In this document: piece after piece, positions 1 through 64,000 of the stretch
Numbering within the stretch: the first letter of the stretch is position 1
How the letters are laid out: each line of letters opens with the position of its first letter
Assembly: GCF_009856605.1 (NCBI RefSeq)
Contig: NZ_CP047242.1
Span: forward strand, 124,001-188,000
Source of the DNA: Trichormus variabilis 0441
Lineage (GTDB): Bacteria > Cyanobacteriota > Cyanobacteriia > Cyanobacteriales > Nostocaceae
Direction: 5' to 3'
Length of the DNA stretch: 64,000 nt
Notes under the pieces: generated by a model
Told to the model about the DNA's origin: nothing
Database searches by the model: none
What the model saw: only the letters and a program-made list of their open reading frames with translations
Made by a program: the position numbers and the translations under genes

Positions 1-2572
1 GTAATTGATAGGACGACGGAGACCCAAACCATCAATAGTGGTGCTGCTTAATCCGCCTGAATTGTTAGCAGTATTAGCACTATTATTGATGTTGATGGTG
101 TCAGCATTATCACCACCATTGATGGTTAAATCAGATGCTATGACATTGAGTATTGTTGCTTCAGCACTACCCACATTAATTACATCATTACCTGCATCTG
201 CATTCAGGGTTGTGGCATTAGCGATCGCTAGTACATTCAGAGTGTCATTACCGCCACCTGCGTTAACCGTGGTTGTGGCACTGGTACTGCTGACAGTCAA
301 AGTATCTGCACCTGCACCCAGATTAATGTTGAGAGTTTCTACTGTGCCGTAGGTGATGGTAGCGGGACTTAAACCAGTAATTGCAGTGCTGGTTAATGTG
401 CCTGTATTGGCTGCTGTGTCGCCACTGTCATTGATGTTTACAGTATCAATACCATTACCACCATTGATGGTTAAAGCCGCAGCAATCGTATTGACAGTAT
501 TTGATGTGCTACTACCAATATTAATTACATCATTACCTGCATCTCCATTAATTGTTGTGCCTGCACCGCTAGTTCCCTGGACGTAAATTAAGTCATTTCC
601 TCCGCCCGCAGTCACCGTATCTTCACCAGTACCACTGTCGAGGGTATCATTACCTCCACCGCCGGTAATGTTATCGTTACCAGCATTACCATAAATGGCG
701 ATCGCTTGGTTAATAGCCGAGGCATTAATTGTGTCATTGCCTGATCCACCTGTAATGGTGGTAGCTGCACTAACTCCCTGTACAGTTAAGTTATTTGAGC
801 CACTACCGAGGTTGATATTTAGAGTTTCTACTGTGCCATAAGTGATGCCATTGCTACCCAAGCCTGTGAGGGCTGTGGCTGTGAGTGTACCTGTATTGTT
901 AGCAGTGTCGCCACTGTCATTGATGGTGATGGTGTCAGTGTCAGCACCGCCATTGATGGTGAGAGCAGCAGCGATAGCATTGACAGTATTTGGTGTGCCA
1001 CCACCAACATTAATCACATCATCACCTGCATCGGCATTCAGGGTTGTGGCATTAGCGATCGCTTGTACATTGAGAGTATCATTACCGCCATTTGCATTAA
1101 TCGTGGTTGCAGCACCGGTACTGCTGACAGTCAAGGTATCTGCACCTGTACCCAGATTAATGTTGAGAGTTTCTGCTGTGCCGTAAGTGATGGTACCGCT
1201 ACTTAAACCAGTAATTGTGGTGGACGTTAATGTGCCTGTGTTGGCTGCGGTATCACCACTGTCATTGATAGTGATGGTGTCAGTTTCACTACCACCATTG
1301 ATGGTTAAAGCGGCTGCTATGCCATTGGCTGCTAGTGTTCCGGCAGTTCCAACATTAATCACATCATTACCTGCATCGGCATTCAGGGTTGTGGCATTAG
1401 CGATCGCTAGTACATTCAAAGTATCCGCACCGCCACCTGCATTAATCGTGGTTGTTGCACTGCTGCTGCTGACAGTAAAGCTATCTGCACCTGCGCCCAG
1501 ATTAATGTTGAGAGTTTCTACTGTGCCGTAAGTGATAGTGCTGGGACTTAAACCAGTAATTGTGCTGCTGGTTAATGTGCCTGTATTGGCTGCGGTGTCG
1601 CCATTGTCATTGATGTTGACGGTGTCAGTTTCAGTGCCACCATTGATGGTTAAAGCGGCTGCTATGCCGTTGACTGTTGGTGTTGTGGCACTACCCACAT
1701 TAATCACATCATTACCTGCACCTGCATTCAGGGTGATGGCATTACTGATAGCTTCTACATTCAGAGTATCCGCACCGCCATTTGCATTAATGGTAGTCGT
1801 CACACTGGTGCTGCTGACAGTAAAGGTATCTGCACCTGCACCCAGATTAATGTTGAGAGTTTCTACTGTGCCGTAGGTGATGCTACCGGAACTTAAACCA
1901 GTAATTGTGCTGCTGGTTAATGTGCCTGTATTGGCTGCGGTGTCACCACTGTCATTGATGTTGACGGTGTCGGTTTCAGCACCACCATTGATGGTTAAAG
2001 CAGCCGTTATGCCATTGACTGTTGGTGTTGTGGCACTACCCACATTAATCACATCATTGCCTATACCTGCATTCAAGGTTGTGGCATTAGCGATCGCTAG
2101 TACATTGAGAGTATCATTACCGACACCTGCATTAATTGTGGTTGTCGCACTGGTGCTGCTGATAGTAAAGGTATCTGCACCTGCACCTAAATTAATGTTG
2201 AGGGTTTCTGCTGTGCCGTAGGTGATGGTAGCGGGACTTAAACCAGTAATTGTGGTGCTGGTTAATGTGCCTGTATTGGCTGCGGTGTCGCCACTGTCAT
2301 TGATGGTTATGGTGTCAGTATCAGCACCACCGTTGATGGTTAAACCAGCTGCTATTGTATTGACTGTTGGCGCTCCGGGACTAACAACATTAATGACATC
2401 ATTACCTGCATCTCCATTAATTGTGGTGACGCTGTTAATCGTCTGCACATTAATTGTGTCTACACCACTACCGCCAGTGATGGTGGTAGTAGCATTGGGG
2501 TTGGTATTCTGCACCGTGAAACTATTAGCACCATCACCCAATTCCACAGTTAGATTTTCTATTCCGATGTAA
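1..2572 (-). repeat. 345-bp (115-aa) tandem repeats in the giant gene
   Basis: Five units abut with exactly 345-bp spacing, with boundaries near 842, 1187, 1532, 1877, 2222 and 2572; related units lie at 5-352 and 353-586, and a degenerate copy starts near 3086. Each unit encodes motifs such as TINGGxxxDTVNINDSGDT, then ATITYGTVETLNINLGAGAD, then a TTxNAGxGNDxxNV strand pair. A different block at about 590-790 carries RTX-like GGxGND motifs between two units. The high similarity between neighbouring units suggests recent duplication or gene conversion. Confidence 0.85.
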
Positions 2573-5500
2573 AAGAGTCCACTAGCAGCCATTCCTAAGC
2601 CAAGAATGTTATTAAAAGTGATACTTCCTGTGTTGGCAATAGTATCAAAGTCGTCATAAACACCTAATGTGTCAACTCCTGCTTCTCCATTAATAGTTAA
2701 GCCAGCCAAAAGATTATTGAGAGTTCTGCCAACTCTGCCAGCATCAGCTAGAGGAGTGCCAATTTCAATACGATCATCACCTAAACCGCCTAATACTGTT
2801 GTGCCTCCACCGCTAGTTCCTTGCACAGTAATGAAGTCATTACCTGCACCACCTATGACAAAATCTTGACCAGTACCAGTATCTAGGCGATCATTTCCTG
2901 CACCACCAGTAATGCGGTCATTACCAGCATTACCGAAGATGGTAATAGCTTGACTAGAAGCAGAAGCATCAATTATGTCATCGCCTGAGCCACCTATAAT
3001 GGTGGTGACAGCAGTAGTTCCTTGCACAGTGAAGTTATTCGCGCCACTGCCCAGATTCACGTTCAGTGTTTCTACTGTACCGTAGGTGATACTGCTAGGA
3101 CTTAAGCCTGTAATTGTAGTGGCGGTGAGAGTACCTGTACTAGCGGCTGTATCGCCACTATCATCGATAGTTAACTGGTCATTACCTTCACCGCCAGTAA
3201 TGGTTAATGCTCCGGTAATATTATTCACTGTGCCACCCAAATTCGGGGTGAGATTACCTATCTTAATCTGATCGTCGCCTGCACCAGCATCAATGGTGAT
3301 GGCGTTGGTTGCGGATTGAATATTAAATGTATCAATATCGCTACCACCACGCAGATTATGCACATTAGTAAAGGTCAAACCGTTAACTGTACCGTTAGCA
3401 TCGTTGACTGTCCAAGTGTTGGCGGTGTTTTTGCCAATGATGGTTGTGTTTGCACCGTTACCAATAATTGTTTCTATCCCAGTCAAGGCGGGATTATTTA
3501 AGTCAATGGTGACTGTACCAGTAAAGCCAGAGAAATCTAGTAAATCTACGCCGCCAACATCGTCGTTACCACCGCCAATGTTACCAGTGATTTGTGACGT
3601 ACCGTTGAAATTAAAGCGATCGCTACCACCACCACCGTCAACACCGCCCGTAAAGGTAACACCATCATTGACGATAAAGATATCTGCTTCTGCACCACCA
3701 ATGAGGTTTTCAATATTTCTGAAACCATCTTTGAGGATTTCACTAGTGGTAACAGTCACACCATTAACGGTAAAGGTTTCGGGAGTTGCATCAGAGACTT
3801 TCCCTGCACCATCTCCTGTTAATGTCCAAGTTGTGGTGACATTTTCTTCTTGTTCGATGGTATCGTCACCGCCACCACCATCAATTGAGCCTGAACCAAA
3901 CAGCACACCACCGCGCAGCTTGAAGACATCATCAGCATTGCTACCATTGAGGTTCTGAATATTGCTGAAATTAAAGGTTGTTTGAGGTGCAACAAAAATA
4001 CCGCTATTGATGCCATTAACTATCCAGGTATTAGTTATACCGCTAAAGCCGCCGAGGAGTAAATTAACACCCGTACCACCGTCAATAGTACCTCCTGGTG
4101 AGACAGCAGCATTGTTCATTAAGAAAGTATCAGTATTGAAACCACCTTTTAAGTTAGCAATATTACTGAAAGAAAGTAAGAAGTTTTGTCCTTGAACTAA
4201 TCCAGTATCCTGACTGTTAATTGACCAATTTAAGGCTAAGGTAGAGTTAATTTGTAGAGTATTTAGTGGCGACGACACTCTACCACCATCAATAATACCT
4301 CCGGGGCTGAGTGAACCGCCAGGTTGGAAGATGAAAGTATTACCCCCTGAACCGCCAACTAGCTTACCGATATTGCTAAAGAGATTAATCGCTCCTTGCA
4401 GATTTCCTCTGTCAGCACCAGTAATCTCCCAAGTATAGGGTCTGCCATTAGTATTAGCTATCTGGATGGTATTAATATCAGCAAAGCCACCGCCATCAAT
4501 GGAGTTAAAGCCAGATAAACTACCACCGCCACCGATAATGAAAGTATCAGCCCCTAAACCGCCATCAATGTTGCCAGAGAGACTACCGTTGTTATCGAGA
4601 ATAAATGTATTTTCTCTATTGCCACCTTTCAGGTTGGCAATATTACTGAAACCACCTGTGATACCTGTAACCGTTCCTGCATCTGCCCCTGTCACAGTCC
4701 AAGTTGTCGTAATATTAGAATCGATCGCTAAAGTATCGTCACCACCTTCACCATTGACTGTACCTGATAAAGTACCACCAGCTAGAGTAAAGCGATCGCG
4801 TTCTGTTCCTCCTTGTAAATTACCGACATTAGTAAAGTTAATGGTTGCATTGTTCCCTTCAATGGGTGAGAAACTCAGACTACCCGCATCAGTTCCTGTC
4901 ACTAACCATTGATTGAGTACATTGAGAGCTTGGAGAGTATTATTACCACCTTTACCATTGATCGAGGAGACTACACGTTCGTCAGCTATGGTGAAGGTAT
5001 CTGCATTGTCACTACCCTCAAGCCTAGTAATGTTATTGAAAGAAATAGCAGTTTTAGGAATTCCGGAGTAACGATCGCTTGTGAGAGAAATTGCCTGACC
5101 AGCAAAGGCATCTTCTAGAGTTGCTGCTAACTGAATCTCCTGATTATTGAGCTTGATCACAAAGTAATTAGAGAAAGCTTGCCCGGTGACTAAATTATGA
5201 TTGCGTCTGAAGTCGCTAGTTAAGATAGTTCCCCCGCCAAGACGATTAAATGATAATCCCTGCTCCTCTTGTTCGCCTTGTAATAAGCCAGCATTCTGCC
5301 CAGAAATTGTCCAATTAACAAAATTGGCACTGTTGCTTTGTAAGGTATTGTCTCCTGAATCACCATCAATGCTACCTGTCAAGCGAGCGTTTTTATTGAC
5401 AATAAAGGTATCATTCACATTACTGCCAATGAGGTTACTAATCTGCGAGAATTGAAAGACGAAATTTGTTTCCCCTCTATCAATTCCACGTAAATTCCAG

Positions 5501-8500
5501 ATGTCAGAAGGGCTTTGTTTTAAAGTATTAATTCCGCCACGACCGAAAATTCCGCCTGAATTGGTATCGAATCCTCCGATACGACCATTCTTAATACTGA
5601 AGAAATCGCTACTCGCACCACCAAATAGAGACTCAATCCTTTGGAAGTTGCTAACTGGTGTAAGTTGTCCTTCCATACTTCCATCAAAGCCAAGAAATAT
5701 TGGTATTCTTCCGATGGCATTTGAAAAACTGTTTGCCAAGGCAATTCTGTAATCATCTATCTTAATCGCATAGTAGATGATGCTATCCCCAACTCCTTCC
5801 TCGTATTTTTCTAGATTCCAATCGTTCAACGATGATCTATCATCACTGAGAGCGCGGAAGGCGACAGCTTGACCATTAGACAAGTTATGGGGTCGAGCAA
5901 ATTCGATAAATTCTCCGGTAAATTCGCTGACATTTAATCCAGGAATATTTTCGGCTGAACTACGTATACGATTAACATCATTTGCCTTAACTAAAAACTG
6001 AGGGCCATTAAGGGGAATAGCAGATTGCAAGTCAATGGGGATGTTGCTACCTGTTTGTGTTAGTTGAATCGTTAAGTTATCTTGACGAATGACTCGATAA
6101 TATTCTCTATTAACAAGTGTTTCAGTTTCACCCGCTTGATAAGCATATTGATATTGGACGAGATCGCCCGTTACAAAGTTATGAGCGCTGGAGAAAGTAA
6201 TTGTCTTGTTAGTTGTATCGACTCTGGAGCTATCGTAGGCAACATAGTCATATTGACCCAGGTTAAGTAGTGGGTTCCGCTCTACGCCTTCGCTGCCGAT
6301 AAAGGTGTTTGTCTTGATCAGTTCGTGGTTATTGCCGCCGTCTATTGTTGGGGATAAGGAAATTGGAAAATTACTATTAGATAAATTAGTGAGTTTAACT
6401 GTAAAGTCATCTTGACGAATTACCTGATAGAAATCACCACTAACCAATCCACCAATATCTCCATTCGCTTGATTTGTGCCATTGCGATACTGGACGCGAT
6501 CGCCTGTCACTAAGTTATGGCGATAGGAGAAGGTAATATTGTTGCCAGTATTGACAACGGAGGAAGAACTACCATCAAAAGTTAGCCCTGTGCTGGGGAA
6601 TATCTTGCCAGCATTAAAGCCTTCAATGCTCCAAATATTAGCTGTATCGCTTCCTTGTAAGCTGTTATTGCCACCACCACCATCAATCGTTCCCGATAAA
6701 CTACCATGAGGACGCAGGAAGAAAGTATCATTGTTGCCGTCACCTGTGATGTCACCAATATTTTGGAAATTCAGGCGAACTTGCTTAGTTAACCAATGTG
6801 TTCCTGTTATGGAAGTTCCTGGTATGGAAGGAAAAGACAACCCAGTAACGGTTTTTCCTTGATTATCCACAAGGGAAATAGTCGACTCATTAATTCTCCT
6901 GACTGTATATAACTCACCCCGTTTTAGTCCGCTTAGATCGTAGTTTATATCTTCAGGAGTGGAAATATCTGGAGGCAGATAATACTCGTGAGCATATAAG
7001 ACAGTCTGACCATCCAATAAATTGTGGGGCTGTTGAAAGGTGATGCGATCAAAGCTAAATCTGGCTGGCGGGACAGGTTGTCCTAATGAGTTAAATCCTC
7101 CTACTAAGCTCAGTTGATCGTAAGCTTTTCCGGCATTGCCACCATCTATTTCCCAAGTAATACCTACGGTATTAATACCATCCATCAGGATCGCATTGTT
7201 TCCTTGTCCACCATCAATTTTTCCTATTACTCCCCAGTCGACTTGTTCTTTACCGTTAACTGTCAAAGTTGTGCTTTTGATTTTAAAGGTGTCGTTACCT
7301 GAGCCACCTGTTAAATTACCAATATAATTGAATTCGATATTAGTATTAGAACCGCCTTGATTGAGGGTGTTGCTAACACCAAAAATTCCCAAATCTTCCA
7401 GTGCAAAGCCATTAGAGACATTAATTGTCCAGGTATTATTGGTATCAGATGCAATTAAGGTGGTGCCAATACCGTTACCGATAAAGGTTTCGATGTTGTT
7501 AAAGTTATTGTCACCCAGGTTAATTACCACCGTGCCACTAGCTTGGGAGAAATCAACTACATCGGATGTATCAGCAAGATTATCACCACCGTCAACTGTA
7601 CCAACTACCTGAGCAGTATCAGCGAAGTTAAAGTTATCTCCACCAGCATCGCTATTAATTACGGCACTAATCAGGGCATCGTTAGCGAAATTAAAGATAT
7701 CATCACCACCACCAGCACTGATACTACCTGTAATATCAATGCTGTTGACGTTATCCGTCATGATCAAGCCATCGGCAGTGTTTTGGATGGTAACGATCAA
7801 CTCAGTGGTAATACTGTTTGTACCTTGCTCAATTGTGTAGCTAAATGTATCGGTCAGGCTGGCACCTACAGGTAAGTTGACTACGGCTGGATCTGATAAC
7901 TCCACTGCATAACTGTAAGTCCCATCCTCATTAATATTCAGTCTGCCATAGTTACCTGCAATTACAGTGGATTCATCACCTGTAACTATTGTGCCGTCAA
8001 CATCGCTGATGGTGACGGTATCTTCAGGATTACGTGCCAATAGCCGCGCCAGTAGGTTGCCTGTAATCAGTGCCAAACTAAAGACTTCACCTGTGGCATC
8101 TGGTGGTACTTCTTCATCAATATGTACTACTGCATCTGCGGCTGTGAAGTTAAAGGTATCGACACCTGCACCACCCACTAAGTTATTAAAGCCAATAAAG
8201 GTAATGTTTTCGATCACTACCTCATTTTCGCCAGTAATTTCCCAAGTATTGGGTTGATCTGAGCCGATGATGGTGCTGTTTTGGTTATTGCCGATGACAA
8301 CTTCAAATTCGCTGAAGTTAATGTCTTGTAGATTGAACACTACCGGATCAGCAATGCCTGACAAGTCGATGACATCCACTGTGCCATTAGTATTCTCTCC
8401 ACCACTGACTGAGCCAGTAATTGTGCCTGTACCATTGACAATTACTGTATCGCCACCATCGCCTGCGTCAATGTTGCCTGTGAAGGTGACACCATCATTG

Positions 8501-11500
8501 ACAATAAATACATCTTCATCTGCACCACCCACAAGATTTTCAATGTTGGTGAAGCCATTTCTGAGAACCAAGTTGGTGGTGACGGTTTGACCATTGACGG
8601 TGAAGGTTTCTGGTGTGGAATCGGAGATTGTACCGGAATCTTCGTCGGTTAAAGTCCAGGTAGTTGTAAAGTCATCATCATCATCGTCGGCACTACCTTG
8701 TTGCTCGATGGTATCCTTACCGCCACCACCATTAATTGCGCCGGAACCATACAGCACACCACCCTGTAACTTGAAGACATCATCAGCATCACTACCATTG
8801 AGGTTTTGAATGTTGGTGAAGTCAAAGGTATAAGTTGTGCCATCTTTAGTGGCGGTGAAATTGCCACTATTAACCCCATTCACCACCCAAGTATTGGTAG
8901 TATCAGTAATTCCGCCACTTAAGCTGTTAACTCCGGCACGCCCGTCTATTGTGCCACCTTCGGCAACAGTGGCATCTTCTAACTTAAATTCATCGTTACC
9001 TGCACTGCCTGTTAAGTTGGCAATGTTGTCAAATTCTAAGAGTAAGTCTTCTCCTGACACTTCTCCGCCATTTTGACGGTTGATTAACCAATTGAGGTCT
9101 GTATCAGCATTGATTTCTAGGGTATTTAGTTGTGGGTCGCCTTGTCCACCATCAACTGTAAAATCAAAGTTCGATAAGCCATTGTCCTCAAAGACAAAGG
9201 TATCTTCGTCATTACCGCCAATCAGTTTGTTAATTTCCCTAAATGCGGTGGTGTCGTTGCCATTGTCAACTGTACCAGCGTTTTCGGCGTTAATTGTCCA
9301 GTTATTCTCGACATTACCGCCCTGTAGGGTATTGTCACCTTCACCACCAGCGATCGCACCTGTAATGTAGCCATCTTCATCGAGGATGAAGATATCATTG
9401 TCATTGCCACCGGTCAGGTTAGCTATTTCTGTAAAGGCTGTGCTTCCGGAATTATTGGTAATATTCCCGGCATTTTCATCGGTAATTGTCCAAGTGTTCT
9501 CAGCATTACCGCCCTCTAAGGTGTTGTCACCTGCTCTACCTGCAATCTCACCTGTGATGCGGTTATCTGCTCGCAGAATGAAGGTATCGTCGTCATTACC
9601 GCCAATCAGGTTGCTAATTTCTGTAAAGTTGGTTCTACCGCCTTGATTATCAATCTCACCTGCATTTTCATCGCTAATTGTCCAATTATTCTCGACATCA
9701 CCACCTTGTAAGGTGTTTTCGCCTGTTCTACCTGCAATCTCACCTGTGATGTGGTTATCTCCTTGCAGGATGAAGGTGTCATCATCATTACCACCAATCA
9801 GGTTGGCGATTTGAGTAAAGTTGGTGGTGCCGTCACGATTGGTGATATTCCCGGCATTTTCAGCCGTAATTGTCCAAGTATTCCTAACATTATCACCTTG
9901 GAGGGTATTTGTACCTCCACCACCAGCGATCGCCCCGGTGATATGGCTATTGTCTTCTAGGATGAAGATGTCAGCTTGATCATTACCTGTGAGGTAGGCG
10001 ATTTGGTTAAATTCTGTTCTACCTGTGCTATTTTCAACTACCCCGGCATTGTTATCGGTAATTCTCCAGGTATTGCTGACATTACCCCCTTCTAGGGTAT
10101 CGTTACCGCCACCGCCTGATATCTCGCCTGTGATGCGGTTATCTCCTTCTAGGATGAAGGTATCATCATCATTACCACCAATCAGGTTGGTTATTTGTGT
10201 AAAGTTAGTGTTATCACCACGGTTCTCAATATAACCTGCGTTTTCAGCCGTAATTGTCCAAGTATTCCTGACATTGCCGCCCTTGAGGGTATTGTCGCCT
10301 TCTTTACCAGCTATTTCACCTGTGATTTGACTGTTATTTTCCAGGATGAAGATGTCATCATCATCACCACCAATCAAGTTGGTTATTTCTGTAAAGTTGG
10401 TTGTGCCGTCACTATTGCTGATATTCCCAGCATTTTCATCTGTAATTGTCCAGGTGTTATATGAGTCACCGCCTTCTAGGGTGTTTTTACCATTGCCACC
10501 ATCGATTGTGCCTGTGATGTGGCTGTCTTCTGACAGAGTGAAGGTATCAGCTTGATTACCACCGATGAGGTTGGCAATTTCCCTAAACGAAGTTATCTCG
10601 CCACTACCAATATTGGTGAGATCACCCATATTGTCAGTGACAATTGTCCACTCGTTATCGACATTCCCACCTTGTAGGGTGTTGTTACCACCTCCACCAG
10701 CGATTTCGCCTGTGATTTGACTGTCACCTTCCAGGATGAAGGTGTCATCTCCATCGCCGCCAATCAGGTTGGCAATGTCGCTAAACTCTGTTGTCCCGGC
10801 AATATTATCAATACTGCCTGTATCGTTACTGGTAATTGTCCAGGTATTTTCGACACTACCCCCTTGTAGGGTGTTGTTACCACCTCCACCGACGATTTCG
10901 CCTGTGATTTGACTGTTGTTTTCCAGGATGAAGGTGTCATCTGCATTACCACCAATCAGGTTAGCAATGTCGCTAAACTCAAGTGTCCCGGCAATATTAT
11001 CAATACTGCCTGTATCGTTACTGGTAATTGTCCAGGTATTTTCGACACTAACCCCTTGTAGGGTGTTGTTGCCACCATTGCCATCAATGCTACCTGCGAG
11101 GCTGCCGGCAACAGTCAGGGTAAATGTATCACTGCTACTACTACCGACTAAATTACCGATATTGGTAAAGCCGAGAGAGACTCCTGTGACACTACCAGTG
11201 TTAGCACCAGCGATCGTCCAGTCCAGAGATTGATTACTGCCTTTGATGGTGTTGAGGTTAGCTAATCCGCCACCCTCAATGCTGCCATCTAAACTGCCTC
11301 CAGCCTCCAGTGTGAAGGTATCAGCACCTAATCCACCCCGGACAGTGGCAATATTTTTAAATCCACTAGCCAAGTTAGTGACAGTTCCAGCATTGCTACC
11401 AGCGATTGTCCAGTCATTGTTTCCTGGGCCAGCTTCTAAGCTATTGAGTAAGGCAATACCGCCGCCGTCAATAGAACCACTTAAGCTGCCCCCAAGACTG

Positions 11501-14500
11501 AAGATGAAGATATCGCTGGACGCTCCCCCGATGAGAGTGCCGATACCAGAGAAGGTTTTGATACCTGCACCGCTTGTGAGTGTTCCCGAATTGAATCCTG
11601 TAATTGTCCAAACATTGGCACAATCACCTGCTTGTAAGGCATTCTCTCCCGTGCCACCATCAAAGGTTTGTGTGGCTTCGCAGGGAGTTTCTTCCTCCTC
11701 TTCCTCCCGATCTGGATCTTGCTCCTCTGGATCTGGCTTTTCCGCCTTTGTTGGTCGCGGTGGTATGGGTGGTGGTGGTTCTGGTCGCGGTGGTATTGGT
11801 GGCGGTGGTTCTGGTCGCGGTGGTATGGGTGGTGGTGGTGGTGGTGGCGGCGGTATTGGTATTGGTATTGGTATTGGCGGTATTGGTATTGGTATTGGTA
11901 TTGGTGGTATTGGTATTGGTATTGGTATTGGCGGTAAGATTATCGGTGGTCTTGGCGGTATTGGCGGTGCTGGTTGTTGTGGTATTGGCTCTGGTAGCGG
12001 TCTCGGTGGTTCTGGTGGTTCTGGTGGTTCTGGTGGTTCTGGTGGTTTTGGTGGTTCTGGTCGATTATCCGGGGGTACAAATGCACCAACAACTAGAGTA
12101 TCTTTACCTGCTCCACCAACGAGTTTCTCAATGTCTAGATAGTTGATAGTTACAGGATTAACATCTCCTGTGGTCAGTGTCCCAGAAAGGCCACTGGTCA
12201 TTGTCCAGACGTTGGTTTGATTGTTAGAAGAGAGGGAATCTTGTCCTGCACCGCCATCTAAGGTGATTTTGGGGCTACCGTCTGTGACGCTAACTGTAAT
12301 TACGTCATCTCCTGCTAAGGTTTTGACCTCAACTGCTTCGACTCCAGTCCAGTTGACTAATTCTAGAGTGCCGTCGGCGGTGGTAATTTTGTTATTGGCA
12401 ACTTCTAGGTTGTCTGCATCCTCACTACCTCGGACAACGAGGGTATCTTTTCCATTACCTCCATCTACAGTGGAAATGCCCAAAACAGAGATAATTAAGG
12501 TATCATCGCCATCACCACCGTTTAAGGTGTCGTTGCCGCCGCTTCCAGCTAAGGTATTATCCTGACTATCGCCTATGATTAAGTCATTGCTAATTCCTCC
12601 TGTGACATTTTCTATACCTTGAATGCCATTAGTGATGTTAGTAGCACTACCAACAGTTAAATTGACGGTGATGCCTGTGGTGTAGAAAGAATAGTCTAAG
12701 ACATCTTTGCCTGTGCCACCAGCGATCGCTCCCACAATTCCAACATTATCTAACAACTGGAATACGTCATCGCCTGCACCACCGAAGAGATTGATAGTAG
12801 AGGTACCTGTAATTGTGAACTGATCAGGGCCAATTCCACCAACTAAATTTTCAAAACTAGTTAAATATACTTGTTGTTCGTTACTGAAATACCAGCTACC
12901 ATCGTCGATTTGCCAAGTAGCTTCTGCATCTACACCAGTTAAGGTATCATCGGCACTACTACCCGCGATCGCATCAATGTTAAAGAAGTTCTGGCTAATT
13001 CCTGTGGCTGTGCCTATAAAACCATCTATAATTCCCAGGGTAAACAGGGTGACTTGCCTTGCTGTTGTGTAGGCTGCAAAGTCGAGAGTATCTGATTCTG
13101 CACCGCCGTCAATTACTCCATTTAAGACAGCCTGATCGGTGAATACAAAGCTATCATCACCATCTTGTCCAAAGAGATTGATGGTGTGTGTACCACTAAC
13201 CCTAAAAGCGTCGGCTTTTGAACCACCAGCAAATATCTCGAAGTTGTCTAGATAAAGCGATTTATCATTGAGCGATTCATCTTTGATAATATACCAATCG
13301 GTTTCTGCCTGTGACCTGTCTTCTAGTAACCAAGTAGCGGCCTCATCTAAGCCTGTGATCGAGTCTGTTCCGCTTCCCCCGACAATTCCGTCAATATTGA
13401 AAAAGAGATTTTCATCTTGCTGTCCGTTCCAGCCTTGACTATCTCCTAGTCCAGTCAGGGCAATTTGCACTCCTGTGTTGGAGTTACTAAAATCAAGGCG
13501 ATCATTTTCTGTACCGCCATCAATTGCACCTGTAAAGTCAGCACCATTGGCGAACAAGAATGTATCTGCGCCACCTTGTCCAAAGATATTGACTGTTTGT
13601 GTGCCATTAATACTAAAAATATCTGTTTCAGAGCCACCAACTAAATTTTCAAAGCTAGAAAAATTGATATCATTCGGCTCAATATCATTATCATTCCTAT
13701 TGATATACCAATTAGTATCATTTAGTAGCCAGTCGGCTGCTACATTTGTACCAATGAGTGTATCTGTCTGTGTGCCACCAATAATCTCATCAATATTAAA
13801 GAATAAATTGCTAATTGCGGATTCTTTGCCGACAAAGCCATCAACATTTCCCGCTTGAAACAAGGCGACTTGTCGCGCCGTTGTGTAAGCAGCAAAATCT
13901 AGTTTGTCGGTATCTTTGCCGCCATCAATATCACCGATTAAGGTAGCTGCATCGGCAAACTCAAAGTTGTCAGTTCCCTCTCTACCTGAAAGATTGACTG
14001 TTTGTGTTCCCTCAATCCTAAATGTATCTGTTCCTGCACCACCAATTAAATTCTCGAAGTTGCTGAAATTGAGAATCCTGTCTATGGGATTGAGGACATC
14101 GATAATATTGGTACTTTCATACCTACCAGTATTGTTCAGTATCCATAATGCTGTGGCAGATACCCCAAAGATGTTGTCACTATTTGATGTTCCGGCTTCG
14201 ATGTTATCAATGTTAGTAAAGTAGCCTTCATCAAAAGAATCTTCTGTGCCGACAAACCCATCTATTTGTCCGTAGGTAGTTAAGATAACATTGCGATTTG
14301 TGGTGTAGGCTGTGTAGTCGAGGATATCTACACCTGTACCGCCATCAATTGTCCCTGTGAGGGTGGCTGTGTCACTGAATTGGAACGTATCTGAGCCAGA
14401 TCCGCCTATCAGGTTGGCTATTTGTGTGCCAGATATGACAAAGTTATCAACATTGTTACCACCCACTAAATTCTCAATGCCTGAGAAGTTGAGGATATTG

Positions 14501-17500
14501 GTGCTGAGGTAACGGTTTGTGCCGTCTATTTCCCAATTAGCAGCAGCGTTAATCCCTGTGAGGGTGTCAGTAGCACTACTACCAACTATTGTGTCAATAT
14601 TCTTAAATCCCTCTGTAATGGCTGCTTCTGTTCCATTCCAGTCATTACTAATGCCTAAGCTTGTGAGAGCAATTTGTCTGGCTGTAGTATAGGCTGCATA
14701 GTCGAGGGTGTCTGCACCTGTACCGCCATCAATTGTCCCTGTGAGGGTGGCTGTGTCATTGAATTGGAAGGTATCTGCACCCGCACCACCAATGATATTA
14801 GCTGTTTGTGCGCCTGATATTGTAAAGGTGTCAGCATCACTACCACCTACTAAATTCTCAATGCCTGAGAAGTTGAGGATATTGGTGCTGAGATAACGGT
14901 TTGTGCCGTCAATTTCCCAATTAGCCGCAGCGTTAATTCCTGTGATGGTGTCAGTAGTACTACTACCAACTATCGTGTCAATATTATTAAAACCATTGCT
15001 AATAGCTGCATCTGTGCCGCTAAAGCCATCACGAATACCTAAATCTGTGAGAGCAATTTGTCTGGCTGTAGTATAGGCTGCATAGTCGAGGGTGTCTGCA
15101 CCTGTACCGCCATCAATTGTCCCTGTGAGGGTGGCTGTGTCATTGAATTGGAAGGTATCTGCACCCGCACCACCAATGATATTAGCTGTTTGCGCGCCTG
15201 ATATTGTAAAGGTGTCAGCATTACTACCACCAGTGAGATTTTCCACGCCTGAAATATCTAAACTGTTGGTGCTGATATAACGATTGGTGCCGTCGATTTC
15301 CCAATTAGCGGCGGCGTTAATCCCTGTGAGGGTATCATTGCCACTACTACCGACTACAACATCAATGTTGGTAAAGTTATTGCTAATTGTTGTTTCTGTA
15401 CCGATAAAACCATCGCTGCTACCTAAGTTAGTCAGGGTGATTTGTCTGGCGGTGGTGTAGGCTGCATAGTTGAGGGTATCTGCACCTGTACCACCATCAA
15501 TTGCACCGATGAGACTCGCACTTTGATTAAATTGGAAAGTATCTGCACCTGCACCACCTGTGAGATTAACTGTTTGTGTCCCACTAATCACAAAGGTATC
15601 GACATTGTTACCACCAATCAGGTTTTCCCATCCAGAGAAACTCAAACTATTGGTGCTGAGATAAACATTTGTGCCGTCGATTTCCCAATTGGCGGCGGCG
15701 TTAATCCCTGTGAGGGTATCGTTGCCACTGCCGCCACTTAAGGTATTAATGTTGGTAAAGTTAACGGAAATTGTGGCTTCTGTACCGGTAAAGCCATCTT
15801 GACTACCTATGCTAGTCAGGGTAACTTGTCGTGGGCTGGTATATTCTGCATAAGTCAGGGTATCTGCACCAGTACCACCATCAATTGCACCTGTGAGGGT
15901 GGCATTGTTGGCAAATCGGAAGACATCAGCACCCGCACCACCGATGAGATTAGCTGTTTGTGTACCGATAATATTAAAGGTGTCGATGCCAATGCCACCG
16001 ACAAGATTGGTAAAGCCTGTGAAATCTAGGGTATGGGTGCCATCGTCGTAGGTGGAGATGTTATTAATTTGCCAGCTACTAATCAATGCCCCTGTTTTAT
16101 CTTCGAGGGTGTCGCCTGTAACGTTTGAGCCTGTGAGTTTATCTACACCTAAAAAGGCAACTGGCCCAATACCACTAAAACCATTAGTATCGTTTTTTTC
16201 TAGAACTGTGCGTTTGGGAGTCGTGAAACCACTTAAATTTAATTCATCAACTCCGGCTAAGGCATCAAAGACAACTGCTAACCCAGCATTAGCTACAGAA
16301 GCATCTATTGTCAGTTTATCTGCTCCCGCCGTACCGATGACTTTGATGAGGTTATCGACGCTGGGAGTTATGACAGTGGAATCAATGACTGTTGAGGTGA
16401 GATTGTTGAATAATTCAATGGTCGTGGTGTTGGCATTGTACCGCAGGGTTAAATCCTGGTCGATGGTACTGGTAACTGTCGCGCCAGATAAGCGGATGTT
16501 GTTTTTACCCGTTAAGTCTTCGATGCGGGAGAATTTTAAGGTGTGAGTGCGATCGCTAAAGGTGGGATCAGCATCTAAATTCCACTCACTTTCACTAAAG
16601 GCGGTAGGATTGGCTGTGAGGGTATCTCTGGTATTTGCGGAACCGACTATGGTATCAATACCTGCAAAGCTGACTGTCCCTGTACCATTAAATCCAGTGA
16701 TATTTGCACCATTGAGAGTGAGATTAATTGCTGTGGGGAAGTTGCTAAAGTCGAGGGTATCTTCGCCTGTACCACCAGTAATTAGTCCTGTGGGATTGAC
16801 ACTCAATTGGAATAGGTCGGCTTGATTACCACCAGTCAGGTTTTCAAAGCTATTCCACTCTAAGATATTTGTACTCAGATAACGATTAGTACCGTCAACT
16901 TCCCAGGTAGCAGAGGCATTTAAACCGATGAGTGTATCTGTGCCTGTACCACCTGCGATCGCACTAATATTAGTAAATCCTCCGATGATGCTGCTGTGTG
17001 TCCCCGCAAACCCATCACTACCACCTAAACCTGTAAGGGTGACTTGCTGTGCTGTGGTGTAGGCGGACGCATCTATGGTATTGGAGTCTGTACCACCATC
17101 AATTGTGCCAGTTAAATTCGCAGCATTGTTGAATTGGAATCGATCTGCACCCGCTTGACCTCTTAAATCAGCCGTTTGATTACCAGTAATAATAAAGGTG
17201 TCGGTATTGCTACCCCCAGTCAAATTTCTGAAGCCTGTGAAACTGAGGCTATTGGTACTAATATAACGATTTGTACCGTCTATTTCCCATATCGCAGAGG
17301 CATTTAACCCTGTGAGTGTGTTACTTGCATTACCACCAATGACGTTATCAATATTGGTAAATTGTTGTGTGAGGTTGCTTGTGCCTGCAAACCCATCACT
17401 ACTACCTAAACCTGTGAGGTTGACTTGTTGTGCTGTGGTGTAGGCGGACGCATCTATGGTATCGGAGTCTGTACCGCCATCAATTGTGCCAGTTAAATTG

Positions 17501-18534
17501 GCAGCATTGTTGAATTGGAATCTATCTGCACCAGCTTGACCTCTTAAATCAGCCGTTTGATTCCCAGTAATAATAAAGGTGTCGGCATTGCTACCCCCAG
17601 TCAAATTGCTGAAGCCTGTGAAACTGAGGTTATTGGTACTGATGTAACGATTTGTGCCGTCTATTTCCCATGTAGCGGAGGCATTTAACCCTGTGAGTGT
17701 GTTATTGCCACTACCACCAATGACGTTATCAATATTGGTAAATTGTTGTGTGAGGTTGCTTGTGCCTGCAAACCCATCACTACTACCTAGACCTGTGAGA
17801 GTGACTTGTTGTGCTGTGGTGTCGGCAGAATAATTAAGAGTATCAATTCCCGTACCACCATCAATCGTCCCACTCAATGTAGAGCCATTACTCAACTCAA
17901 AAATATCTGCGCCTGCACCAGCGTTGATATTGACTGTTGTGGCACCATTAATGGCGAAGGTATCTTGTAGACTGCCACCAATCAAGTTGTCAATATCATT
18001 AAAGCTAATCTGATCATTTAGCGTTCCTGTCCCATTGCCAGTGATAGTCCACAGATTCGCCTGATTCAGACCAGTTAATGTATCGTTTCCCCGGCCTGTG
18101 ATGTTTTCTGTTTCTGTGAACTCAAATATATCTGTGATATTACCAGCGTTTGTTCCTGTGATATTCCAGTTGACATTTACTCCACCAGGGCCAAATATTG
18201 TATCTGCGTCTGCACCACCAGCAAATGATAATTGCCCACCAGTAGTTTGTAGAATTTGAATTAAAGACGCATCTAAAAATAGAGAATCATCCCCAGCTAA
18301 GAGATTGACATTGATCTGAGTCTGGGATGAGAAGGTGAATATCGCATCTACTGAAGAGTAATTCGTATTGTCAGTACTGTACTCTAACCTATCAGCATTG
18401 ACTCGCAGATAAAGACTATCCCCAGCCGCACCACCTGTAAAAGTTACTGTATTTGCTGTTAACCCTTCAATTGTTAACGGATTAGTTGCAGAGTTTACTA
18501 AAGGTGCAGATTCTAGTGGCTGGTTAGCGTCCAT
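1..18534 (-). CDS. Giant mosaic beta-repeat / RTX-like surface protein (3' end outside window)
   Basis: A single open frame runs from ATG at 18534-18532 to base 1 with no stop, so at least 6178 residues. I translated several stretches along it and saw no in-frame stop; no stop in this frame was found elsewhere. The N-terminus (MDANQPLESAPLVNSATNPL) has no Sec signal, which fits type I secretion by a C-terminal signal lying outside the window (inference). The protein is built of beta-strand repeats rich in G, N, D and T. GGxGND-type calcium-binding nonapeptides occur, for example GGAGNDRITGGAGNDRL encoded near 2.9 kb. In N-to-C order it has ~128-aa repeats, a Pro-rich hinge, ~64-aa repeats, a VCBS-like domain, HNLxTG modules and ~115-aa repeats; each is listed separately. 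A likely role is an extracellular adhesin or sheath/S-layer-like structural protein. Substrate and partner are unknown. Short frames on the other strand are repeat shadows. Confidence 0.85.
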   Translation of the reverse strand, partial: MDANQPLESAPLVNSATNPLTIEGLTANTVTFTGGAAGDSLYLRVNADRLEYSTDNTNYSSVDAIFTFSSQTQINVNLLAGDDSLFLDASLIQILQTTGGQLSFAGGADADTIFGPGGVNVNWNITGTNAGNITDIFEFTETENITGRGNDTLTGLNQANLWTITGNGTGTLNDQISFNDIDNLIGGSLQDTFAINGATTVNINAGAGADIFELSNGSTLSGTIDGGTGIDTLNYSADTTAQQVTLTGLGSSDGFAGTSNLTQQFTNIDNVIGGSGNNTLTGLNASATWEIDGTNRYISTNNLSFTGFSNLTGGSNADTFIITGNQTADLRGQAGADRFQFNNAANLTGTIDGGTDSDTIDASAYTTAQQVNLTGLGSSDGFAGTSNLTQQFTNIDNVIGGNASNTLTGLNASAIWEIDGTNRYISTNSLSFTGFRNLTGGSNTDTFIITGNQTADLRGQAGADRFQFNNAANLTGTIDGGTDSNTIDASAYTTAQQVTLTGLGGSDGFAGTHSSIIGGFTNISAIAGGTGTDTLIGLNASATWEVDGTNRYLSTNILEWNSFENLTGGNQADLFQLSVNPTGLITGGTGEDTLDFSNFPTAINLTLNGANITGFNGTGTVSFAGIDTIVGSANTRDTLTANPTAFSESEWNLDADPTFSDRTHTLKFSRIEDLTGKNNIRLSGATVTSTIDQDLTLRYNANTTTIELFNNLTSTVIDSTVITPSVDNLIKVIGTAGADKLTIDASVANAGLAVVFDALAGVDELNLSGFTTPKRTVLEKNDTNGFSGIGPVAFLGVDKLTGSNVTGDTLEDKTGALISSWQINNISTYDDGTHTLDFTGFTNLVGGIGIDTFNIIGTQTANLIGGAGADVFRFANNATLTGAIDGGTGADTLTYAEYTSPRQVTLTSIGSQDGFTGTEATISVNFTNINTLSGGSGNDTLTGINAAANWEIDGTNVYLSTNSLSFSGWENLIGGNNVDTFVISGTQTVNLTGGAGADTFQFNQSASLIGAIDGGTGADTLNYAAYTTARQITLTNLGSSDGFIGTETTISNNFTNIDVVVGSSGNDTLTGINAAANWEIDGTNRYISTNSLDISGVENLTGGSNADTFTISGAQTANIIGGAGADTFQFNDTATLTGTIDGGTGADTLDYAAYTTARQIALTDLGIRDGFSGTDAAISNGFNNIDTIVGSSTTDTITGINAAANWEIDGTNRYLSTNILNFSGIENLVGGSDADTFTISGAQTANIIGGAGADTFQFNDTATLTGTIDGGTGADTLDYAAYTTARQIALTSLGISNDWNGTEAAITEGFKNIDTIVGSSATDTLTGINAAANWEIDGTNRYLSTNILNFSGIENLVGGNNVDNFVISGTQIANLIGGSGSDTFQFSDTATLTGTIDGGTGVDILDYTAYTTNRNVILTTYGQIDGFVGTEDSFDEGYFTNIDNIEAGTSNSDNIFGVSATALWILNNTGRYESTNIIDVLNPIDRILNFSNFENLIGGAGTDTFRIEGTQTVNLSGREGTDNFEFADAATLIGDIDGGKDTDKLDFAAYTTARQVALFQAGNVDGFVGKESAISNLFFNIDEIIGGTQTDTLIGTNVAADWLLNDTNWYINRNDNDIEPNDINFSSFENLVGGSETDIFSINGTQTVNIFGQGGADTFLFANGADFTGAIDGGTENDRLDFSNSNTGVQIALTGLGDSQGWNGQQDENLFFNIDGIVGGSGTDSITGLDEAATWLLEDRSQAETDWYIIKDESLNDKSLYLDNFEIFAGGSKADAFRVSGTHTINLFGQDGDDSFVFTDQAVLNGVIDGGAESDTLDFAAYTTARQVTLFTLGIIDGFIGTATGISQNFFNIDAIAGSSADDTLTGVDAEATWQIDDGSWYFSNEQQVYLTSFENLVGGIGPDQFTITGTSTINLFGGAGDDVFQLLDNVGIVGAIAGGTGKDVLDYSFYTTGITVNLTVGSATNITNGIQGIENVTGGISNDLIIGDSQDNTLAGSGGNDTLNGGDGDDTLIISVLGISTVDGGNGKDTLVVRGSEDADNLEVANNKITTADGTLELVNWTGVEAVEVKTLAGDDVITVSVTDGSPKITLDGGAGQDSLSSNNQTNVWTMTSGLSGTLTTGDVNPVTINYLDIEKLVGGAGKDTLVVGAFVPPDNRPEPPKPPEPPEPPEPPEPPRPLPEPIPQQPAPPIPPRPPIILPPIPIPIPIPPIPIPIPIPPIPIPIPIPPPPPPPPPIPPRPEPPPPIPPRPEPPPPIPPRPTKAEKPDPEEQDPDREEEEEETPCEATQTFDGGTGENALQAGDCANVWTITGFNSGTLTSGAGIKTFSGIGTLIGGASSDIFIFSLGGSLSGSIDGGGIALLNSLEAGPGNNDWTIAGSNAGTVTNLASGFKNIATVRGGLGADTFTLEAGGSLDGSIEGGGLANLNTIKGSNQSLDWTIAGANTGSVTGVSLGFTNIGNLVGSSSSDTFTLTVAGSLAGSIDGNGGNNTLQGVSVENTWTITSNDTGSIDNIAGTLEFSDIANLIGGNADDTFILENNSQITGEIVGGGGNNTLQGGSVENTWTITSNDTGSIDNIAGTTEFSDIANLIGGDGDDTFILEGDSQITGEIAGGGGNNTLQGGNVDNEWTIVTDNMGDLTNIGSGEITSFREIANLIGGNQADTFTLSEDSHITGTIDGGNGKNTLEGGDSYNTWTITDENAGNISNSDGTTNFTEITNLIGGDDDDIFILENNSQITGEIAGKEGDNTLKGGNVRNTWTITAENAGYIENRGDNTNFTQITNLIGGNDDDTFILEGDNRITGEISGGGGNDTLEGGNVSNTWRITDNNAGVVENSTGRTEFNQIAYLTGNDQADIFILEDNSHITGAIAGGGGTNTLQGDNVRNTWTITAENAGNITNRDGTTNFTQIANLIGGNDDDTFILQGDNHITGEIAGRTGENTLQGGDVENNWTISDENAGEIDNQGGRTNFTEISNLIGGNDDDTFILRADNRITGEIAGRAGDNTLEGGNAENTWTITDENAGNITNNSGSTAFTEIANLTGGNDNDIFILDEDGYITGAIAGGEGDNTLQGGNVENNWTINAENAGTVDNGNDTTAFREINKLIGGNDEDTFVFEDNGLSNFDFTVDGGQGDPQLNTLEINADTDLNWLINRQNGGEVSGEDLLLEFDNIANLTGSAGNDEFKLEDATVAEGGTIDGRAGVNSLSGGITDTTNTWVVNGVNSGNFTATKDGTTYTFDFTNIQNLNGSDADDVFKLQGGVLYGSGAINGGGGKDTIEQQGSADDDDDDFTTTWTLTDEDSGTISDSTPETFTVNGQTVTTNLVLRNGFTNIENLVGGADEDVFIVNDGVTFTGNIDAGDGGDTVIVNGTGTITGSVSGGENTNGTVDVIDLSGIADPVVFNLQDINFSEFEVVIGNNQNSTIIGSDQPNTWEITGENEVVIENITFIGFNNLVGGAGVDTFNFTAADAVVHIDEEVPPDATGEVFSLALITGNLLARLLARNPEDTVTISDVDGTIVTGDESTVIAGNYGRLNINEDGTYSYAVELSDPAVVNLPVGASLTDTFSYTIEQGTNSITTELIVTIQNTADGLIMTDNVNSIDITGSISAGGGDDIFNFANDALISAVINSDAGGDNFNFADTAQVVGTVDGGDNLADTSDVVDFSQASGTVVINLGDNNFNNIETFIGNGIGTTLIASDTNNTWTINVSNGFALEDLGIFGVSNTLNQGGSNTNIEFNYIGNLTGGSGNDTFKIKSTTLTVNGKEQVDWGVIGKIDGGQGNNAILMDGINTVGITWEIDGGNAGKAYDQLSLVGGFNSLGQPVPPARFSFDRITFQQPHNLLDGQTVLYAHEYYLPPDISTPEDINYDLSGLKRGELYTVRRINESTISLVDNQGKTVTGLSFPSIPGTSITGTHWLTKQVRLNFQNIGDITGDGNNDTFFLRPHGSLSGTIDGGGGNNSLQGSDTANIWSIEGFNAGKIFPSTGLTFDGSSSSVVNTGNNITFSYRHNLVTGDRVQYRNGTNQANGDIGGLVSGDFYQVIRQDDFTVKLTNLSNSNFPISLSPTIDGGNNHELIKTNTFIGSEGVERNPLLNLGQYDYVAYDSSRVDTTNKTITFSSAHNFVTGDLVQYQYAYQAGETETLVNREYYRVIRQDNLTIQLTQTGSNIPIDLQSAIPLNGPQFLVKANDVNRIRSSAENIPGLNVSEFTGEFIEFARPHNLSNGQAVAFRALSDDRSSLNDWNLEKYEEGVGDSIIYYAIKIDDYRIALANSFSNAIGRIPIFLGFDGSMEGQLTPVSNFQRIESLFGGASSDFFSIKNGRIGGFDTNSGGIFGRGGINTLKQSPSDIWNLRGIDRGETNFVFQFSQISNLIGSNVNDTFIVNKNARLTGSIDGDSGDNTLQSNSANFVNWTISGQNAGLLQGEQEEQGLSFNRLGGGTILTSDFRRNHNLVTGQAFSNYFVIKLNNQEIQLAATLEDAFAGQAISLTSDRYSGIPKTAISFNNITRLEGSDNADTFTIADERVVSSINGKGGNNTLQALNVLNQWLVTGTDAGSLSFSPIEGNNATINFTNVGNLQGGTERDRFTLAGGTLSGTVNGEGGDDTLAIDSNITTTWTVTGADAGTVTGITGGFSNIANLKGGNRENTFILDNNGSLSGNIDGGLGADTFIIGGGGSLSGFNSIDGGGFADINTIQIANTNGRPYTWEITGADRGNLQGAINLFSNIGKLVGGSGGNTFIFQPGGSLSPGGIIDGGRVSSPLNTLQINSTLALNWSINSQDTGLVQGQNFLLSFSNIANLKGGFNTDTFLMNNAAVSPGGTIDGGTGVNLLLGGFSGITNTWIVNGINSGIFVAPQTTFNFSNIQNLNGSNADDVFKLRGGVLFGSGSIDGGGGDDTIEQEENVTTTWTLTGDGAGKVSDATPETFTVNGVTVTTSEILKDGFRNIENLIGGAEADIFIVNDGVTFTGGVDGGGGSDRFNFNGTSQITGNIGGGNDDVGGVDLLDFSGFTGTVTIDLNNPALTGIETIIGNGANTTIIGKNTANTWTVNDANGTVNGLTFTNVHNLRGGSDIDTFNIQSATNAITIDAGAGDDQIKIGNLTPNLGGTVNNITGALTITGGEGNDQLTIDDSGDTAASTGTLTATTITGLSPSSITYGTVETLNVNLGSGANNFTVQGTTAVTTIIGGSGDDIIDASASSQAITIFGNAGNDRITGGAGNDRLDTGTGQDFVIGGAGNDFITVQGTSGGGTTVLGGLGDDRIEIGTPLADAGRVGRTLNNLLAGLTINGEAGVDTLGVYDDFDTIANTGSITFNNILGLGMAASGLFYIGIENLTVELGDGANSFTVQNTNPNATTTITGGSGVDTINVQTINSVTTINGDAGNDVINVVSPGAPTVNTIAAGLTINGGADTDTITINDSGDTAANTGTLTSTTITGLSPATITYGTAETLNINLGAGADTFTISSTSATTTINAGVGNDTLNVLAIANATTLNAGIGNDVINVGSATTPTVNGITAALTINGGAETDTVNINDSGDTAANTGTLTSSTITGLSSGSITYGTVETLNINLGAGADTFTVSSTSVTTTINANGGADTLNVEAISNAITLNAGAGNDVINVGSATTPTVNGIAAALTINGGTETDTVNINDNGDTAANTGTLTSSTITGLSPSTITYGTVETLNINLGAGADSFTVSSSSATTTINAGGGADTLNVLAIANATTLNADAGNDVINVGTAGTLAANGIAAALTINGGSETDTITINDSGDTAANTGTLTSTTITGLSSGTITYGTAETLNINLGTGADTLTVSSTGAATTINANGGNDTLNVQAIANATTLNADAGDDVINVGGGTPNTVNAIAAALTINGGADTDTITINDSGDTANNTGTLTATALTGLGSNGITYGTVETLNINLGSGSNNLTVQGVSAATTITGGSGNDTINASAINQAIAIYGNAGNDNITGGGGNDTLDSGTGEDTVTAGGGNDLIYVQGTSGAGTTINGDAGNDVINIGSSTSNTVNTIAAALTINGGNGIDTVNINDSGDTAANTGTLTSTAITGLSPATITYGTVETLNINLGAGADTLTVSSTSATTTVNAGGGNDTLNVLAIANATTLNADAGNDVINVGSAEATILNVIASDLTINGGDNADTININNSANTANNSGGLSSTTIDGLGLRRPINY
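3490..4070 (-). repeat. Long intragenic duplicated block (partner near 8390-8950)
   Basis: The coding sequence here closely parallels that at about 8390-8950. Both encode, in the same order, a GNGANTTIIG-like loop, LLDFSGFTGTV-like strands, a GGVDGGGGSDRFNFNG-like strand, then a VTTSEILKDGFRNIENLIGG-like and a TWTLTGDGAGKV-like element. The two blocks are about 4.9 kb apart within the same frame. This is a duplication of several repeat units as one block rather than simple tandem repetition. Confidence 0.6.
5150..7110 (-). other. Five HNLxTGxxVxY modules within the giant protein
   Basis: Within the giant frame, five short modules share the pattern (I)TFxxxHNLxTGxxVxY, followed after 20-40 residues by YYxVIRxDxxTxxL. 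Readable examples are ITFSYRHNLVTGDRVQY (about 6485-6560), ITFSSAHNFVTGDLVQY (about 6145-6205), IEFARPHNLSNGQAVAF (about 5865-5920) and ITFQQPHNLLDGQTVLY (about 7000-7050). A weaker one lies near 5170-5215. They break up the glycine-rich beta-repeats. I recall similar modules in very large bacterial surface proteins; their function is not known to me. Confidence 0.6.
7790..8060 (-). other. VCBS / cadherin-like domain in the giant protein
   Basis: In the giant frame this part reads VTISDVDGTIVTGDESTVI, then GNYGRLNINEDGTYSYAVEL, then LTDTFSYTIEQGTNSITTEL. The signature G-x-YGxLxINxDGxYxY...LTDTFxYT is that of VCBS repeats, which are Ig-like domains of large secreted adhesins. It stands alone among beta-repeats, near the middle of the visible protein, and supports an extracellular adhesive or structural role. 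Confidence 0.65.
9180..11100 (-). repeat. 192-bp (64-aa) repeats, about ten copies
   Basis: The anchor AGGATGAAG and close variants recurs at about 9382, 9577, 9767, 9959, 10151, 10343, 10535, 10731 and 10926, with spacing of 192-195 bp. On the coding strand each unit encodes FTEIANLIGGNDDDTFIL, EDNxxITGxIAGGxGxNTLQ and NVENTWTITxxNAGxI. The even spacing implies tandem duplication of a 64-residue beta-module. Confidence 0.85.
11668..12090 (-). repeat. Proline-rich hinge with hexanucleotide tracts
   Basis: In the giant frame this encodes a long linker at about residues 2150-2290. It contains runs of PEP/PPEPPEPP (GGTTCTGGT-type DNA units, about 12004-12060), repeated IPIPIPIPP (GGTATT hexamers, about 11851-11937), a run of eight prolines, PRPEPPPPIP repeats and an acidic EEQDPDREEEEEE end. 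It separates the ~128-aa repeat region from the ~64-aa repeat region. The hexanucleotide tracts change length in whole codons if they slip, so the frame is kept. Confidence 0.85.
12600..17900 (-). repeat. 381-384-bp (about 128-aa) repeats, roughly twelve copies
   Basis: Units encode, in coding order, a GGTGxDTLDYAAYTTARQIA-like segment, then IDTIVGSSxxDTLTGI, then a WEIDGTNRYLSTNILNFSGI-like segment, LVGG, DTFTISGAQTANIIGGAGAD and FQFNDTATLTGTIDGG. Anchors for the TTARQ segment lie near 13051, 13863, 14283, 14669, 15053, 15437, 15832, 17041, 17422 and 17803. Copies around 14655-14846 and 15039-15230 are almost identical over ~190 bp, which shows very recent duplication. A less regular stretch interrupts the series near 16.05-16.85 kb. 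Confidence 0.8.
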
Positions 18535-19183
18535 AAGTCTTTACTGGAATATATTTGGTTAAAAATATTGCCTGGACATTATTGAGTAATTTATTGTTAT
18601 CGATTTAGATGTGGCTGTTTGAAATGCAGCACATAGTAATCCATCAAACAATAAATTTGTTTTGGATAGTGATCAATAAAGATATTTTTAGGGCTTTCAA
18701 CACAAGCCTCTAATTACTATGTAGGGAACAACCTAAAATTCCAGTAATTTTACTGAAAAACTCACACGAAGATGATTAAAGCACATAATCAGAACTTACG
18801 CAATAACTTGCTCAAATTCTTATAAATTCCTGTTTTTTGCTGTTCCTATCTTCATACTTTTGCGTCTTCAGAATTCATGACTATGTCATCATCAAATATG
18901 AGTAAATGCTACACTTTTACCATGAAAAGAAATAACCGATTAAATAGAAATAAGAGGCTGAATGTAAAAAATAGCCCCTAATTCATAGTTATTGTCAAAC
19001 TATTGAGATGATTTCCAACACCAAACTTTAGTTAAAAAGATTTGCGGTTTTCTCAGTGGTTTAGAGAAGGCTATATAATTTGAAATTCTTGATGTGAAGT
19101 CAAGAATCTTCCATGAAAAACGGTGTATCTAAACATTTGGGATAATTGATATCCTTTGATTTTAGTACATTTGAATTTGCTAT
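18535..19183. other. 649-bp intergenic region upstream of the giant gene
   Basis: This AT-rich spacer lies upstream of the minus-strand giant gene and downstream of the minus-strand 19184-19930 gene. I see no convincing sigma-70 hexamer pair, no RNA gene and no dispersed repeat. It must hold the promoter of the giant gene unless that gene is co-transcribed from upstream. Confidence 0.4.
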
Positions 19184-19930
19184 TTACTCTGCTACGGCAT
19201 TGGGAAACTGAAGCAAATCCGTTGTTCCTATATTGATAGGATAATTTTCATCATTATTATTCAAAAATTTTCTGTTAACAAGTTCTTTTAGCGTTTGTAC
19301 ATCATGATGCCATTTATCAATCACTTCACCAATAGCTGCTAAACGGGTATTGGGATCTTGTTGATTCAATGTACGGCTGAAATTAGCAGAAAATAAGACA
19401 GCTGGTTTAATCGTTTGATCTGGATACTTTAACTGAGCTTCATTAATATCCAAATATAGCTGTGTTTCATCTAGTGTATAAACTAGCCGAACAGATGCTT
19501 CCACCGGTGCAGAACCAAAATCTTGCCACACTCCAGACTGAAGTAGTGTGCTAACCGTGTAATTACGCCCGTTGATATCTTTTTTATCGTAAGGAGCAAA
19601 ACCACGTAAGTTAATGCCTACACCCTGATAGTTTACCTGTTTGACTATCTGAATATATTTATGCGCTATTGATGGAATTTGTACATCGCTAGGTTCTTTA
19701 TTGGCGAGTGCTTCAGCAAAAATCACTCTATTAACCTCTGCAACAATGCTGACTCCATTTTGGTATACAACTTGAGCAGCAGTATTAGTGAGAACTGGCG
19801 GCCTAGCTAATTCCCAATCGCTAGGTACAATACCTGTATATTTCAGAAAGTCTGCGGTTAAAATACTTGGGTTTTGCTGACGTAGTGCGATCGCAATTAA
19901 AAGTTCTTGAACTTCAAAACTTTGGCTCAT
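19184..19930 (-). CDS. Conserved hypothetical protein, 248 aa
   Basis: Soluble-looking 248-residue protein starting ATG at 19930, with a GAGAAAAG-like ribosome site just upstream on the coding strand. There is no signal peptide or membrane segment. The N-terminal part (SQSFEVQELLIAIALRQQNP) looks helical and is followed by a mixed alpha/beta body. I do not recognise the family. It lies upstream of the giant repeat gene in the same direction with a 649-bp gap, so co-transcription is unlikely, though a functional link cannot be excluded. The frame is intact, with codon use like its neighbours, so it is most likely a real gene. Confidence 0.65.
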   Translation of the reverse strand: MSQSFEVQELLIAIALRQQNPSILTADFLKYTGIVPSDWELARPPVLTNTAAQVVYQNGVSIVAEVNRVIFAEALANKEPSDVQIPSIAHKYIQIVKQVNYQGVGINLRGFAPYDKKDINGRNYTVSTLLQSGVWQDFGSAPVEASVRLVYTLDETQLYLDINEAQLKYPDQTIKPAVLFSANFSRTLNQQDPNTRLAAIGEVIDKWHHDVQTLKELVNRKFLNNNDENYPINIGTTDLLQFPNAVAE

Positions 19931-20160
19931 CTTTTCTCCATATCAGTATGTGAGATCAAAATTTAATGTTCTTTTATGCTCTGTGATATGAGCATACACT
20001 GATGTAAGCGACTACAGTAGTTAATTTTTAATAAAAAACCAGTTAAATATAGTGAATATACTTATATTTTTATTCAGTTTTTATCCAATTAGGTACAAGA
20101 TATGAGTAATTGTTAATCAATAGACAAAAAGATACTGCTTTCAAAGATAGTCTGTGTAGT

Positions 20161-20196
20161 AAAAATCCTTATAATGCCTATAGAATAAGGATTTTT
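20161..20196. terminator. Bidirectional intrinsic terminator after tRNA-Gly
   Basis: A perfect 12-bp stem pairs AAAAATCCTTAT (20161-20172) with ATAAGGATTTTT (20185-20196) around a 12-nt loop. The A-run on one side and T-run on the other let it act on both strands. It lies 7 bp beyond the 3' end of the minus-strand tRNA, where a terminator is expected. Confidence 0.75.
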
Positions 20197-20202
20197 TTCA
20201 AA

Positions 20203-20273
20203 GCGGGCGATGGGACTCGAACCCACGACGTTCACCTTGGGAAGGTGACATTCTACCACTGAATTACGCCCGC
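20203..20273 (-). tRNA. tRNA-Gly (anticodon CCC)
   Basis: On the minus strand the 71-nt sequence folds as a tRNA. The acceptor stem is GCGGGCG/CGCCCGC, the D arm is ATTC-AGTGGTA-GAAT, and the anticodon arm is TCACC-TTCCCAA-GGTGA, giving anticodon CCC. The T arm is GTGGG-TTCGAGT-CCCAT. CCA is not encoded. All stems pair, with one G-T in the T stem. Confidence 0.93.
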
Positions 20274-20380
20274 ATTAACAGGTAGGATTATAACACTATT
20301 TTTGGGCGTTGCATAAATGCGGGATGAACTGAGGCTTTTGTACAAAGCAGAATATTGATTCTACCCTTCTCCTTCTCCTG

Positions 20381-20515
20381 TCGGAGACGCTGCGCGTAGC
20401 TTGCTTCCCGTAGGGTACGGAGACGCGAACGGGTTCCGCGTTAGCGGTATGCGTCTACCCTGCGGGTTCTGCTTACAGTATGCGTGTTAGCGTTAGCGGG
20501 GACGTAGCCCGATAA
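20381..20515. repeat. Dispersed Nostoc-type repeat cassette
   Basis: GC-rich patchwork of short words (CGGAGACGCTGCGCGTAGC, CTTCCCGTAGGGTACGGAGA, GGGTTCCGCGTTAGCGG, ACGTAGCCCG) unlike the AT-rich surroundings. Fragments of the same words recur at about 37436-37460 (CTTCCCGCAGGGTA) and 49500-49558 (GCTTCCTGTAGGGTA), which shows a dispersed family in this genome. It has no coding capacity. Confidence 0.7.
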
Positions 20516-20602
20516 AAATCATCCCACTAATCAGCAACGCCTATTTTTGCAGTGTAGATAATATCTGCATTCCCATCATGTGTTGGCACAATCTCTTATA
20601 CC

Positions 20603-20645
20603 AATTCAAAATTCAAAATTCAAAATTCAAAATTCAAAATTAAGA
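20603..20645. repeat. Heptamer tandem repeat (AAAATTC)n
   Basis: Five to six tandem copies of the heptamer ATTCAAA. This is the short tandemly repeated repetitive (STRR) type typical of filamentous cyanobacteria. The complementary form TTTTGAA occurs at 34664-34682 and 37417-37433. Confidence 0.8.
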
Positions 20646-21129
20646 AAGTCAGATTTGGTCTGGGTTTTAAGGTTTGGATGTGTTACTTGATTTTGGAGAA
20701 TTGGTATTATACAAAACGTGCAGGATCTCCCAGGGAAGAAAGAGATGACATTCTTCCTACCACAGGTCATGGTTCATACTTGCGTCACAATGTTACTGTA
20801 TTCAGATCACCGTCATACAGTGAAAAGATGCGGAACATAGATAGTGATAAGCTATTTTGCTTTTAAGTTGCACAATCCGTCGTGAGGGCTGTTGACTGTC
20901 AACGGCCAACAGTTAACAGTCCTTATTAGTAGTTATGCAATTTAGACGCGCATTAGCTTAACTGCTTAATGTATTTTCTAGCGAAAACATAAATTTAGCT
21001 AGCACACACAGTAATACCTGAGTTAAAAAGGATGAATCTGAATTATCTTCAGTTCTAATCGGGTATTTCCTGATTATGTATTTTTGTCAACAAAAAAGCG
21101 GGAATTGCTATCCAACTTGAGTAACTAAT

Positions 21130-22005
21130 ATGTTCAACGCTACAGAAATTTTAATTGATGCTTTTGTGAACCAAATTCGAGAAGGTTACACTCGGACTTA
21201 TGGTTGTTTAAAGAATGATTACCAAGACATCATCGCTTGGGCTGGTAGCATGGCTTTGGAAAACATCGCTAATAGTGATGCGCTTTATCACAATGTCGAA
21301 CATTCAGTATTAGTTACTCTTGTAGGACAAGAAATTTTGCGTGGTAAACACATCCGAGAAGGTGGCGTTTCTAGCGAAGACTGGTTACACTTTATCATTT
21401 CTTTGGTGTGCCATGATATCGGCTATGTTAAAGGAGTCTGCCGACAAGACCAAGAACACGCAGGATTATATGCGACTGGTGATAATGGCAGAATGATTTC
21501 TCTGTTGCCTGGAGCTTCTGATGCTAGTCTGACACCCTATCATGTTGATAGAGCTAAACTATTTATTGATGAGCGTTTTGGCGGTCATAAACTGATAGAT
21601 GCTGAAGTAATTAAAAGCAATATTGAATGGACTCGCTTTCCTGTACCCACAGCAGAAGACCATCAAGAAACAACTAACTTTGCTGGATTAGTGCGTGCTG
21701 CTGATTTGATTGGGCAATTAAGCGACCCGCGTTATTTGAAAAAAATTACATCTTTATTCTATGAATTTGAAGAAACTGGCATCAATAAAGTTTTAGGCTA
21801 CGAAACGCCAGCCGATTTACGCAAAAACTATGCCAAGTTTTACTGGAATGGTGTTCATCCTTATATTAAAGATGGTTTACGCTATCTATCTCTGACACAG
21901 CAAGGTAAACAAATTATGGCTAATCTTTACTCGAATGTGTTTGTGGTAGAACATGAAAGAACTCAAGAGGAACATCTCTACCTAGTTGAACAACTCCATG
22001 CTTAG
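21130..22005 (+). CDS. HD-domain metal-dependent phosphohydrolase-like protein
   Basis: A 291-aa cytosolic protein. The HD signature is visible: H54/H58 in YHNVEHS, then H95-D96 in VCHDIGY, with H110 in the following helix. HD proteins bind one or two metals and usually hydrolyse phosphoesters or nucleotides. The alpha-helical body (FAGLVRAADLIGQLSDPRY) keeps a conserved-looking RAAD, which probably supplies the distal Asp of the HD fold. I recall this as a cyanobacteria-conserved HD family, but substrate and pathway are unknown. The gene stands alone after a repeat-rich spacer; 80 bp separate it from the ABC permease, with an STRR between them. Confidence 0.8.
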   Translation: MFNATEILIDAFVNQIREGYTRTYGCLKNDYQDIIAWAGSMALENIANSDALYHNVEHSVLVTLVGQEILRGKHIREGGVSSEDWLHFIISLVCHDIGYVKGVCRQDQEHAGLYATGDNGRMISLLPGASDASLTPYHVDRAKLFIDERFGGHKLIDAEVIKSNIEWTRFPVPTAEDHQETTNFAGLVRAADLIGQLSDPRYLKKITSLFYEFEETGINKVLGYETPADLRKNYAKFYWNGVHPYIKDGLRYLSLTQQGKQIMANLYSNVFVVEHERTQEEHLYLVEQLHA

Positions 22006-22010
22006 ATGAT

Positions 22011-22063
22011 AGTCATTGGTCATTGGTCATTGGTCATTGACAACCGACCACTGACCACTGACA
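22011..22063. repeat. CATTGGT heptamer STRR
   Basis: Four tandem TCATTGG-like heptamers are followed by the related, inverted-looking GACCACTGACCACTGACACC. The whole is a cyanobacterial short tandem repeat between the HD gene and the permease gene, and can form a hairpin (TGGTCATTGAC with CCACTGACCACTGA-like pairing). Confidence 0.75.
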
Positions 22064-22085
22064 CCAGACAAAAGGCAAATAAATT

Positions 22086-23204
22086 ATGAATTGGTGGCAA
22101 AGACTTCAGAAAAATCCTTTAGCGCAATTTGGGGCTATTTTACTTTTAATATTTTATTTGGCGGTGATTGCGGCTGATTTTATCGCTCCATACGACCCTT
22201 ACACTTCTCAACCGAATGGTTCGCTATTACCGCCAACTAAGATTTATTGGGTTTCAAAAACATCAGGTAAGTTTATCGGCCCCCACGTTTATCCCACAAC
22301 ACAAGGTAATACAGACTTAGAAACAGGCGATCGCCAACTCATTGTAGACGATAAAAAGCCCTCACCTGTGCGTTTCTTTGTCTCTGGGCCAGAATACCGA
22401 CTGTTACAGCTAAGTTTACCCCTACCCCCCAAGTGGGAAGAAACCACAATTATCCCCGGTATCCCCTTAAATTGGCATTTATTCGGTGCAGATAATGGGG
22501 CAAAACTCAACATCTTAGGTACGGACGAACAAGGCCGCGACCAATTTAGCCGCCTCCTACATGGTGGACGCATTAGTATGTTTATCGGCATTATTGGGGT
22601 GGTAATTACTTTTCCCCTCGGTTTGCTAATAGGGGGAATTTCCGGCTATTTCGGTGGTTGGACGGACAGCATTATTATGCGGATTGCAGAAGTGCTGATG
22701 ACTTTCCCCAGTATTTATCTGTTAGTTACCTTGGGGGCAGTTTTACCGGCTGGTTTAACTAGCAGTCAGCGATTTTTACTCATAGTTTTGATCACCTCTG
22801 TAATTAGCTGGGCTGGGTTAGCCAGGGTAATTCGTGGACAAGTGCTGTCAATCAAAGAACGAGAATTTGTCCAAGCCGCCAGGGCTATGGGTGGTAAGCC
22901 AATATATATTATTCTGCGTCATGTTCTGCCGCAAACTGCTACTTATGTAATTATCTCTGCTACTTTGGCGGTTCCTAGCTTTATCGGTTCAGAAGCAATA
23001 CTCAGTCTCATCGGTTTAGGCATCCAACAACCAGACCCATCTTGGGGTAATATGCTATCTCTAGCTAGCAATGCTTCCATATTAGTGCTGCAACCTTGGT
23101 TAATTTGGCCGCCAGCCGTGTTAATTATTTTGACAGTTTTAGCTTTTAATTTACTCGGTGATGGCCTTAGGGATGCCCTTGATCCTCGGAGTTTACGCCG
23201 CTAG
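22086..23204 (+). CDS. DppC/OppC-type ABC transporter permease
   Basis: A 372-aa inner-membrane permease of the oligopeptide/nickel ABC family. An N-terminal membrane segment (LAQFGAILLLIFYLAVIAAD) is followed by FIAPYDPY, the hallmark after TM1 of DppC proteins. A long periplasmic insert (about residues 45-150) comes next, then the BPD_transp core with GTDEQGRDQFSRLLHGGRIS and the cytoplasmic EAA loop EREFVQAARAMGG...ILRHVLPQ, ending in a TM helix. It would pair with a DppB permease, ATPase subunits and a binding protein, none of which is adjacent, so the gene is an orphan here. The insert is longer than in typical DppC. Start ATG 22086. Confidence 0.88.
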   Translation: MNWWQRLQKNPLAQFGAILLLIFYLAVIAADFIAPYDPYTSQPNGSLLPPTKIYWVSKTSGKFIGPHVYPTTQGNTDLETGDRQLIVDDKKPSPVRFFVSGPEYRLLQLSLPLPPKWEETTIIPGIPLNWHLFGADNGAKLNILGTDEQGRDQFSRLLHGGRISMFIGIIGVVITFPLGLLIGGISGYFGGWTDSIIMRIAEVLMTFPSIYLLVTLGAVLPAGLTSSQRFLLIVLITSVISWAGLARVIRGQVLSIKEREFVQAARAMGGKPIYIILRHVLPQTATYVIISATLAVPSFIGSEAILSLIGLGIQQPDPSWGNMLSLASNASILVLQPWLIWPPAVLIILTVLAFNLLGDGLRDALDPRSLRR

Positions 23205-23215
23205 TACCCCAAGAC

Positions 23216-23242
23216 TTTACCCAGGTTATTGTCCTGGGTAAA
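23216..23242. terminator. Hairpin between convergent genes
   Basis: Perfect 10-bp stem TTTACCCAGG (23216-23225) / CCTGGGTAAA (23233-23242) with a 7-nt loop. It lies between the end of the permease gene (23204) and the end of the convergent WYL gene (23281). There is no long T-run, so termination strength is uncertain. Confidence 0.55.
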
Positions 23243-23280
23243 AGGCGATCGCAGATTTATTTGATAACAATCTAGCTTTT

Positions 23281-24147
23281 TTAACTCCTGGTTTCGATGT
23301 CATACAACTGGCAGAGGGTGAGGAGTTTTTGTTTGAGGAGCGATCGCACATTCTCAGGCGCTATAATCACACAATCGGGGGTATATTGCATAATTTCTCG
23401 AATAAACCAAAAGGTACTAGAGACACGCCTGACAACTCGCCGCACTCGTTTTGTATCTGGTAGCCATTCATTGACAATATCTTCTGGTTTGGCTTGATAA
23501 GCAAAACCTAAATTACCTAATAAATGTATTTCTACATCTATCTCTGCTAACCCCGAAAGCCATTCACCAGTAACAGGTAATACCGCAGCATCTTGTATCC
23601 TATCTAAACGTAGACTCCAATTGTGCCGTAATTCTGCCACATCCAAGTTACCCTCAGTCTCTTCAGACCAGCAATCAAGATATTGACGCTTTTCATGAAG
23701 GTTAACTTCGGCGTAACGGACATTGAAATTCCAGACGTGATGTCTAGCATCTTGATAACTCAGTTGAAACGGCTGCTGGCGTAAGATGTAACGGTCTATT
23801 TCTAAACGCCACTGCGGGGGTAGGTTTCCTAAAAAATTTTCGATGTCGGGACGTAGAGGTATTGGTAGTTCACTACGTTCAAGTAATAATTTTGCAATTA
23901 TCTGCGCTTGCTCATTTTGCCCGATGTCTGCTAATACTCTCATTGCTCGGTCAAGCGCACGGATACGCGATTCTGACCAGTCGTGATTTTTACCAATAGT
24001 CAAATGATGACGAGCGATCGCTTCTATCAACTTGGAGATGTTCGGGCGATCGCCCCACATCATACCAAATTCCAGAGCCAAGTTTTCTAACTCAGCTTTA
24101 TCCCGTTCTGATACCGATAGCGTTATAGACTGACCTTTGCGACTCAT
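23281..24147 (-). CDS. WYL-domain regulator of the type I-D CRISPR-Cas operon
   Basis: A 288-aa cytosolic protein, ATG at 24147, transcribed away from cas3'. Residues 1-50 (QSITLSVSERDKAELENLAL, then GDRPNISKLIEAIARHHL) look like a ribbon-helix-helix DNA-binding unit. A helical middle follows, then a WYL-type ligand/nucleic-acid-binding domain from about residue 120 (PFQLSYQDA) and a WYL C-terminal extension (WLPDTKRVRRVVRRVSSTFW). The related Synechocystis protein Sll7009 lies beside a type I-D locus and has been linked to control of CRISPR RNA; that is known for the family, while repression of this operon is inference. The shared 100-bp divergent promoter region contains TGTCCG palindromic elements (listed separately). 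Confidence 0.85.
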   Translation of the reverse strand: MSRKGQSITLSVSERDKAELENLALEFGMMWGDRPNISKLIEAIARHHLTIGKNHDWSESRIRALDRAMRVLADIGQNEQAQIIAKLLLERSELPIPLRPDIENFLGNLPPQWRLEIDRYILRQQPFQLSYQDARHHVWNFNVRYAEVNLHEKRQYLDCWSEETEGNLDVAELRHNWSLRLDRIQDAAVLPVTGEWLSGLAEIDVEIHLLGNLGFAYQAKPEDIVNEWLPDTKRVRRVVRRVSSTFWFIREIMQYTPDCVIIAPENVRSLLKQKLLTLCQLYDIETRS

Positions 24148-24254
24148 TAAAAATGTCCGTACACTTCACACGTATAATCTCTTGTCAACTTCTATTTTGC
24201 GTGCCAATATAGTTTTTAACAACCAGTTACGGACACTATTTAAGTTTATGTCCG
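24148..24254. promoter_or_regulatory. Divergent WYL/cas3' control region with TGTCCG(TA) operators
   Basis: TGTCCGTA (24154-24161) and its exact inverse TACGGACA (24228-24235) flank the intergenic region. A third TGTCCG (24249-24254) overlaps the proposed cas3' start and forms CGGACA-N13-TGTCCG with the second. A perfect -10 TATAAT sits at 24173-24178, reading towards cas3', with no good -35; the first operator copy lies where a -35 would be. For the minus strand, TTGACA (inverse of 24183-24188) is a possible -35 but the -10 is poor. WYL binding is inferred. Confidence 0.5.
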
Positions 24255-26425
24255 AAAGTTACAAAATTACTCTCAAGTCCGTTTATTCTCAAACCGTCCC
24301 CACACCTGATGGGGTGCAAATACCTGAAAATTGGTCACTATCTTGGCATCAAGCCGCAACTTTACAAGCACTACGCAATCCCAATATTGACGTAGTGTTC
24401 AATACTGCAATGACAGGCGATGGTAAAAGCTTGGCTGCATATTTAGAAGTTCTCCAGGGTGAATTTTCTGCAATTGGACTTTACCCAACTAATGAATTAG
24501 CCCGTGATCAAGAAATACAAATTCAGGGATATATAGAAGTATTCAAACCAGAAAATCAACCCCGTGTAGTTAGATTGAGTGGGGCTGATTTAGAAGTTTA
24601 TGCAGAAAATGAGGGATTGAAAAAAGGTCAAGCAATTGGTACTCTCACTAGCCAAAGAGAAGCGTTATTAACAAACCCAGATATTTTCCATTATTTACAT
24701 AGAGGGGCTTACATAATTCGTAGCGACAGTCCCGATAAACTCTGGGGAAAAATAGACAAGGATTTTGACTTATTTATTTTTGATGAATTTCACGTTTTCG
24801 CAGCACCACAAATAGCTAGTGTAATTAACACGATGTTGTTAATTCGCTGTACAAATCGCCGGAAGAAGTTTCTATTTCTTTCTGCGACACCAGATAGTAA
24901 TTTAATTGATAGGCTAAAACTAGCAGGATTTCGCTGTCAAGAAATCAACCCAATTGCACAAGAAAAATATCAATTTCCTGACAATCCAGAATTAGAACAG
25001 CAACTTAAAACTCAAGGATGGCGACAAGTTGCGCGGACAATATCATTGGATTTTATTCCTTTAGAGCCGAGTTTTAAAGCCTCAGAAGTTTGGTTAAAGG
25101 AAAATAGTAATTTAATTTTAGAGCAGTTTCAGCAATATCCAGGAAGTAAAGGCGCAATTATTCTTAACTCAATTGCAGCAGTAAAACGGTTGACTCCATT
25201 TTTTCAAGAAATTTTACAGCCTCATGGATTACAAGTAGGAGAAAATACAGGGTTATCAGGAAAGGCGGAAAAAGAGCGGAGTTTGTCGGCTGATTTAGTT
25301 TTAGGAACCAGCACAATTGATGTCGGGGTTGATTTTAAAATCAATTTTTTAATTTTTGAATCCTCGGATGCTGGTAACTTTATTCAACGCTTGGGACGCT
25401 TGGGTAGGCATGACGGTTATGAAAAAGATGGTGCAAAAATTAAGTTTCAAAATTTTACAGCGTTTGCTTTAGTTCCTAACTTTTTGGTAGAACGCTTATT
25501 TTCGGGAGATACACCACCTTTAGAGGTGAATAAGATTTGCGATCGCCCGACTTTTCATAAGATTATCGCGGATAAATATCGCCAAATCAATGATTTTCGT
25601 GGCTATTATAAACGTTGGGGTGCAGTACAGTCATTTTACTTGTGTTGGCAATTAGGCGATCGCACCATTAAACAACAGTACGCCCAAAGCCGAGAACAGT
25701 TGCTAAAAGCCTGTGAGGAAGTATTTGACACCAGTTTAAAATCTGTAGCTGGACGTGTTGCAGGATGGGCAAAAGATTGGCAAGCACTATCAGGTAAACA
25801 GGGAAATCCCATTGGTGATGATGCTGCTAGTTTTCGCGGTTCGAGTCCTTTGCAATGTGGTTTGTATGATTTAACGGAAGAAAACGAAGCAGACAGATTT
25901 AAAACCTACGATTTACCTGGAATTTTAGGTAATTTAGAAATCGAAGTGTGGACGGAAGCGGCATTTACACGGACACTTAAGGAAACCGCAGCGCGTACCG
26001 GACAACCCATAGCTAAAGGTAGATTTGCTCACTGTCTAGCATTTATGAAGTTGCGTTCCTACCGTGAGGAAAGGGTGAACTGGAAATTTACCTACTCTGG
26101 CGACTTGCAGCCAATTGCTGATGCTTGGAAAGTTCAAGTTTTAACGGGTGTGGAAATTTGGCAACCTGAAAACTATTGGATTGGGGAAATCAACAAACGA
26201 CTGAAGAAGGAAGGTTTAGTCTGTTATGTGCTGCGCCGTCCTGTGGCAGAAGTGCGGATGCGGCTAAGGCTACCGATGCACTTTCAGATTTACCCAATTA
26301 GCGATCGCTACAGTTTTCATGATACGACAGCACCTTATTCCATAGCTTTTGGTCATTCTGCGTTGTTGCTGGACACTTTGGCATACACCTTTAAAAGTAA
26401 AGGAGATGAAATATGGATTGCTTGA
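24248..26425 (+). CDS. cas3: Cas3' helicase, subtype I-D
   Basis: SF2 helicase that unwinds or translocates the target DNA in the type I-D interference complex; in I-D the HD nuclease sits on Cas10d instead, and no HD is seen here. With ATG 24248 the protein has 725 aa. Motif I is TAMTGDGKS (about 53-61), motif II is DEFH (about 179-182; the DEAH/DEAD position has F) and motif III is SAT (about 212-214). A C-terminal helicase half has STIDVGVDF and QRLGRLGRH. An upstream in-frame ATG at 24137 would add 37 residues and overlap the WYL start; I prefer 24248 because it leaves a promoter and operator region. In the Synechocystis pSYSA I-D locus cas3' directly precedes cas10d, but here 2.45 kb intervenes. 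Confidence 0.93.
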   Translation: MSESYKITLKSVYSQTVPTPDGVQIPENWSLSWHQAATLQALRNPNIDVVFNTAMTGDGKSLAAYLEVLQGEFSAIGLYPTNELARDQEIQIQGYIEVFKPENQPRVVRLSGADLEVYAENEGLKKGQAIGTLTSQREALLTNPDIFHYLHRGAYIIRSDSPDKLWGKIDKDFDLFIFDEFHVFAAPQIASVINTMLLIRCTNRRKKFLFLSATPDSNLIDRLKLAGFRCQEINPIAQEKYQFPDNPELEQQLKTQGWRQVARTISLDFIPLEPSFKASEVWLKENSNLILEQFQQYPGSKGAIILNSIAAVKRLTPFFQEILQPHGLQVGENTGLSGKAEKERSLSADLVLGTSTIDVGVDFKINFLIFESSDAGNFIQRLGRLGRHDGYEKDGAKIKFQNFTAFALVPNFLVERLFSGDTPPLEVNKICDRPTFHKIIADKYRQINDFRGYYKRWGAVQSFYLCWQLGDRTIKQQYAQSREQLLKACEEVFDTSLKSVAGRVAGWAKDWQALSGKQGNPIGDDAASFRGSSPLQCGLYDLTEENEADRFKTYDLPGILGNLEIEVWTEAAFTRTLKETAARTGQPIAKGRFAHCLAFMKLRSYREERVNWKFTYSGDLQPIADAWKVQVLTGVEIWQPENYWIGEINKRLKKEGLVCYVLRRPVAEVRMRLRLPMHFQIYPISDRYSFHDTTAPYSIAFGHSALLLDTLAYTFKSKGDEIWIA

Positions 26426-26426
26426 G

Positions 26427-26522
26427 GTTTCAATCCCTGATAGGGATTTTGGTTATTGTGACGGAGAAGAAGCTTACGCCAGTAAGTTCAGACGTATTTG
26501 TTTCAATCCCTGATAGGGATTT
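26427..26522 (-). CRISPR. Two-unit CRISPR remnant between cas3' and the accessory genes
   Basis: Two copies of a 23-bp element, GTTTC + AATCCCTGATAGGGATT + T, start at 26427 and 26500. The period is 73 bp, the same as in the main array (69-81). Read on the minus strand each equals the 3' 23 bases of the main repeat (hairpin AATCCCTATCAGGGATT then GAAAC). Both end in C, like the two oldest main-array repeats, not G. The other 14 bp of the repeat is degenerate or absent. Copy 1 begins 2 bp after the cas3' stop. It could be a decayed mini-array or a crRNA-like unit, and the hairpins could also act in the cas3' mRNA 3' end. Confidence 0.7.
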
Positions 26523-26755
26523 GTTCTCACCAAGTTAACTGGTTGAGTTTCCGCCTTAATTTGAGAATAGCAGATAGTAGACAATATTAAGCGCCATCAA
26601 GTCCTGACATATTTGACTAGTTAAATATGTCAGATACTCAATGGCTTGACACTAGCTATCGTTTGGTTTAGTTTCTGAATATGCAATTCCTGAAACTGAA
26701 TAATAGCTTAAGGATTTTGTGTATCCGCCTAATATTGAAGGAGATAAAACTAAAA

Positions 26756-26959
26756 ATGTCCAAACGCAAGAAGACTAAAGTTGAGCTTTTGATAGATGTT
26801 CTGCGTGATGGTGCGTGGCACTTGGGTGATGAACTAGCTATAAAAGTTGGTTATCCTTTTGCAGATGCTATTAACAAAGCTCGCACATTGGGTTATGAGA
26901 TTGAAACTGCTTGGGCTGGAGTTGGTCGAAAACATAAATATCGACTAATAGCAGTGTAA
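26756..26959 (+). CDS. Small wHTH-like protein, 67 aa
   Basis: The start is ATG 26756 because AAGGAGA (26738-26744) lies 11 bp upstream; a longer frame from 26681 lacks such a site. The sequence (SKRKKTKVELLIDVLRDGAW, HLGDELAIKVGYPFADAINK, ARTLGYEIET, VGRKHKYRL) has the helix-turn-helix/wing pattern of small winged-helix proteins. It is basic at the N-terminus and probably binds DNA. It lies between the CRISPR remnant and a toxin-antitoxin pair, and could be a regulator of either; no closer assignment is possible. A cruciform-like sequence (ATGCC...AACGC-TCAGAT-GCGTT...GGCAT, 27076-27114) follows downstream. Confidence 0.65.
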   Translation: MSKRKKTKVELLIDVLRDGAWHLGDELAIKVGYPFADAINKARTLGYEIETAWAGVGRKHKYRLIAV

Positions 26960-27186
26960 ACTTTCTCTGGTTTATGTGAAGTGATCTCATGTAAACAGAA
27001 AATCTCTGAATCAGAGAGGGAAGCTCTTAATAGCTTGCGGCATTAAGTTCAGCCATAAGCAATCTCAGCCCCCAGATGCCAAACGCTCAGATGCGTTCAG
27101 CAGATGGCTGGCATGAGTATAGCTAAAGAGCAAACCTCAAGCAGTAAATCTTAACTGACGCTTCTCTCTCTGTTTTGAGGTAAACC

Positions 27187-27432
27187 ATGAACGAACAACA
27201 ACTTTTGGAGAGAATTACAGTCAACCCAAAAATTTTTGGGGGTAAACCGATTATTAGAGGTCGTCGTTTGGCAGTTGAACACATTTTAGAAATGTTGGCG
27301 GCTGGAGACACAATCGAAACCTTACTAGAAGGTTATCCCTGGTTAGAAAGGGAAGATGTACTAGCCTGTTTAGTCTATGCTCGTCGACTAGTGGGTCACG
27401 AAAGAATTGAACTCATACCTGTGGAGTCTTAA
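27187..27432 (+). CDS. DUF433 antitoxin-like protein
   Basis: An 81-aa protein with the DUF433 pattern: NPKIFGGKPIIRGRRLAVEH then ILEMLAAGDTIETLLEGYPW and LEREDVLACLVYARR. DUF433 is a small helix-turn-helix family almost always encoded just before a DUF5615 PIN-like protein. It is therefore read as the antitoxin and autorepressor of a VapBC-like pair (family knowledge). The stop at 27430-27432 is 2 bp before the partner's GTG start, so translation is likely coupled. The pair sits inside the cas operon between cas3' and cas10d. Confidence 0.85.
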   Translation: MNEQQLLERITVNPKIFGGKPIIRGRRLAVEHILEMLAAGDTIETLLEGYPWLEREDVLACLVYARRLVGHERIELIPVES

Positions 27433-27434
27433 TA

Positions 27435-27794
27435 GTGAAGTTACTTTTAGATACTTGTGTGTGGGGAGGAGTACGTGCAGATTTAATAGCCGCAGGGTAT
27501 GACGCTGTTTGGACTGGAGATTGGTCTGAAGATCCGGGAGACGAAGAAATTTTGGCCACAGCTTACCGCGAAGGTCGAATTTTGATCACAAGAGATAAGG
27601 ACTTCGGAGAGTTAGCAATTGTGCGAGGGATTCCCCATTACGGCATATTGCGCTTAGTCAATCTCAGTTCCAGACAGCAATCATTAGTTTGTTTGCAAGT
27701 ACTTACGCTTTATGGAAATGAATTAGCATCAGGTGCAATTGTAACTGCCGAATTAGGTAGGGTGAGAATTCGACCACCAACGAACTATAGATAA
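27435..27794 (+). CDS. DUF5615 PIN-like toxin
   Basis: A 119-aa protein starting at GTG 27435. The DUF5615 (Mut7-C/PIN-like) fold is visible: KLLLDTCVWGG with the first acidic residue D6, then YDAVWTGDWS, DPGDEEILATAYREGRILIT with further acidic residues, and RDKDFGELA with D-K-D. These acidic residues match the metal-binding site of PIN-type RNases. It is the probable toxin partner of the preceding DUF433 gene. RNA cleavage is inferred from the family. The position inside an otherwise conserved cas operon suggests it could act as an addiction module that punishes loss of the locus. Confidence 0.85.
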   Translation: MKLLLDTCVWGGVRADLIAAGYDAVWTGDWSEDPGDEEILATAYREGRILITRDKDFGELAIVRGIPHYGILRLVNLSSRQQSLVCLQVLTLYGNELASGAIVTAELGRVRIRPPTNYR

Positions 27795-27841
27795 GATGAA
27801 AAGTTTACCAATTTTAAGGAAACATAGCACCAATTTTCGCT

Positions 27842-28861
27842 ATGAATAACCCCATTTCAGACGATTACAGAAATTTACTAGTAGAAGTTAAACAACGCAT
27901 TCGTTCTGCTCAATATGAAGCACTGAAGGCAGTAAATAAAGAACTTATTGCCCTCTACTGGGATATTGGAAAGATGATTGTTACCCAACAGCAGGAAGCA
28001 GACTGGGGTAAATCTGTAGTGGAACAGTTAGCAAAAGACTTACAAACAGAGTTTCCTGGTATTAGCGGATTTTCTACTCGTAATATGTGGAATATGCGAA
28101 GCTTTTATATCGCGTATAGCCAAAATGAAAAACTGCAACCATTAGTTGCAGAAATTGGATGGACTCACAATATAGTCATTTTAGAGAAGTGCAAAGATGA
28201 CCTAGAACGAGAATTTTACCTCAGAATGACTCGTAAATTTGGTTGGACAAAGAATGTTTTGATTCACCAAATCGAAAATCAAACTTATGAAAAAACTCTT
28301 CTAAACCAGACAAATTTTAACCAAACCGTACCAGCAGAGATTCGTAATCAATTAAAACTAGCTGTTAAAGATGAATATACTTTTGATTTCCTAGAACTAG
28401 CGGATGAACATAGCGAACGGCAACTAGAACAAGCGATTTTAGCCAGAGTTGAACCATTCCTGCAAGAAATGGGGGGTAGATTTACTTTTGTTGGTAGTCA
28501 GTATCGCTTAGAAATTGGTGATCAGGAATTTTTTATTGATTTATTGCTTTATCATCGGCAATTAAAGTGTTTAGTTGCTGTTGAGTTAAAAACTGGAGAA
28601 TTTTTACCTGAGTATGTAGGAAAAATGCAGTTTTATTTAGCAGCGTTGGATGATTTATCTCGACTACCAGATGAAAATCTATCAATTGGGATTATTCTTT
28701 GTAAATCTAAGAACAAAACTATTGTTGAATATGCACTGAGAGAATCCAATAAGCCAATTGGCGTGGCAACTTACAAAGTATTTTCTTCATTACCTCAAGA
28801 CTTAAGAAATCAACTTCCTGCTCCTGAGCAAGTGGCAAAACTTTTAGAAGGAGTGGAGTAA
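27842..28861 (+). CDS. DUF1016 (YhcG-type) PDDEXK nuclease
   Basis: A 339-aa protein with the two-part DUF1016 layout. The N-terminal helical domain (about 1-170) shows ALKAVNKELIALYWDIGKMI and GFSTRNMWNMRSFY. The C-terminal PDDEXK domain (about 190-330) shows FVGSQYRLEIGDQEFFIDLL, LYHRQLKCLVAVELK and QFYLAAL. The D in FFIDL and E-x-K in AVELK form the expected metal site. YhcG-family proteins occur in defence islands and near restriction-modification genes; their substrate is not settled. Here it lies 47 bp after the toxin and 18 bp before cas10d, in the same direction, so it is probably co-transcribed with cas genes. Confidence 0.85.
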   Translation: MNNPISDDYRNLLVEVKQRIRSAQYEALKAVNKELIALYWDIGKMIVTQQQEADWGKSVVEQLAKDLQTEFPGISGFSTRNMWNMRSFYIAYSQNEKLQPLVAEIGWTHNIVILEKCKDDLEREFYLRMTRKFGWTKNVLIHQIENQTYEKTLLNQTNFNQTVPAEIRNQLKLAVKDEYTFDFLELADEHSERQLEQAILARVEPFLQEMGGRFTFVGSQYRLEIGDQEFFIDLLLYHRQLKCLVAVELKTGEFLPEYVGKMQFYLAALDDLSRLPDENLSIGIILCKSKNKTIVEYALRESNKPIGVATYKVFSSLPQDLRNQLPAPEQVAKLLEGVE

Positions 28862-28879
28862 AATTTTGGAGATAAAACA

Positions 28880-31800
28880 ATGACTGATCATGATTGGTTA
28901 TCGGGTGATTTTGGATTTGATGGTGATGGTAGCCGCACTATCGAAACCGAAGGAGAATTACTCAGCCTGAAACTACTACGAGAAGCAATTCAGGCACAAA
29001 ATCCAGATGATGCAGTAATGACAGATTTTGCTGAGTATGTGTTACCAAATCTCTTGCGAATAGCGATTGGTGTCACTGCTAAAGGTGGTAAGTATTTTGA
29101 TGCAATTGACCAGCAACGGGAAGCAGCAGGAAAAACTAAAGTTAGACGCGATAACGCTGCTGATCAATCATTGAATACACATTTATTAAATGGGTTATTT
29201 CCTGCTAATTTAATTGAGAGGCGTTTACAGCAACTTGATACAACTGTCCGGCGAGTGGTGAAAGAAAGAGAACGGCGGTTAGTAATTGCTGGTTTTATTT
29301 TACATGACTTTGAAAAATTCCCTGATGTGCCGAATGATTGCCGCAAGTTGCCGTTAGCTGAACATCGTCCTATTATTGATGCAAAAATTCGTCAATTAGG
29401 ATTAGATAAATTTATCAATCCCGAAAATTCAGAGGCTTATCAAGAATATATTGATGATTTATTGTGCATGGCTTATAATGCACAAAGTCGCTGGGATACT
29501 AACTGGAATTTTTCCGAGTTCGGGTTGAATCCAGTATTGCGCGATCGCACTCTGCGACAACTATCAGGTTTAACTTTGCTGGCTGATTCTCTCGCCTCCA
29601 TTGTTAAACACCCCCAAGACGCAGAACACTCCAAACTTAAAGAAGTTCTCCACTTTTTAAGTGATGGACAATTAAAGCTTACCTATCATAGCATTGCTGA
29701 AAATAGAGGTGTTTTAACTAATGTAGTTAACAATGCTTTAATTCAGGCTCATACTAGTCTGAATACAGATGAGCATACATACTATGAGCCTTTGCTATAT
29801 CTGCCAACTGGCGTAATTTACTTAGCCGCGCGTCATGCACCACCGATTTCAACCGAAGACTTACCAGACAGAGTAGTTGATAATATTAAATCACTCTGTG
29901 CAGGACAATTACGCCTGAGACAAACGGGTTTTGGTCGAGATGGTAAAGGCATGAAATATGCTGAATATTACAACTTGTTTTTTGAGTCTCCTGGCTTGAT
30001 GCAGGTAGCTTTAGATGCAACTTTACGCATCTTAAACCCCAACAAAGATTCAGTTGCTAAAAGTCGCAGTGAGAATTTAATTAAGTTTCAGCAACAAGGT
30101 GTTTTATGTGCTGATTATGACTTTAAATTTGATGATGATATCCGTATTGATCAAATAGCAGAGTTTGGTGATTTAGTTAGTCGCAAAATCTGGGATGAAA
30201 CGGTAAATCGGATTGAAGATATTCGCAAGAAGGATAAAAAGCTGCCAGCAGTACCAGCTTTAGATTTAACCCATAAGGTTGCAGAATTTTGGAACTTGAC
30301 AGCCTACTTACCCCAAATACGAGAAATTCAACACATCAATGAAAGCCTGAAAGAAAATAAATTAAAAGGCAATACGGGAGGTGTACCCTATGAATGGTAT
30401 TATCTAGCTGCTAAATATTTAGAACATCATCCTGGGATTGAAAGTGTTCGTGAAACTTGTCAGCAAGTGATTCAATATTTCACAGGTTTAATTTCACCCA
30501 TCATTTCACAGTACAAATTACCTGATGGTTGGGATGATTTAAGGCTGTGGGTGTCACGAGTTGTGATGTTACCCAACACGAACCAAGAAGCATCAGCTAA
30601 AACTCAAGTCGATACATTTTTAGCAGAGTTAAATAACTATAATGCTGCCAAAAAACCAGGACGGGGAAAACAATTAATCTGTTCAATCTCCCATTCTGCC
30701 TATACAGTGACAGAACAGATGGAATCGGCAGTTTTATTTACTCCCCAAGTTTATACAAATAAGCAAATGTTAGGAGGTTCTAACGCCAAGCGCAACATCT
30801 CTAGTATTGCGGGTGTGGAGATGATGCTAAGGCAAATTCTAATGAATCAAACTCAAGCCGTGGGTAAACGATTTGAAGATGGTAAATATCGCTATCTTTA
30901 TTTTTACCCGACTTATTATTTCACACCAGAAACCAACAAGTTTTTACAGAAAGCATACAACGGTATTGCTCAAACTCGTTTTGATACTAGCGTCCGTAAT
31001 CATTTTATCAGCAAAGACTTACAGGCGAATTTAGAGCGAGAAAAGTATCAAAGTGTCGATGCTTTTTTAATTGATGAAAACTTAGAACGGGAAAAAGACC
31101 GGACATTTAAACTGTCTTATCCTGATGACCAACCTTTAACATTTTACTTCATGGCATTACCACCAGGACGAGATAGCACCGATACCGAATCTTGGATAAT
31201 GCCTAGTTGGTTAGCGTTTGCCTTCCCGATGATTTTAGATGTTAAAACTGTGGTGTCTGAGTCACCAATTCCTCCTTTTAATGATGGTGCGGAATTTGAA
31301 GAAAGCGTATTTCTGGATAGTGCGCCTCATGCTTTCCGTGCATTAGTCAGACGCGATCGCTTTCGTCTAGATTACATCCTGGAAGGTTGGGATGACAATG
31401 GCATTCAATACCCCGCACCTCTGAATGTGCTTACCGCCGCCTATGCGATTCACTTGGATGTGAATGCTAGACAAGGCAAATCTGGTTATGATGCCAACTG
31501 GGGTAGATTTACGGAACTAGCAAAGGATTTTGAAACTAGTCCTCTGTACGTTTTTTCTTACCTCAATCGTTGGGTACGTAACCAAGGAATAGAAACAGCA
31601 CGCATCGAGAAAATTAGGCTTTATGCTTATCATTTTTATCCTTGTTTTGACCCTTATGTGCAGTATGATATGGATACAAAAACATTGACTGTGAAATCAG
31701 AATCGAGTCTGAATCATCCGAAGAATTTAACAGAGCTTTATCGCCGTTTTTATCGAGCGAATAAGCGTTATAATCCTAAATCTAATGCTGTTTTAAAACC

Positions 31801-32155
31801 CATTGATATTGCGGCGGAAACTATCCTCAAAGCTGAGTCAAGTGTATTTCACGGTGAAACCTTAGTTGTAGGGGTAGCAGCAGAAGTTTTTAGACTCATG
31901 GATCGCGTTCATGCTTCCACTGCGGAAGGACGTTGGGTAATGAGTAAACGCGAGGAAGAAAGACAAGCTGTTTTGGATTTTGCCAAGTATTTTGTCATCG
32001 AAGTATTTGAGAAAGCATTTGCAGGCGATCGCGCGCGTTTAGCAGGTCGTCAACTCAACTTAATTCGTGATACTTGTGAGTTTCTTTACCGTTTAGAAGA
32101 TGACAAAGAAAATGCAGCTAAAGAGGATAAAAACCCTGAATCTGATGATGATTAA
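28880..32155 (+). CDS. cas10d: Cas10d (Csc3), large subunit with HD nuclease, subtype I-D
   Basis: A 1091-aa large subunit of the I-D effector. The N-terminal HD nuclease is recognisable: HLLNG at about 101-105 and LHDFEKF with H142-D143. In I-D this HD domain supplies DNA cleavage while Cas3' supplies the helicase. The rest has the Csc3 body, for example FTPETNKFLQKAYNGIAQTR and ADDNG/GWDDNG-type loops, and a C-terminal helical bundle (RRFYRANKRYNPKSNAVLKP). I cannot find an intact GGDD cyclase motif, as expected for Cas10d. A GGAG ribosome site lies before ATG 28880. It heads the run cas10d-csc2-csc1. Confidence 0.94.
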   Translation: MTDHDWLSGDFGFDGDGSRTIETEGELLSLKLLREAIQAQNPDDAVMTDFAEYVLPNLLRIAIGVTAKGGKYFDAIDQQREAAGKTKVRRDNAADQSLNTHLLNGLFPANLIERRLQQLDTTVRRVVKERERRLVIAGFILHDFEKFPDVPNDCRKLPLAEHRPIIDAKIRQLGLDKFINPENSEAYQEYIDDLLCMAYNAQSRWDTNWNFSEFGLNPVLRDRTLRQLSGLTLLADSLASIVKHPQDAEHSKLKEVLHFLSDGQLKLTYHSIAENRGVLTNVVNNALIQAHTSLNTDEHTYYEPLLYLPTGVIYLAARHAPPISTEDLPDRVVDNIKSLCAGQLRLRQTGFGRDGKGMKYAEYYNLFFESPGLMQVALDATLRILNPNKDSVAKSRSENLIKFQQQGVLCADYDFKFDDDIRIDQIAEFGDLVSRKIWDETVNRIEDIRKKDKKLPAVPALDLTHKVAEFWNLTAYLPQIREIQHINESLKENKLKGNTGGVPYEWYYLAAKYLEHHPGIESVRETCQQVIQYFTGLISPIISQYKLPDGWDDLRLWVSRVVMLPNTNQEASAKTQVDTFLAELNNYNAAKKPGRGKQLICSISHSAYTVTEQMESAVLFTPQVYTNKQMLGGSNAKRNISSIAGVEMMLRQILMNQTQAVGKRFEDGKYRYLYFYPTYYFTPETNKFLQKAYNGIAQTRFDTSVRNHFISKDLQANLEREKYQSVDAFLIDENLEREKDRTFKLSYPDDQPLTFYFMALPPGRDSTDTESWIMPSWLAFAFPMILDVKTVVSESPIPPFNDGAEFEESVFLDSAPHAFRALVRRDRFRLDYILEGWDDNGIQYPAPLNVLTAAYAIHLDVNARQGKSGYDANWGRFTELAKDFETSPLYVFSYLNRWVRNQGIETARIEKIRLYAYHFYPCFDPYVQYDMDTKTLTVKSESSLNHPKNLTELYRRFYRANKRYNPKSNAVLKPIDIAAETILKAESSVFHGETLVVGVAAEVFRLMDRVHASTAEGRWVMSKREEERQAVLDFAKYFVIEVFEKAFAGDRARLAGRQLNLIRDTCEFLYRLEDDKENAAKEDKNPESDDD

Positions 32156-32200
32156 TTAGCTATCTAACTCAACAATTACTAAATTATTTGGAGATGAATT

Positions 32201-33217
32201 ATGGCATTGCTCAAAACTGTTGATTCCCAACTATTTCAATCTGAAATTCCTTATAAACCAATGGGAAAATATGCCCATTTTCTCACAATTCGCATCACCG
32301 AATCTTACCCTTTATTTCAGACAGATGGCGAATTAAATAAAGCCAGAGTTAGAGCCGGGATTAAAGATAAGACAACAATTAGTCGTTTGTCCATGTTCAA
32401 ACGCAAACAGTCTACCCCAGAACGTTTAGTAGGACGGGAATTATTACGTAAATATGAATTAGTGAAACCAGAAGATTGCGAATATAACGTTAACTTCGCA
32501 ATGGATAATCCTGATTGTATTATTTATGGTTTTGCTATTGGTGATTCTGGTTCAGAAAAATCAAAAGTTGTTGTAGATACAGCATTTTCAATTACTGCTT
32601 TCGATGAATCTCACGAAACATTCACCCTTAACGCCCCCTTTGAAAATGGCACAATGGCTTCTAAGGGAGAAAATGGTTCAAAACCCGGTGAAGTTACTAG
32701 CCGAATTAACCAACAAGACCACATCAGACCACAAGTATTCTTCCCCAGTATTGTCACCCTCAAAGACCCCACAGAAGCTAGTTTCCTCTATGTTTTTAAT
32801 AACATCATAAGGACTCGTCATTATGGCGCGCAAACAACCCGCACAGGTAGGGTAAGAAATGAGTTAATTGGTGTTGTCTTTGCTGATGGCGAAATTACCA
32901 GTAATCTACGCTGGACTCAAGCTATATATGACCAGATGCAGACTAATAATTCTTTAAAATCTCCTGATCCTTTGGATGAAGATGAAGTAACTAATGCTGC
33001 TAAAAATGCCATTGAAACTTTGATGTCTGAAGAATTTATTGTCCATACTGACTTTATAGGTGATGCTTTCGAGCCTCTGTTAAAAGAAGTGAAAAGTCTC
33101 ACGGCGAATGAAGCAGGAATTAAAAGCATCTTGCAAAAGGCTGATGTAGAGGCTAAAGCTTACGCAAGTAAGCATATTAGTAAAAAGAAAACTGCTGCAA
33201 AAGCGGGGAAAGAGTGA
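32201..33217 (+). CDS. csc2: Csc2 (Cas7d), backbone subunit of the I-D Cascade
   Basis: A 338-aa Cas7-family protein that forms the crRNA-binding helical backbone. Recognised by the Csc2 pattern: YKPMGKYAHFLTIRITESYP, ISRLSMFKRKQSTPERLVGR, then TASFLYVFNN-like and RTRHYGAQTTRTGRVRNELI. The last carries the conserved loop found in the Cas7d family. The end is Lys/Ala-rich. A TTTGGAGATG ribosome site precedes ATG 32201. It lies 45 bp after cas10d and its stop overlaps the start of csc1 (TGATG), so translation of the two is coupled. Confidence 0.94.
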   Translation: MALLKTVDSQLFQSEIPYKPMGKYAHFLTIRITESYPLFQTDGELNKARVRAGIKDKTTISRLSMFKRKQSTPERLVGRELLRKYELVKPEDCEYNVNFAMDNPDCIIYGFAIGDSGSEKSKVVVDTAFSITAFDESHETFTLNAPFENGTMASKGENGSKPGEVTSRINQQDHIRPQVFFPSIVTLKDPTEASFLYVFNNIIRTRHYGAQTTRTGRVRNELIGVVFADGEITSNLRWTQAIYDQMQTNNSLKSPDPLDEDEVTNAAKNAIETLMSEEFIVHTDFIGDAFEPLLKEVKSLTANEAGIKSILQKADVEAKAYASKHISKKKTAAKAGKE

Positions 33218-33924
33218 TGGTATTGATTTACCGTTGTCAATTACAATTGCACGATAGCCTTTATTATGCCACGCGAGAAATTGGGCGATTGTATGAAACT
33301 GAGCCAATAATTCATAATTACGCTCTCTGTTACGCACTGGGATTAATTGATAGTGAAATCTACTCTACTACCGTAGCTGAAGAACATTCCTATCGCTATT
33401 TCTGTCCTGAACAAGTACCAAAATATGAGGAGCATTTAACGCCGCTTAATCAACAGGGTATTTACGTGACTCCAGCATTGGCAATTAGTCATTCTGCTAT
33501 TCTCAATACTTGGAAATATGCAAATAATAATTACCATGTGGAGATGGAGAAAACTCAGAAGAATATCCCTAGTTTTGGCAGAGCAAAAGAAATAGCACCG
33601 GAAAGTGAATTTGAGTTTTTTGTTATTTCCCAAAAGCAACTCAAATTACCAAAGTGGATTCGTTTGGGTAAGTGGATGAGTAAGGCTGAGGTGACAGTTA
33701 CAGAGTTACCAAAACCTAAAAATACTGAAGGTGTATTTACTTGTACTCATCCTTTAAATCCTTTGGATGTGATGTTTACTAATCAGGTGATTAGCTACGA
33801 TGTGGTTAATATGCCTCCAGTTAGTTTAATTCAAAATGTGCAAATGCGAGGGCAACATTACTATTTTGATGATGTGAAGAATTTGAAAATTCCGGCTCGG
33901 ATGGAATATCGTTTTCGTGGTTAG
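33217..33924 (+). CDS. csc1: Csc1 (Cas5d), 5'-handle-binding subunit of the I-D Cascade
   Basis: A 235-aa Cas5-like RAMP protein. The N-terminal strand (VLIYRCQLQLHDSLYYATRE) and IHNYALCYALGL are characteristic of Csc1, and the C-terminal ENVQMRGQHYYFDDVKNLKIP-like segment (QMRGQHYYFDDV) closes the fold. It should cap the 5' end of the crRNA. The start is ATG 33217, sharing one base with the csc2 stop; a GTG three bases earlier is possible. It is the last subunit gene before an unusual oxygenase gene. Confidence 0.92.
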   Translation: MVLIYRCQLQLHDSLYYATREIGRLYETEPIIHNYALCYALGLIDSEIYSTTVAEEHSYRYFCPEQVPKYEEHLTPLNQQGIYVTPALAISHSAILNTWKYANNNYHVEMEKTQKNIPSFGRAKEIAPESEFEFFVISQKQLKLPKWIRLGKWMSKAEVTVTELPKPKNTEGVFTCTHPLNPLDVMFTNQVISYDVVNMPPVSLIQNVQMRGQHYYFDDVKNLKIPARMEYRFRG

Positions 33925-33937
33925 TTTGATTTTTAAT

Positions 33938-33972
33938 CACGCAGAGGCGCAGAGGCGCAGAGGCGCAGAGAG
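33938..33972. repeat. GCAGAGGC octamer tandem repeat
   Basis: Four tandem GCAGAGGC units between csc1 and the oxygenase gene; a common short tandem repeat type in Nostoc-like genomes. Related GCGCAGAG/TCTGCGC words occur at 36255-36285 and 40150-40190. Confidence 0.75.
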
Positions 33973-34034
33973 AAAGAGGGGTAAAATTTGAGATACGCTA
34001 ATTTAGCGATCGCCCCTCCCATTCTCCTACACCA

Positions 34035-34646
34035 GTGAAACACTATCAACAACAAGCAAACGCCTTCCCTGGCGACTATCTCAACAACCTGTGGGGAGAA
34101 ATCCACGCTTGTCCTTACTTTGCAGTCAACAACCTTAACCGCGATTTTGTGGGTACAAAAGGCTTTTCTGTGGTGTTTAGGCGATCGCATATCTCCACAG
34201 TAGAACAAAAATTTCCCTACTTCAAACCCTATCTAGACTTGGCTCTCCATGCTAATTGTAACGCTTTTTACCTCAACCCTTTACTCCTGAAAGAAGGTTC
34301 TCGTGTTGATCCCCATATAGATCGTTCCCTGCGTTCCTACTGCAAAACCATAGAACCACCGATGTTTGTCAGCGTTCTCTATGTGCGTGTACCGGAAAAT
34401 ATGGACGGGGGAGAACTGGTACTCAAATCACACAAACGTCAACTAGGGCAAATTAAACCACAAATGAACACCTTACTTTACTTTCAAGGTGATTTAACCC
34501 ACTCTGTTAACGCTGTGAAAACGCCAGGAAATCGTTTGAGTTTGGTTTGTGAACAGTATAGTTTAAGTGAGGAAGAACTCGCAGACATCCCAGAATTTAC
34601 CATTGAATCCAGAGTGGCTCAATCTACCACTAAAAAACGTAAGTAG
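34035..34646 (+). CDS. 2OG-Fe(II) oxygenase (prolyl-4-hydroxylase-like) inside the cas operon
   Basis: A 203-aa protein starting at GTG 34035. It has the double-stranded beta-helix dioxygenase signature. The iron ligands are H and D in VDPHIDRSLR, then DGGELVLKSH, a distal H in DLTHSVNAV and the 2-oxoglutarate-binding R in PGNRLSLVCEQY. The enzyme would use O2, Fe2+ and 2-oxoglutarate to hydroxylate a protein or small molecule. The substrate is unknown. There is no signal peptide, so it is cytosolic. It lies 110 bp after csc1 and 42 bp before cas6, same strand, with tandem repeats on both sides that hint at insertion. No Cas role is established for this family to my knowledge. Confidence 0.88.
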   Translation: MKHYQQQANAFPGDYLNNLWGEIHACPYFAVNNLNRDFVGTKGFSVVFRRSHISTVEQKFPYFKPYLDLALHANCNAFYLNPLLLKEGSRVDPHIDRSLRSYCKTIEPPMFVSVLYVRVPENMDGGELVLKSHKRQLGQIKPQMNTLLYFQGDLTHSVNAVKTPGNRLSLVCEQYSLSEEELADIPEFTIESRVAQSTTKKRK

Positions 34647-34688
34647 GGTTAATTTTAAATTTTGAATTTTGAATTTTGAATTGTTAAT

Positions 34689-35561
34689 ATGCCTCATAGC
34701 TTAGTTTTAAACCTGCTTCCCCAATCTCCCATTCCCCCGCAATATATCACCGGTAGACATTTACACGCCTTATTTCTCACCCTTGTTAGTTCTGTTGATA
34801 GCACATTAGGCGATCGCTTGCACGACTCTACCGCCGATAAAGCCTTCACCCTTTCTCCCTTGCAAATTAAGGGAGAGGAACGGGGTAGATATAAATCGAA
34901 AATCCCTCATGGCCAATCATTGCAATACTTCCATCAGCAAGCCATCCCCGCCGGAACGCCTTGTTGGTGGCGCATCTCCTTACTTGATGACACCTTATTT
35001 AGCCAACTAACGCAACTATGGCTTAATCTTAACCCTAGCCATCCTTGGCATCTCGGCCCGGCTAACTTGTATATTACCAGCATTCAAGGCACACCCCAAT
35101 CCACCCAACCTTGGGCAAATGCTACTACCTATGCTCAATTGTATGAGCAAGCTGGTGAGAGCAATGATGTGCGATCGCTCGTAAATAATCGTACACTAAA
35201 CTTTACCTTCACCACACCCACAGCCTTCCGCCAGGGAAAATTTGACACCACCCTTCCCACCAGAGAATGTGTATTTAACTCTCTCCTTTCCCGATGGAAT
35301 AAATACAGTGGTATAGAATTTTCTGAAATTGCCATTGAATCAATTTTTCCCTCGTTTCTCAATATTCACACAGAAATATTAGCCGATTCTCGTAGTAAAT
35401 TTATTGGTATTCTTGGAGAAATCAACTATCGAATTTTAGGTGATATAGAGCCAATTCAAATTAAGCAAATCAATGCCTTAGCAGACTTTGCTATGTATGC
35501 AGGAATAGGGCGTAAAACTACAATGGGAATGGGTATGATTCGGCGGTTGTATTCTGCATAA
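34689..35561 (+). CDS. cas6: Cas6 crRNA-processing endoribonuclease
   Basis: A 290-aa RAMP endonuclease that cuts the repeat to release crRNAs with an 8-nt 5' tag. The signature G-rich loop is at the C-terminus, GIGRKTTMGMGMIRRL. A conserved N-terminal HLHALFLTLV and the internal TPTAFRQGKFDTTLP element are seen. Predicted substrate is the hairpin AATCCCTATCAGGGATT in the repeats; cleavage 8 nt before the repeat end would give tags ATTGAAAG for most units. The gene is preceded by a TTGAATT repeat (34664-34682) and followed by cas4 after 84 bp. Confidence 0.93.
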   Translation: MPHSLVLNLLPQSPIPPQYITGRHLHALFLTLVSSVDSTLGDRLHDSTADKAFTLSPLQIKGEERGRYKSKIPHGQSLQYFHQQAIPAGTPCWWRISLLDDTLFSQLTQLWLNLNPSHPWHLGPANLYITSIQGTPQSTQPWANATTYAQLYEQAGESNDVRSLVNNRTLNFTFTTPTAFRQGKFDTTLPTRECVFNSLLSRWNKYSGIEFSEIAIESIFPSFLNIHTEILADSRSKFIGILGEINYRILGDIEPIQIKQINALADFAMYAGIGRKTTMGMGMIRRLYSA

Positions 35562-35645
35562 CGGAAAAACAAGGAAGCAATCATGCCTATTAAATATGAA
35601 TATTATACAGACGTTGTGGTGTAACTTCTGCAATAACTAAAAACC

Positions 35646-36236
35646 ATGAACATTGAATACATTCCTATTGCGGCATTAAATCAATATGCCTATTGTTCCC
35701 ATCGCTGTTGGCGGATGTTTTGTGCGGGCGAATTTATTGATAATCAATACACCATCGAAGGTACAACTTTACACGATCGCGTCCATACTACAAGCCAAAA
35801 TCAGCGAGAAGAAACTTGGCAGGTTCGAGCAATTTGGTTGAAGTCAGAGCAGTATAAACTCATTGGTAAATCTGACTTAATTGAAGCAGCCGATGGTCAA
35901 TTTTATCCTGTGGAATATAAGCGGGGACATAAAGGCGAATGGGATAATGATGAGTTACAAGTTTGCGCTCAAGCTTTATGTTTAGAAGAGATGACGGGGC
36001 AAAATATTACGACTGGATATATCTATTATGCCCACTCTCATCAACGACAATTAGTAGAGATCAATCAAGAGTTAAGAGAAAGTGCGATCGCTACAATTCA
36101 AGCAGTCACAAATTTACTCACTACAGGCATAATGCCCATACCAAATTATAGCAAACGCTGTCAAGGATGCAGTCTGAATTTGCAATGTTTACCTAAGGCT
36201 ATTGATAGGGTAAGAACTTATCAAGAAGTTAGTTAA
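35646..36236 (+). CDS. cas4: Cas4 RecB-like exonuclease
   Basis: A 196-aa Fe-S nuclease that trims prespacers and helps select those with a PAM (family knowledge). Cluster cysteines: C17 (and C21) in YCSHRCWRMF, and the C-terminal CQGCSLNLQC. The PDDEXK core has GKSDLIEAADG and VEYKRG (the D and E-x-K residues), and an H in the N-terminal helix. Length is normal for type I Cas4. It lies before cas1 and cas2, the usual adaptation order. Confidence 0.93.
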   Translation: MNIEYIPIAALNQYAYCSHRCWRMFCAGEFIDNQYTIEGTTLHDRVHTTSQNQREETWQVRAIWLKSEQYKLIGKSDLIEAADGQFYPVEYKRGHKGEWDNDELQVCAQALCLEEMTGQNITTGYIYYAHSHQRQLVEINQELRESAIATIQAVTNLLTTGIMPIPNYSKRCQGCSLNLQCLPKAIDRVRTYQEVS

Positions 36237-36258
36237 TTGAGGCGGAATTTTAAACGCA

Positions 36259-36345
36259 GAGGGGCGCTGAGATAGGCGCAGCGAAAAGTTCTGAAGGAGG
36301 GTTTCCCTCCGTAGGAAACTTTTCAAGAGAGAGGGGCGCTGAGAT
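36259..36345. repeat. Hairpin element flanked by 15-bp direct repeats
   Basis: GAGGGGCGCTGAGAT occurs at 36259-36273 and again at 36331-36345. Between them is a two-part hairpin: outer arms GAAAAGTT (36283-36290) and AACTTTTC (36317-36324), inner arms GGAGGG (36296-36301) and CCCTCC (36305-36310). The inner hairpin AGGAGGGTTTCCCTCCG recurs at 62894-62910, so it is a dispersed element. It sits between cas4 and cas1 and might affect read-through. Confidence 0.7.
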
Positions 36346-36409
36346 TTAGGTTCTAGTTAATAATATTTTGTACTGACGAATAATCTTCACATCTATTGTA
36401 GGTGAAATC

Positions 36410-37411
36410 ATGGGAACTGTTTACGTTACACAGGATGATTCATTTATTAGCAAAATTGATGAACGTCTGAATGTTAAATTTGAGAAGAAGGTAATTTTAG
36501 ACGTACCTTTAATTAAAATTGATGGGTTAGTTGTGATGGGAAGGGCTAGTATTTCCCCTGCGGCTATTTTTGAACTCATTGATAAGAAAATTCCCCTCAC
36601 ATTTCTCACCAATAACGGTAAATATCTTGCTAGTTTAGAGCCAGAAATGGGTAAAAATATTTTCGTCCGTGCTGCTCAATGGAAAGCTGCTGGAGAATCA
36701 GACCAAGCAATTCATGTTACCCAAGGTTTTGTTAGAGGTAAACTGAAAAATTACCGCCATAGTTTACTAGAAGCACAGCGCAGATATGAGGTTGATTTAA
36801 ATAGTAATATCAGTCAATTATCTCATGCGATCACCTCCATCGACAAAGCCAATTCAATTAATACAATCAGGGGTTTAGAAGGTGCTGGTAGTGCTGCCTA
36901 TTTTGGCTGCTTTAATCAACTAATCCGAGTTGATAATTTCAGCTTTCATACCCGCAACCGTCGCCCACCTATAGACCCGGTAAATTCACTCTTGAGTTTA
37001 GGATATTCCTTACTACGTCACGATATTCAAGGAGCATTAAATATCGTCGGTTTCGACCCCTATTTAGGATACCTACATACAGAAAGATATGGTAGACCTT
37101 CTCTAGCATTAGATTTAATGGAAGAGTTTCGACCCTTAATAGTCGATGCTGTTGTTCTCACAGCAATTAATCGCCGGATGCTTTCACCAAAAGACTTTGT
37201 TACTGAACCTATAAGTAACGCTGTTTCACTGACTAAAGAAGGTTTACATATTTTCTTGAGATTATATCAAGAAAAGAAACAAACCCAATTCAAACATCCT
37301 GTTATGCAGAAAAAGTATACCTATCAAGAAACTTTTGAAATTCAAGCTAGACTCCTAGCTAAATACCTCATGGGAGAACTAGATAAATACCCCCCTTTGG
37401 TCATGAGATAG
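36410..37411 (+). CDS. cas1: Cas1 integrase
   Basis: A 333-aa metal-dependent integrase that, with Cas2, inserts new spacers at the leader end. Catalytic residues: E157 in RGLEGAGSAAYFG, H223 in YLHTERYGRPSLALDL and E238 in LMEEFRP. The N-terminal beta domain (GTVYVTQDDSFISKIDERLN) is intact. The sequence fits the I-D/I-B-like Cas1 group. It is followed by a dispersed repeat (TTTTGAA heptamers and CTTCCCGCAGGGTA) and cas2 61 bp downstream. Confidence 0.95.
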   Translation: MGTVYVTQDDSFISKIDERLNVKFEKKVILDVPLIKIDGLVVMGRASISPAAIFELIDKKIPLTFLTNNGKYLASLEPEMGKNIFVRAAQWKAAGESDQAIHVTQGFVRGKLKNYRHSLLEAQRRYEVDLNSNISQLSHAITSIDKANSINTIRGLEGAGSAAYFGCFNQLIRVDNFSFHTRNRRPPIDPVNSLLSLGYSLLRHDIQGALNIVGFDPYLGYLHTERYGRPSLALDLMEEFRPLIVDAVVLTAINRRMLSPKDFVTEPISNAVSLTKEGLHIFLRLYQEKKQTQFKHPVMQKKYTYQETFEIQARLLAKYLMGELDKYPPLVMR

Positions 37412-37472
37412 ATAAATTTTGAATTTTGAATTTTGTAGCTTTAGCTTCCCGCAGGGTATTTTGAATTAATTT

Positions 37473-37745
37473 ATGTATTTAGTAATTTCCTACGATGTAC
37501 CAGAAGATAAACGCCGTACTAAAATTCACAAGGTTCTTAAATCTTACGGACAGTGGATGCAGTATTCCGTTTTTGAATGTGACCTGACACCTACTCAGTA
37601 TGCTAAACTGCGATCGCGCCTAGCCAAACTCATCAAACCAGACCAAGACAGCATCCGTTTTTATCACCTCTGTGCTTGCTGTCAAGGAAAAGTTGAGCGC
37701 ATCGGCGGCGAAATGCCAATAGACACTACCGTATTTTTTGCTTAA
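37473..37745 (+). CDS. cas2: Cas2
   Basis: A 90-aa ferredoxin-fold protein, the structural partner of Cas1 in spacer acquisition. Recognised by YLVISYDVPEDKRRTKIHKV with D8 at the first strand end, YGQWMQYSVFECDL, and the SIRFYHLC...C end with VFFA. It is the last cas gene; its stop is 256 bp before the first repeat. Confidence 0.95.
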   Translation: MYLVISYDVPEDKRRTKIHKVLKSYGQWMQYSVFECDLTPTQYAKLRSRLAKLIKPDQDSIRFYHLCACCQGKVERIGGEMPIDTTVFFA

Positions 37746-38001
37746 CTCGTGCGTCAACCTATAGGTGTTGGGCAAACAAACTAAAATTTATCGTCCCAAA
37801 CCCTTACCACTCATGCTTTTGAACCCTCCAACACCACAATTGAGGTTGACGCAAACACCCCAAACCTTCACCATAAATACTTTTGCACCAATTTTCTCCA
37901 ACTCACTCTTGACAACTCAGCTTCCGAAAAGCTACCTTAATCTGAGATTGACGAAACAGAACCTTGAAAACCAAATACAGCAAGCTTTTCAGACCTGGAC
38001 A
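37746..38001 (+). promoter_or_regulatory. CRISPR leader
   Basis: AT-rich 256 bp between cas2 and repeat 1. It contains GCGTCAACCT (37751-37760) and its exact inverse AGGTTGACGC (37843-37852), with a third, degenerate copy AGATTGACGA (37945-37954). These may be integration or protein-binding sites (inference). It should hold the array promoter, but no clean hexamer pair is evident. A 126-codon frame here runs into the repeats and is not a gene. Confidence 0.7.
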
Positions 38002-40071
38002 GTTTCTATTAACACAAATCCCTATCAGGGATTGAAAGTCTCTGCGGCAAACAGTGCCTATGCTGCGGGCGGGGTTTCTATTAACACAAATCCCTATCAG
38101 GGATTGAAAGTATATATTTCTCTATCGCAGACAATCTTCTGTTAATGCGTTTCTATTAACACAAATCCCTATCAGGGATTGAAAGATTCCTATCGTGATT
38201 GAACTGACTATCAACGTGAGGACTGGTTTCTATTAACACAAATCCCTATCAGGGATTGAAAGCCTAACTTACAACGCCCCACTAATTCACAATATTTGGT
38301 TTCTATTAACACAAATCCCTATCAGGGATTGAAAGGATAGAGATGATTGGTCGAGGGGAAATATCTCTGGCCAAGTTTCTATTAACACAAATCCCTATCA
38401 GGGATTGAAAGCACTTTAGACGAAACTAAAATATATAGCGATTGTACAAGTCAAGGTTTCTATTAACACAAATCCCTATCAGGGATTGAAAGCTAAAACA
38501 GTTCCCTCAAGAGTGTTCCCAATCAATGTTTCTATTAACACAAATCCCTATCAGGGATTGAAAGTTAATTTTGATGTTCCTTGGACGTGGTTTTAATTCG
38601 GGTTTCTATTAACACAAATCCCTATCAGGGATTGAAAGCTTGCATTTTGATAAAAAAGATAAGTAGAGTAAGTTTCTATTAACACAAATCCCTATCAGGG
38701 ATTGAAAGAGGAACAATTGTTCCTTAAGCCTATGCCCTCAGTTGTTTCTATTAACACAAATCCCTATCAGGGATTGAAAGGGCAGATAGTGGATGGGGCG
38801 GTAGATGTTCGGCAAGTTTCTATTAACACAAATCCCTATCAGGGATTGAAAGTACTCGCGATCGCTGCATCCTCAACGCCCAAAAGTTTCTATTAACACA
38901 AATCCCTATCAGGGATTGAAAGGTGGCTGGGACTAGAAGGGCTAGCCGAATCACTGGGTTTCTATTAACACAAATCCCTATCAGGGATTGAAAGTGGCAA
39001 TACACGGGAGTAGATGATACTTCTGAGGAGTTTCTATTAACACAAATCCCTATCAGGGATTGAAAGATCCAGTAGCAGTTCGCCCTCATCATTCCAGTAA
39101 GGTTTCTATTAACACAAATCCCTATCAGGGATTGAAAGCGGCGGCGCTGCGGCTGGTGGCGTACTCACAGATGTTTCTATTAACACAAATCCCTATCAGG
39201 GATTGAAAGCTTGCCATTTTGACCTTCCATATTGAACACCCCAATGTTTCTATTAACACAAATCCCTATCAGGGATTGAAAGACCTCAGTTGCTCTGTTC
39301 TTGATTCCGCACAGGTTTCTATTAACACAAATCCCTATCAGGGATTGAAAGATTTTAAAATCGGTGCAACCGGAGTTCGGCTCAAGTTTCTATTAACACA
39401 AATCCCTATCAGGGATTGAAAGGAGAGGCAGATCACCTTGTTCTATTAAGTGAGCGGTTTCTATTAACACAAATCCCTATCAGGGATTGAAAGAAAAGAT
39501 GTCGATCAAATGAAGCGGATAAATAGCCACAGTTTCTATTAACACAAATCCCTATCAGGGATTGAAAGTAAGAAGGAGAGGTGATGTTAATTCACTTAGT
39601 GGAACGTTTCTATTAACACAAATCCCTATCAGGGATTGAAAGAAAGACTTTTTAGCCGAGACGCAGGCAGGAAGAAGGTTTCTATTAACACAAATCCCTA
39701 TCAGGGATTGAAAGAGCTTCAACGGCGGCGGGACTAGCTACATTCCCGTTTCTATTAACACAAATCCCTATCAGGGATTGAAAGAAAAGAAATTTAGCGA
39801 CTTCTGCATTCTGTTCGGTTTCTATTAACACAAATCCCTATCAGGGATTGAAAGGCGTAAACTCTTCCGCCCTTAAATTGCGAGAAAAGGTTTCTATTAA
39901 CACAAATCCCTATCAGGGATTGAAAGGGAAGCGTCGCTAAAACTCAAGCTATTTTAGAAAGTTTCTATTAACACAAATCCCTATCAGGGATTGAAACGTG
40001 CTAGCCCTCTAATCTCTGGTATCCATCGCCCCAGGTTTCTATTAACACAAATCCCTATCAGGGATTGAAAC
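38002..40071 (+). CRISPR. Subtype I-D CRISPR array: 29 repeats, 28 spacers
   Basis: Repeats of 37 bp begin GTTTCTATTAACAC, have the hairpin core AATCCCTATCAGGGATT (7-bp stem) and end GAAAG. Starts run 38002, 38074, 38149, 38226 ... to 40035; start-to-start distance is 69-81 bp, so spacers are 32-44 nt. Repeats 1-27 end in G; repeats 28 (39961) and 29 (40035) end in C. Otherwise the repeats are essentially identical. Orientation follows the adjacent leader and cas2, and the predicted 8-nt tag is ATTGAAAG (ATTGAAAC for the last units). The array is long and uniform, which suggests an active locus. Spacer targets cannot be judged here. Confidence 0.97.
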
Positions 40072-40106
40072 CTAATAAAATTGTTTTTTCTAGCAAGTCG
40101 CCTGAG

Positions 40107-40443
40107 GTTTATATTATAGGGTTTTTTAGTCTGCTGAAGTAAAAATCTCTGCGTACCTCTGCGCTTTACTCCGCGCCCCTCTGCGTTTCAAAATATTATC
40201 TGTACCTCACTTAACTGGAAATCGCTATAACACAAATCTCCATAGCATTTCCTAGCTGCTGAGGTACAAATTTATCCGCGTACCCTGCGGGAAGACTTCG
40301 TCAATATCTGTGTCCATCTGCGTTTAATTATTGTCATTTGTAATTCATTAGGATAAGAAAAACTATATTAAGGATTGAAACAATAGAGTTGGGATTTGCT
40401 CCGTAGGTTGCGTTAGTTTCTATTAATACAAATCCCTATCAAG
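40107..40443 (+). CRISPR. Decayed distal end of the array
   Basis: After repeat 29 comes a 35-nt spacer-like stretch, then GTTTATATTATAGGG at 40107, which resembles a repeat start. The matching repeat end AGGATTGAAAC appears only at 40371-40381, followed by 34 nt (spacer length) and a truncated repeat GTTTCTATTAATACAAATCC... at 40416-40443. About 250 bp, including GCGTACCTCTGCG-type dispersed repeat words and a weak repeat-like CTATAACACAAATCTCC (40214-40230), seem to have split an old repeat. Confidence 0.6.
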
Positions 40444-40463
40444 GCTCTCAAATCTGTCAACAG

Positions 40464-41051
40464 CTATACCTTACTCTCTTTGTTCTCTTTCACATTATCT
40501 TGTTTGTCATCATTACCATTTTCTTGCTGTTTCTTCTCTTGCACAACCTGAGTAGCATAAACTTCTACATCTCGCTGAATAATTTCTTCCACTTGATTGG
40601 CAAAAGAACTAAATGCTTTATCGTGTGTTCCATAATTCACATAAGGGCCAGTTAATTGAAAGAATTGCCAACCTTGAGTTTTCAAAGATTCTGCCGTGCG
40701 GCGATAGTGTCGCCAGCGTTCTCCATAGTGGAAAAATTCCTCAACTGCTGCGCTAATTGCTACAATTTGGCTAAGAGAAAAAGTAGCCCAAACAAAAATT
40801 TCCCGCACCTCAGAACTGTTAATATTGAGACTTACTAAAGCAGGGAGAACCACACCCCCAATAATTGTGATCAATCGTAATCTGTAATATCTATTCCTTG
40901 ATTTACCTGCTTGTGCTTCCATCCACAGCATTTGATCTAACCAACGCGAAAACAGAAATTGTGTTTGTAATTCCGAGAGATTTAACGAATCAATTAAACT
41001 CGTAAACTTTCCCTTAAGAAATTCTTGATAATCATCCTTATTTGCCATCAT
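40464..41051 (-). CDS. SLATT / DUF4231 two-TM membrane protein
   Basis: A 195-aa protein with start ATG near 41051. It has two hydrophobic segments, ITIIGGVVLPALVSLNI and EIFVWATFSLSQIVAISAAV, separated by a short polar turn. Around them are SRWLDQMLWMEAQAGKSRNR, the typical soluble lead-in, and WRHYRRTAESLKTQGWQFFQ, the typical post-TM helix of DUF4231/SLATT proteins. The C-tail is charged and coiled-coil-like. SLATT proteins have been proposed as membrane effectors (pores) in nucleotide-triggered immunity. It lies 6 bp downstream of the SLOG gene, clearly in one operon with it, at the end of a CRISPR array. Confidence 0.85.
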   Translation of the reverse strand: MMANKDDYQEFLKGKFTSLIDSLNLSELQTQFLFSRWLDQMLWMEAQAGKSRNRYYRLRLITIIGGVVLPALVSLNINSSEVREIFVWATFSLSQIVAISAAVEEFFHYGERWRHYRRTAESLKTQGWQFFQLTGPYVNYGTHDKAFSSFANQVEEIIQRDVEVYATQVVQEKKQQENGNDDKQDNVKENKESKV

Positions 41052-41057
41052 TCACTC

Positions 41058-41795
41058 CTAATTTAAAAGTAAGTTTGTCATCGTATGGATTAATTCTTCT
41101 GGCGGTGCTTCTAAGTCAATCGTTTGTATATGACCAGATGCTACTAATTCTTTAGCTCGTTCATCAGTTGTATCTCCATTCAAAGCAGAAGCAATTTTAT
41201 CTGCCGTTCTCCCACTACCAGCAATCACTATCACTAACCGTCCAGCAATCACACTATTTAAGGCATCAATAAAGCTAATTTCACCACCATTAATGAGGAC
41301 AGTAATCGAAGGTAAGTTATTAGCTAAAAGAGTTGCTACCTTTACTATCCAGGGAGATTCATCACCCCATTGACTGCCAGGAATTAGTACAAAATGAGTA
41401 TGATGTGGCTCCAGAGGTGTAGCATCATCAGCCAGGACAATGGTTTGATTGGGTAGAATTACTTTTGCTGTGGGCGCTACACCAATTAAAGGAAACTGGC
41501 CATTGATTTGGCTACGGGCATCACCCATCAATCGCATCACTCCCGCATCCGTTCCACCATCTACTACATAAGCCCCCAAGCTTTGGGCAATTGGCGCTAG
41601 AACTTTCACAAATAGGCTTTGGATACGCAAAAAGTCAGCTTCGCTAATCTGACTAGCACCCCCTACAATGACTAAAACGGGACGGGAATTACTTAGCCCT
41701 AATTGCTCTAGCGCCTCCGGTAACTCTGCGGTTTCGGATACCGTAACTGCTGCTGCTTGGTTAGATCTGAAATTTAGCCTGAAAAAATTTACCAT
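41058..41795 (-). CDS. SLOG-superfamily (LSDAT-type) nucleotide-sensor protein
   Basis: A 245-aa soluble protein. The Rossmann-like SLOG fold is shown by VLVIVGGASQISEADF, AYVVDGGTDAGVMRLMGDAR with the GG-T-x-x-GVM loop, PLIGVAPTAKV, LEPHHTHFVLIPGSQWGDES, ITVLINGGE and RLVIVIAGSGRTAD. This pattern fits the LSDAT branch, related to the TRPM N-terminal domain, predicted to bind a nucleotide-derived signal. With the SLATT gene it makes a two-gene sensor-plus-membrane-effector module as proposed from comparative genomics (family knowledge). Activity here is inference. Confidence 0.85.
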   Translation of the reverse strand: MVNFFRLNFRSNQAAAVTVSETAELPEALEQLGLSNSRPVLVIVGGASQISEADFLRIQSLFVKVLAPIAQSLGAYVVDGGTDAGVMRLMGDARSQINGQFPLIGVAPTAKVILPNQTIVLADDATPLEPHHTHFVLIPGSQWGDESPWIVKVATLLANNLPSITVLINGGEISFIDALNSVIAGRLVIVIAGSGRTADKIASALNGDTTDERAKELVASGHIQTIDLEAPPEELIHTMTNLLLN

Positions 41796-42179
41796 TTATT
41801 CGCAGTAGAAGTTGCAACAACTTAAGTATTTTACGTAGTAATTCTCAGTTTCATGTCTAATATGCAATTCATAATCCTTATAACTTAATGTATTGAAATT
41901 GACATTAAATTCAGTTACATAGTAAAAATAACCAATTTTTCAGAGAATGAGTAGAGCTATAGCAAAAATTCTTGTAACTACTTCTGATAATAGGTTTATC
42001 TCTATTAACCAATGATTACCTACTACTATTTCCGAAGCATATACAGAAAAATCAATTACAAAAAACTATACATTAATCTAAAAAAATTACTATGTAAATT
42101 CTTGACAAAGTGTAGTGTATCGTTTTTAATTGGTAACAACTTATTCCCAGTCTTTAAGTAACATAACTTCAATTCCATA
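41796..42179. other. 384-bp divergent spacer between SLOG and tpsA
   Basis: Very AT-rich. It contains the candidate tpsA promoter (42102-42130) and must also hold the SLOG/SLATT promoter on the minus strand, for which I see no strong hexamers. No repeats or RNA genes seen. Confidence 0.5.
42102..42130 (+). promoter_or_regulatory. Candidate sigma-70 promoter for the tpsA cluster
   Basis: TTGACA (42102-42107), 17-bp spacer, TTTAAT (42125-42130): a full -35 and a 5-of-6 -10. The distance to the GTG start of tpsA is 49 bp. Confidence 0.6.
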
Positions 42180-44528
42180 GTGAATAACAGCAGGAACTTT
42201 GCTCAGTCCCAGGCTGGATTGCTCCTAGCAAAAGGAACCATCATCTCAGTGTCCGTAGTATCAATATTGACCAGTGATATTAGCTCGGCACAAATTACAC
42301 CGGATACGACTTTGGGTAATCAAAGCTCCCGTGTTACAACTGGTGTCAACATCAAAGGACATGAGACTGACTTAATTGAAGGTGGTGTCCAACGAGGAAG
42401 CAGCCTGTTTCACAGTTTTACAGAATTTAATGTCAACAACGGACAAAGAGTATATTTTGCCAACCCTACAGGCATTGCAGATATTTTTAGTCGAGTAACT
42501 GGGAGTAACGCTTCTCATATTTTGGGTACTTTGGGCGTACATGGTGCAGCTAATCTATATCTGCTCAATCCCAATGGTATTATTTTTGGGACAAATGCCC
42601 AGTTAGATATTCAAGGTTCTTTGTTTGCTACCACAGCCGACAGTTTTGAATTTCCTGATGGTAGTGAATTTAGTGCCACTAATCCCCAAGCACCACTGTT
42701 AACAATGAGTGTACCTGTAGGTGTACAGTATGGTTTACAGCAAACAGCAAGTATTACTAATCAAGGGAATTTGGTAACAGGAAAAAATTTGACGCTAAAT
42801 GCTGGAAGTTTAGATTTACAGGGCAAACTCGAAGCTGGTGGTGATATTTCCCTAAACAGTCAGCAAGGAACAATTGATATAAATGGGGAGATTATATCTA
42901 CAACTCCCAATGGAATTGCTGGAGATGTTACGATTCAAGCTGTAGGCGATATTCATATATTTAAGAACATAAAAGCCTCTAGCAACAGTGATATTATCAC
43001 TAATAATGATCAGAAAAGATATAATAATATCGCAATTAATTCTACCGGAGGTTCTATTTATTTAAATGGTTCTCAATTAAATGTTACTAACTCTGGTTCC
43101 GGCTTTGCCGGAGATATCATGATTAACGCTAATGACCAAATATCCATTCTCAATGGTAGTAAGATATCTAGTAATGGAAATATGGGACGGATATTTATTG
43201 GCGTTGGCGATAGTAATAAAATTACGCCTAAAAGAGTTAATATTGATAATTCTGGTCTGAATGTAGATAATTATTCATCTGATGGTAATACAGGAAGTAT
43301 AACTATTTACAGCTTTGAAGAAATTTCGATTAAAAATAGTTATATCTTAAGTGGCAGAGGCAGCATAGCTAGTAGCCGTAATGATGACGGCAGTGGGGCA
43401 AATGGTGGCACTGTAAGTATTGAATCACAAGGCTTAGTAAGTTTGGACAGTTTAGTAATATTAGCTGATGTTTTTTCTTCAGACCAAAATGGTACTGGAG
43501 GTGACATTAATATTTCCGCAGGCTCACTAATTATTAAGAATGGGTCTGAATTAGATACTTCCACATCTGGTAAAGGGAATGCGGGTGATGTGACTATTAC
43601 GGCTTCAGATTCTATTTTGTTAGACAATAGTAAAATTTCCAGTAGTCTTAGGAACGCAGCAACAGGTAAGGGTGGAAATATTGCAATTACAACTAATTTT
43701 TTGACTGCTGACAAAGGAACAATAGAAGCTCAGAGTCCAGGTAAGGGAGATGGTGGCAATATCAACATCACAACACTAAATTTGTGGCTTCGCCGCCAGA
43801 GTAAAATTTCCACTACAGCAGGTGCAGAAGGATCGGGTGGTAATGGAGGTAGCATCAGGATTAATGCTAAGGGTGGATTTATCGTAGCAGTACCATCAGA
43901 AGACAGTAATATCGTTGCTAATGCTTTTGGTGGTAATGGTGGCAAGATTAACATTAGTGCCAACCGTACTCTAGGATTTCAAAATCGGGGAAAGTTGAGT
44001 CCAAATGAACTAAACGCGATTATTACCAATGGCACTAGCGAAATTAGCGCCAGTTCTGATTATGGTGAAGACGGGGAGGTAGCGATTGAAACCCTGAGCA
44101 TTGACCCTACTCAGGGGCTAGTTGAATTGCCGACACAGTTAGTAGACCCTTCTCGATTAATTGCCCAAGGCTGTGGCTCTCCTAACAATAGGGTTGCTAA
44201 AGGGCAGAGTGAATTTGTGATTACTGGACGTGGGGGACTACCGCCTAGTCCTGATGATATGCTCAAGCCTGGGATTAGGTCGCCGGAATGGGTGGTAAAT
44301 AATACTAGAGATTACAGTAATAATTCTGAAAGCATAATTGAAAAAGAGATGAATTTAAAGCAATTATCGTCAAATACTTCTACTCCGTTAGTAGAAGCAG
44401 TGGGGATGGTTCACAATGCCAATGGAGATGTTGTTTTGACTACTCAACCAGCAGTCGCCACTCCACTACATTATTCGGGGTTATCTAGCCAAGTCTGTGG
44501 TCTTATTCAAGGGAATGTCAGAGAATGA
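42180..44528 (+). CDS. TpsA: two-partner-secretion exoprotein (filamentous haemagglutinin type)
   Basis: A 782-aa secreted beta-helix protein. The start is GTG 42180; no strong ribosome site is seen. An N-terminal signal (GLLLAKGTIISVSVVSILTS) precedes the TPS domain at about 40-190. Its landmarks are RGSSLFHSFTEFNVNNGQRV, FSRVTGSNASHILGTLGV and the NPNGIIFGTNAQLDI motif. A repetitive beta-helix (GGxGGxIxIxA-type strands) follows to about residue 660, with a C-terminal LIAQGCGSPNNR element seen in cyanobacterial TpsA proteins. It would be exported by the adjoining TpsB and form a fibre at the cell surface. The tpsA stop overlaps the tpsB start (ATGA). Minus-strand frames here are shadows. Confidence 0.9.
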   Translation: MNNSRNFAQSQAGLLLAKGTIISVSVVSILTSDISSAQITPDTTLGNQSSRVTTGVNIKGHETDLIEGGVQRGSSLFHSFTEFNVNNGQRVYFANPTGIADIFSRVTGSNASHILGTLGVHGAANLYLLNPNGIIFGTNAQLDIQGSLFATTADSFEFPDGSEFSATNPQAPLLTMSVPVGVQYGLQQTASITNQGNLVTGKNLTLNAGSLDLQGKLEAGGDISLNSQQGTIDINGEIISTTPNGIAGDVTIQAVGDIHIFKNIKASSNSDIITNNDQKRYNNIAINSTGGSIYLNGSQLNVTNSGSGFAGDIMINANDQISILNGSKISSNGNMGRIFIGVGDSNKITPKRVNIDNSGLNVDNYSSDGNTGSITIYSFEEISIKNSYILSGRGSIASSRNDDGSGANGGTVSIESQGLVSLDSLVILADVFSSDQNGTGGDINISAGSLIIKNGSELDTSTSGKGNAGDVTITASDSILLDNSKISSSLRNAATGKGGNIAITTNFLTADKGTIEAQSPGKGDGGNINITTLNLWLRRQSKISTTAGAEGSGGNGGSIRINAKGGFIVAVPSEDSNIVANAFGGNGGKINISANRTLGFQNRGKLSPNELNAIITNGTSEISASSDYGEDGEVAIETLSIDPTQGLVELPTQLVDPSRLIAQGCGSPNNRVAKGQSEFVITGRGGLPPSPDDMLKPGIRSPEWVVNNTRDYSNNSESIIEKEMNLKQLSSNTSTPLVEAVGMVHNANGDVVLTTQPAVATPLHYSGLSSQVCGLIQGNVRE

Positions 44529-46351
44529 ACCGCTTGCTGGATAGGCGATCGCCTAACGCATTTCCATACTATTCAGATCCACTCACAAAGCAAGCTCAAA
44601 ACCTTGTCAGGTGTGACAATCTTACAAAATCTCTTCATCGGATTCTGTTGACAAATCGCTCTCATATATTACTGTTGCTCACGGGGTTAATTCTCGGCTT
44701 TTATCCACAACGGTTGGCGGCTCAAGTAATTCCCAATGAGGTGAAACCGCCTTCAACTCAACCACTACCGGAACCAGCACCCCTACCAGCTTTACCGCCT
44801 CCAGAACAACTCCTACCCACTACACCACAGTCACCAACTCAGCCAGATGTTAATCCGCAGACATTAGCGGAAACATTGATAGTAGATCGGTTTGAGTTTG
44901 TGGGTAACACAGTTTTTAGTACCCAAGAACTAACAAATCTGACGGCTGGTTATCTCAAACGCCCCATTACCTTTAATGATTTACTGAAGATTCGTTCAGA
45001 GTTGACGAAATTATATATAGATAGAGGCTATGTCACCTCTGGGGTAATTCTTCCGCCGCAAACTGTGAAAGCGGGGGTATTAGTGATGCAGGTGGTAGAA
45101 GGAAGTTTAGAAAAAATCAATGTCACCGGTACGCGCCGCCTTAACCCCAGCTATATCCGCGATCGCCTGGCGATTGCTGCGGGTAAACCATTATCACGCG
45201 ATCGCCTACTCACAGGACTGCAACTATTACAACTCGATCCTTTAATTAAAAGCATATCTACAGATTTACAAGCCGGCATCCGTCCGGGTACGAATATTTT
45301 AGAAGTTAAAGTTACTGAAGCCGATTCTTTTAGTACTCAACTAGCGCTGGATAACCAACGTAGTCCCAGTGTGGGAAGTTTTCGGCGGCGCATTCATGTT
45401 AACGAAGCCAATTTGTTAGGGCTGGGAGATGGTTTAAATATCGGCTATACCAACACTGATGGTAGCAATGGCTTTGATGTGAGCTATAGTCTACCAGTTA
45501 ACCCGCGCAACGGTAAGCTGATTTTTAGCTATGGCAATACTCACAGTAATGTTATAGAAAATCCTTTTAACTCCTTGGATATTACATCCCAGTCCAGCTA
45601 CTACGAATTAACCTTCCATCAACCCCTGCTGCAAACTCCCAGCCAAGAATTCACTCTAGGAATTACCGCCAGCCACCAAAGAAGTCAAACATTTTTAGGT
45701 TTGGAAGATATCGGGCCGTTTCCTCTAGCGGTTGGTGCTGATGACGAAGGAAACACAAGGGTTTCAGCTATCCGATTTTTTCAGGAATGGAGTCAACGCA
45801 GTAGCCGACAAGTCATAGCCGCGCGATCGCAATTTAGTTTCGGGTTGGGTATTTTAGATGCCACAATCAATAACGATGAACCGGATAGCCGTTTTTTTAG
45901 CTGGCGTGGACAAGCTCAATGGTTGCGCCAGTTAGCGCCTGATACTTTACTGCTGCTACAAGCTGATATGCAGTTAGCAGATAGAAAATTGTTGGGAGTG
46001 GAACAATTTGGTATCGGTGGACAAACAAGTGTACGCGGATATCGTCAAGATCAGTTGTTAACAGATAATGGCGTGCAAGCAACCGTCGAACTTCGCCTAC
46101 CGATTCTCCGCATTCCTCAAGGAGTCTTGCAAATCACGCCTTTTGTAGATGTCGGTACAGGCTGGAATCATGGCGGCGCAAATGCTGATAATACTTTAGT
46201 CAGTACGGGTATGGGTTTGCAGTGGCGACAGGGTAATAATTTCAGTGCGCGTTTAGATTGGGGTATTCCTCTGACATCTGTTGATTCCCAGAGGAAAGAA
46301 ACATGGCAAGAAAACGGTTTGTATTTCTCTATTATCTATAGGCCTTTTTAG
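44525..46351 (+). CDS. TpsB: ShlB/FhaC-type outer-membrane transporter
   Basis: A 608-aa protein with an N-terminal cytosolic/signal stretch (SHILLLLTGLILGFYPQRLA), a Pro-rich linker (PPSTQPLPEPAPLPALPPPE), two POTRA domains (about 110-270: VDRFEFVGNTVFSTQELTNL, VMQVVEGSLEKINVTGTRRL) and a 16-strand barrel. The barrel carries the family motif VRGYRQDQLL near residue 500 and ends in FSIIYRPF with a terminal aromatic residue. It recognises and secretes the TpsA fibre. A real signal peptide with a long N-terminal extension is likely; the true start may be an internal one. A 4-bp overlap with tpsA couples translation. Confidence 0.92.
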   Translation: MNRLLDRRSPNAFPYYSDPLTKQAQNLVRCDNLTKSLHRILLTNRSHILLLLTGLILGFYPQRLAAQVIPNEVKPPSTQPLPEPAPLPALPPPEQLLPTTPQSPTQPDVNPQTLAETLIVDRFEFVGNTVFSTQELTNLTAGYLKRPITFNDLLKIRSELTKLYIDRGYVTSGVILPPQTVKAGVLVMQVVEGSLEKINVTGTRRLNPSYIRDRLAIAAGKPLSRDRLLTGLQLLQLDPLIKSISTDLQAGIRPGTNILEVKVTEADSFSTQLALDNQRSPSVGSFRRRIHVNEANLLGLGDGLNIGYTNTDGSNGFDVSYSLPVNPRNGKLIFSYGNTHSNVIENPFNSLDITSQSSYYELTFHQPLLQTPSQEFTLGITASHQRSQTFLGLEDIGPFPLAVGADDEGNTRVSAIRFFQEWSQRSSRQVIAARSQFSFGLGILDATINNDEPDSRFFSWRGQAQWLRQLAPDTLLLLQADMQLADRKLLGVEQFGIGGQTSVRGYRQDQLLTDNGVQATVELRLPILRIPQGVLQITPFVDVGTGWNHGGANADNTLVSTGMGLQWRQGNNFSARLDWGIPLTSVDSQRKETWQENGLYFSIIYRPF

Positions 46352-46389
46352 TTTGGGGATTGGATATGAGAGATGAGGATTGGGGAGTG

Positions 46390-49224
46390 ATGGTTAGATT
46401 TAAGGAATTTTTGTGGAAACAGCGCCAGAAATTTAGGTATGGAATTTTGGCTTTTGTGATGGCTTTACTTTGTATATTTGTTTCGCCTGTGGTGGCTCGT
46501 GATAGGGGAAGTCCAGGGTTGACTGCATCTGTAGTTGCTTCTGACTTTTCACGGGATCTGGAAAACCCCTCTCCAAACCTCTCACGCCAGTTGCTTCAAG
46601 TCGGCAAAGCCGCCCAACGCACTGGCTCCCCTGCAAGGAGAGAGGCTTTAAAATTTCCCCCCTCCCTAGTAGGGAAGGGGGTTAGGGGGTTAGGTTTCGC
46701 GTTAGCTTTTCCACATAACGTGAAAAGTCAGGTAGTTGCTTCTGTTCCTCAAGAGGAAGAAGCTAAAAATCTTTATACAGCAGGGCGATTTGCAGAAGCA
46801 GTACAGCTATTACAACAAGTTTTGCCAGCTTACCAAACAAGTGGCGATACGGTGGCACAGGCGGTAATTTTGAGTAATTTGGCGCTGAATTTGCACCAAT
46901 TAGGACGCATCGGTGAAGCAACTGAGGCAATTGAAAAGGCGATCGCTATTTTACAGACAAGTCCCAATTCACCACAACGCCTGTCAATTTGGGCGCAAGT
47001 GTGGGATGTCAAAGGTAGTTTGGAACTAGCCCAGGGTAAGGCGGAAGCTGCTTTGTCTGCTTGGGAAAAGTCTGCATTGCTCTATCAACAATTAAAAGAC
47101 CACAATAAAGCTACCCTCGCCCAAGTTAATCAAGCCCAGGCTTTGCAGACTTTGGGACTCTATCGCCGAGAAATTACTCTCCTCCAGAATTTGACAACAT
47201 CTCTGGCAAAACAACCAGACTCCCTCTCTAAGGCTGCTAGTTTCCGTAACCTGGGTGAGGCTCTTATACTTGCAGGTGATCTTAAACAGGCAGAAGTAAA
47301 TTTACAAACTAGTCTGAAGATTGCTCAACAACTACAATCACCAGAAGCCATTGCCTCAGCTTACCTGAGTTTAGGTAATCTCGCTTATCTTCCCGGTAAC
47401 AGCACACAGCAAAAAAACATCGCTCTCAATTATTACCAGCAAGCATCGGTTTTATCAACTACTGCAACTACAAAAATCTCGTCCCAATTGAATCGGTTAC
47501 GTCTGTTGATTGATTTGGAACAATGGTCAAACGCCCAAGCATTATATTCCGAAATTCAAAGTCAAATTGCTAACTTACCTTTGGGACGTTCTGCTATTTA
47601 CGCTCAGGTAAATTTGGCTCAAAGCCTTCTGAAATTAACAAAAAAATTCCCTAACCCCAGCCCCGAAACAATTGGTAAAATCTTGGCTGTGGCACGTCAG
47701 CAAGCAGAGCAATTACAAGATGTGCGAGCCGGGTCTTTTGTCTTAGGTAATCTTGGACACTTGTATGAACTATCTCACCAATGGTCTATAGCCCAAGATT
47801 TGACCAGAAAGGCGCTGAATTTGTCCCAGTCGATTCACGCACCAGATATTGACTATCGTTGGCAGTGGCAACTGGGGCGGGTTCTCTGCCAAGGTAAACG
47901 CCAGTGTGAACAGCAGGGTGATATGCAGGGAGCCATTGCCGCCTATACAGAAGCATTTAATACTTTACAAAATATCCGTACGGATTTAATTGCCACAAAT
48001 AAAAATGTGCAGTTTTCTTTCCGGGAAACAGTAGAGCCTGTATATCGCCGTTTAGTAGATTTGTTACTCCAATCCTCAGCACCGAGTCAGGACAACCTAA
48101 TACAAGCTCGCAACGTGATTGAAGCATTACAAGTGGCAAAATTGCAAAACTATTTGCAACAAACTTGTCAAGATACTCGATTAGAACTTGATCAGGTGAT
48201 TGATTCTAAAGACCAAACATCGGCAATTATCTATGCAATTATTTTGGATGACCGTGTAGAAGTTATCCTCAAGCGACCGAATCAAAAACTTGATCATTAT
48301 GCTACCAAGCCCCAAGAGAAAATTGAAGAGGTTGTAAAGCGTCTGTATCAAAATCTGCAAGAAGTGGGTAGTTATGAAGAAGTGCAACAGGATGGTCAAC
48401 AAGTTTATAGCTGGTTGATTCAACCAATAGAAAAAAAGCTAAAGGAAAGTAAAATTAAGAACTTGGTTTTTGTCTTGGATGGCTTTTTACGTAAAATTCC
48501 GATGGCTAGCCTTTATGATGGTCAGCAATATCTAGTAGAAAAATATGCTGTCTCCTTAGCTTTGGGGTTACAAGTCCGTGAACCAAAGCCATTAAACAGG
48601 TCAAAAATGCAGGTTTTAGCCGCCAGCTTGACTGAACCACCTAATAAACCAGGATTTTCCGGCTTTTCTCGATTAGCAAATGTTAATCAAGAAGTGAGGG
48701 AAATTAAAAATACAGGAATAGCGGTTCATTGGATTACTGACAAAGAATTTACCACCAAAAACTTTAACCAAAAACTGAACACCTCTAATTTTGATGTCAT
48801 CCACTTAGCAACCCACGGTCTATTTAGTGCAGATAGAGAAAATACTTTTGTGGTGACAGCAGATGGAAAGTTAAAGATAGATGATTTTGATCAATTGTTT
48901 ATTGACCAACAGCAAAACAGCACTCATAAAATTGAACTACTGATTCTGAGCGCCTGTCAGACAGCTACGGGTAACGACCAAGCAGTAATGGGGATTGCGG
49001 GAGCTACAGTCCAAGCAGGTGCTAGTAGTGCGATCGCCAGTTTGTGGGATCTAGACGATGAAGCTAGCGTTCCATTCATTAAGGAATTTTATCAACATCT
49101 AGGACAACCAAACATTAGCAGAGCCGAAGCACTGCGTTTAGCACAGCAAGCTCTACTCAAAAACCCAAAATACGATCATCCTCGTTATTGGGCCCCCTAT
49201 GTCTTAATTGGTAGTTGGCTTTGA
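46390..49224 (+). CDS. Exported TPR-CHAT caspase-like protein
   Basis: A 944-aa protein. The start is chosen at ATG 46390 because a GGGGAG ribosome site precedes it and the following residues form a signal peptide (RYGILAFVMALLCIFVSPVVA). A TTG at 46360 is less likely. Layout: signal; a 60-residue repeat-derived insert; several TPR-like helical repeats (about 120-620, for example AVQLLQQVLPAYQTSGDTVA); then a CHAT domain (about 650-940). The CHAT catalytic His is in IHLATHGLFS and Cys in LLILSACQTATGN, followed by AGATVQAGASSAIASLWDLD. The product is probably a periplasmic or surface protease. It lies 38 bp after tpsB, where cyanobacterial TPS clusters often carry CHAT genes. Confidence 0.9.
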   Translation: MVRFKEFLWKQRQKFRYGILAFVMALLCIFVSPVVARDRGSPGLTASVVASDFSRDLENPSPNLSRQLLQVGKAAQRTGSPARREALKFPPSLVGKGVRGLGFALAFPHNVKSQVVASVPQEEEAKNLYTAGRFAEAVQLLQQVLPAYQTSGDTVAQAVILSNLALNLHQLGRIGEATEAIEKAIAILQTSPNSPQRLSIWAQVWDVKGSLELAQGKAEAALSAWEKSALLYQQLKDHNKATLAQVNQAQALQTLGLYRREITLLQNLTTSLAKQPDSLSKAASFRNLGEALILAGDLKQAEVNLQTSLKIAQQLQSPEAIASAYLSLGNLAYLPGNSTQQKNIALNYYQQASVLSTTATTKISSQLNRLRLLIDLEQWSNAQALYSEIQSQIANLPLGRSAIYAQVNLAQSLLKLTKKFPNPSPETIGKILAVARQQAEQLQDVRAGSFVLGNLGHLYELSHQWSIAQDLTRKALNLSQSIHAPDIDYRWQWQLGRVLCQGKRQCEQQGDMQGAIAAYTEAFNTLQNIRTDLIATNKNVQFSFRETVEPVYRRLVDLLLQSSAPSQDNLIQARNVIEALQVAKLQNYLQQTCQDTRLELDQVIDSKDQTSAIIYAIILDDRVEVILKRPNQKLDHYATKPQEKIEEVVKRLYQNLQEVGSYEEVQQDGQQVYSWLIQPIEKKLKESKIKNLVFVLDGFLRKIPMASLYDGQQYLVEKYAVSLALGLQVREPKPLNRSKMQVLAASLTEPPNKPGFSGFSRLANVNQEVREIKNTGIAVHWITDKEFTTKNFNQKLNTSNFDVIHLATHGLFSADRENTFVVTADGKLKIDDFDQLFIDQQQNSTHKIELLILSACQTATGNDQAVMGIAGATVQAGASSAIASLWDLDDEASVPFIKEFYQHLGQPNISRAEALRLAQQALLKNPKYDHPRYWAPYVLIGSWL
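46540..46735 (+). repeat. Dispersed repeat captured in-frame within the CHAT gene
   Basis: This stretch has the look of noncoding Nostoc repeats (AAACCCCTCTCCAAACC, AGTCGGCAAAGCCGCC, CCTCCCTAGTAGGGAAGG) yet is translated in-frame as about 60 low-conservation residues between signal peptide and TPRs (for example LQVGKAAQRTGSPARRE, LVGKGVRGLGF). CCTCCCTAGTAGGGAAGG-type inverted pairing is visible near 46661-46680. Confidence 0.65.
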
Positions 49225-49574
49225 TGACTGATCTCTAGAATTTATATTCTTGCCGTTTTACTTAAGTATGATTACCATTGTTTTAGTATACTTTATTCTT
49301 TCAACATATATCACTTGAATATCTTTGACCCAGGCGATCGCCATTAGGGACTTCCAGATAAAAATTATCCACAATGTAGGGTGCGTCAGTATGAATAATT
49401 TATGAGTATAGCTAGCTCATATCGCACTGACGCACCCCGCCACACCATCAATCTCGCATCATTTATTTTGAATTTTTGGCGCACCCTACTCTGGGAGTTC
49501 TCCGCAGGAGTAGCCGTAGCCTATGAGTGAATTTTGTAGCTTGCTTCCTGTAGGGTATTTTGAATTGGTTTAAT
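49225..49574. other. 350-bp spacer with inverted-repeat element and repeat cassette
   Basis: It holds a 12-bp perfect inverted repeat, GGGTGCGTCAGT (49379-49390) and ACTGACGCACCC (49426-49437), around a loop containing TATAGCTAGCT. A second copy of part of it, GGCGCACCCTAC, occurs at 49478-49489. A dispersed repeat cassette (TCTCCGCAGGAGTAGCCG, GCTTCCTGTAGGGTATTTTG) runs up to the next gene. It resembles a small nonautonomous mobile repeat. No promoter is clear. Confidence 0.6.
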
Positions 49575-52500
49575 ATGAATAAATTTAAAAGTGCATTTAT
49601 TTCTTATGGACGAGCAGATAGCAAAGCCTTTGCAACTAAGCTATATCAGCGATTTGTAGAAGCAGGACTAGAAATTTGGTTTGACCAAAACGATATTCCT
49701 TTAGGTGTGGATTTCCAAAACCAAATAGACGACGGAATTGAGAAATCAGACAATTTTCTGTTTATCATTGCGCCTCATTCAGTCAACTCTCCCTATTGTG
49801 GTAAAGAAATAGATTTAGCACTCCGCCGGAATAAACGCATTATTCCCTTGCTGCACGTAGAGCAAATTACTCAAGAAACTTGGCAACAACGCAACCCTGG
49901 ACGTGACGCTAGTGAGTGGGAAAAATATCAAGCCAAAGGGTTACATTCCAGTTTTCCTAATATGCACTCAGCTATTAGTAAGATTAACTGGGTATACTTC
50001 CGCGAAGGTATAGACGACTTTGAGAAATCATTGGCGGGACTGTTGGAGTTATTTCGCCGCCATCAGGATTATGTACATCAACACACCTATTTTTTAGCCA
50101 AAGCCCTGGAATGGGAGCAAAAACAACAACAATCACAATACCTGTTAATTGGTGAAGAACGAGAACAAGCTGAAAATTGGCTAAAAATTAGGTTTAAAGA
50201 TGAACAAGCGCCCTGTGAGCCAACCGATTTACACTGCGCCTTTATTTGTCAGAGTATCAAGAATGCTAACAACCTGATGACTCAGGTGTTCCTCTCCTAC
50301 TCCGAAAAAGAGAGGATGTTTATGGAAAAAATTGCCAAAATTTTGATGCGAGAAAGCTTTACAGTTTGGACTAACAAAACAGATATTCAATCTGGAGCAG
50401 ATTTTACCGAGTCGATTAATCGAGGTATTGAGGAAGCAGATAATGTGGTTTTTCTCTTGTCGCCAGCCTCTCTGCAATCAGAATACTGTCAACTGGAACT
50501 AACTTATGCTTTTTCTCTCAAAAAGCGGATTATTCCCCTGTTGCTTGAACCAGTGGATCTAGAGCAGATTCCTGTGGAATTACGTATTTTGCAGTTCATC
50601 GACTTTACAGATCAAGAAGAGGAGGGGAAAGAATCTGCCGATACTGATAGGCTCATTAATGTGCTGCGTCGAGATGCGGCTTACTACGAGCAACATAAAA
50701 TCTTACTAGCAAAAGCTCTCAAGTGGGAACGACAAAAACGTAATCCTAGTATTTTGTTGCGTAATCACAATCTGCGTAACGCTGAAGCCTGGTTAAAGAT
50801 AGCTCAACAAAACACACAACATCCACCCATACCTTTACAAACAGAATTCATCACTGAAAGCAGCAAGCAACCGCCAGAAGCGGCGCTGGATGTATTTATT
50901 TCCTACTCTCGTGCTGACTCTGACTTTGCCCGTAAACTTAACGATACCCTGCAAATTCAAAACAAGACTACTTGGTTTGATCAGGAGAGTATCGCCTCTG
51001 GTACAAATTTTGAGCAAGAGATTTACCGAGGAATAGAAAGCGCCAACAATTTCTTATTTATTATTTCGCCTAAATCTATCAGTTCACCCTACTGCGTGAC
51101 TGAAGTAGAATATGCGATGAATTTAAATAAGCGAATCGTGACCGTTTTATATCGGGACATAGGAGAAGCAACCCTTCATCCTGGGTTAGCAAAAGTGCAG
51201 TGGATTGATTTCAGCCCACGAGACACAGACTTTCTGACTAAATTCGGGGAACTAACCAGAACATTAGATTCAGATCCAGAATATGTGCGATCGCACACTC
51301 GGATTTTTCTGAGGGCAAAGGAGTGGGAAGATCACAATCGGGACAATAGCTTCTTACTCCGGGGCAAAGATTTGCTAGCCTCTGAGGAATGGTTGAAGCA
51401 ATCTGATCATAAACAACCAGCCCCCACAACTTTACAATTAGATTATCTCGCTGCCAGTCAAGCTCTCCCCTATCGCAAAATTAAGCTGCGTAGTGTCTTG
51501 TTGACTAGCTTGGCTGTGACAACAATAGTTTTTATTGCCAGGTTCCTTGGATTCACTCAGTCCTTAGAACTAGCAATGTATGACCGGATGATGTCGTTAC
51601 GTCGTGATGAACCACAGGATGAACGATTTTTAATGGTTGATGTTGATCCTCAAAGTCTTGAGGCGTTGAATGAAGACAAAAGATATTCGGGTGGTAGAGG
51701 TTCAATTCCTGATCAAGCTTTAGACGATGTACTCAAAATTCTTTCCCAGTCCCAACCCAGTGTCATTGGGTTAGATTTTGTCCGTGATTTTCATGCCGAA
51801 GGTAGCCTAAAAGAGCGTTTGCAGCAAACTAAAAACTTATTTACGGTCTGTAAGAACAGTTATGTAAGGGATAGTGAAAAAATTCGTGGCTTTAAACATC
51901 CCCCAGAAGTGCCTTTAGCGCGAATTGGGTTTAGCGACTTGGTTGATGATGATGCTAAAGGTGGTCGTTTTGTGCGCCGACAATACTTGATGCAAAGTCC
52001 AGACCCTAAATATTGCAATACAAGGGAAGCTTTTAGTTTAGTAATTGCTCGTCACTATCTAGAAGCCCAAGGTCAAAAGTACATTTCTCCTCTCGATATC
52101 AAGAGCAAAAGATATGTCCAGGATATGCAGTTCGGTAAAACCCGCATTCCCCAATTACTAGGAAAAGGAGGTGCTTACCAGGATATAAATAACCAGTTGG
52201 AAGGATATCAAACAATGCTCAAATATCGTCTTTCTGGAGGTGTTCCCTACAATTTTGCCCCTAGAAAGAATATTTTAGAAGTTTTAAACAATCAGGTTGC
52301 TCCTGAACAAATTAGAAACAAAATTGTACTCATTGGCTTTACTGATAGACAAACCAGACAAGCTGATTACTGGAGTACGGTCTATGGTGATGTTGCAGGC
52401 GTGACACTGCATGGACAAATGATCAGTCAGATCGTCAGTGCTACTTTAGATAATCGCCAACTCATCTGGTGGTGGCCGCTTGGTTATGAAACACTCTGGA

Positions 52501-52721
52501 TGTTTGGTTGGGCTTTGGTAGGGGGTATTGTTTGTTGGCGATTTAACCGCACTCTCTATATAGGTATAGCGGTGGTTGGATCTATTGCCTGTCTCTTCAT
52601 CATTTGCTCAGTAATTTTAGTCTATCAAAGCGGTTGGATACCTTTTAAACCACCGTTTTTGGCATTACTGGGTACTGGGGCAGGCGTATTATATTTAACT
52701 AATAACCTCCGTAAAAATTAA
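49575..52721 (+). CDS. Triple-TIR/CHASE2 membrane protein
   Basis: A 1048-aa protein with start ATG 49575. It has three TIR domains: about 3-130 (SAFISYGRADSKAFATKLYQ), about 235-365 (QVFLSYSEKERMFMEKIAKI) and about 437-560 (DVFISYSRADSDFARKLNDT). Each keeps the Glu that matches the NADase catalytic residue (E78 in SPYCGKEID, E308 in SEYCQLELT, E510 in SPYCVTEVE). Each TIR is followed by a 60-70-aa module with HTxxLxxAxxWE, LLRGxxLxxAExWL. Then a TM helix and an extracytoplasmic CHASE2 sensor (SLELAMYDRMMSLRRDEPQD, IGLDFVRDF) with C-terminal TM helices. A likely role is an outside-in signal that drives cytosolic TIR activity (inference). It lies in the TPS/CHAT cluster, where CHASE2 proteins usually carry other outputs. 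Confidence 0.9.
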   Translation: MNKFKSAFISYGRADSKAFATKLYQRFVEAGLEIWFDQNDIPLGVDFQNQIDDGIEKSDNFLFIIAPHSVNSPYCGKEIDLALRRNKRIIPLLHVEQITQETWQQRNPGRDASEWEKYQAKGLHSSFPNMHSAISKINWVYFREGIDDFEKSLAGLLELFRRHQDYVHQHTYFLAKALEWEQKQQQSQYLLIGEEREQAENWLKIRFKDEQAPCEPTDLHCAFICQSIKNANNLMTQVFLSYSEKERMFMEKIAKILMRESFTVWTNKTDIQSGADFTESINRGIEEADNVVFLLSPASLQSEYCQLELTYAFSLKKRIIPLLLEPVDLEQIPVELRILQFIDFTDQEEEGKESADTDRLINVLRRDAAYYEQHKILLAKALKWERQKRNPSILLRNHNLRNAEAWLKIAQQNTQHPPIPLQTEFITESSKQPPEAALDVFISYSRADSDFARKLNDTLQIQNKTTWFDQESIASGTNFEQEIYRGIESANNFLFIISPKSISSPYCVTEVEYAMNLNKRIVTVLYRDIGEATLHPGLAKVQWIDFSPRDTDFLTKFGELTRTLDSDPEYVRSHTRIFLRAKEWEDHNRDNSFLLRGKDLLASEEWLKQSDHKQPAPTTLQLDYLAASQALPYRKIKLRSVLLTSLAVTTIVFIARFLGFTQSLELAMYDRMMSLRRDEPQDERFLMVDVDPQSLEALNEDKRYSGGRGSIPDQALDDVLKILSQSQPSVIGLDFVRDFHAEGSLKERLQQTKNLFTVCKNSYVRDSEKIRGFKHPPEVPLARIGFSDLVDDDAKGGRFVRRQYLMQSPDPKYCNTREAFSLVIARHYLEAQGQKYISPLDIKSKRYVQDMQFGKTRIPQLLGKGGAYQDINNQLEGYQTMLKYRLSGGVPYNFAPRKNILEVLNNQVAPEQIRNKIVLIGFTDRQTRQADYWSTVYGDVAGVTLHGQMISQIVSATLDNRQLIWWWPLGYETLWMFGWALVGGIVCWRFNRTLYIGIAVVGSIACLFIICSVILVYQSGWIPFKPPFLALLGTGAGVLYLTNNLRKN

Positions 52722-52744
52722 GCTAACAAACAGGAGATAGAAAA

Positions 52745-53521
52745 ATGATCCGTCAACAATTATCACATAGGCAACAAAAAATTTTTCTCTGCATCTTGAC
52801 CACGGTCTTTTATTTGAGTTTTCTGTCCCCTGTTTTTCTTCAGCCAGCCCAAGCACAAAACGTATTTGAGCGTATTGGTCGGCTGTTTAGCAATTCCCGA
52901 CCAGAGGGGAATGCTTCTGGACGTTCACGGGGAGGGGCGACGCGATCGCAATGCTCTCAAATAGATAAAAATACCCTGATCGCATTAGTTCCCCAGAGCA
53001 ATGAAGGCTTGACTACTCAGGATCATCCTCAGTTCTTATTCTATTTACCTTTTGGTGGATCTTCCCAGTCTCCTCCAGCCAAATTTAGGTTATTAAATGA
53101 ACAGAAAAAGTCTGTTTTGACCAAGCCTCTACCATTTTCTTTACCAGAAACAAAAGGTATCGTCAGTATTACTCTTCCTGCTACCGAAAAACCCCTATTG
53201 ATTGGACAAAGATATCATTGGTACCTCAACATCACTTGTGTGAATGAGCAGGGACTTAACACAAATATTAGTGTAGATGGTTGGATTAAACGAGTTGAAG
53301 CGGCTTCTCAGAGGGTAGTGCCAATCAAGCACATAGGATATCAATCACAGTACATTCCTTATGCGGAAAATAATATTTGGTATGAAACTGTTAGTAAAAT
53401 TGCTACAAATCGCGCTACTCATCAGCAAGAATGGTCTAGTTTATTAGCATTATTTGAACTTGAAGAATTTGCTACTTCTCCCATTTATGAACTCAAATTG
53501 CAACAGCCTTCAACACTATAA
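52745..53521 (+). CDS. DUF928 exported protein
   Basis: A 258-aa protein. A signal peptide (KIFLCILTTVFYLSFLSPVF, cut near QPAQAQ) is followed by a basic Ser/Gly linker and a DUF928 domain. DUF928 features seen: LIALVPQSNEGLTTQDHPQF, LFYLPF, LPATEKPLLIGQRYHWYLNI and the cysteine strand ITCV with DGWIKRV. The function is unknown; DUF928 proteins are cyanobacterial and often accompany CHAT, CHASE2 and TPS genes (family knowledge). It lies 24 bp after the TIR/CHASE2 gene with an AGGAG ribosome site, so it is in one operon with it. Confidence 0.88.
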   Translation: MIRQQLSHRQQKIFLCILTTVFYLSFLSPVFLQPAQAQNVFERIGRLFSNSRPEGNASGRSRGGATRSQCSQIDKNTLIALVPQSNEGLTTQDHPQFLFYLPFGGSSQSPPAKFRLLNEQKKSVLTKPLPFSLPETKGIVSITLPATEKPLLIGQRYHWYLNITCVNEQGLNTNISVDGWIKRVEAASQRVVPIKHIGYQSQYIPYAENNIWYETVSKIATNRATHQQEWSSLLALFELEEFATSPIYELKLQQPSTL

Positions 53522-54330
53522 TTCTGTTGTTGACATAATACAAATTTCCTAGCGATGACCTATAGGCGATCGCACTGTCTTAGTCGTCCATCCTTCAAAT
53601 GAAGTTACTATTTGTGAATATAGTTTTATAATTAAATATTATTTAATATATAAACTTATCAGTATTATCTATTAATATTCTTTTTAAAAATCAAATTCAT
53701 GCAAGATTAATTTGCCAAATAAGTTGCGAAAACTGTAAAGAAATATTTCGGTAACACTGTATCACTTTTACTGTGTATTGCAGCAATTTATCAAGCTGTC
53801 TAGCCCCGATAAAACTTAGAAACACAAGGGCAAGATGTATTGCTTGTGGGCGATGGGCTACGCCACACCATAGGTAAAGCAGTCTAAAAAAACATTAATA
53901 ATGCGTGTATTCCACACATTTTACGTAAAATTACTGATTGACGGACAAGTTTTTATGGTGATGATAATATGATGTTGTTTCCCAACGACATAACTTAAAA
54001 ATTCTGTAAATCAGAGGCAATATTCATCTGTAAACTCAGAAATTGATTACTCAAAAGGTCTTCATTCTGACTAAAGGCGTTTGTCTCCTAATTTACTGGA
54101 ATCGGAATTAGCTCATTAGTGTGTTACTAGACTTGATAACAGGTAAACATTACGGACTTTTCTGGAAAAATTTGCTGGCAGATTATTAAAAAGTCCATTA
54201 GTGTTGACTCCCTTAGATCAGTAATGGAGCCTTCAATAAAGACGTGGCTGAAGCAAAACTCCTCTCATTTCATATCTGGAGATATTGCTAAAGAGATTCA
54301 TGTCAAAGACCAACTTTTAAGGAATAATCT
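53522..54330. other. 809-bp intergenic region
   Basis: Very AT-rich, with one HIP1 octamer near 53566 and one repeat fragment (GGGCGATGGGCTACGCCAC, 53850-53868). No ORF of note, RNA gene or convincing terminator. It ends with the ribosome site AAGGAA (54319-54324) of the GMC gene and must carry the promoter of the following gene cluster, though no clear hexamer pair was found. Confidence 0.45.
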
Positions 54331-56175
54331 ATGAGCCTCAGTCAATTGGTCAATGTTGATTCTGACACAGTATCTAAAACCGTTTATGATGCTGTCATAG
54401 TTGGAACAGGGGTAGCTGGAGCCATTGTTGCCAAAGAATTGAGTCAACAGGGCAAGAAGGTTTTAATCATTGAAGCTACAGTACACAAAGATTTAACTCT
54501 TGCAGGCTTTCAAAGTTATGTTGATACCTTCTACAAAGCGGTGGATAAAAATCCTAACTCTCCCTATCCCGCTAACGCTAATGTTCCCAGCCCCACTGAT
54601 TACAACGACTATTTTATAGAGAAGGGACCCATGCCTCTTGCGGGTTCCTACACCAGGGTTCTGGGCGGAACAACCATGCACTGGGAAGCAAAAACCCCAC
54701 GGATGTTACCGGAAGATTTCAAGTTATCCAGTACCTACGGACAAGGTCTTGATTGGCCGATTAGCTATCACGACCTTGAGCCGTATTACCGCAAAGCCGA
54801 GCATGAAATGGGCGTTTGTGGAGACGTAGAAGAGCAGAAAAAACTAGGCCTTGAATTTCCCCAAGACTATGTTTTTCCCATGGAAAAGCTCCCCCCCTCT
54901 TACTTGGATCAAAAAGTCATTGAGAAAGTCGATGGCACCAAGGTTGAACTCTATGGCAAGACTCACACAATCAGCTTTGCTACATTTCCTCAAGCTCGTA
55001 ATGGAGTACCTAACCCTAAATATGATCAAGGTAACCTCTTTGTTCCCGATGGAGTTACTACTGTCCATCCTGTTCAATATGGTGAACGTTGCCAAGGAAA
55101 TGCTAACTGTGTTCCTATCTGTCCAGTTCAGGCAAAATATGATGCTCGCAGAACTTTAAGTAAAGCCTTTGAAACAGGTAGAGTTCATGTACTCTACCAA
55201 GCAGTGGCTTATAAGCTGGAATACGATCGCCAAAATGGTCGCATCACTGCCATTCACTACAAAAACTATAAAAAACCCAACTCTAGCGATTACACCACAG
55301 GAATCGCTAAGGGAACCGTATTTGTCCTAGCGACTAATGCAGTCGAAAACGCTCGGCTATTGCTCGGCTCTGACTTGCCTAACACCAGTGGATTGATAGG
55401 ACGCTATTTAATGGATCACCCCTTCACCTTAGCTTGGGCTTTGATGCCTGAAGTCACTGGTACTATGCGGGGGCCTCTTGTAACATCAGGAATTGGCACA
55501 TTCCGTCAAGGTGATTTTCGTAAGAAACAATCCGCCTTTGCCGTAGACATTCACAACGATGGTTGGGGATGGGCTACCGGATCACCTAAGAGTGAAGTAG
55601 AAGACGCGATCGATAACAAAAACAAATATGGACAAGAACTGCGTCAGACATTGATTAGTCGAATTTCCCGACAACTGTTGTTGGCTTTCATGTGTGAATT
55701 ACTCCCTGAGTACGGTAACCGAGTCACTATCGATCCCAGACACAAAGATAAACTGGGTAATTATCGTCCCGTCATTAATTTCAACCTACCCGACTACAGT
55801 CGTAGAACCCTTGCTTACACCAGAAAAGTCTCCCGCGTCATCTTCGAGCGTTTAGGTGCAGAAGACTATACTCACTACGATCCTCAAGACCCTGCCTATT
55901 TTGAGTTTGAGGGTGAAGGCTACGTATACAAAGGTGGAAACCACTTTTCGGGAACTCATATTATGGGAACAACGCCCTCGAATTCAGTTGTTGATAGTTA
56001 TCTGCGTTCTTGGGATCATAAAAATCTTTTCCTCGTCGGCGCAGGAAGTATGCCCACCATTGGTAGTTCCAATACAACCTTAACCATTGCCGCATTGAGT
56101 TTTAGAACTGCCGAGCATATCCTGCAAGAATTAAATTCTTATAATTTGCCAGCTGCTAATTTGCAAGCTCGCTAA
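54331..56175 (+). CDS. GMC-family FAD oxidoreductase (large-subunit-like)
   Basis: A 614-aa flavoprotein. The FAD-binding GTGVAG (about 25-30) sits in VIVGTGVAGAIVAKEL with LIIEA after it. RVLGGTTMHWEAKTPR is the GMC signature near residue 110. A four-Cys segment GERCQGNANCVPICPVQAKY follows. The C-terminal catalytic half has HFSGTHIMGT and GSSNTTLTIAALSFR with the His/Asn pair. Such proteins oxidise alcohol or sugar hydroxyls; the cysteine-bearing loop is typical of the large subunit of three-part sugar dehydrogenases. No signal peptide. It leads a probable operon with a ferritin-like gene and a small-subunit-like gene. Confidence 0.88.
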   Translation: MSLSQLVNVDSDTVSKTVYDAVIVGTGVAGAIVAKELSQQGKKVLIIEATVHKDLTLAGFQSYVDTFYKAVDKNPNSPYPANANVPSPTDYNDYFIEKGPMPLAGSYTRVLGGTTMHWEAKTPRMLPEDFKLSSTYGQGLDWPISYHDLEPYYRKAEHEMGVCGDVEEQKKLGLEFPQDYVFPMEKLPPSYLDQKVIEKVDGTKVELYGKTHTISFATFPQARNGVPNPKYDQGNLFVPDGVTTVHPVQYGERCQGNANCVPICPVQAKYDARRTLSKAFETGRVHVLYQAVAYKLEYDRQNGRITAIHYKNYKKPNSSDYTTGIAKGTVFVLATNAVENARLLLGSDLPNTSGLIGRYLMDHPFTLAWALMPEVTGTMRGPLVTSGIGTFRQGDFRKKQSAFAVDIHNDGWGWATGSPKSEVEDAIDNKNKYGQELRQTLISRISRQLLLAFMCELLPEYGNRVTIDPRHKDKLGNYRPVINFNLPDYSRRTLAYTRKVSRVIFERLGAEDYTHYDPQDPAYFEFEGEGYVYKGGNHFSGTHIMGTTPSNSVVDSYLRSWDHKNLFLVGAGSMPTIGSSNTTLTIAALSFRTAEHILQELNSYNLPAANLQAR

Positions 56176-56338
56176 CACTTGTCATCAATAAAAATAACGC
56201 TCTATCAGATAAAAGCTTCAACACTTTGAATCCAAAAATTCATCAGAATTGAAACTTAGATATAAATAGAGTTCTCTGGCTACTTGATGACACTCCCTAG
56301 TACCCTTTACGAAGTCGAAAAACCTCGCAAATAAAACT

Positions 56339-57439
56339 ATGACTATAGCCACCGATAGCTTAAAGTTGATTACAACGGTTGAACAATTAAAGTACTATCT
56401 CATCCAAGCAATGAAGATAGAACACGCAACCATTCCCCCTTATATGACAGCGCTTTACTCTATTAAACCCGGAAAAAATTTAGAGGCTTTTCATATTATC
56501 CGGGAGGTTGCTGTAGAAGAAATGTTACACCTAACTCTCGTAGCTAATGTTTATAATGCGGTGGGAGGCTCGTTTGCATCACCAGTCCTGACAGCACCTA
56601 ACTTTATTCCCACATATCCGAGTTATTTACCTACAGGATCTACAGACTTTAAAGTAGGTTTAACCAAGTTTTCCAAAAAGACTATAGAGACCTTTCGTAA
56701 GATCGAACGTTCTAAGGATGTTGAAGAAGGTGATCCATTAGTTGAGTCTCGAAGCTTACAAGAATATTTACTAGAAGTTGTAGGCTGCGATCCGACCAAA
56801 ACTTTCTACAGCATTGGCTTATTTTATGCAGAGATCATTCGTGGTCTCAATGCACTCTATAAAGAAAAAGGTCCCGACCTATTTTGCGGCGATCCTCGGC
56901 GACAAATCACCCCTGAATATTACTATAACGGTGGTGGAGATATCATCCCAGTGACCGACCTGCGTTCGGCCATGCGAGCTTTAAAAGTAATTCAAGAGCA
57001 GGGTGAAGGGTCAAGAAGTGGAACAATCTATGATGCAGAACGAGAACTAGCCCATGACTATCGTTTTCAGCAAATCCTATTAGAAAAATATTATGTGATC
57101 GACAAAGATGATCCGACAAAATCCGATCAGCCCAATGAGCCTACAGGCAAATCCTTTAACGTAGACTGGAATGAAGTTTATCCCATTAAGGATAATGCCA
57201 AACTGAGTGATTATCCAGAGGGATCGGAAGTACGTACAGCAGCCTTAGCGTTTCACTCTGCCTATAGTGAATTCCTAGCCAAAATTGAATACGCTTTTGA
57301 TGGGCATCCTGAGCAGTTAGTTCCCGCAGTTGGGGGAATGTTCCGTCTCAAAGAACAAGCTAACAGTTTAATGCGTAATCCTATTCCAGGAAATCCAGGA
57401 GTGAATGCGGCTCCTATTTTTAAGTTAGATAAGCGTTAA
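56339..57439 (+). CDS. Ferritin-like protein of the VioB/RebD (PF12902-like) type
   Basis: A 366-aa cytosolic protein. The N-terminal four-helix part shows LKYYLIQAMKIEHATIPPYM and EVAVEEMLHLTLVANVYNAV, the E...E-E-M-L-H pattern that binds metal in the VioB-type ferritin-like domain. A second part has RGLNALYKEKG and DPTKSDQPNEPTG; the end (HSAYSEFLAKIEYAFDGHPE) resembles the closing helices of that family. In violacein and rebeccamycin clusters this domain makes iminophenylpyruvate dimers, but standalone cyanobacterial members are of unknown function. The partner here is likely the GMC enzyme. Confidence 0.75.
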   Translation: MTIATDSLKLITTVEQLKYYLIQAMKIEHATIPPYMTALYSIKPGKNLEAFHIIREVAVEEMLHLTLVANVYNAVGGSFASPVLTAPNFIPTYPSYLPTGSTDFKVGLTKFSKKTIETFRKIERSKDVEEGDPLVESRSLQEYLLEVVGCDPTKTFYSIGLFYAEIIRGLNALYKEKGPDLFCGDPRRQITPEYYYNGGGDIIPVTDLRSAMRALKVIQEQGEGSRSGTIYDAERELAHDYRFQQILLEKYYVIDKDDPTKSDQPNEPTGKSFNVDWNEVYPIKDNAKLSDYPEGSEVRTAALAFHSAYSEFLAKIEYAFDGHPEQLVPAVGGMFRLKEQANSLMRNPIPGNPGVNAAPIFKLDKR

Positions 57440-57486
57440 CTAAACTTTGAATTGGGATTTAAAATTTTTGCGGAGGTAAATAACGG

Positions 57487-57963
57487 ATGGATATTAATGC
57501 ACCTGAATTTAAGGAGTATTTCCTTAATCTTTCAGTAGTTCTTACAGGGTTTTCCAAGTTTCAATTGCAGGGAACAGGTTTTTCTACTCTTTATTTTGAA
57601 ACCATTCGAGACATCATTGGTGGAGATATATTTGGAGAACTTTTAACAACTTTTCATAAGTTGGAACTGGAAAAAAAAGAGAAAAACCACGAATCTATTA
57701 AACAGATATTGGCATCAGAAAAATTTGGTCCCATCGCCCGCAATATCATTAAGGTTTGGTACATAGCTACTTGGTATGCACTGCCACAATCTTGGCGGGA
57801 CGCTTTTGGCACCAAAGAAAAAGATGGAACCTTTGTAATCAGCGCACAGGCCTATCCAGAAGGACTTTTATGGCCGGCGATCGGTGTTAACCCACCTGGC
57901 GCAAAAGGCCAGGGATACGCAACTTGGAGCGAACCTCCTTTAGTTAGCCTTACTAAAAGCTAA
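57487..57963 (+). CDS. Small-subunit-like protein of a FAD sugar dehydrogenase
   Basis: A 158-aa protein. The start, ATG 57487, has a GGAGG site (57472-57476). It fits the small subunit of membrane sugar/sorbitol dehydrogenases: EYFLNLSVVLTGFSKFQLQG near the start, FGPIARNIIKVWYIATWY in the middle, and YPEGLLWPAIGVNPPGA then GYATWSEPP at the end. Family members carry a Tat signal; none is seen here, so the complex may be cytosolic. It probably helps fold or stabilise the GMC subunit. Confidence 0.7.
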   Translation: MDINAPEFKEYFLNLSVVLTGFSKFQLQGTGFSTLYFETIRDIIGGDIFGELLTTFHKLELEKKEKNHESIKQILASEKFGPIARNIIKVWYIATWYALPQSWRDAFGTKEKDGTFVISAQAYPEGLLWPAIGVNPPGAKGQGYATWSEPPLVSLTKS

Positions 57964-58058
57964 CATCTCTTTTGTGTAGAGTTTAACTCACACAACTGCC
58001 AAAAAAACCGTCTTTGGTTCTGAAAAAATTGCAACATTTTCTATTCTCAAGAACAAAC

Positions 58059-58727
58059 ATGAGTATTTCATCCTGGTTTTCTAGAATCTCTACTATTGCC
58101 CTCTCAATTTTCTTTAGCTTAACGATATTTAGCTCACCCGCTAACGCCTTTGTTGCTTCGGATCAGGCTAAGTTACTGGTAACAAATACCTGTGTTAATT
58201 GCGATCTATCAGGAGCCGATCTATCGAATAAAGATTTATATGGCAGCGCACTCAGTGGGGCAAATCTCTCCAACGCAAATCTCTCCAATACCCTACTCAA
58301 TGATGCAAAGCTAAACGGAGCTAATCTATCAGGAGCTAATCTATCAGGAGCTATCTTGATGGGAACCATTTTCTCTAATGCCAACCTAACGGGGGCTAAT
58401 CTTTCTCAGGCAGATTTGTATAATGCCCTGCTGGATAAGACAACATTATTAAACGCTAATTTAGGTGATGCAGATTTAACAGAGGCAGTTATCATTGATG
58501 CAGATTTGTCTAATGCTTTGGGGAAAAATACCAAGCTCAAAGGAGCAGTTCTTTCTAGAGCAAATTTATCGAATGCAGATTTTTCTAGTAGTTACATGAG
58601 AAATACGAGATTATCATCTGCCATTCTTAAGGGAGCTAAATTCTCTGGAGCCGACCTGTCCAATTCTCTGATGCCTGACGGGACTACTTATAACGGAAGT
58701 GTCTCTAAGTTTGGAGCTATTCAGTAA
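58059..58727 (+). CDS. Exported pentapeptide-repeat protein
   Basis: The start is taken as ATG 58059, giving 222 aa with a signal peptide (WFSRISTIALSIFFSLTIFS, cut near SPANA). A TTG at 58014 would add 15 residues. From about residue 45 it is built of A(D/N)LSx pentapeptides (LSGADLSNKDLYGSALSGAN, LSNANLSNTLLNDAKLNGAN) that form a right-handed quadrilateral helix. Two cysteines (TCVNCDLSG) open the helix, possibly a disulfide. Role unknown; many cyanobacterial exported members exist. Minus-strand frame here is a shadow. Confidence 0.85.
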   Translation: MSISSWFSRISTIALSIFFSLTIFSSPANAFVASDQAKLLVTNTCVNCDLSGADLSNKDLYGSALSGANLSNANLSNTLLNDAKLNGANLSGANLSGAILMGTIFSNANLTGANLSQADLYNALLDKTTLLNANLGDADLTEAVIIDADLSNALGKNTKLKGAVLSRANLSNADFSSSYMRNTRLSSAILKGAKFSGADLSNSLMPDGTTYNGSVSKFGAIQ

Positions 58728-58826
58728 AAACTGAATCTGAACGATAATCTTGATGATGAGTCCTGAGAATATTTGAACACTCATCCTCGCAAAGATATAT
58801 CAATTCATTCTTCAATTCTTCACTTG

Positions 58827-58926
58827 AAGCGGTGCTGACACTTTAAATTTCGAGAAAATTTTCACACCGCTTTAAGTCTACTCCCATGTTTAGCAATGAG
58901 TTTTATATATATTTGACTCATTGCTA
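58827..58926. other. Two inverted repeats between pentapeptide and IolE-like genes
   Basis: AAGCGGTG (58827-58834) pairs with CACCGCTT (58865-58872). TAGCAATGAG (58891-58900) pairs perfectly with CTCATTGCTA (58917-58926) over a 16-nt AT-rich loop. The first looks like a weak terminator for the upstream gene; the second could be an operator or terminator for the downstream gene. Confidence 0.5.
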
Positions 58927-58981
58927 ATTATTTGAGAATTCTAATTTCATCACCTAGCTAAAGATTAGGAATCACTAAGTC

Positions 58982-60097
58982 ATGTTGACAAAGAATGAGC
59001 GGAAGACAAATAAATCATCGATTTTGTCCAAAATCCAAAAAATTAGCCGTTTATTTGCCCTATCATTTGTCTTTATCTTTGTGGGCATAAATAGCTTAAC
59101 ACTTCCCGCTACGGCTGCTCCCAGCGGAAACAATTCAGTTCTAGTATCTCTGGTTTCTCCTTCATCTAAACCTACACTCTTAAACCCAACATTTGACCCC
59201 AAAAAAGTAGATTTGGGCATTACTCCCACTGGTTGGAGTAATAGTGATGACCTGACTATTGATCTTAATCCTCCTATCCCTTACGAGCAGATTTTAAGTG
59301 AAATGGCACTATCTGGCTTCAAGGGTTCGCAAATGTCACCTAAATTTCCGAAAAAAATAAAGGATTTAAAAAAAGAGTTAAAACTTCGTGAGTTGAAAAT
59401 TTCTGAACCTTGGGTAGGAACTTTATTCACCGAGGGAAAGGAAGATGAAACCCTTAAAGAATTCGACAAACAAGTGGCTTTCATGAAGGAAATGAAAGGC
59501 AAAAATATTGTTGTTGCTGAATTGGGTGGTGCTGTTCATCAAAAAAAATGTGTAGACCCTCTAGTTAACAGACCTCGTTTTACCGACGCGCAATGGGCAG
59601 ATTTATTTAAGGGGCTAAATAAACTGGGTTCATTGGCAAAAGAAAACGGTATGCAGTTGGTTTATCACCCTCACATTGGTACGGGAGTAGAAGACTTCGC
59701 TGATATTGACCGTTTGATGCAAGGTACTGATTCCGAAAATGTTAAGCTGCTTCTCGATACTGGTCATTTGTACTATGCAGATGTTGATCCTCTAGCAGTC
59801 ACTAAAAAGTATGCTAACCGGATCAAACACGTCCATCTAAAAAATATCCGTCAACCAATTTTAGATGAATCGAAAAAAACTGGTCGTAGCTTTTTAGATT
59901 CTATCCGAGCCGGGATATTTACTGTTCCGGGAGATACAGACGGTGCAATTGATTTTCAGCCAATTTTACAAGAACTTGCTAAAGCTAAATATGAAGGATG
60001 GCTAATGGTAGAGGCAGAACAAGATCCAAACAAAGCTAATCCTTTAACATATGCTTTAATGGCTCGTAATTATTTACGCCAAGTGACCGATTTATAA
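58982..60097 (+). CDS. Exported IolE-like TIM-barrel protein (inosose dehydratase/sugar isomerase family)
   Basis: A 371-aa protein with a signal peptide (LFALSFVFIFVGINSLTLPA). The mature part is a TIM barrel with IolE landmarks: DLGITPTGWSN, YEQILSEMALSGFKGSQMSP, VVAELGGAVH, YHPHIGTGVED, KLLLDTGHLYYADVDPLAVT, FTVPGDTDGAIDF and GWLMVEAEQDPNKANP. The H/D/E metal sites (HPH, LDTGH, MVEAEQDP) are kept. IolE dehydrates scyllo-inosose; related barrels isomerise or dehydrate keto-sugars. An exported copy is unusual since the IolE reaction is cytosolic. Neighbours suggest a keto-sugar pathway. Confidence 0.87.
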   Translation: MLTKNERKTNKSSILSKIQKISRLFALSFVFIFVGINSLTLPATAAPSGNNSVLVSLVSPSSKPTLLNPTFDPKKVDLGITPTGWSNSDDLTIDLNPPIPYEQILSEMALSGFKGSQMSPKFPKKIKDLKKELKLRELKISEPWVGTLFTEGKEDETLKEFDKQVAFMKEMKGKNIVVAELGGAVHQKKCVDPLVNRPRFTDAQWADLFKGLNKLGSLAKENGMQLVYHPHIGTGVEDFADIDRLMQGTDSENVKLLLDTGHLYYADVDPLAVTKKYANRIKHVHLKNIRQPILDESKKTGRSFLDSIRAGIFTVPGDTDGAIDFQPILQELAKAKYEGWLMVEAEQDPNKANPLTYALMARNYLRQVTDL

Positions 60098-60329
60098 CCG
60101 ATTTCAATTGCTACATAAATTTGTAGCAATCCATAGAAACCTGGGTACACTAACCAAATTTGGGAAGCTGTTTCATATCTAATTTGCACACTTAAATTGC
60201 ATCAAATCATTGTGTAATATTATTCCTATTGAGGATGTCAAATATGGAACAGCTTTACCAATTTCTAAACTTGCATATTTGTTAATTATTCATGGTTGAT
60301 TCAAATAACAAAACCTAAATCTTCCTCAA

Positions 60330-62000
60330 ATGCTGAAAAATTGGCAAAAGATATCTTTCTTAATACTGACAGTTTTAGCGTTCATCCTACACCCAATACT
60401 TTGTCAATCTGCTATAGCACAGCCAGTAGCATCTGATGTCAAGCCTGGTTGTGAGAAAAAAGTCATCGATATTCAGGAATATGGAGGTTTACCTTTTCAG
60501 AATCCAGAGGAAATTAAATCCCAAAACGGCTTATTAGAGACAACTATAGAAGTCAAGTATGGAGAAAATAAGATTGCTGGATGTGATGTCAAACTTCGTT
60601 CTTATAACGGGAAATTGGTAGGACCAACATTGCGAATTCAATCAGGAGATACTCTAAATATTAATTTAATTAATAGTCTACCCCCAGAAACAAATCCATC
60701 AACGCCAGCTAATCACAACAAGCCCCACGCCTTTAATATTACTAATTTTCACACCCACGGTCTTCATGTTTCTCCTGATGGAAATAGTGACAATGTGCTG
60801 CGTGAAATGGCACCAAAAAAAGATTTGAATGGGAACTCCCCCGAATACCCTATTGAAATAAAACTACCAGAAATTCATCCAGGGGGAACTGATTGGTATC
60901 ATTCGCACTTTCATGGTTCAACTGCACTACAAGTGTCTAGTGGAATGGCGGGAGCTTTAATTGTAGAAGGAGGACTTGATCGTCTACCAGAAATTGCAGC
61001 AGCAAAAGAAAAGATATTTGTTCTTCAACAAATTGCTTACAATGAAAAAGGAGAATTAGAAGACTATGATGATTTAAAACCTAATAAATGGCAGCAATCA
61101 CAACGTCAAATCACAATTAATGGGCAAATTGTTCCCACCATTGAAATGCAACCTGGTGAAGTTCAACATTGGCGTTTCATTCATGCGGGGATACGTGAAG
61201 GGATTAATTTAGAATTGCGACACGTCGATGATTCTCGCCGTATCAAACTGCACGAAATAGCAGTAGATGGAATTCCCTTGGATCACTTAGATTCGTGGGA
61301 TAGGATTGAACTTGAACCGGGTTACCGTAGCGATGTGCTAGTCAAAGGTGAACCCCTCCACGAAGGACAGGAATCTCAAGAATATTTCTTGATAGATTCC
61401 CCTAGTATTCCAGAAAAATCACTGATGGGAGTGGGAGAAGCAGGACATATTCTCGCCAAAATTGTGGTCAAAGGTTCACCTCTAAATATGGAATTGCCTA
61501 ATGATTCTGAACTAGCAGCAGTGAAAATGAAAGAAGCTCCTGCTGATATTCTGGCGGAAGAGATTAGTGGTTCTCAAAAAATTGTGTTTGGTCTAACCTG
61601 CATTCCGGAAAATTGTCAGCAAACGACAAAAGTGAATTTTGAAATTAACGGAAAAGAATTTAACGGTGAACCTCGCAATTTAACATTGACGAAAGTAGAA
61701 GAATGGATATTAGAAACTGGTAAATCTGTAGTTCCTTCTCATCCTTTTCATATTCATGTCAATCCCTTTCAATATACGCGCATTGGGCCTGATAACAAAC
61801 CAGAAACTATTTGGCGTGATACGTTGCTTGTCTCCCAGAATCGACCAGAAATAGTCAAAAGTCGCTACACGGATTTTACTGGCACATTTGTTCTACACTG
61901 TCATATTTTAGATCATGAAGATCAAGGAATGATGGAACTAGTGCAGATATTAGATGAAAGTAAAAAAATTACGTTTTTACCAAAGGAGGAAAACAAATGA
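60330..62000 (+). CDS. Exported multicopper oxidase
   Basis: A 556-aa protein. The signal peptide is KISFLILTVLAFILHPILCQ. All four copper motifs are present: FHTHGLHV, YHSHFHGS, HPFHIHVNP and HCHILDHEDQGMM (the last with the type-1 Cys-His and axial Met). It should oxidise phenols, metals or similar with O2. Periplasmic or surface location. The ORF ends four bases into the next gene (ATGA), so translation is coupled. It would be an electron sink, or a separate activity, in this cluster. Confidence 0.92.
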   Translation: MLKNWQKISFLILTVLAFILHPILCQSAIAQPVASDVKPGCEKKVIDIQEYGGLPFQNPEEIKSQNGLLETTIEVKYGENKIAGCDVKLRSYNGKLVGPTLRIQSGDTLNINLINSLPPETNPSTPANHNKPHAFNITNFHTHGLHVSPDGNSDNVLREMAPKKDLNGNSPEYPIEIKLPEIHPGGTDWYHSHFHGSTALQVSSGMAGALIVEGGLDRLPEIAAAKEKIFVLQQIAYNEKGELEDYDDLKPNKWQQSQRQITINGQIVPTIEMQPGEVQHWRFIHAGIREGINLELRHVDDSRRIKLHEIAVDGIPLDHLDSWDRIELEPGYRSDVLVKGEPLHEGQESQEYFLIDSPSIPEKSLMGVGEAGHILAKIVVKGSPLNMELPNDSELAAVKMKEAPADILAEEISGSQKIVFGLTCIPENCQQTTKVNFEINGKEFNGEPRNLTLTKVEEWILETGKSVVPSHPFHIHVNPFQYTRIGPDNKPETIWRDTLLVSQNRPEIVKSRYTDFTGTFVLHCHILDHEDQGMMELVQILDESKKITFLPKEENK

Positions 62001-62386
62001 AACTGCATGATCAAGATCAAATCAGACGCATATTTGAAGAAGTATATCCTGATAATGTCCGGGCGGGAGATTTATCTGCTTATGCCGATATGTATACAGA
62101 AGATGCTTTATGGATGCCACCTAATGGACTCGATCGCTGCGGTATACCGGATATTTTAGAAGGCTTTGCAGACACAATTGCTGATAAAGATATCGATCCG
62201 ATTTTTACAGCTGAAGAAATCGAAGTCAAAGGTGATTCTGGTTATGTCATCGGTATTTCTTTGGCTACCATTTGCCCAAAAGACGGCAGTCCATCAACAC
62301 AAGTCAAATATCGAGCTTTATGGTTGATGAAAAAAGATGGCGATCGCTGGAAAATTGCTCGTCAAATTTGGAATGTAAAACCTTAA
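61997..62386 (+). CDS. NTF2-like (SnoaL/DUF4440-type) protein
   Basis: A 129-aa protein of the NTF2-like cone fold: ADMYTEDALWMPPNGLDRCG, EILEGF-type helix (ILEGFADTIADKD) and KYRALWLMKKDGDRWKIARQ. SnoaL and DUF4440 members act as isomerases, dehydratases or non-enzymatic binders. It starts within the last codons of the oxidase gene after a GGAGGA site and is probably co-expressed. Confidence 0.85.
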   Translation: MKLHDQDQIRRIFEEVYPDNVRAGDLSAYADMYTEDALWMPPNGLDRCGIPDILEGFADTIADKDIDPIFTAEEIEVKGDSGYVIGISLATICPKDGSPSTQVKYRALWLMKKDGDRWKIARQIWNVKP

Positions 62387-62423
62387 TAATTTTGTAAAAT
62401 TCCAATTCCTGGAACCTAATAAA

Positions 62424-62813
62424 ATGGCTACAGAAAAATATCATGAGATACTCAAAAAATACTTTCTGTCTTTTGAAACTGGTGATTTTTCACAAGTACA
62501 GTTCTCTTGCAACCTTGAGTTTCTGAGTCCCATTAGTGGTAACACTTTGAAAGGAACTGAAGAAGTTATCCCTTTTTTAAAGGGTGTGACGACTCGTGTG
62601 GCAGAAGTGAACATTATGTCAACCACTGTTGAATACCCAAGAGCAAGTGGTGTATGGCAAATGAGGACAACAAAAGGAACTTTATACACCCTACACAACT
62701 TCTTTCGTCTTGACGAAGAAGGTATTGTCTATGTTTGGCCGATGTTCGATCCAAAAGCTGTGATGGAAAATCCAGACGCTTTAATTCAATGGCTAACGGG
62801 TAAGGACTACTAA
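62424..62813 (+). CDS. Second NTF2-like protein
   Basis: A 129-aa protein with the same length and NTF2-like pattern as the preceding gene: EILKKYFLSFETGDFSQVQF, LEFLSPISGNTLKGTEEVIP, FLKGVTTRVAEV and TLHNFFRLDEEGIVYVWPMF. It lies 37 bp downstream of the first, possibly an ancient duplicate that diverged. Function unknown. Confidence 0.8.
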   Translation: MATEKYHEILKKYFLSFETGDFSQVQFSCNLEFLSPISGNTLKGTEEVIPFLKGVTTRVAEVNIMSTTVEYPRASGVWQMRTTKGTLYTLHNFFRLDEEGIVYVWPMFDPKAVMENPDALIQWLTGKDY

Positions 62814-62835
62814 TAGTTCACCAACCCAAAATTGC

Positions 62836-62912
62836 TGGGCTAGGGCAAGCAGGGGGAGCAGGGGAAGCAGAGGGAGCAGGGGGAGAAGTCGCAAGGAGGG
62901 TTTCCCTCCGGG
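62836..62912. repeat. GCAGGGGGA/GGAGCAG tandem repeat plus hairpin
   Basis: Purine-rich tandem GGGGGAGCA-like units (62847-62884) are followed by the hairpin GGAGGG (62895-62900)-TTT-CCCTCC (62904-62909), the same hairpin seen at 36296-36310. A dispersed repeat; it may stop transcription before the last gene. Confidence 0.65.
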
Positions 62913-63010
62913 CGAACTTCGGGGGAGAAAGAGATTTTTTTTGCTGCTATTAACCTTGCAAAGTTCTCTTGGCAGACTACTAAGTAATACCAACTCAACA
63001 AAATAACAAA

Positions 63011-64000
63011 ATGACTAAACTACCTGCAACATCTGATATTTACATCAGCTTTTTCATGTTTACCACCAATTTGCAACCCGATAACTTGGATTATCGGCGA
63101 ATTGTGGTAGCTCATATTAAGAAACTACAAAGATTTGGTTATAGTGGGTTTGAATTTCCCATTGCTCCTGGACTTCCTGAAAATTATGCCCAAGATTTAG
63201 AAAATTACACGAATCTACGCCATTATTTGGACAGTGAAGGGTTAGAAAATGTGAAAATTTCTACTAACGTGGGAGCTACCCGCACCTTTGACCCTTCTTC
63301 TAACTATCCAGAACAGCGACAAGAAGCCCTAGAGTATCTGAAGTCACGGGTTGATATCACCGCAGCCTTAGGGGGTGAAATTATGATGGGGCCAATTGTC
63401 ATCCCTTATGGTGTTTTTCCGACAACAGACTTCAACGAGCCTATCTGGAGTGATGAACTTCAAGAACATCTCAAAGTTCGTTATGCTAATGCCCAACCTA
63501 TTCTGGATAAGTTAGGTGAATACGCAGAGATCAAAAAAGTTAAATTAGCCATTGAACCGATAACCCATTGGGAAACACCAGGCCCCAACAAATTATCTCA
63601 ATTAATCGAGTTTCTCAAAGGCGTTAAGAGTAAACAAGTGGGAGTAGTCATTGATAGCGCCCACGAAATTTTGGATGGCGAGGGGCCGGAGATATTTAAA
63701 ACACAAGTGGAGTACCTTGCTCAACAAGGAAGACTGCACTATGTCCAAGTCTCTCCTCCAGACCGGGGCGCTCTTCATACCAGTTGGCTTCCTTGGAAAT
63801 CTTTTTTAACACCCATTGTCAAAGTTTATGACGGCCCGATCGCCGTGGAAATTTTCAATGCTATCCCTGCTTTTACCAATTCACTACGTCTGACTCGACG
63901 TAAATTTTGGATACCTGATGAAGATCCTCCAAATCAATACCCCAATGCTTACGATATTGCTGATGAAGCCATCAAGGTAACTCGAAAAGAATTAAAGAAA
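63011..64000 (+). CDS. TIM-barrel sugar isomerase/epimerase-like protein (3' end outside window)
   Basis: Open frame from ATG 63011 to the window edge without a stop, at least 330 residues. It is a xylose-isomerase-like TIM barrel with the expected metal ligands: E in KLAIEPITHWE, D/H in VGVVIDSAHEILDG, H in RLHYVQVSPPDR and E in PIAVEIFNAIP. The start is FGYSGFEFPIAPGLPENY-like (RFGYSGFEFPIAPG). No signal peptide. Family members epimerise or isomerise ketoses and related sugars. It is 197 bp after the NTF2-like gene, the last of the sugar/polyol cluster seen here. Confidence 0.85.
   Translation, partial: MTKLPATSDIYISFFMFTTNLQPDNLDYRRIVVAHIKKLQRFGYSGFEFPIAPGLPENYAQDLENYTNLRHYLDSEGLENVKISTNVGATRTFDPSSNYPEQRQEALEYLKSRVDITAALGGEIMMGPIVIPYGVFPTTDFNEPIWSDELQEHLKVRYANAQPILDKLGEYAEIKKVKLAIEPITHWETPGPNKLSQLIEFLKGVKSKQVGVVIDSAHEILDGEGPEIFKTQVEYLAQQGRLHYVQVSPPDRGALHTSWLPWKSFLTPIVKVYDGPIAVEIFNAIPAFTNSLRLTRRKFWIPDEDPPNQYPNAYDIADEAIKVTRKELKK

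Follow-up and report, generated by a model that had tools for sequence, protein, structure and literature searches.

The window analysed here, a stretch of 64,000 nucleotides, carries a locus of seven genes (table 1). Five of them, coding for TpsA, TpsB, TPR-CHAT, a triple TIR fused to CHASE2, and DUF928, are consecutive on one strand; the open reading frames (ORFs) and the Pfam matches both agree on this point with the preliminary description of the region. The other two, coding for a SLOG and a SLATT protein, are divergent from the five-gene cluster and lie upstream of it on the opposite strand.

Table 1. Features of the seven-gene locus (positions in the window).
Feature	Position	Strand	Matches and remarks
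SLATT/DUF4231 two-TM membrane protein, 195 aa	40464..41051	-	proposed effector; Pfam DUF4231 5.1e-36, SLATT_3 2.7e-11
SLOG, LSDAT_prok family, 245 aa	41058..41795	-	proposed receptor for an ADPR-like signal produced by the TIRs
TpsA exoprotein with TPS secretion domain, 782 aa	42180..44528	+	Pfam TPS 1.1e-43; N-terminal hydrophobic segment
TpsB outer-membrane transporter, POTRA and ShlB barrel	44525..46351	+	Pfam ShlB 3.6e-32, POTRA_2 4.8e-22
TPR-CHAT caspase-like protein	46360..49224 (longest ORF), likely start 46390	+	Pfam CHAT 2.4e-58, TPR_12 2.8e-18
TIR-TIR-TIR-CHASE2 membrane sensor, 1048 aa from ATG	49575..52721	+	Pfam TIR_2 x3 3.9e-85, CHASE2 5.9e-52, ThsB_TIR 4e-14
CHASE2 domain with TM segments, predicted extracytoplasmic	51519..52529	+	converted from genome place C1:175519-176529
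DUF928, putatively exported Ig-like protein, CHASE2 partner	52745..53521	+	Pfam DUF928 3e-47; N-terminal hydrophobic segment

The tpsA and tpsB ORFs overlap by 4 bp, as described previously, and the TPS exoprotein with its POTRA/ShlB transporter constitutes a two-partner secretion system. The 38-bp gap formerly given before the CHAT gene holds for the likely start at 46390 and fails for the longest ORF, which begins at 46360. The TIR ORF spans 49560-52721; with its likely ATG at 49575, the 350-bp gap already reported after the CHAT gene is recovered. The DUF928 gene starts 23 bp after the end of TIR-CHASE2. On the other strand, the LSDAT SLOG gene adjoins that of the two-TM SLATT at a distance of 6 bp, the layout of an effector pair. 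A type I-D CRISPR system adjoins the locus. A simple scan for promoter and terminator signals found no excess and is uninformative on operon structure. In the closest locus, L219 from Nostoc parmelioides FACHB-3921, the five genes are all retained together with the upstream SLOG/SLATT pair; DNA identity is about 92-94% in long alignments and 81% in one short piece of tpsA.

The neighbourhoods of 40 TIR-CHASE2 loci were compared: the window and 39 others, many on short contigs, after exclusion of L117 (without CHASE2), L001 (same plasmid as L088) and the partial places in G338 and G347. The recurrence foreseen in the preliminary description was found across many families. Within 8.4 kb, TPS/TpsB is present at 31 of the 40 loci, CHAT at 23 and DUF928 at 26. 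The corresponding counts are 1, 7 and 12 for 12 CHASE2 loci with other heads, and 2, 0 and 0 for 20 random places, near which CHASE2, TIR, SLOG and SLATT are likewise absent. The random places rule out a chance neighbourhood, and the window cluster is more than that. Among 17 close relatives (L225 is the same record as L079, and for five the contig is too short to cover the set), there are 17 with DUF928, 14 with TPS/TpsB, 13 with CHAT, 10 with SLOG and eight with SLATT. SLOG occurs on either side of the cluster; gene orders and strands vary, and the set stays together. No partner was found within the flank of about 7-8 kb at L087, or at L109, which is on a short contig.

The cluster could also be read as two operons, one for secretion (CHAT and TPS) and one for TIR-CHASE2 and DUF928, linked by position only. 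The 350-bp gap fits this reading, as do L082, L088 and L228, where TIR-CHASE2 and DUF928 occur without TPS nearby. It is nevertheless very unlikely, given the distribution of TPS/TpsB between TIR-CHASE2 and other-head loci (p 2.7e-5) and the cohesion of the set under rearrangement.

The occurrence of TIR on CHASE2 had been regarded as unusual in this context. The TIR-CHASE2 proteins instead form a conserved group, in which 56 sequences make up one side of a single branch present in 93% of 200 bootstrap trees (support 92/99, slightly under the 95/80 star threshold of the tree tool), so that a local accident is ruled out. The hydrophobic segments of the window protein are at residues 636-654 and 998-1016. 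All three of its TIRs have a glutamate aligned with the NADase glutamate; we take this to be the catalytic position of SARM1 and AbTIR. Among the 26 three-TIR rows, which contain near-duplicates (L001 and L088 being the same protein), the glutamate is found in 26 first and 24 second copies and is lost in 13 third copies, as counted by alignment columns, a strict motif expression missing many rows. The same TIR array is also found on other C-termini (WD40 in the three scanned). The other-head CHASE2 loci include ten CHAT-CHASE2 and one kinase-CHASE2 (L131) by Pfam, L003 being the one unscanned locus of the 12; L131 rules out CHAT-CHASE2 as the identity of all of them.

The TPR-CHAT protein of the window has a hydrophobic segment at residues 28-46. 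All 54 aligned CHAT domains, near-duplicates included (L001 and L088 again), have a His-Cys dyad, presumably catalytic. Fusions of CHAT with a TPS export domain occur in 15 ORFs, two of them cut at region ends and 13 from TIR-CHASE2 loci; all seven of those scanned were confirmed by Pfam. These fusions strengthen the earlier suggestion that CHAT may be exported. N-terminal hydrophobic stretches occur in 20 of 23 CHAT, 33 of 43 DUF928 and 7 of 13 TPS-CHAT ORFs, and in none of 56 TIR-CHASE2 or 17 SLOG ORFs. This pattern is consistent with a division between an envelope side (CHAT, DUF928, TPS-CHAT) and a cytosolic TIR side. A search outside whose scope most subscription papers fell found no literature linking the CHAT domain with two-partner secretion.

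The TPS exoprotein varies from 768 to 1560 aa among the close relatives. This great variation and the TPS-CHAT fusions are compatible with allorecognition between filaments, as is the presumed occurrence of the system mainly in filamentous cyanobacteria. The exoprotein would then be a displayed tag or effector processed by CHAT, and TIR-CHASE2 would kill the mismatched or damaged cell, with no role for phages; we regard this as quite unlikely.

The genome of the window has six DUF928 matches and ten CHASE2 matches; each of the six is at most 1.3 kb away from a CHASE2 match. The DUF928 model (pLDDT 81.8) is a beta-sandwich with C-terminal helices. Its best Foldseek matches are only CopC (1.4e-3) and PapD (2e-3), so the fold reads no further than an Ig-like sandwich. 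Its presence at 26 of the 40 loci rules out DUF928 as a constant companion of TIR-CHASE2. At several loci lacking it, TIR-CHASE2 has as its neighbour an ORF of about 340-420 aa; in the four scanned (L094, L101, L103 and L106) it is a TPR protein. One metagenome protein (P0116) combines CHASE2, a cyclase and DUF928 in a single frame, with a hydrophobic segment before DUF928, possibly through a lost stop.

SLOG or SLATT is found near 14 of 60 TIR-anchored loci versus 0 of 61 others (p 2.3e-5). For the TIR-CHASE2 loci alone, the count within 8.4 kb is 8 of 40 (p 0.043 against random places, 0.17 against the 12 other-head loci alone), the window being counted through its SLOG, as 8.5 kb separate its SLATT from the TIR gene. 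SLOG/SLATT also lies beside TIR arrays with a non-CHASE2 C-terminus at 6 of 20 loci, which are high-scoring places and not a random draw. Of 87 TIR-region places, 14 have LSDAT at a distance of up to 12 kb. In the reverse direction, TIR is near 8 of 20 evenly sampled SLOG places versus 0 of 20 random ones (p 0.003), four of the eight being already within the TIR-anchored set.

Alignment and fold searches both show that the window SLOG resembles the ADP-ribose-binding MHR1/2 region of TRPM2. TRPM chains fill most of the best 50 matches in each of two fold searches; the SLOG of ThsA is not among the best 50 listed in either, which is no sign of its absence. The pocket was compared with the TRPM2 ADPR contacts Y295, R302 and R358 (human numbering). 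The stacking aromatic position (W143) and the GSGR arginine (R196), aligned to TRPM2 contacts, are invariant in 20 of 20 rows; the R302 equivalent, placed by its spacing from Y295, is arginine in none of the 20.

DUF4231 lies within 3 kb of LSDAT at 59 or more of 122 LSDAT places, counted without second fragments of split matches. The window SLATT has two hydrophobic segments (residues 60-78 and 85-103) and no hydrolase domain by Pfam. There are 12 related SLATTs with hydrolase domains: four with Phage_lysozyme, five with GH19 only and three with C39, with or without GH19. With two TM segments, such a hydrolase is predicted to be cytosolic and could reach the wall only through a pore.

The link between TIR and SLOG extends to whole genomes. 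Of 60 genomes carrying the TIR region (matches starting before query residue 600; a few have a single TIR), 57 also encode an LSDAT SLOG, versus 46 of the 328 lacking that region; within these 328, 9 of the 32 genomes with only a close CHASE2 have one. The underlying searches were taken as covering the same 388 genomes (same settings, count and handles). The contrast holds within families having at least two CHASE2-only genomes (TIR versus CHASE2-only: 15/15 versus 4/11, 7/8 versus 0/8 and 3/3 versus 3/8; CMH p 1e-6). The p-values given here overstate the significance, owing to the relatedness of the genomes, many of which are also incomplete. Two control defence families, compared in 48 of the 60 TIR genomes and 32 others, show no such bias (GmrSD 34/48 versus 24/32; SIR2_2 8/48 versus 3/32), so that general defence load does not account for it. 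The genome lists for the LSDAT and control comparisons were transcribed by hand. The 46 genomes with LSDAT and no TIR region indicate that SLOG has other partners; where LSDAT lies away from the TIR region, SLOG would act in trans.

These counts bear on a rival reading in which TPS, CHAT, TIR-CHASE2 and DUF928 form a self-contained system for envelope stress or surface signalling. The TIRs would deplete NAD+ or act as a scaffold, and SLOG-SLATT would be an unrelated neighbour sharing large, defence-rich genomes. The adjoining CRISPR system is in line with this, as is the lack of SLOG/SLATT within 8.4 kb at 32 of the 40 loci (some on short contigs), and other-head CHASE2 pairs with DUF928 and CHAT without SLOG. 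The reading is rather unlikely in view of the genome-wide LSDAT contrast with CHASE2-only genomes, absent for the control families, the retention of SLOG at varied positions in close relatives and the SLOG/SLATT neighbours of TIR arrays with another C-terminus. Since their genome-wide partner is the LSDAT SLOG, often paired with SLATT, the window TIRs probably do not act alone. The TIR output proposed in the preliminary description thus fits as regards a cytosolic TIR side, and falls short in leaving the TIRs by themselves; the SLOG/SLATT pair, overlooked there, is probably the output arm. As a whole, that earlier interpretation is partly supported.

Among known systems, type I Thoeris (ThsB TIR with the SIR2-SLOG protein ThsA) is alike in combining a TIR enzyme with a SLOG-containing partner, and the window TIRs match ThsB models in Pfam (table 1) and in PADLOC (ThsB1|ThsB, up to 2.8e-24). 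The abstract of PMC11204291 gives cADPR isomers as the activators of SIR2-SLOG ThsA. In contrast, the window SLOG belongs to the LSDAT/TRPM clade and carries no SIR2 fusion, a two-TM SLATT is the candidate for the output, and the TIRs are on a membrane CHASE2 sensor adjoined by a secretion apparatus. SIR2, Macro and the ThsA model are unmatched by the seven window proteins (Pfam/PADLOC, E 0.001), and SIR2_2 has no match in the whole genome G000. In PADLOC, the seven proteins match 19 TIR-type protein models and a single TPR model; SLOG, SLATT, TPS, TpsB and DUF928 have no matching model, and no system is matched in full.

The SLATT and SLOG families were reportedly named in a 2015 paper of the group of Burroughs, Kaur, Iyer and Aravind. 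Neighbourhoods of TIR with SLATT and of SLOG with SLATT were predicted by these authors and co-workers, with TIR-SLATT pairs in firmicute phages; pore formation by SLATT on a nucleotide signal is likewise a published prediction (PMC9503650, in its available part). As described in that part, those neighbourhoods have no CHASE2, TPS, DUF928 or CHAT arm and, unlike the relatives reported here, no mention is made of SLATT fused to lysozyme, GH19 or C39. TRPM2 unites an MHR1/2 SLOG with a channel; in the window, separate bacterial genes encode the sensor and the membrane part, the latter a two-TM SLATT and not a TRP channel, and the ligand is a candidate only. Toll-like receptors share the layout of extracytoplasmic sensor, TM segment and cytosolic TIR, and the window TIR sequence matches the TLR6 TIR (2.1e-6). 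The window protein differs in having no LRR ectodomain and in its N-terminal, tandem TIRs that keep the catalytic glutamate; the likeness is an analogy of layout, with no descent claimed. Finally, the cyanobacterial CHAT-CHASE2 loci belong to neighbouring CHASE2 branches and commonly have a DUF928 partner (12/12 other-head loci). They differ in their CHAT head (10 of 11 scanned) and in the near absence of TPS/TpsB (1/12), and DUF1822 and a sigma-70-like gene adjoin in the two examined (L127 by Pfam, L003 by annotation). No description of the window cluster was found in the literature searched, most subscription papers lying outside its scope.

We give about an even chance to the seven-gene locus being an envelope-to-cytosol alarm, a Thoeris-like pathway that senses the envelope and finally damages the membrane or wall. 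TpsA would be secreted via TpsB, and an exported CHAT, with a putative target, and DUF928 would be located at or beyond the periplasm. The inner-membrane CHASE2 would read the state of these exported parts, or a ligand, as the presumed trigger. Activated by clustering, the N-terminal cytosolic TIR array would turn NAD+ into an ADP-ribose-like signal, to be bound by the SLOG protein; the two-TM SLATT would then damage the membrane. The wall hydrolase on SLATT in several relatives suggests lysis or arrest of the cell as the end point. The gene cluster thus suggests a surface-triggered switch for self-lysis or defence. More tentatively, and with somewhat less than even credence, the scheme can be specified as receptor-to-channel TIR signalling triggered at the surface. 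CHASE2 would watch TPS, CHAT and DUF928, the TIR messenger would reach a stand-alone TRPM2-type SLOG, and SLATT would open, its hydrolase-fused forms being a built-in holin-plus-endolysin. Such a branch of Thoeris-like systems would sense the envelope and not a cytosolic phage part.

If true, one short, clonable gene cluster would encode a bacterial receptor built like Toll-like receptors (sensor outside, membrane, TIR inside) together with a messenger receptor that shares the TRPM2 fold. DUF928, exported CHAT proteins and LSDAT SLOG proteins would obtain a common context and SLATT a testable lytic output, and events at the cell surface would control TIR immunity signalling.

Open reading frames and Pfam matches bear out the order TpsA, TpsB, TPR-CHAT, TIR-TIR-TIR-CHASE2 and DUF928 on the + strand and the 4 bp overlap of tpsA and tpsB; the anatomy of the cluster is solid. 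The preliminary description had overlooked two genes upstream, encoding a SLOG protein (LSDAT_prok family, a proposed signal receptor) and a SLATT protein (DUF4231, a proposed effector). The pair is directly preceded by a CRISPR array, ahead of which lies a type I-D cas operon. A CRISPR-DR5-like repeat stands apart from the array, and an inverted GTGCGTCAGT...ACTGACGCAC element was spotted by eye in the gap preceding the TIR gene. The oxidoreductase-like and multicopper-oxidase-like genes downstream match below family cut-offs. The flank beyond DUF928 aligns with the locus L219 alone among 17 close relatives (blastn, settings used).

Features of the window and of related loci (L handles)
Feature	Position	Strand	Remark
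Type I-D cas operon	24137-37411		Cas3', Csc3, Csc2, Csc1, Cas6, Cas1d
Single CRISPR-DR5-like repeat	26427-26462	-	
CRISPR array	38002-40071		29 CRISPR-DR5 repeats
SLATT/DUF4231 gene	40464-41051	-	6 bp from SLOG gene
LSDAT SLOG gene	41058-41795	-	384 bp upstream of tpsA
Inverted element	49379-49438		
TIR-CHASE2 gene	49575-52721	+	
Downstream genes	54331-62813		
Kinase-CHASE2 gene	L131:9291-11495		
SLATT-lysozyme ORF	L221:6518-7930		phage-type lysozyme
SLATT-lysozyme ORF	L222:14288-15694		phage-type lysozyme
SLATT-lysozyme ORF	L233:15862-17316		phage-type lysozyme
SLATT-lysozyme ORF	L235:15241-16635		phage-type lysozyme

Hydrophobic segments are N-terminal in CHAT, DUF928 and TpsA of the window, lie at residues 636-654 and 998-1016 of TIR-CHASE2, and number two in SLATT. 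Because of this placement, hydropathy predicts that the TIRs should be cytosolic and that CHAT, DUF928 and the loop of CHASE2 should lie outside. Export of CHAT, already predicted in the preliminary description, is supported by 15 ORFs in which an N-terminal TPS domain is fused to a C-terminal CHAT (confirmed by Pfam in the seven scanned). Where it is joined to such a two-partner secretion signal, CHAT should pass through the outer membrane. Its His and Cys positions are conserved in 54/54 aligned domains.

The TIR-CHASE2 protein was used as a query against 388 genomes of the class, and the ORFs of the fetched neighbourhoods were annotated with profiles made in this analysis. The proposed association with CHASE2 recurs: within 8.4 kb of 40 TIR-CHASE2 loci, TPS or TpsB is found in 31, CHAT in 23 and DUF928 in 26. 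At 12 loci whose CHASE2 bears a different head (10 CHAT-CHASE2, one kinase-CHASE2, one unscanned) the counts are 1, 7 and 12. TPS thus accompanies the TIR head of CHASE2 (p 2.7e-5 versus these 12). Around 20 DUF928 genes, TPS/TpsB occurs in 10, CHAT in 10 and CHASE2 in 12; 20 random places gave TPS twice and CHAT, DUF928 or CHASE2 never. The 17 close relatives, mostly Nostocales with some MAGs and several short contigs, have DUF928 in 17, TPS/TpsB in 14, CHAT in 13, SLOG in 10 and SLATT in 8.

All six DUF928 matches in the window's own genome adjoin a CHASE2. DUF928 serves CHASE2 proteins with several heads, since the kinase-CHASE2 gene of L131 also adjoins it. In L127 and L003, the two loci examined in detail, DUF1822 and a sigma-70-like gene stand alongside DUF928 and an other-head CHASE2, a sister system whose output may be transcriptional. 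Among 93 CHASE2 domains placed in a tree, one branch (92/99) splits 37 without TIR from 56 with TIR; the TIR side joins (100/98) 14 rows, the CHAT-CHASE2 set among them. Intact TIR-CHASE2 ORFs carry one, three or five TIRs. The glutamate column that we take to be the NADase position is filled in 26/26, 24/26 and 13/26 three-TIR rows for copies 1, 2 and 3, and in all three TIRs of the window. Two Bacteroidota loci (L002, a Bernardetia plasmid; L236, a Cytophagales MAG) encode triple-TIR proteins without CHASE2 at 44-45% identity; these may reflect transfer from one phylum to another.

A SLOG or SLATT gene occurs no more than 8.4 kb from 8/40 TIR-CHASE2 loci and from 6/20 loci with the same TIR array on another fusion partner (WD40 in the three scanned). 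Neither was found near 12 other-head CHASE2 loci, the nine remaining CHASE2 genes of the own genome, 20 DUF928 anchors or 20 random places (pooled, 14/60 versus 0/61, p 2.3e-5). Conversely, among 20 evenly spaced SLOG places the fetched stretch held SLATT in nine and a TIR gene in eight, four of the eight already belonging to the TIR-anchored set. SLOG is retained inside the cluster despite shifting position among close relatives: upstream of tpsA in six (L219, L220, L222, L223, L225, L227), downstream of DUF928 in three (L230, L233, L235) and between an inverted tpsA and the TIR gene in L221. In each of three loci (L098, L101, L104) a single cluster brings together a five-TIR CHASE2, another protein with three TIRs (WD40 type in L101), a fusion of TPS with CHAT, SLATT-GH19 and SLOG.

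The link is stronger at genome level than in neighbourhoods. LSDAT_prok is present in 57/60 genomes with the TIR region, the other three having listed completeness of 78, 83 and 90%, versus 46/328 without it, including 9/32 with only a close CHASE2 match. The contrast persists inside three taxonomic families (CMH p 1e-6), although kinship among genomes makes such p-values optimistic. On 80 of the 92 genomes, controls gave no bias (GmrSD 34/48 versus 24/32; SIR2_2 8/48 versus 3/32), while LSDAT gave 46/48 versus 9/32. DUF4231 occurs at any score in 54/60 TIR genomes versus 14/32 CHASE2-only genomes, and at E < 1e-20 in 35/60 versus 5/32. Co-occurrence supports the TIR-SLOG link well.

Excerpts of PMC7159879 and PMC9503650 present SLATT as a predicted nucleotide-signal-gated pore. 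Of 28 distinct SLATT ORFs in the loci studied, 17 have at least 330 aa, and 12 of these carry a wall-hydrolase domain: Phage_lysozyme in four, GH19 in five (L098, L099, L101, L104, L174) and C39 in three (L160, L164, L166), two of which also have GH19; the GH19 matches are partial and a few bits above cut-off. None was found in the other five (one in L080, two in L201, and one further SLATT each in L160 and L166). The SLATT of the window is the short form. Unrelated hydrolases at one position argue for lysis as an output. The SLATT-lysozyme ORF is followed by a 448-aa ORF in all four loci and by a 111-aa ORF in three, with no Pfam match for the former (L221 and L233 scanned) or the latter (L221 scanned).

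The guess of a surface-triggered signalling system was reasonable, but its output, placed earlier in the TIRs, differs and probably involves SLOG and SLATT. The putative TIR/SLOG pathway probably has a chemistry like that of Thoeris, and we infer an envelope trigger and a purpose in defence.
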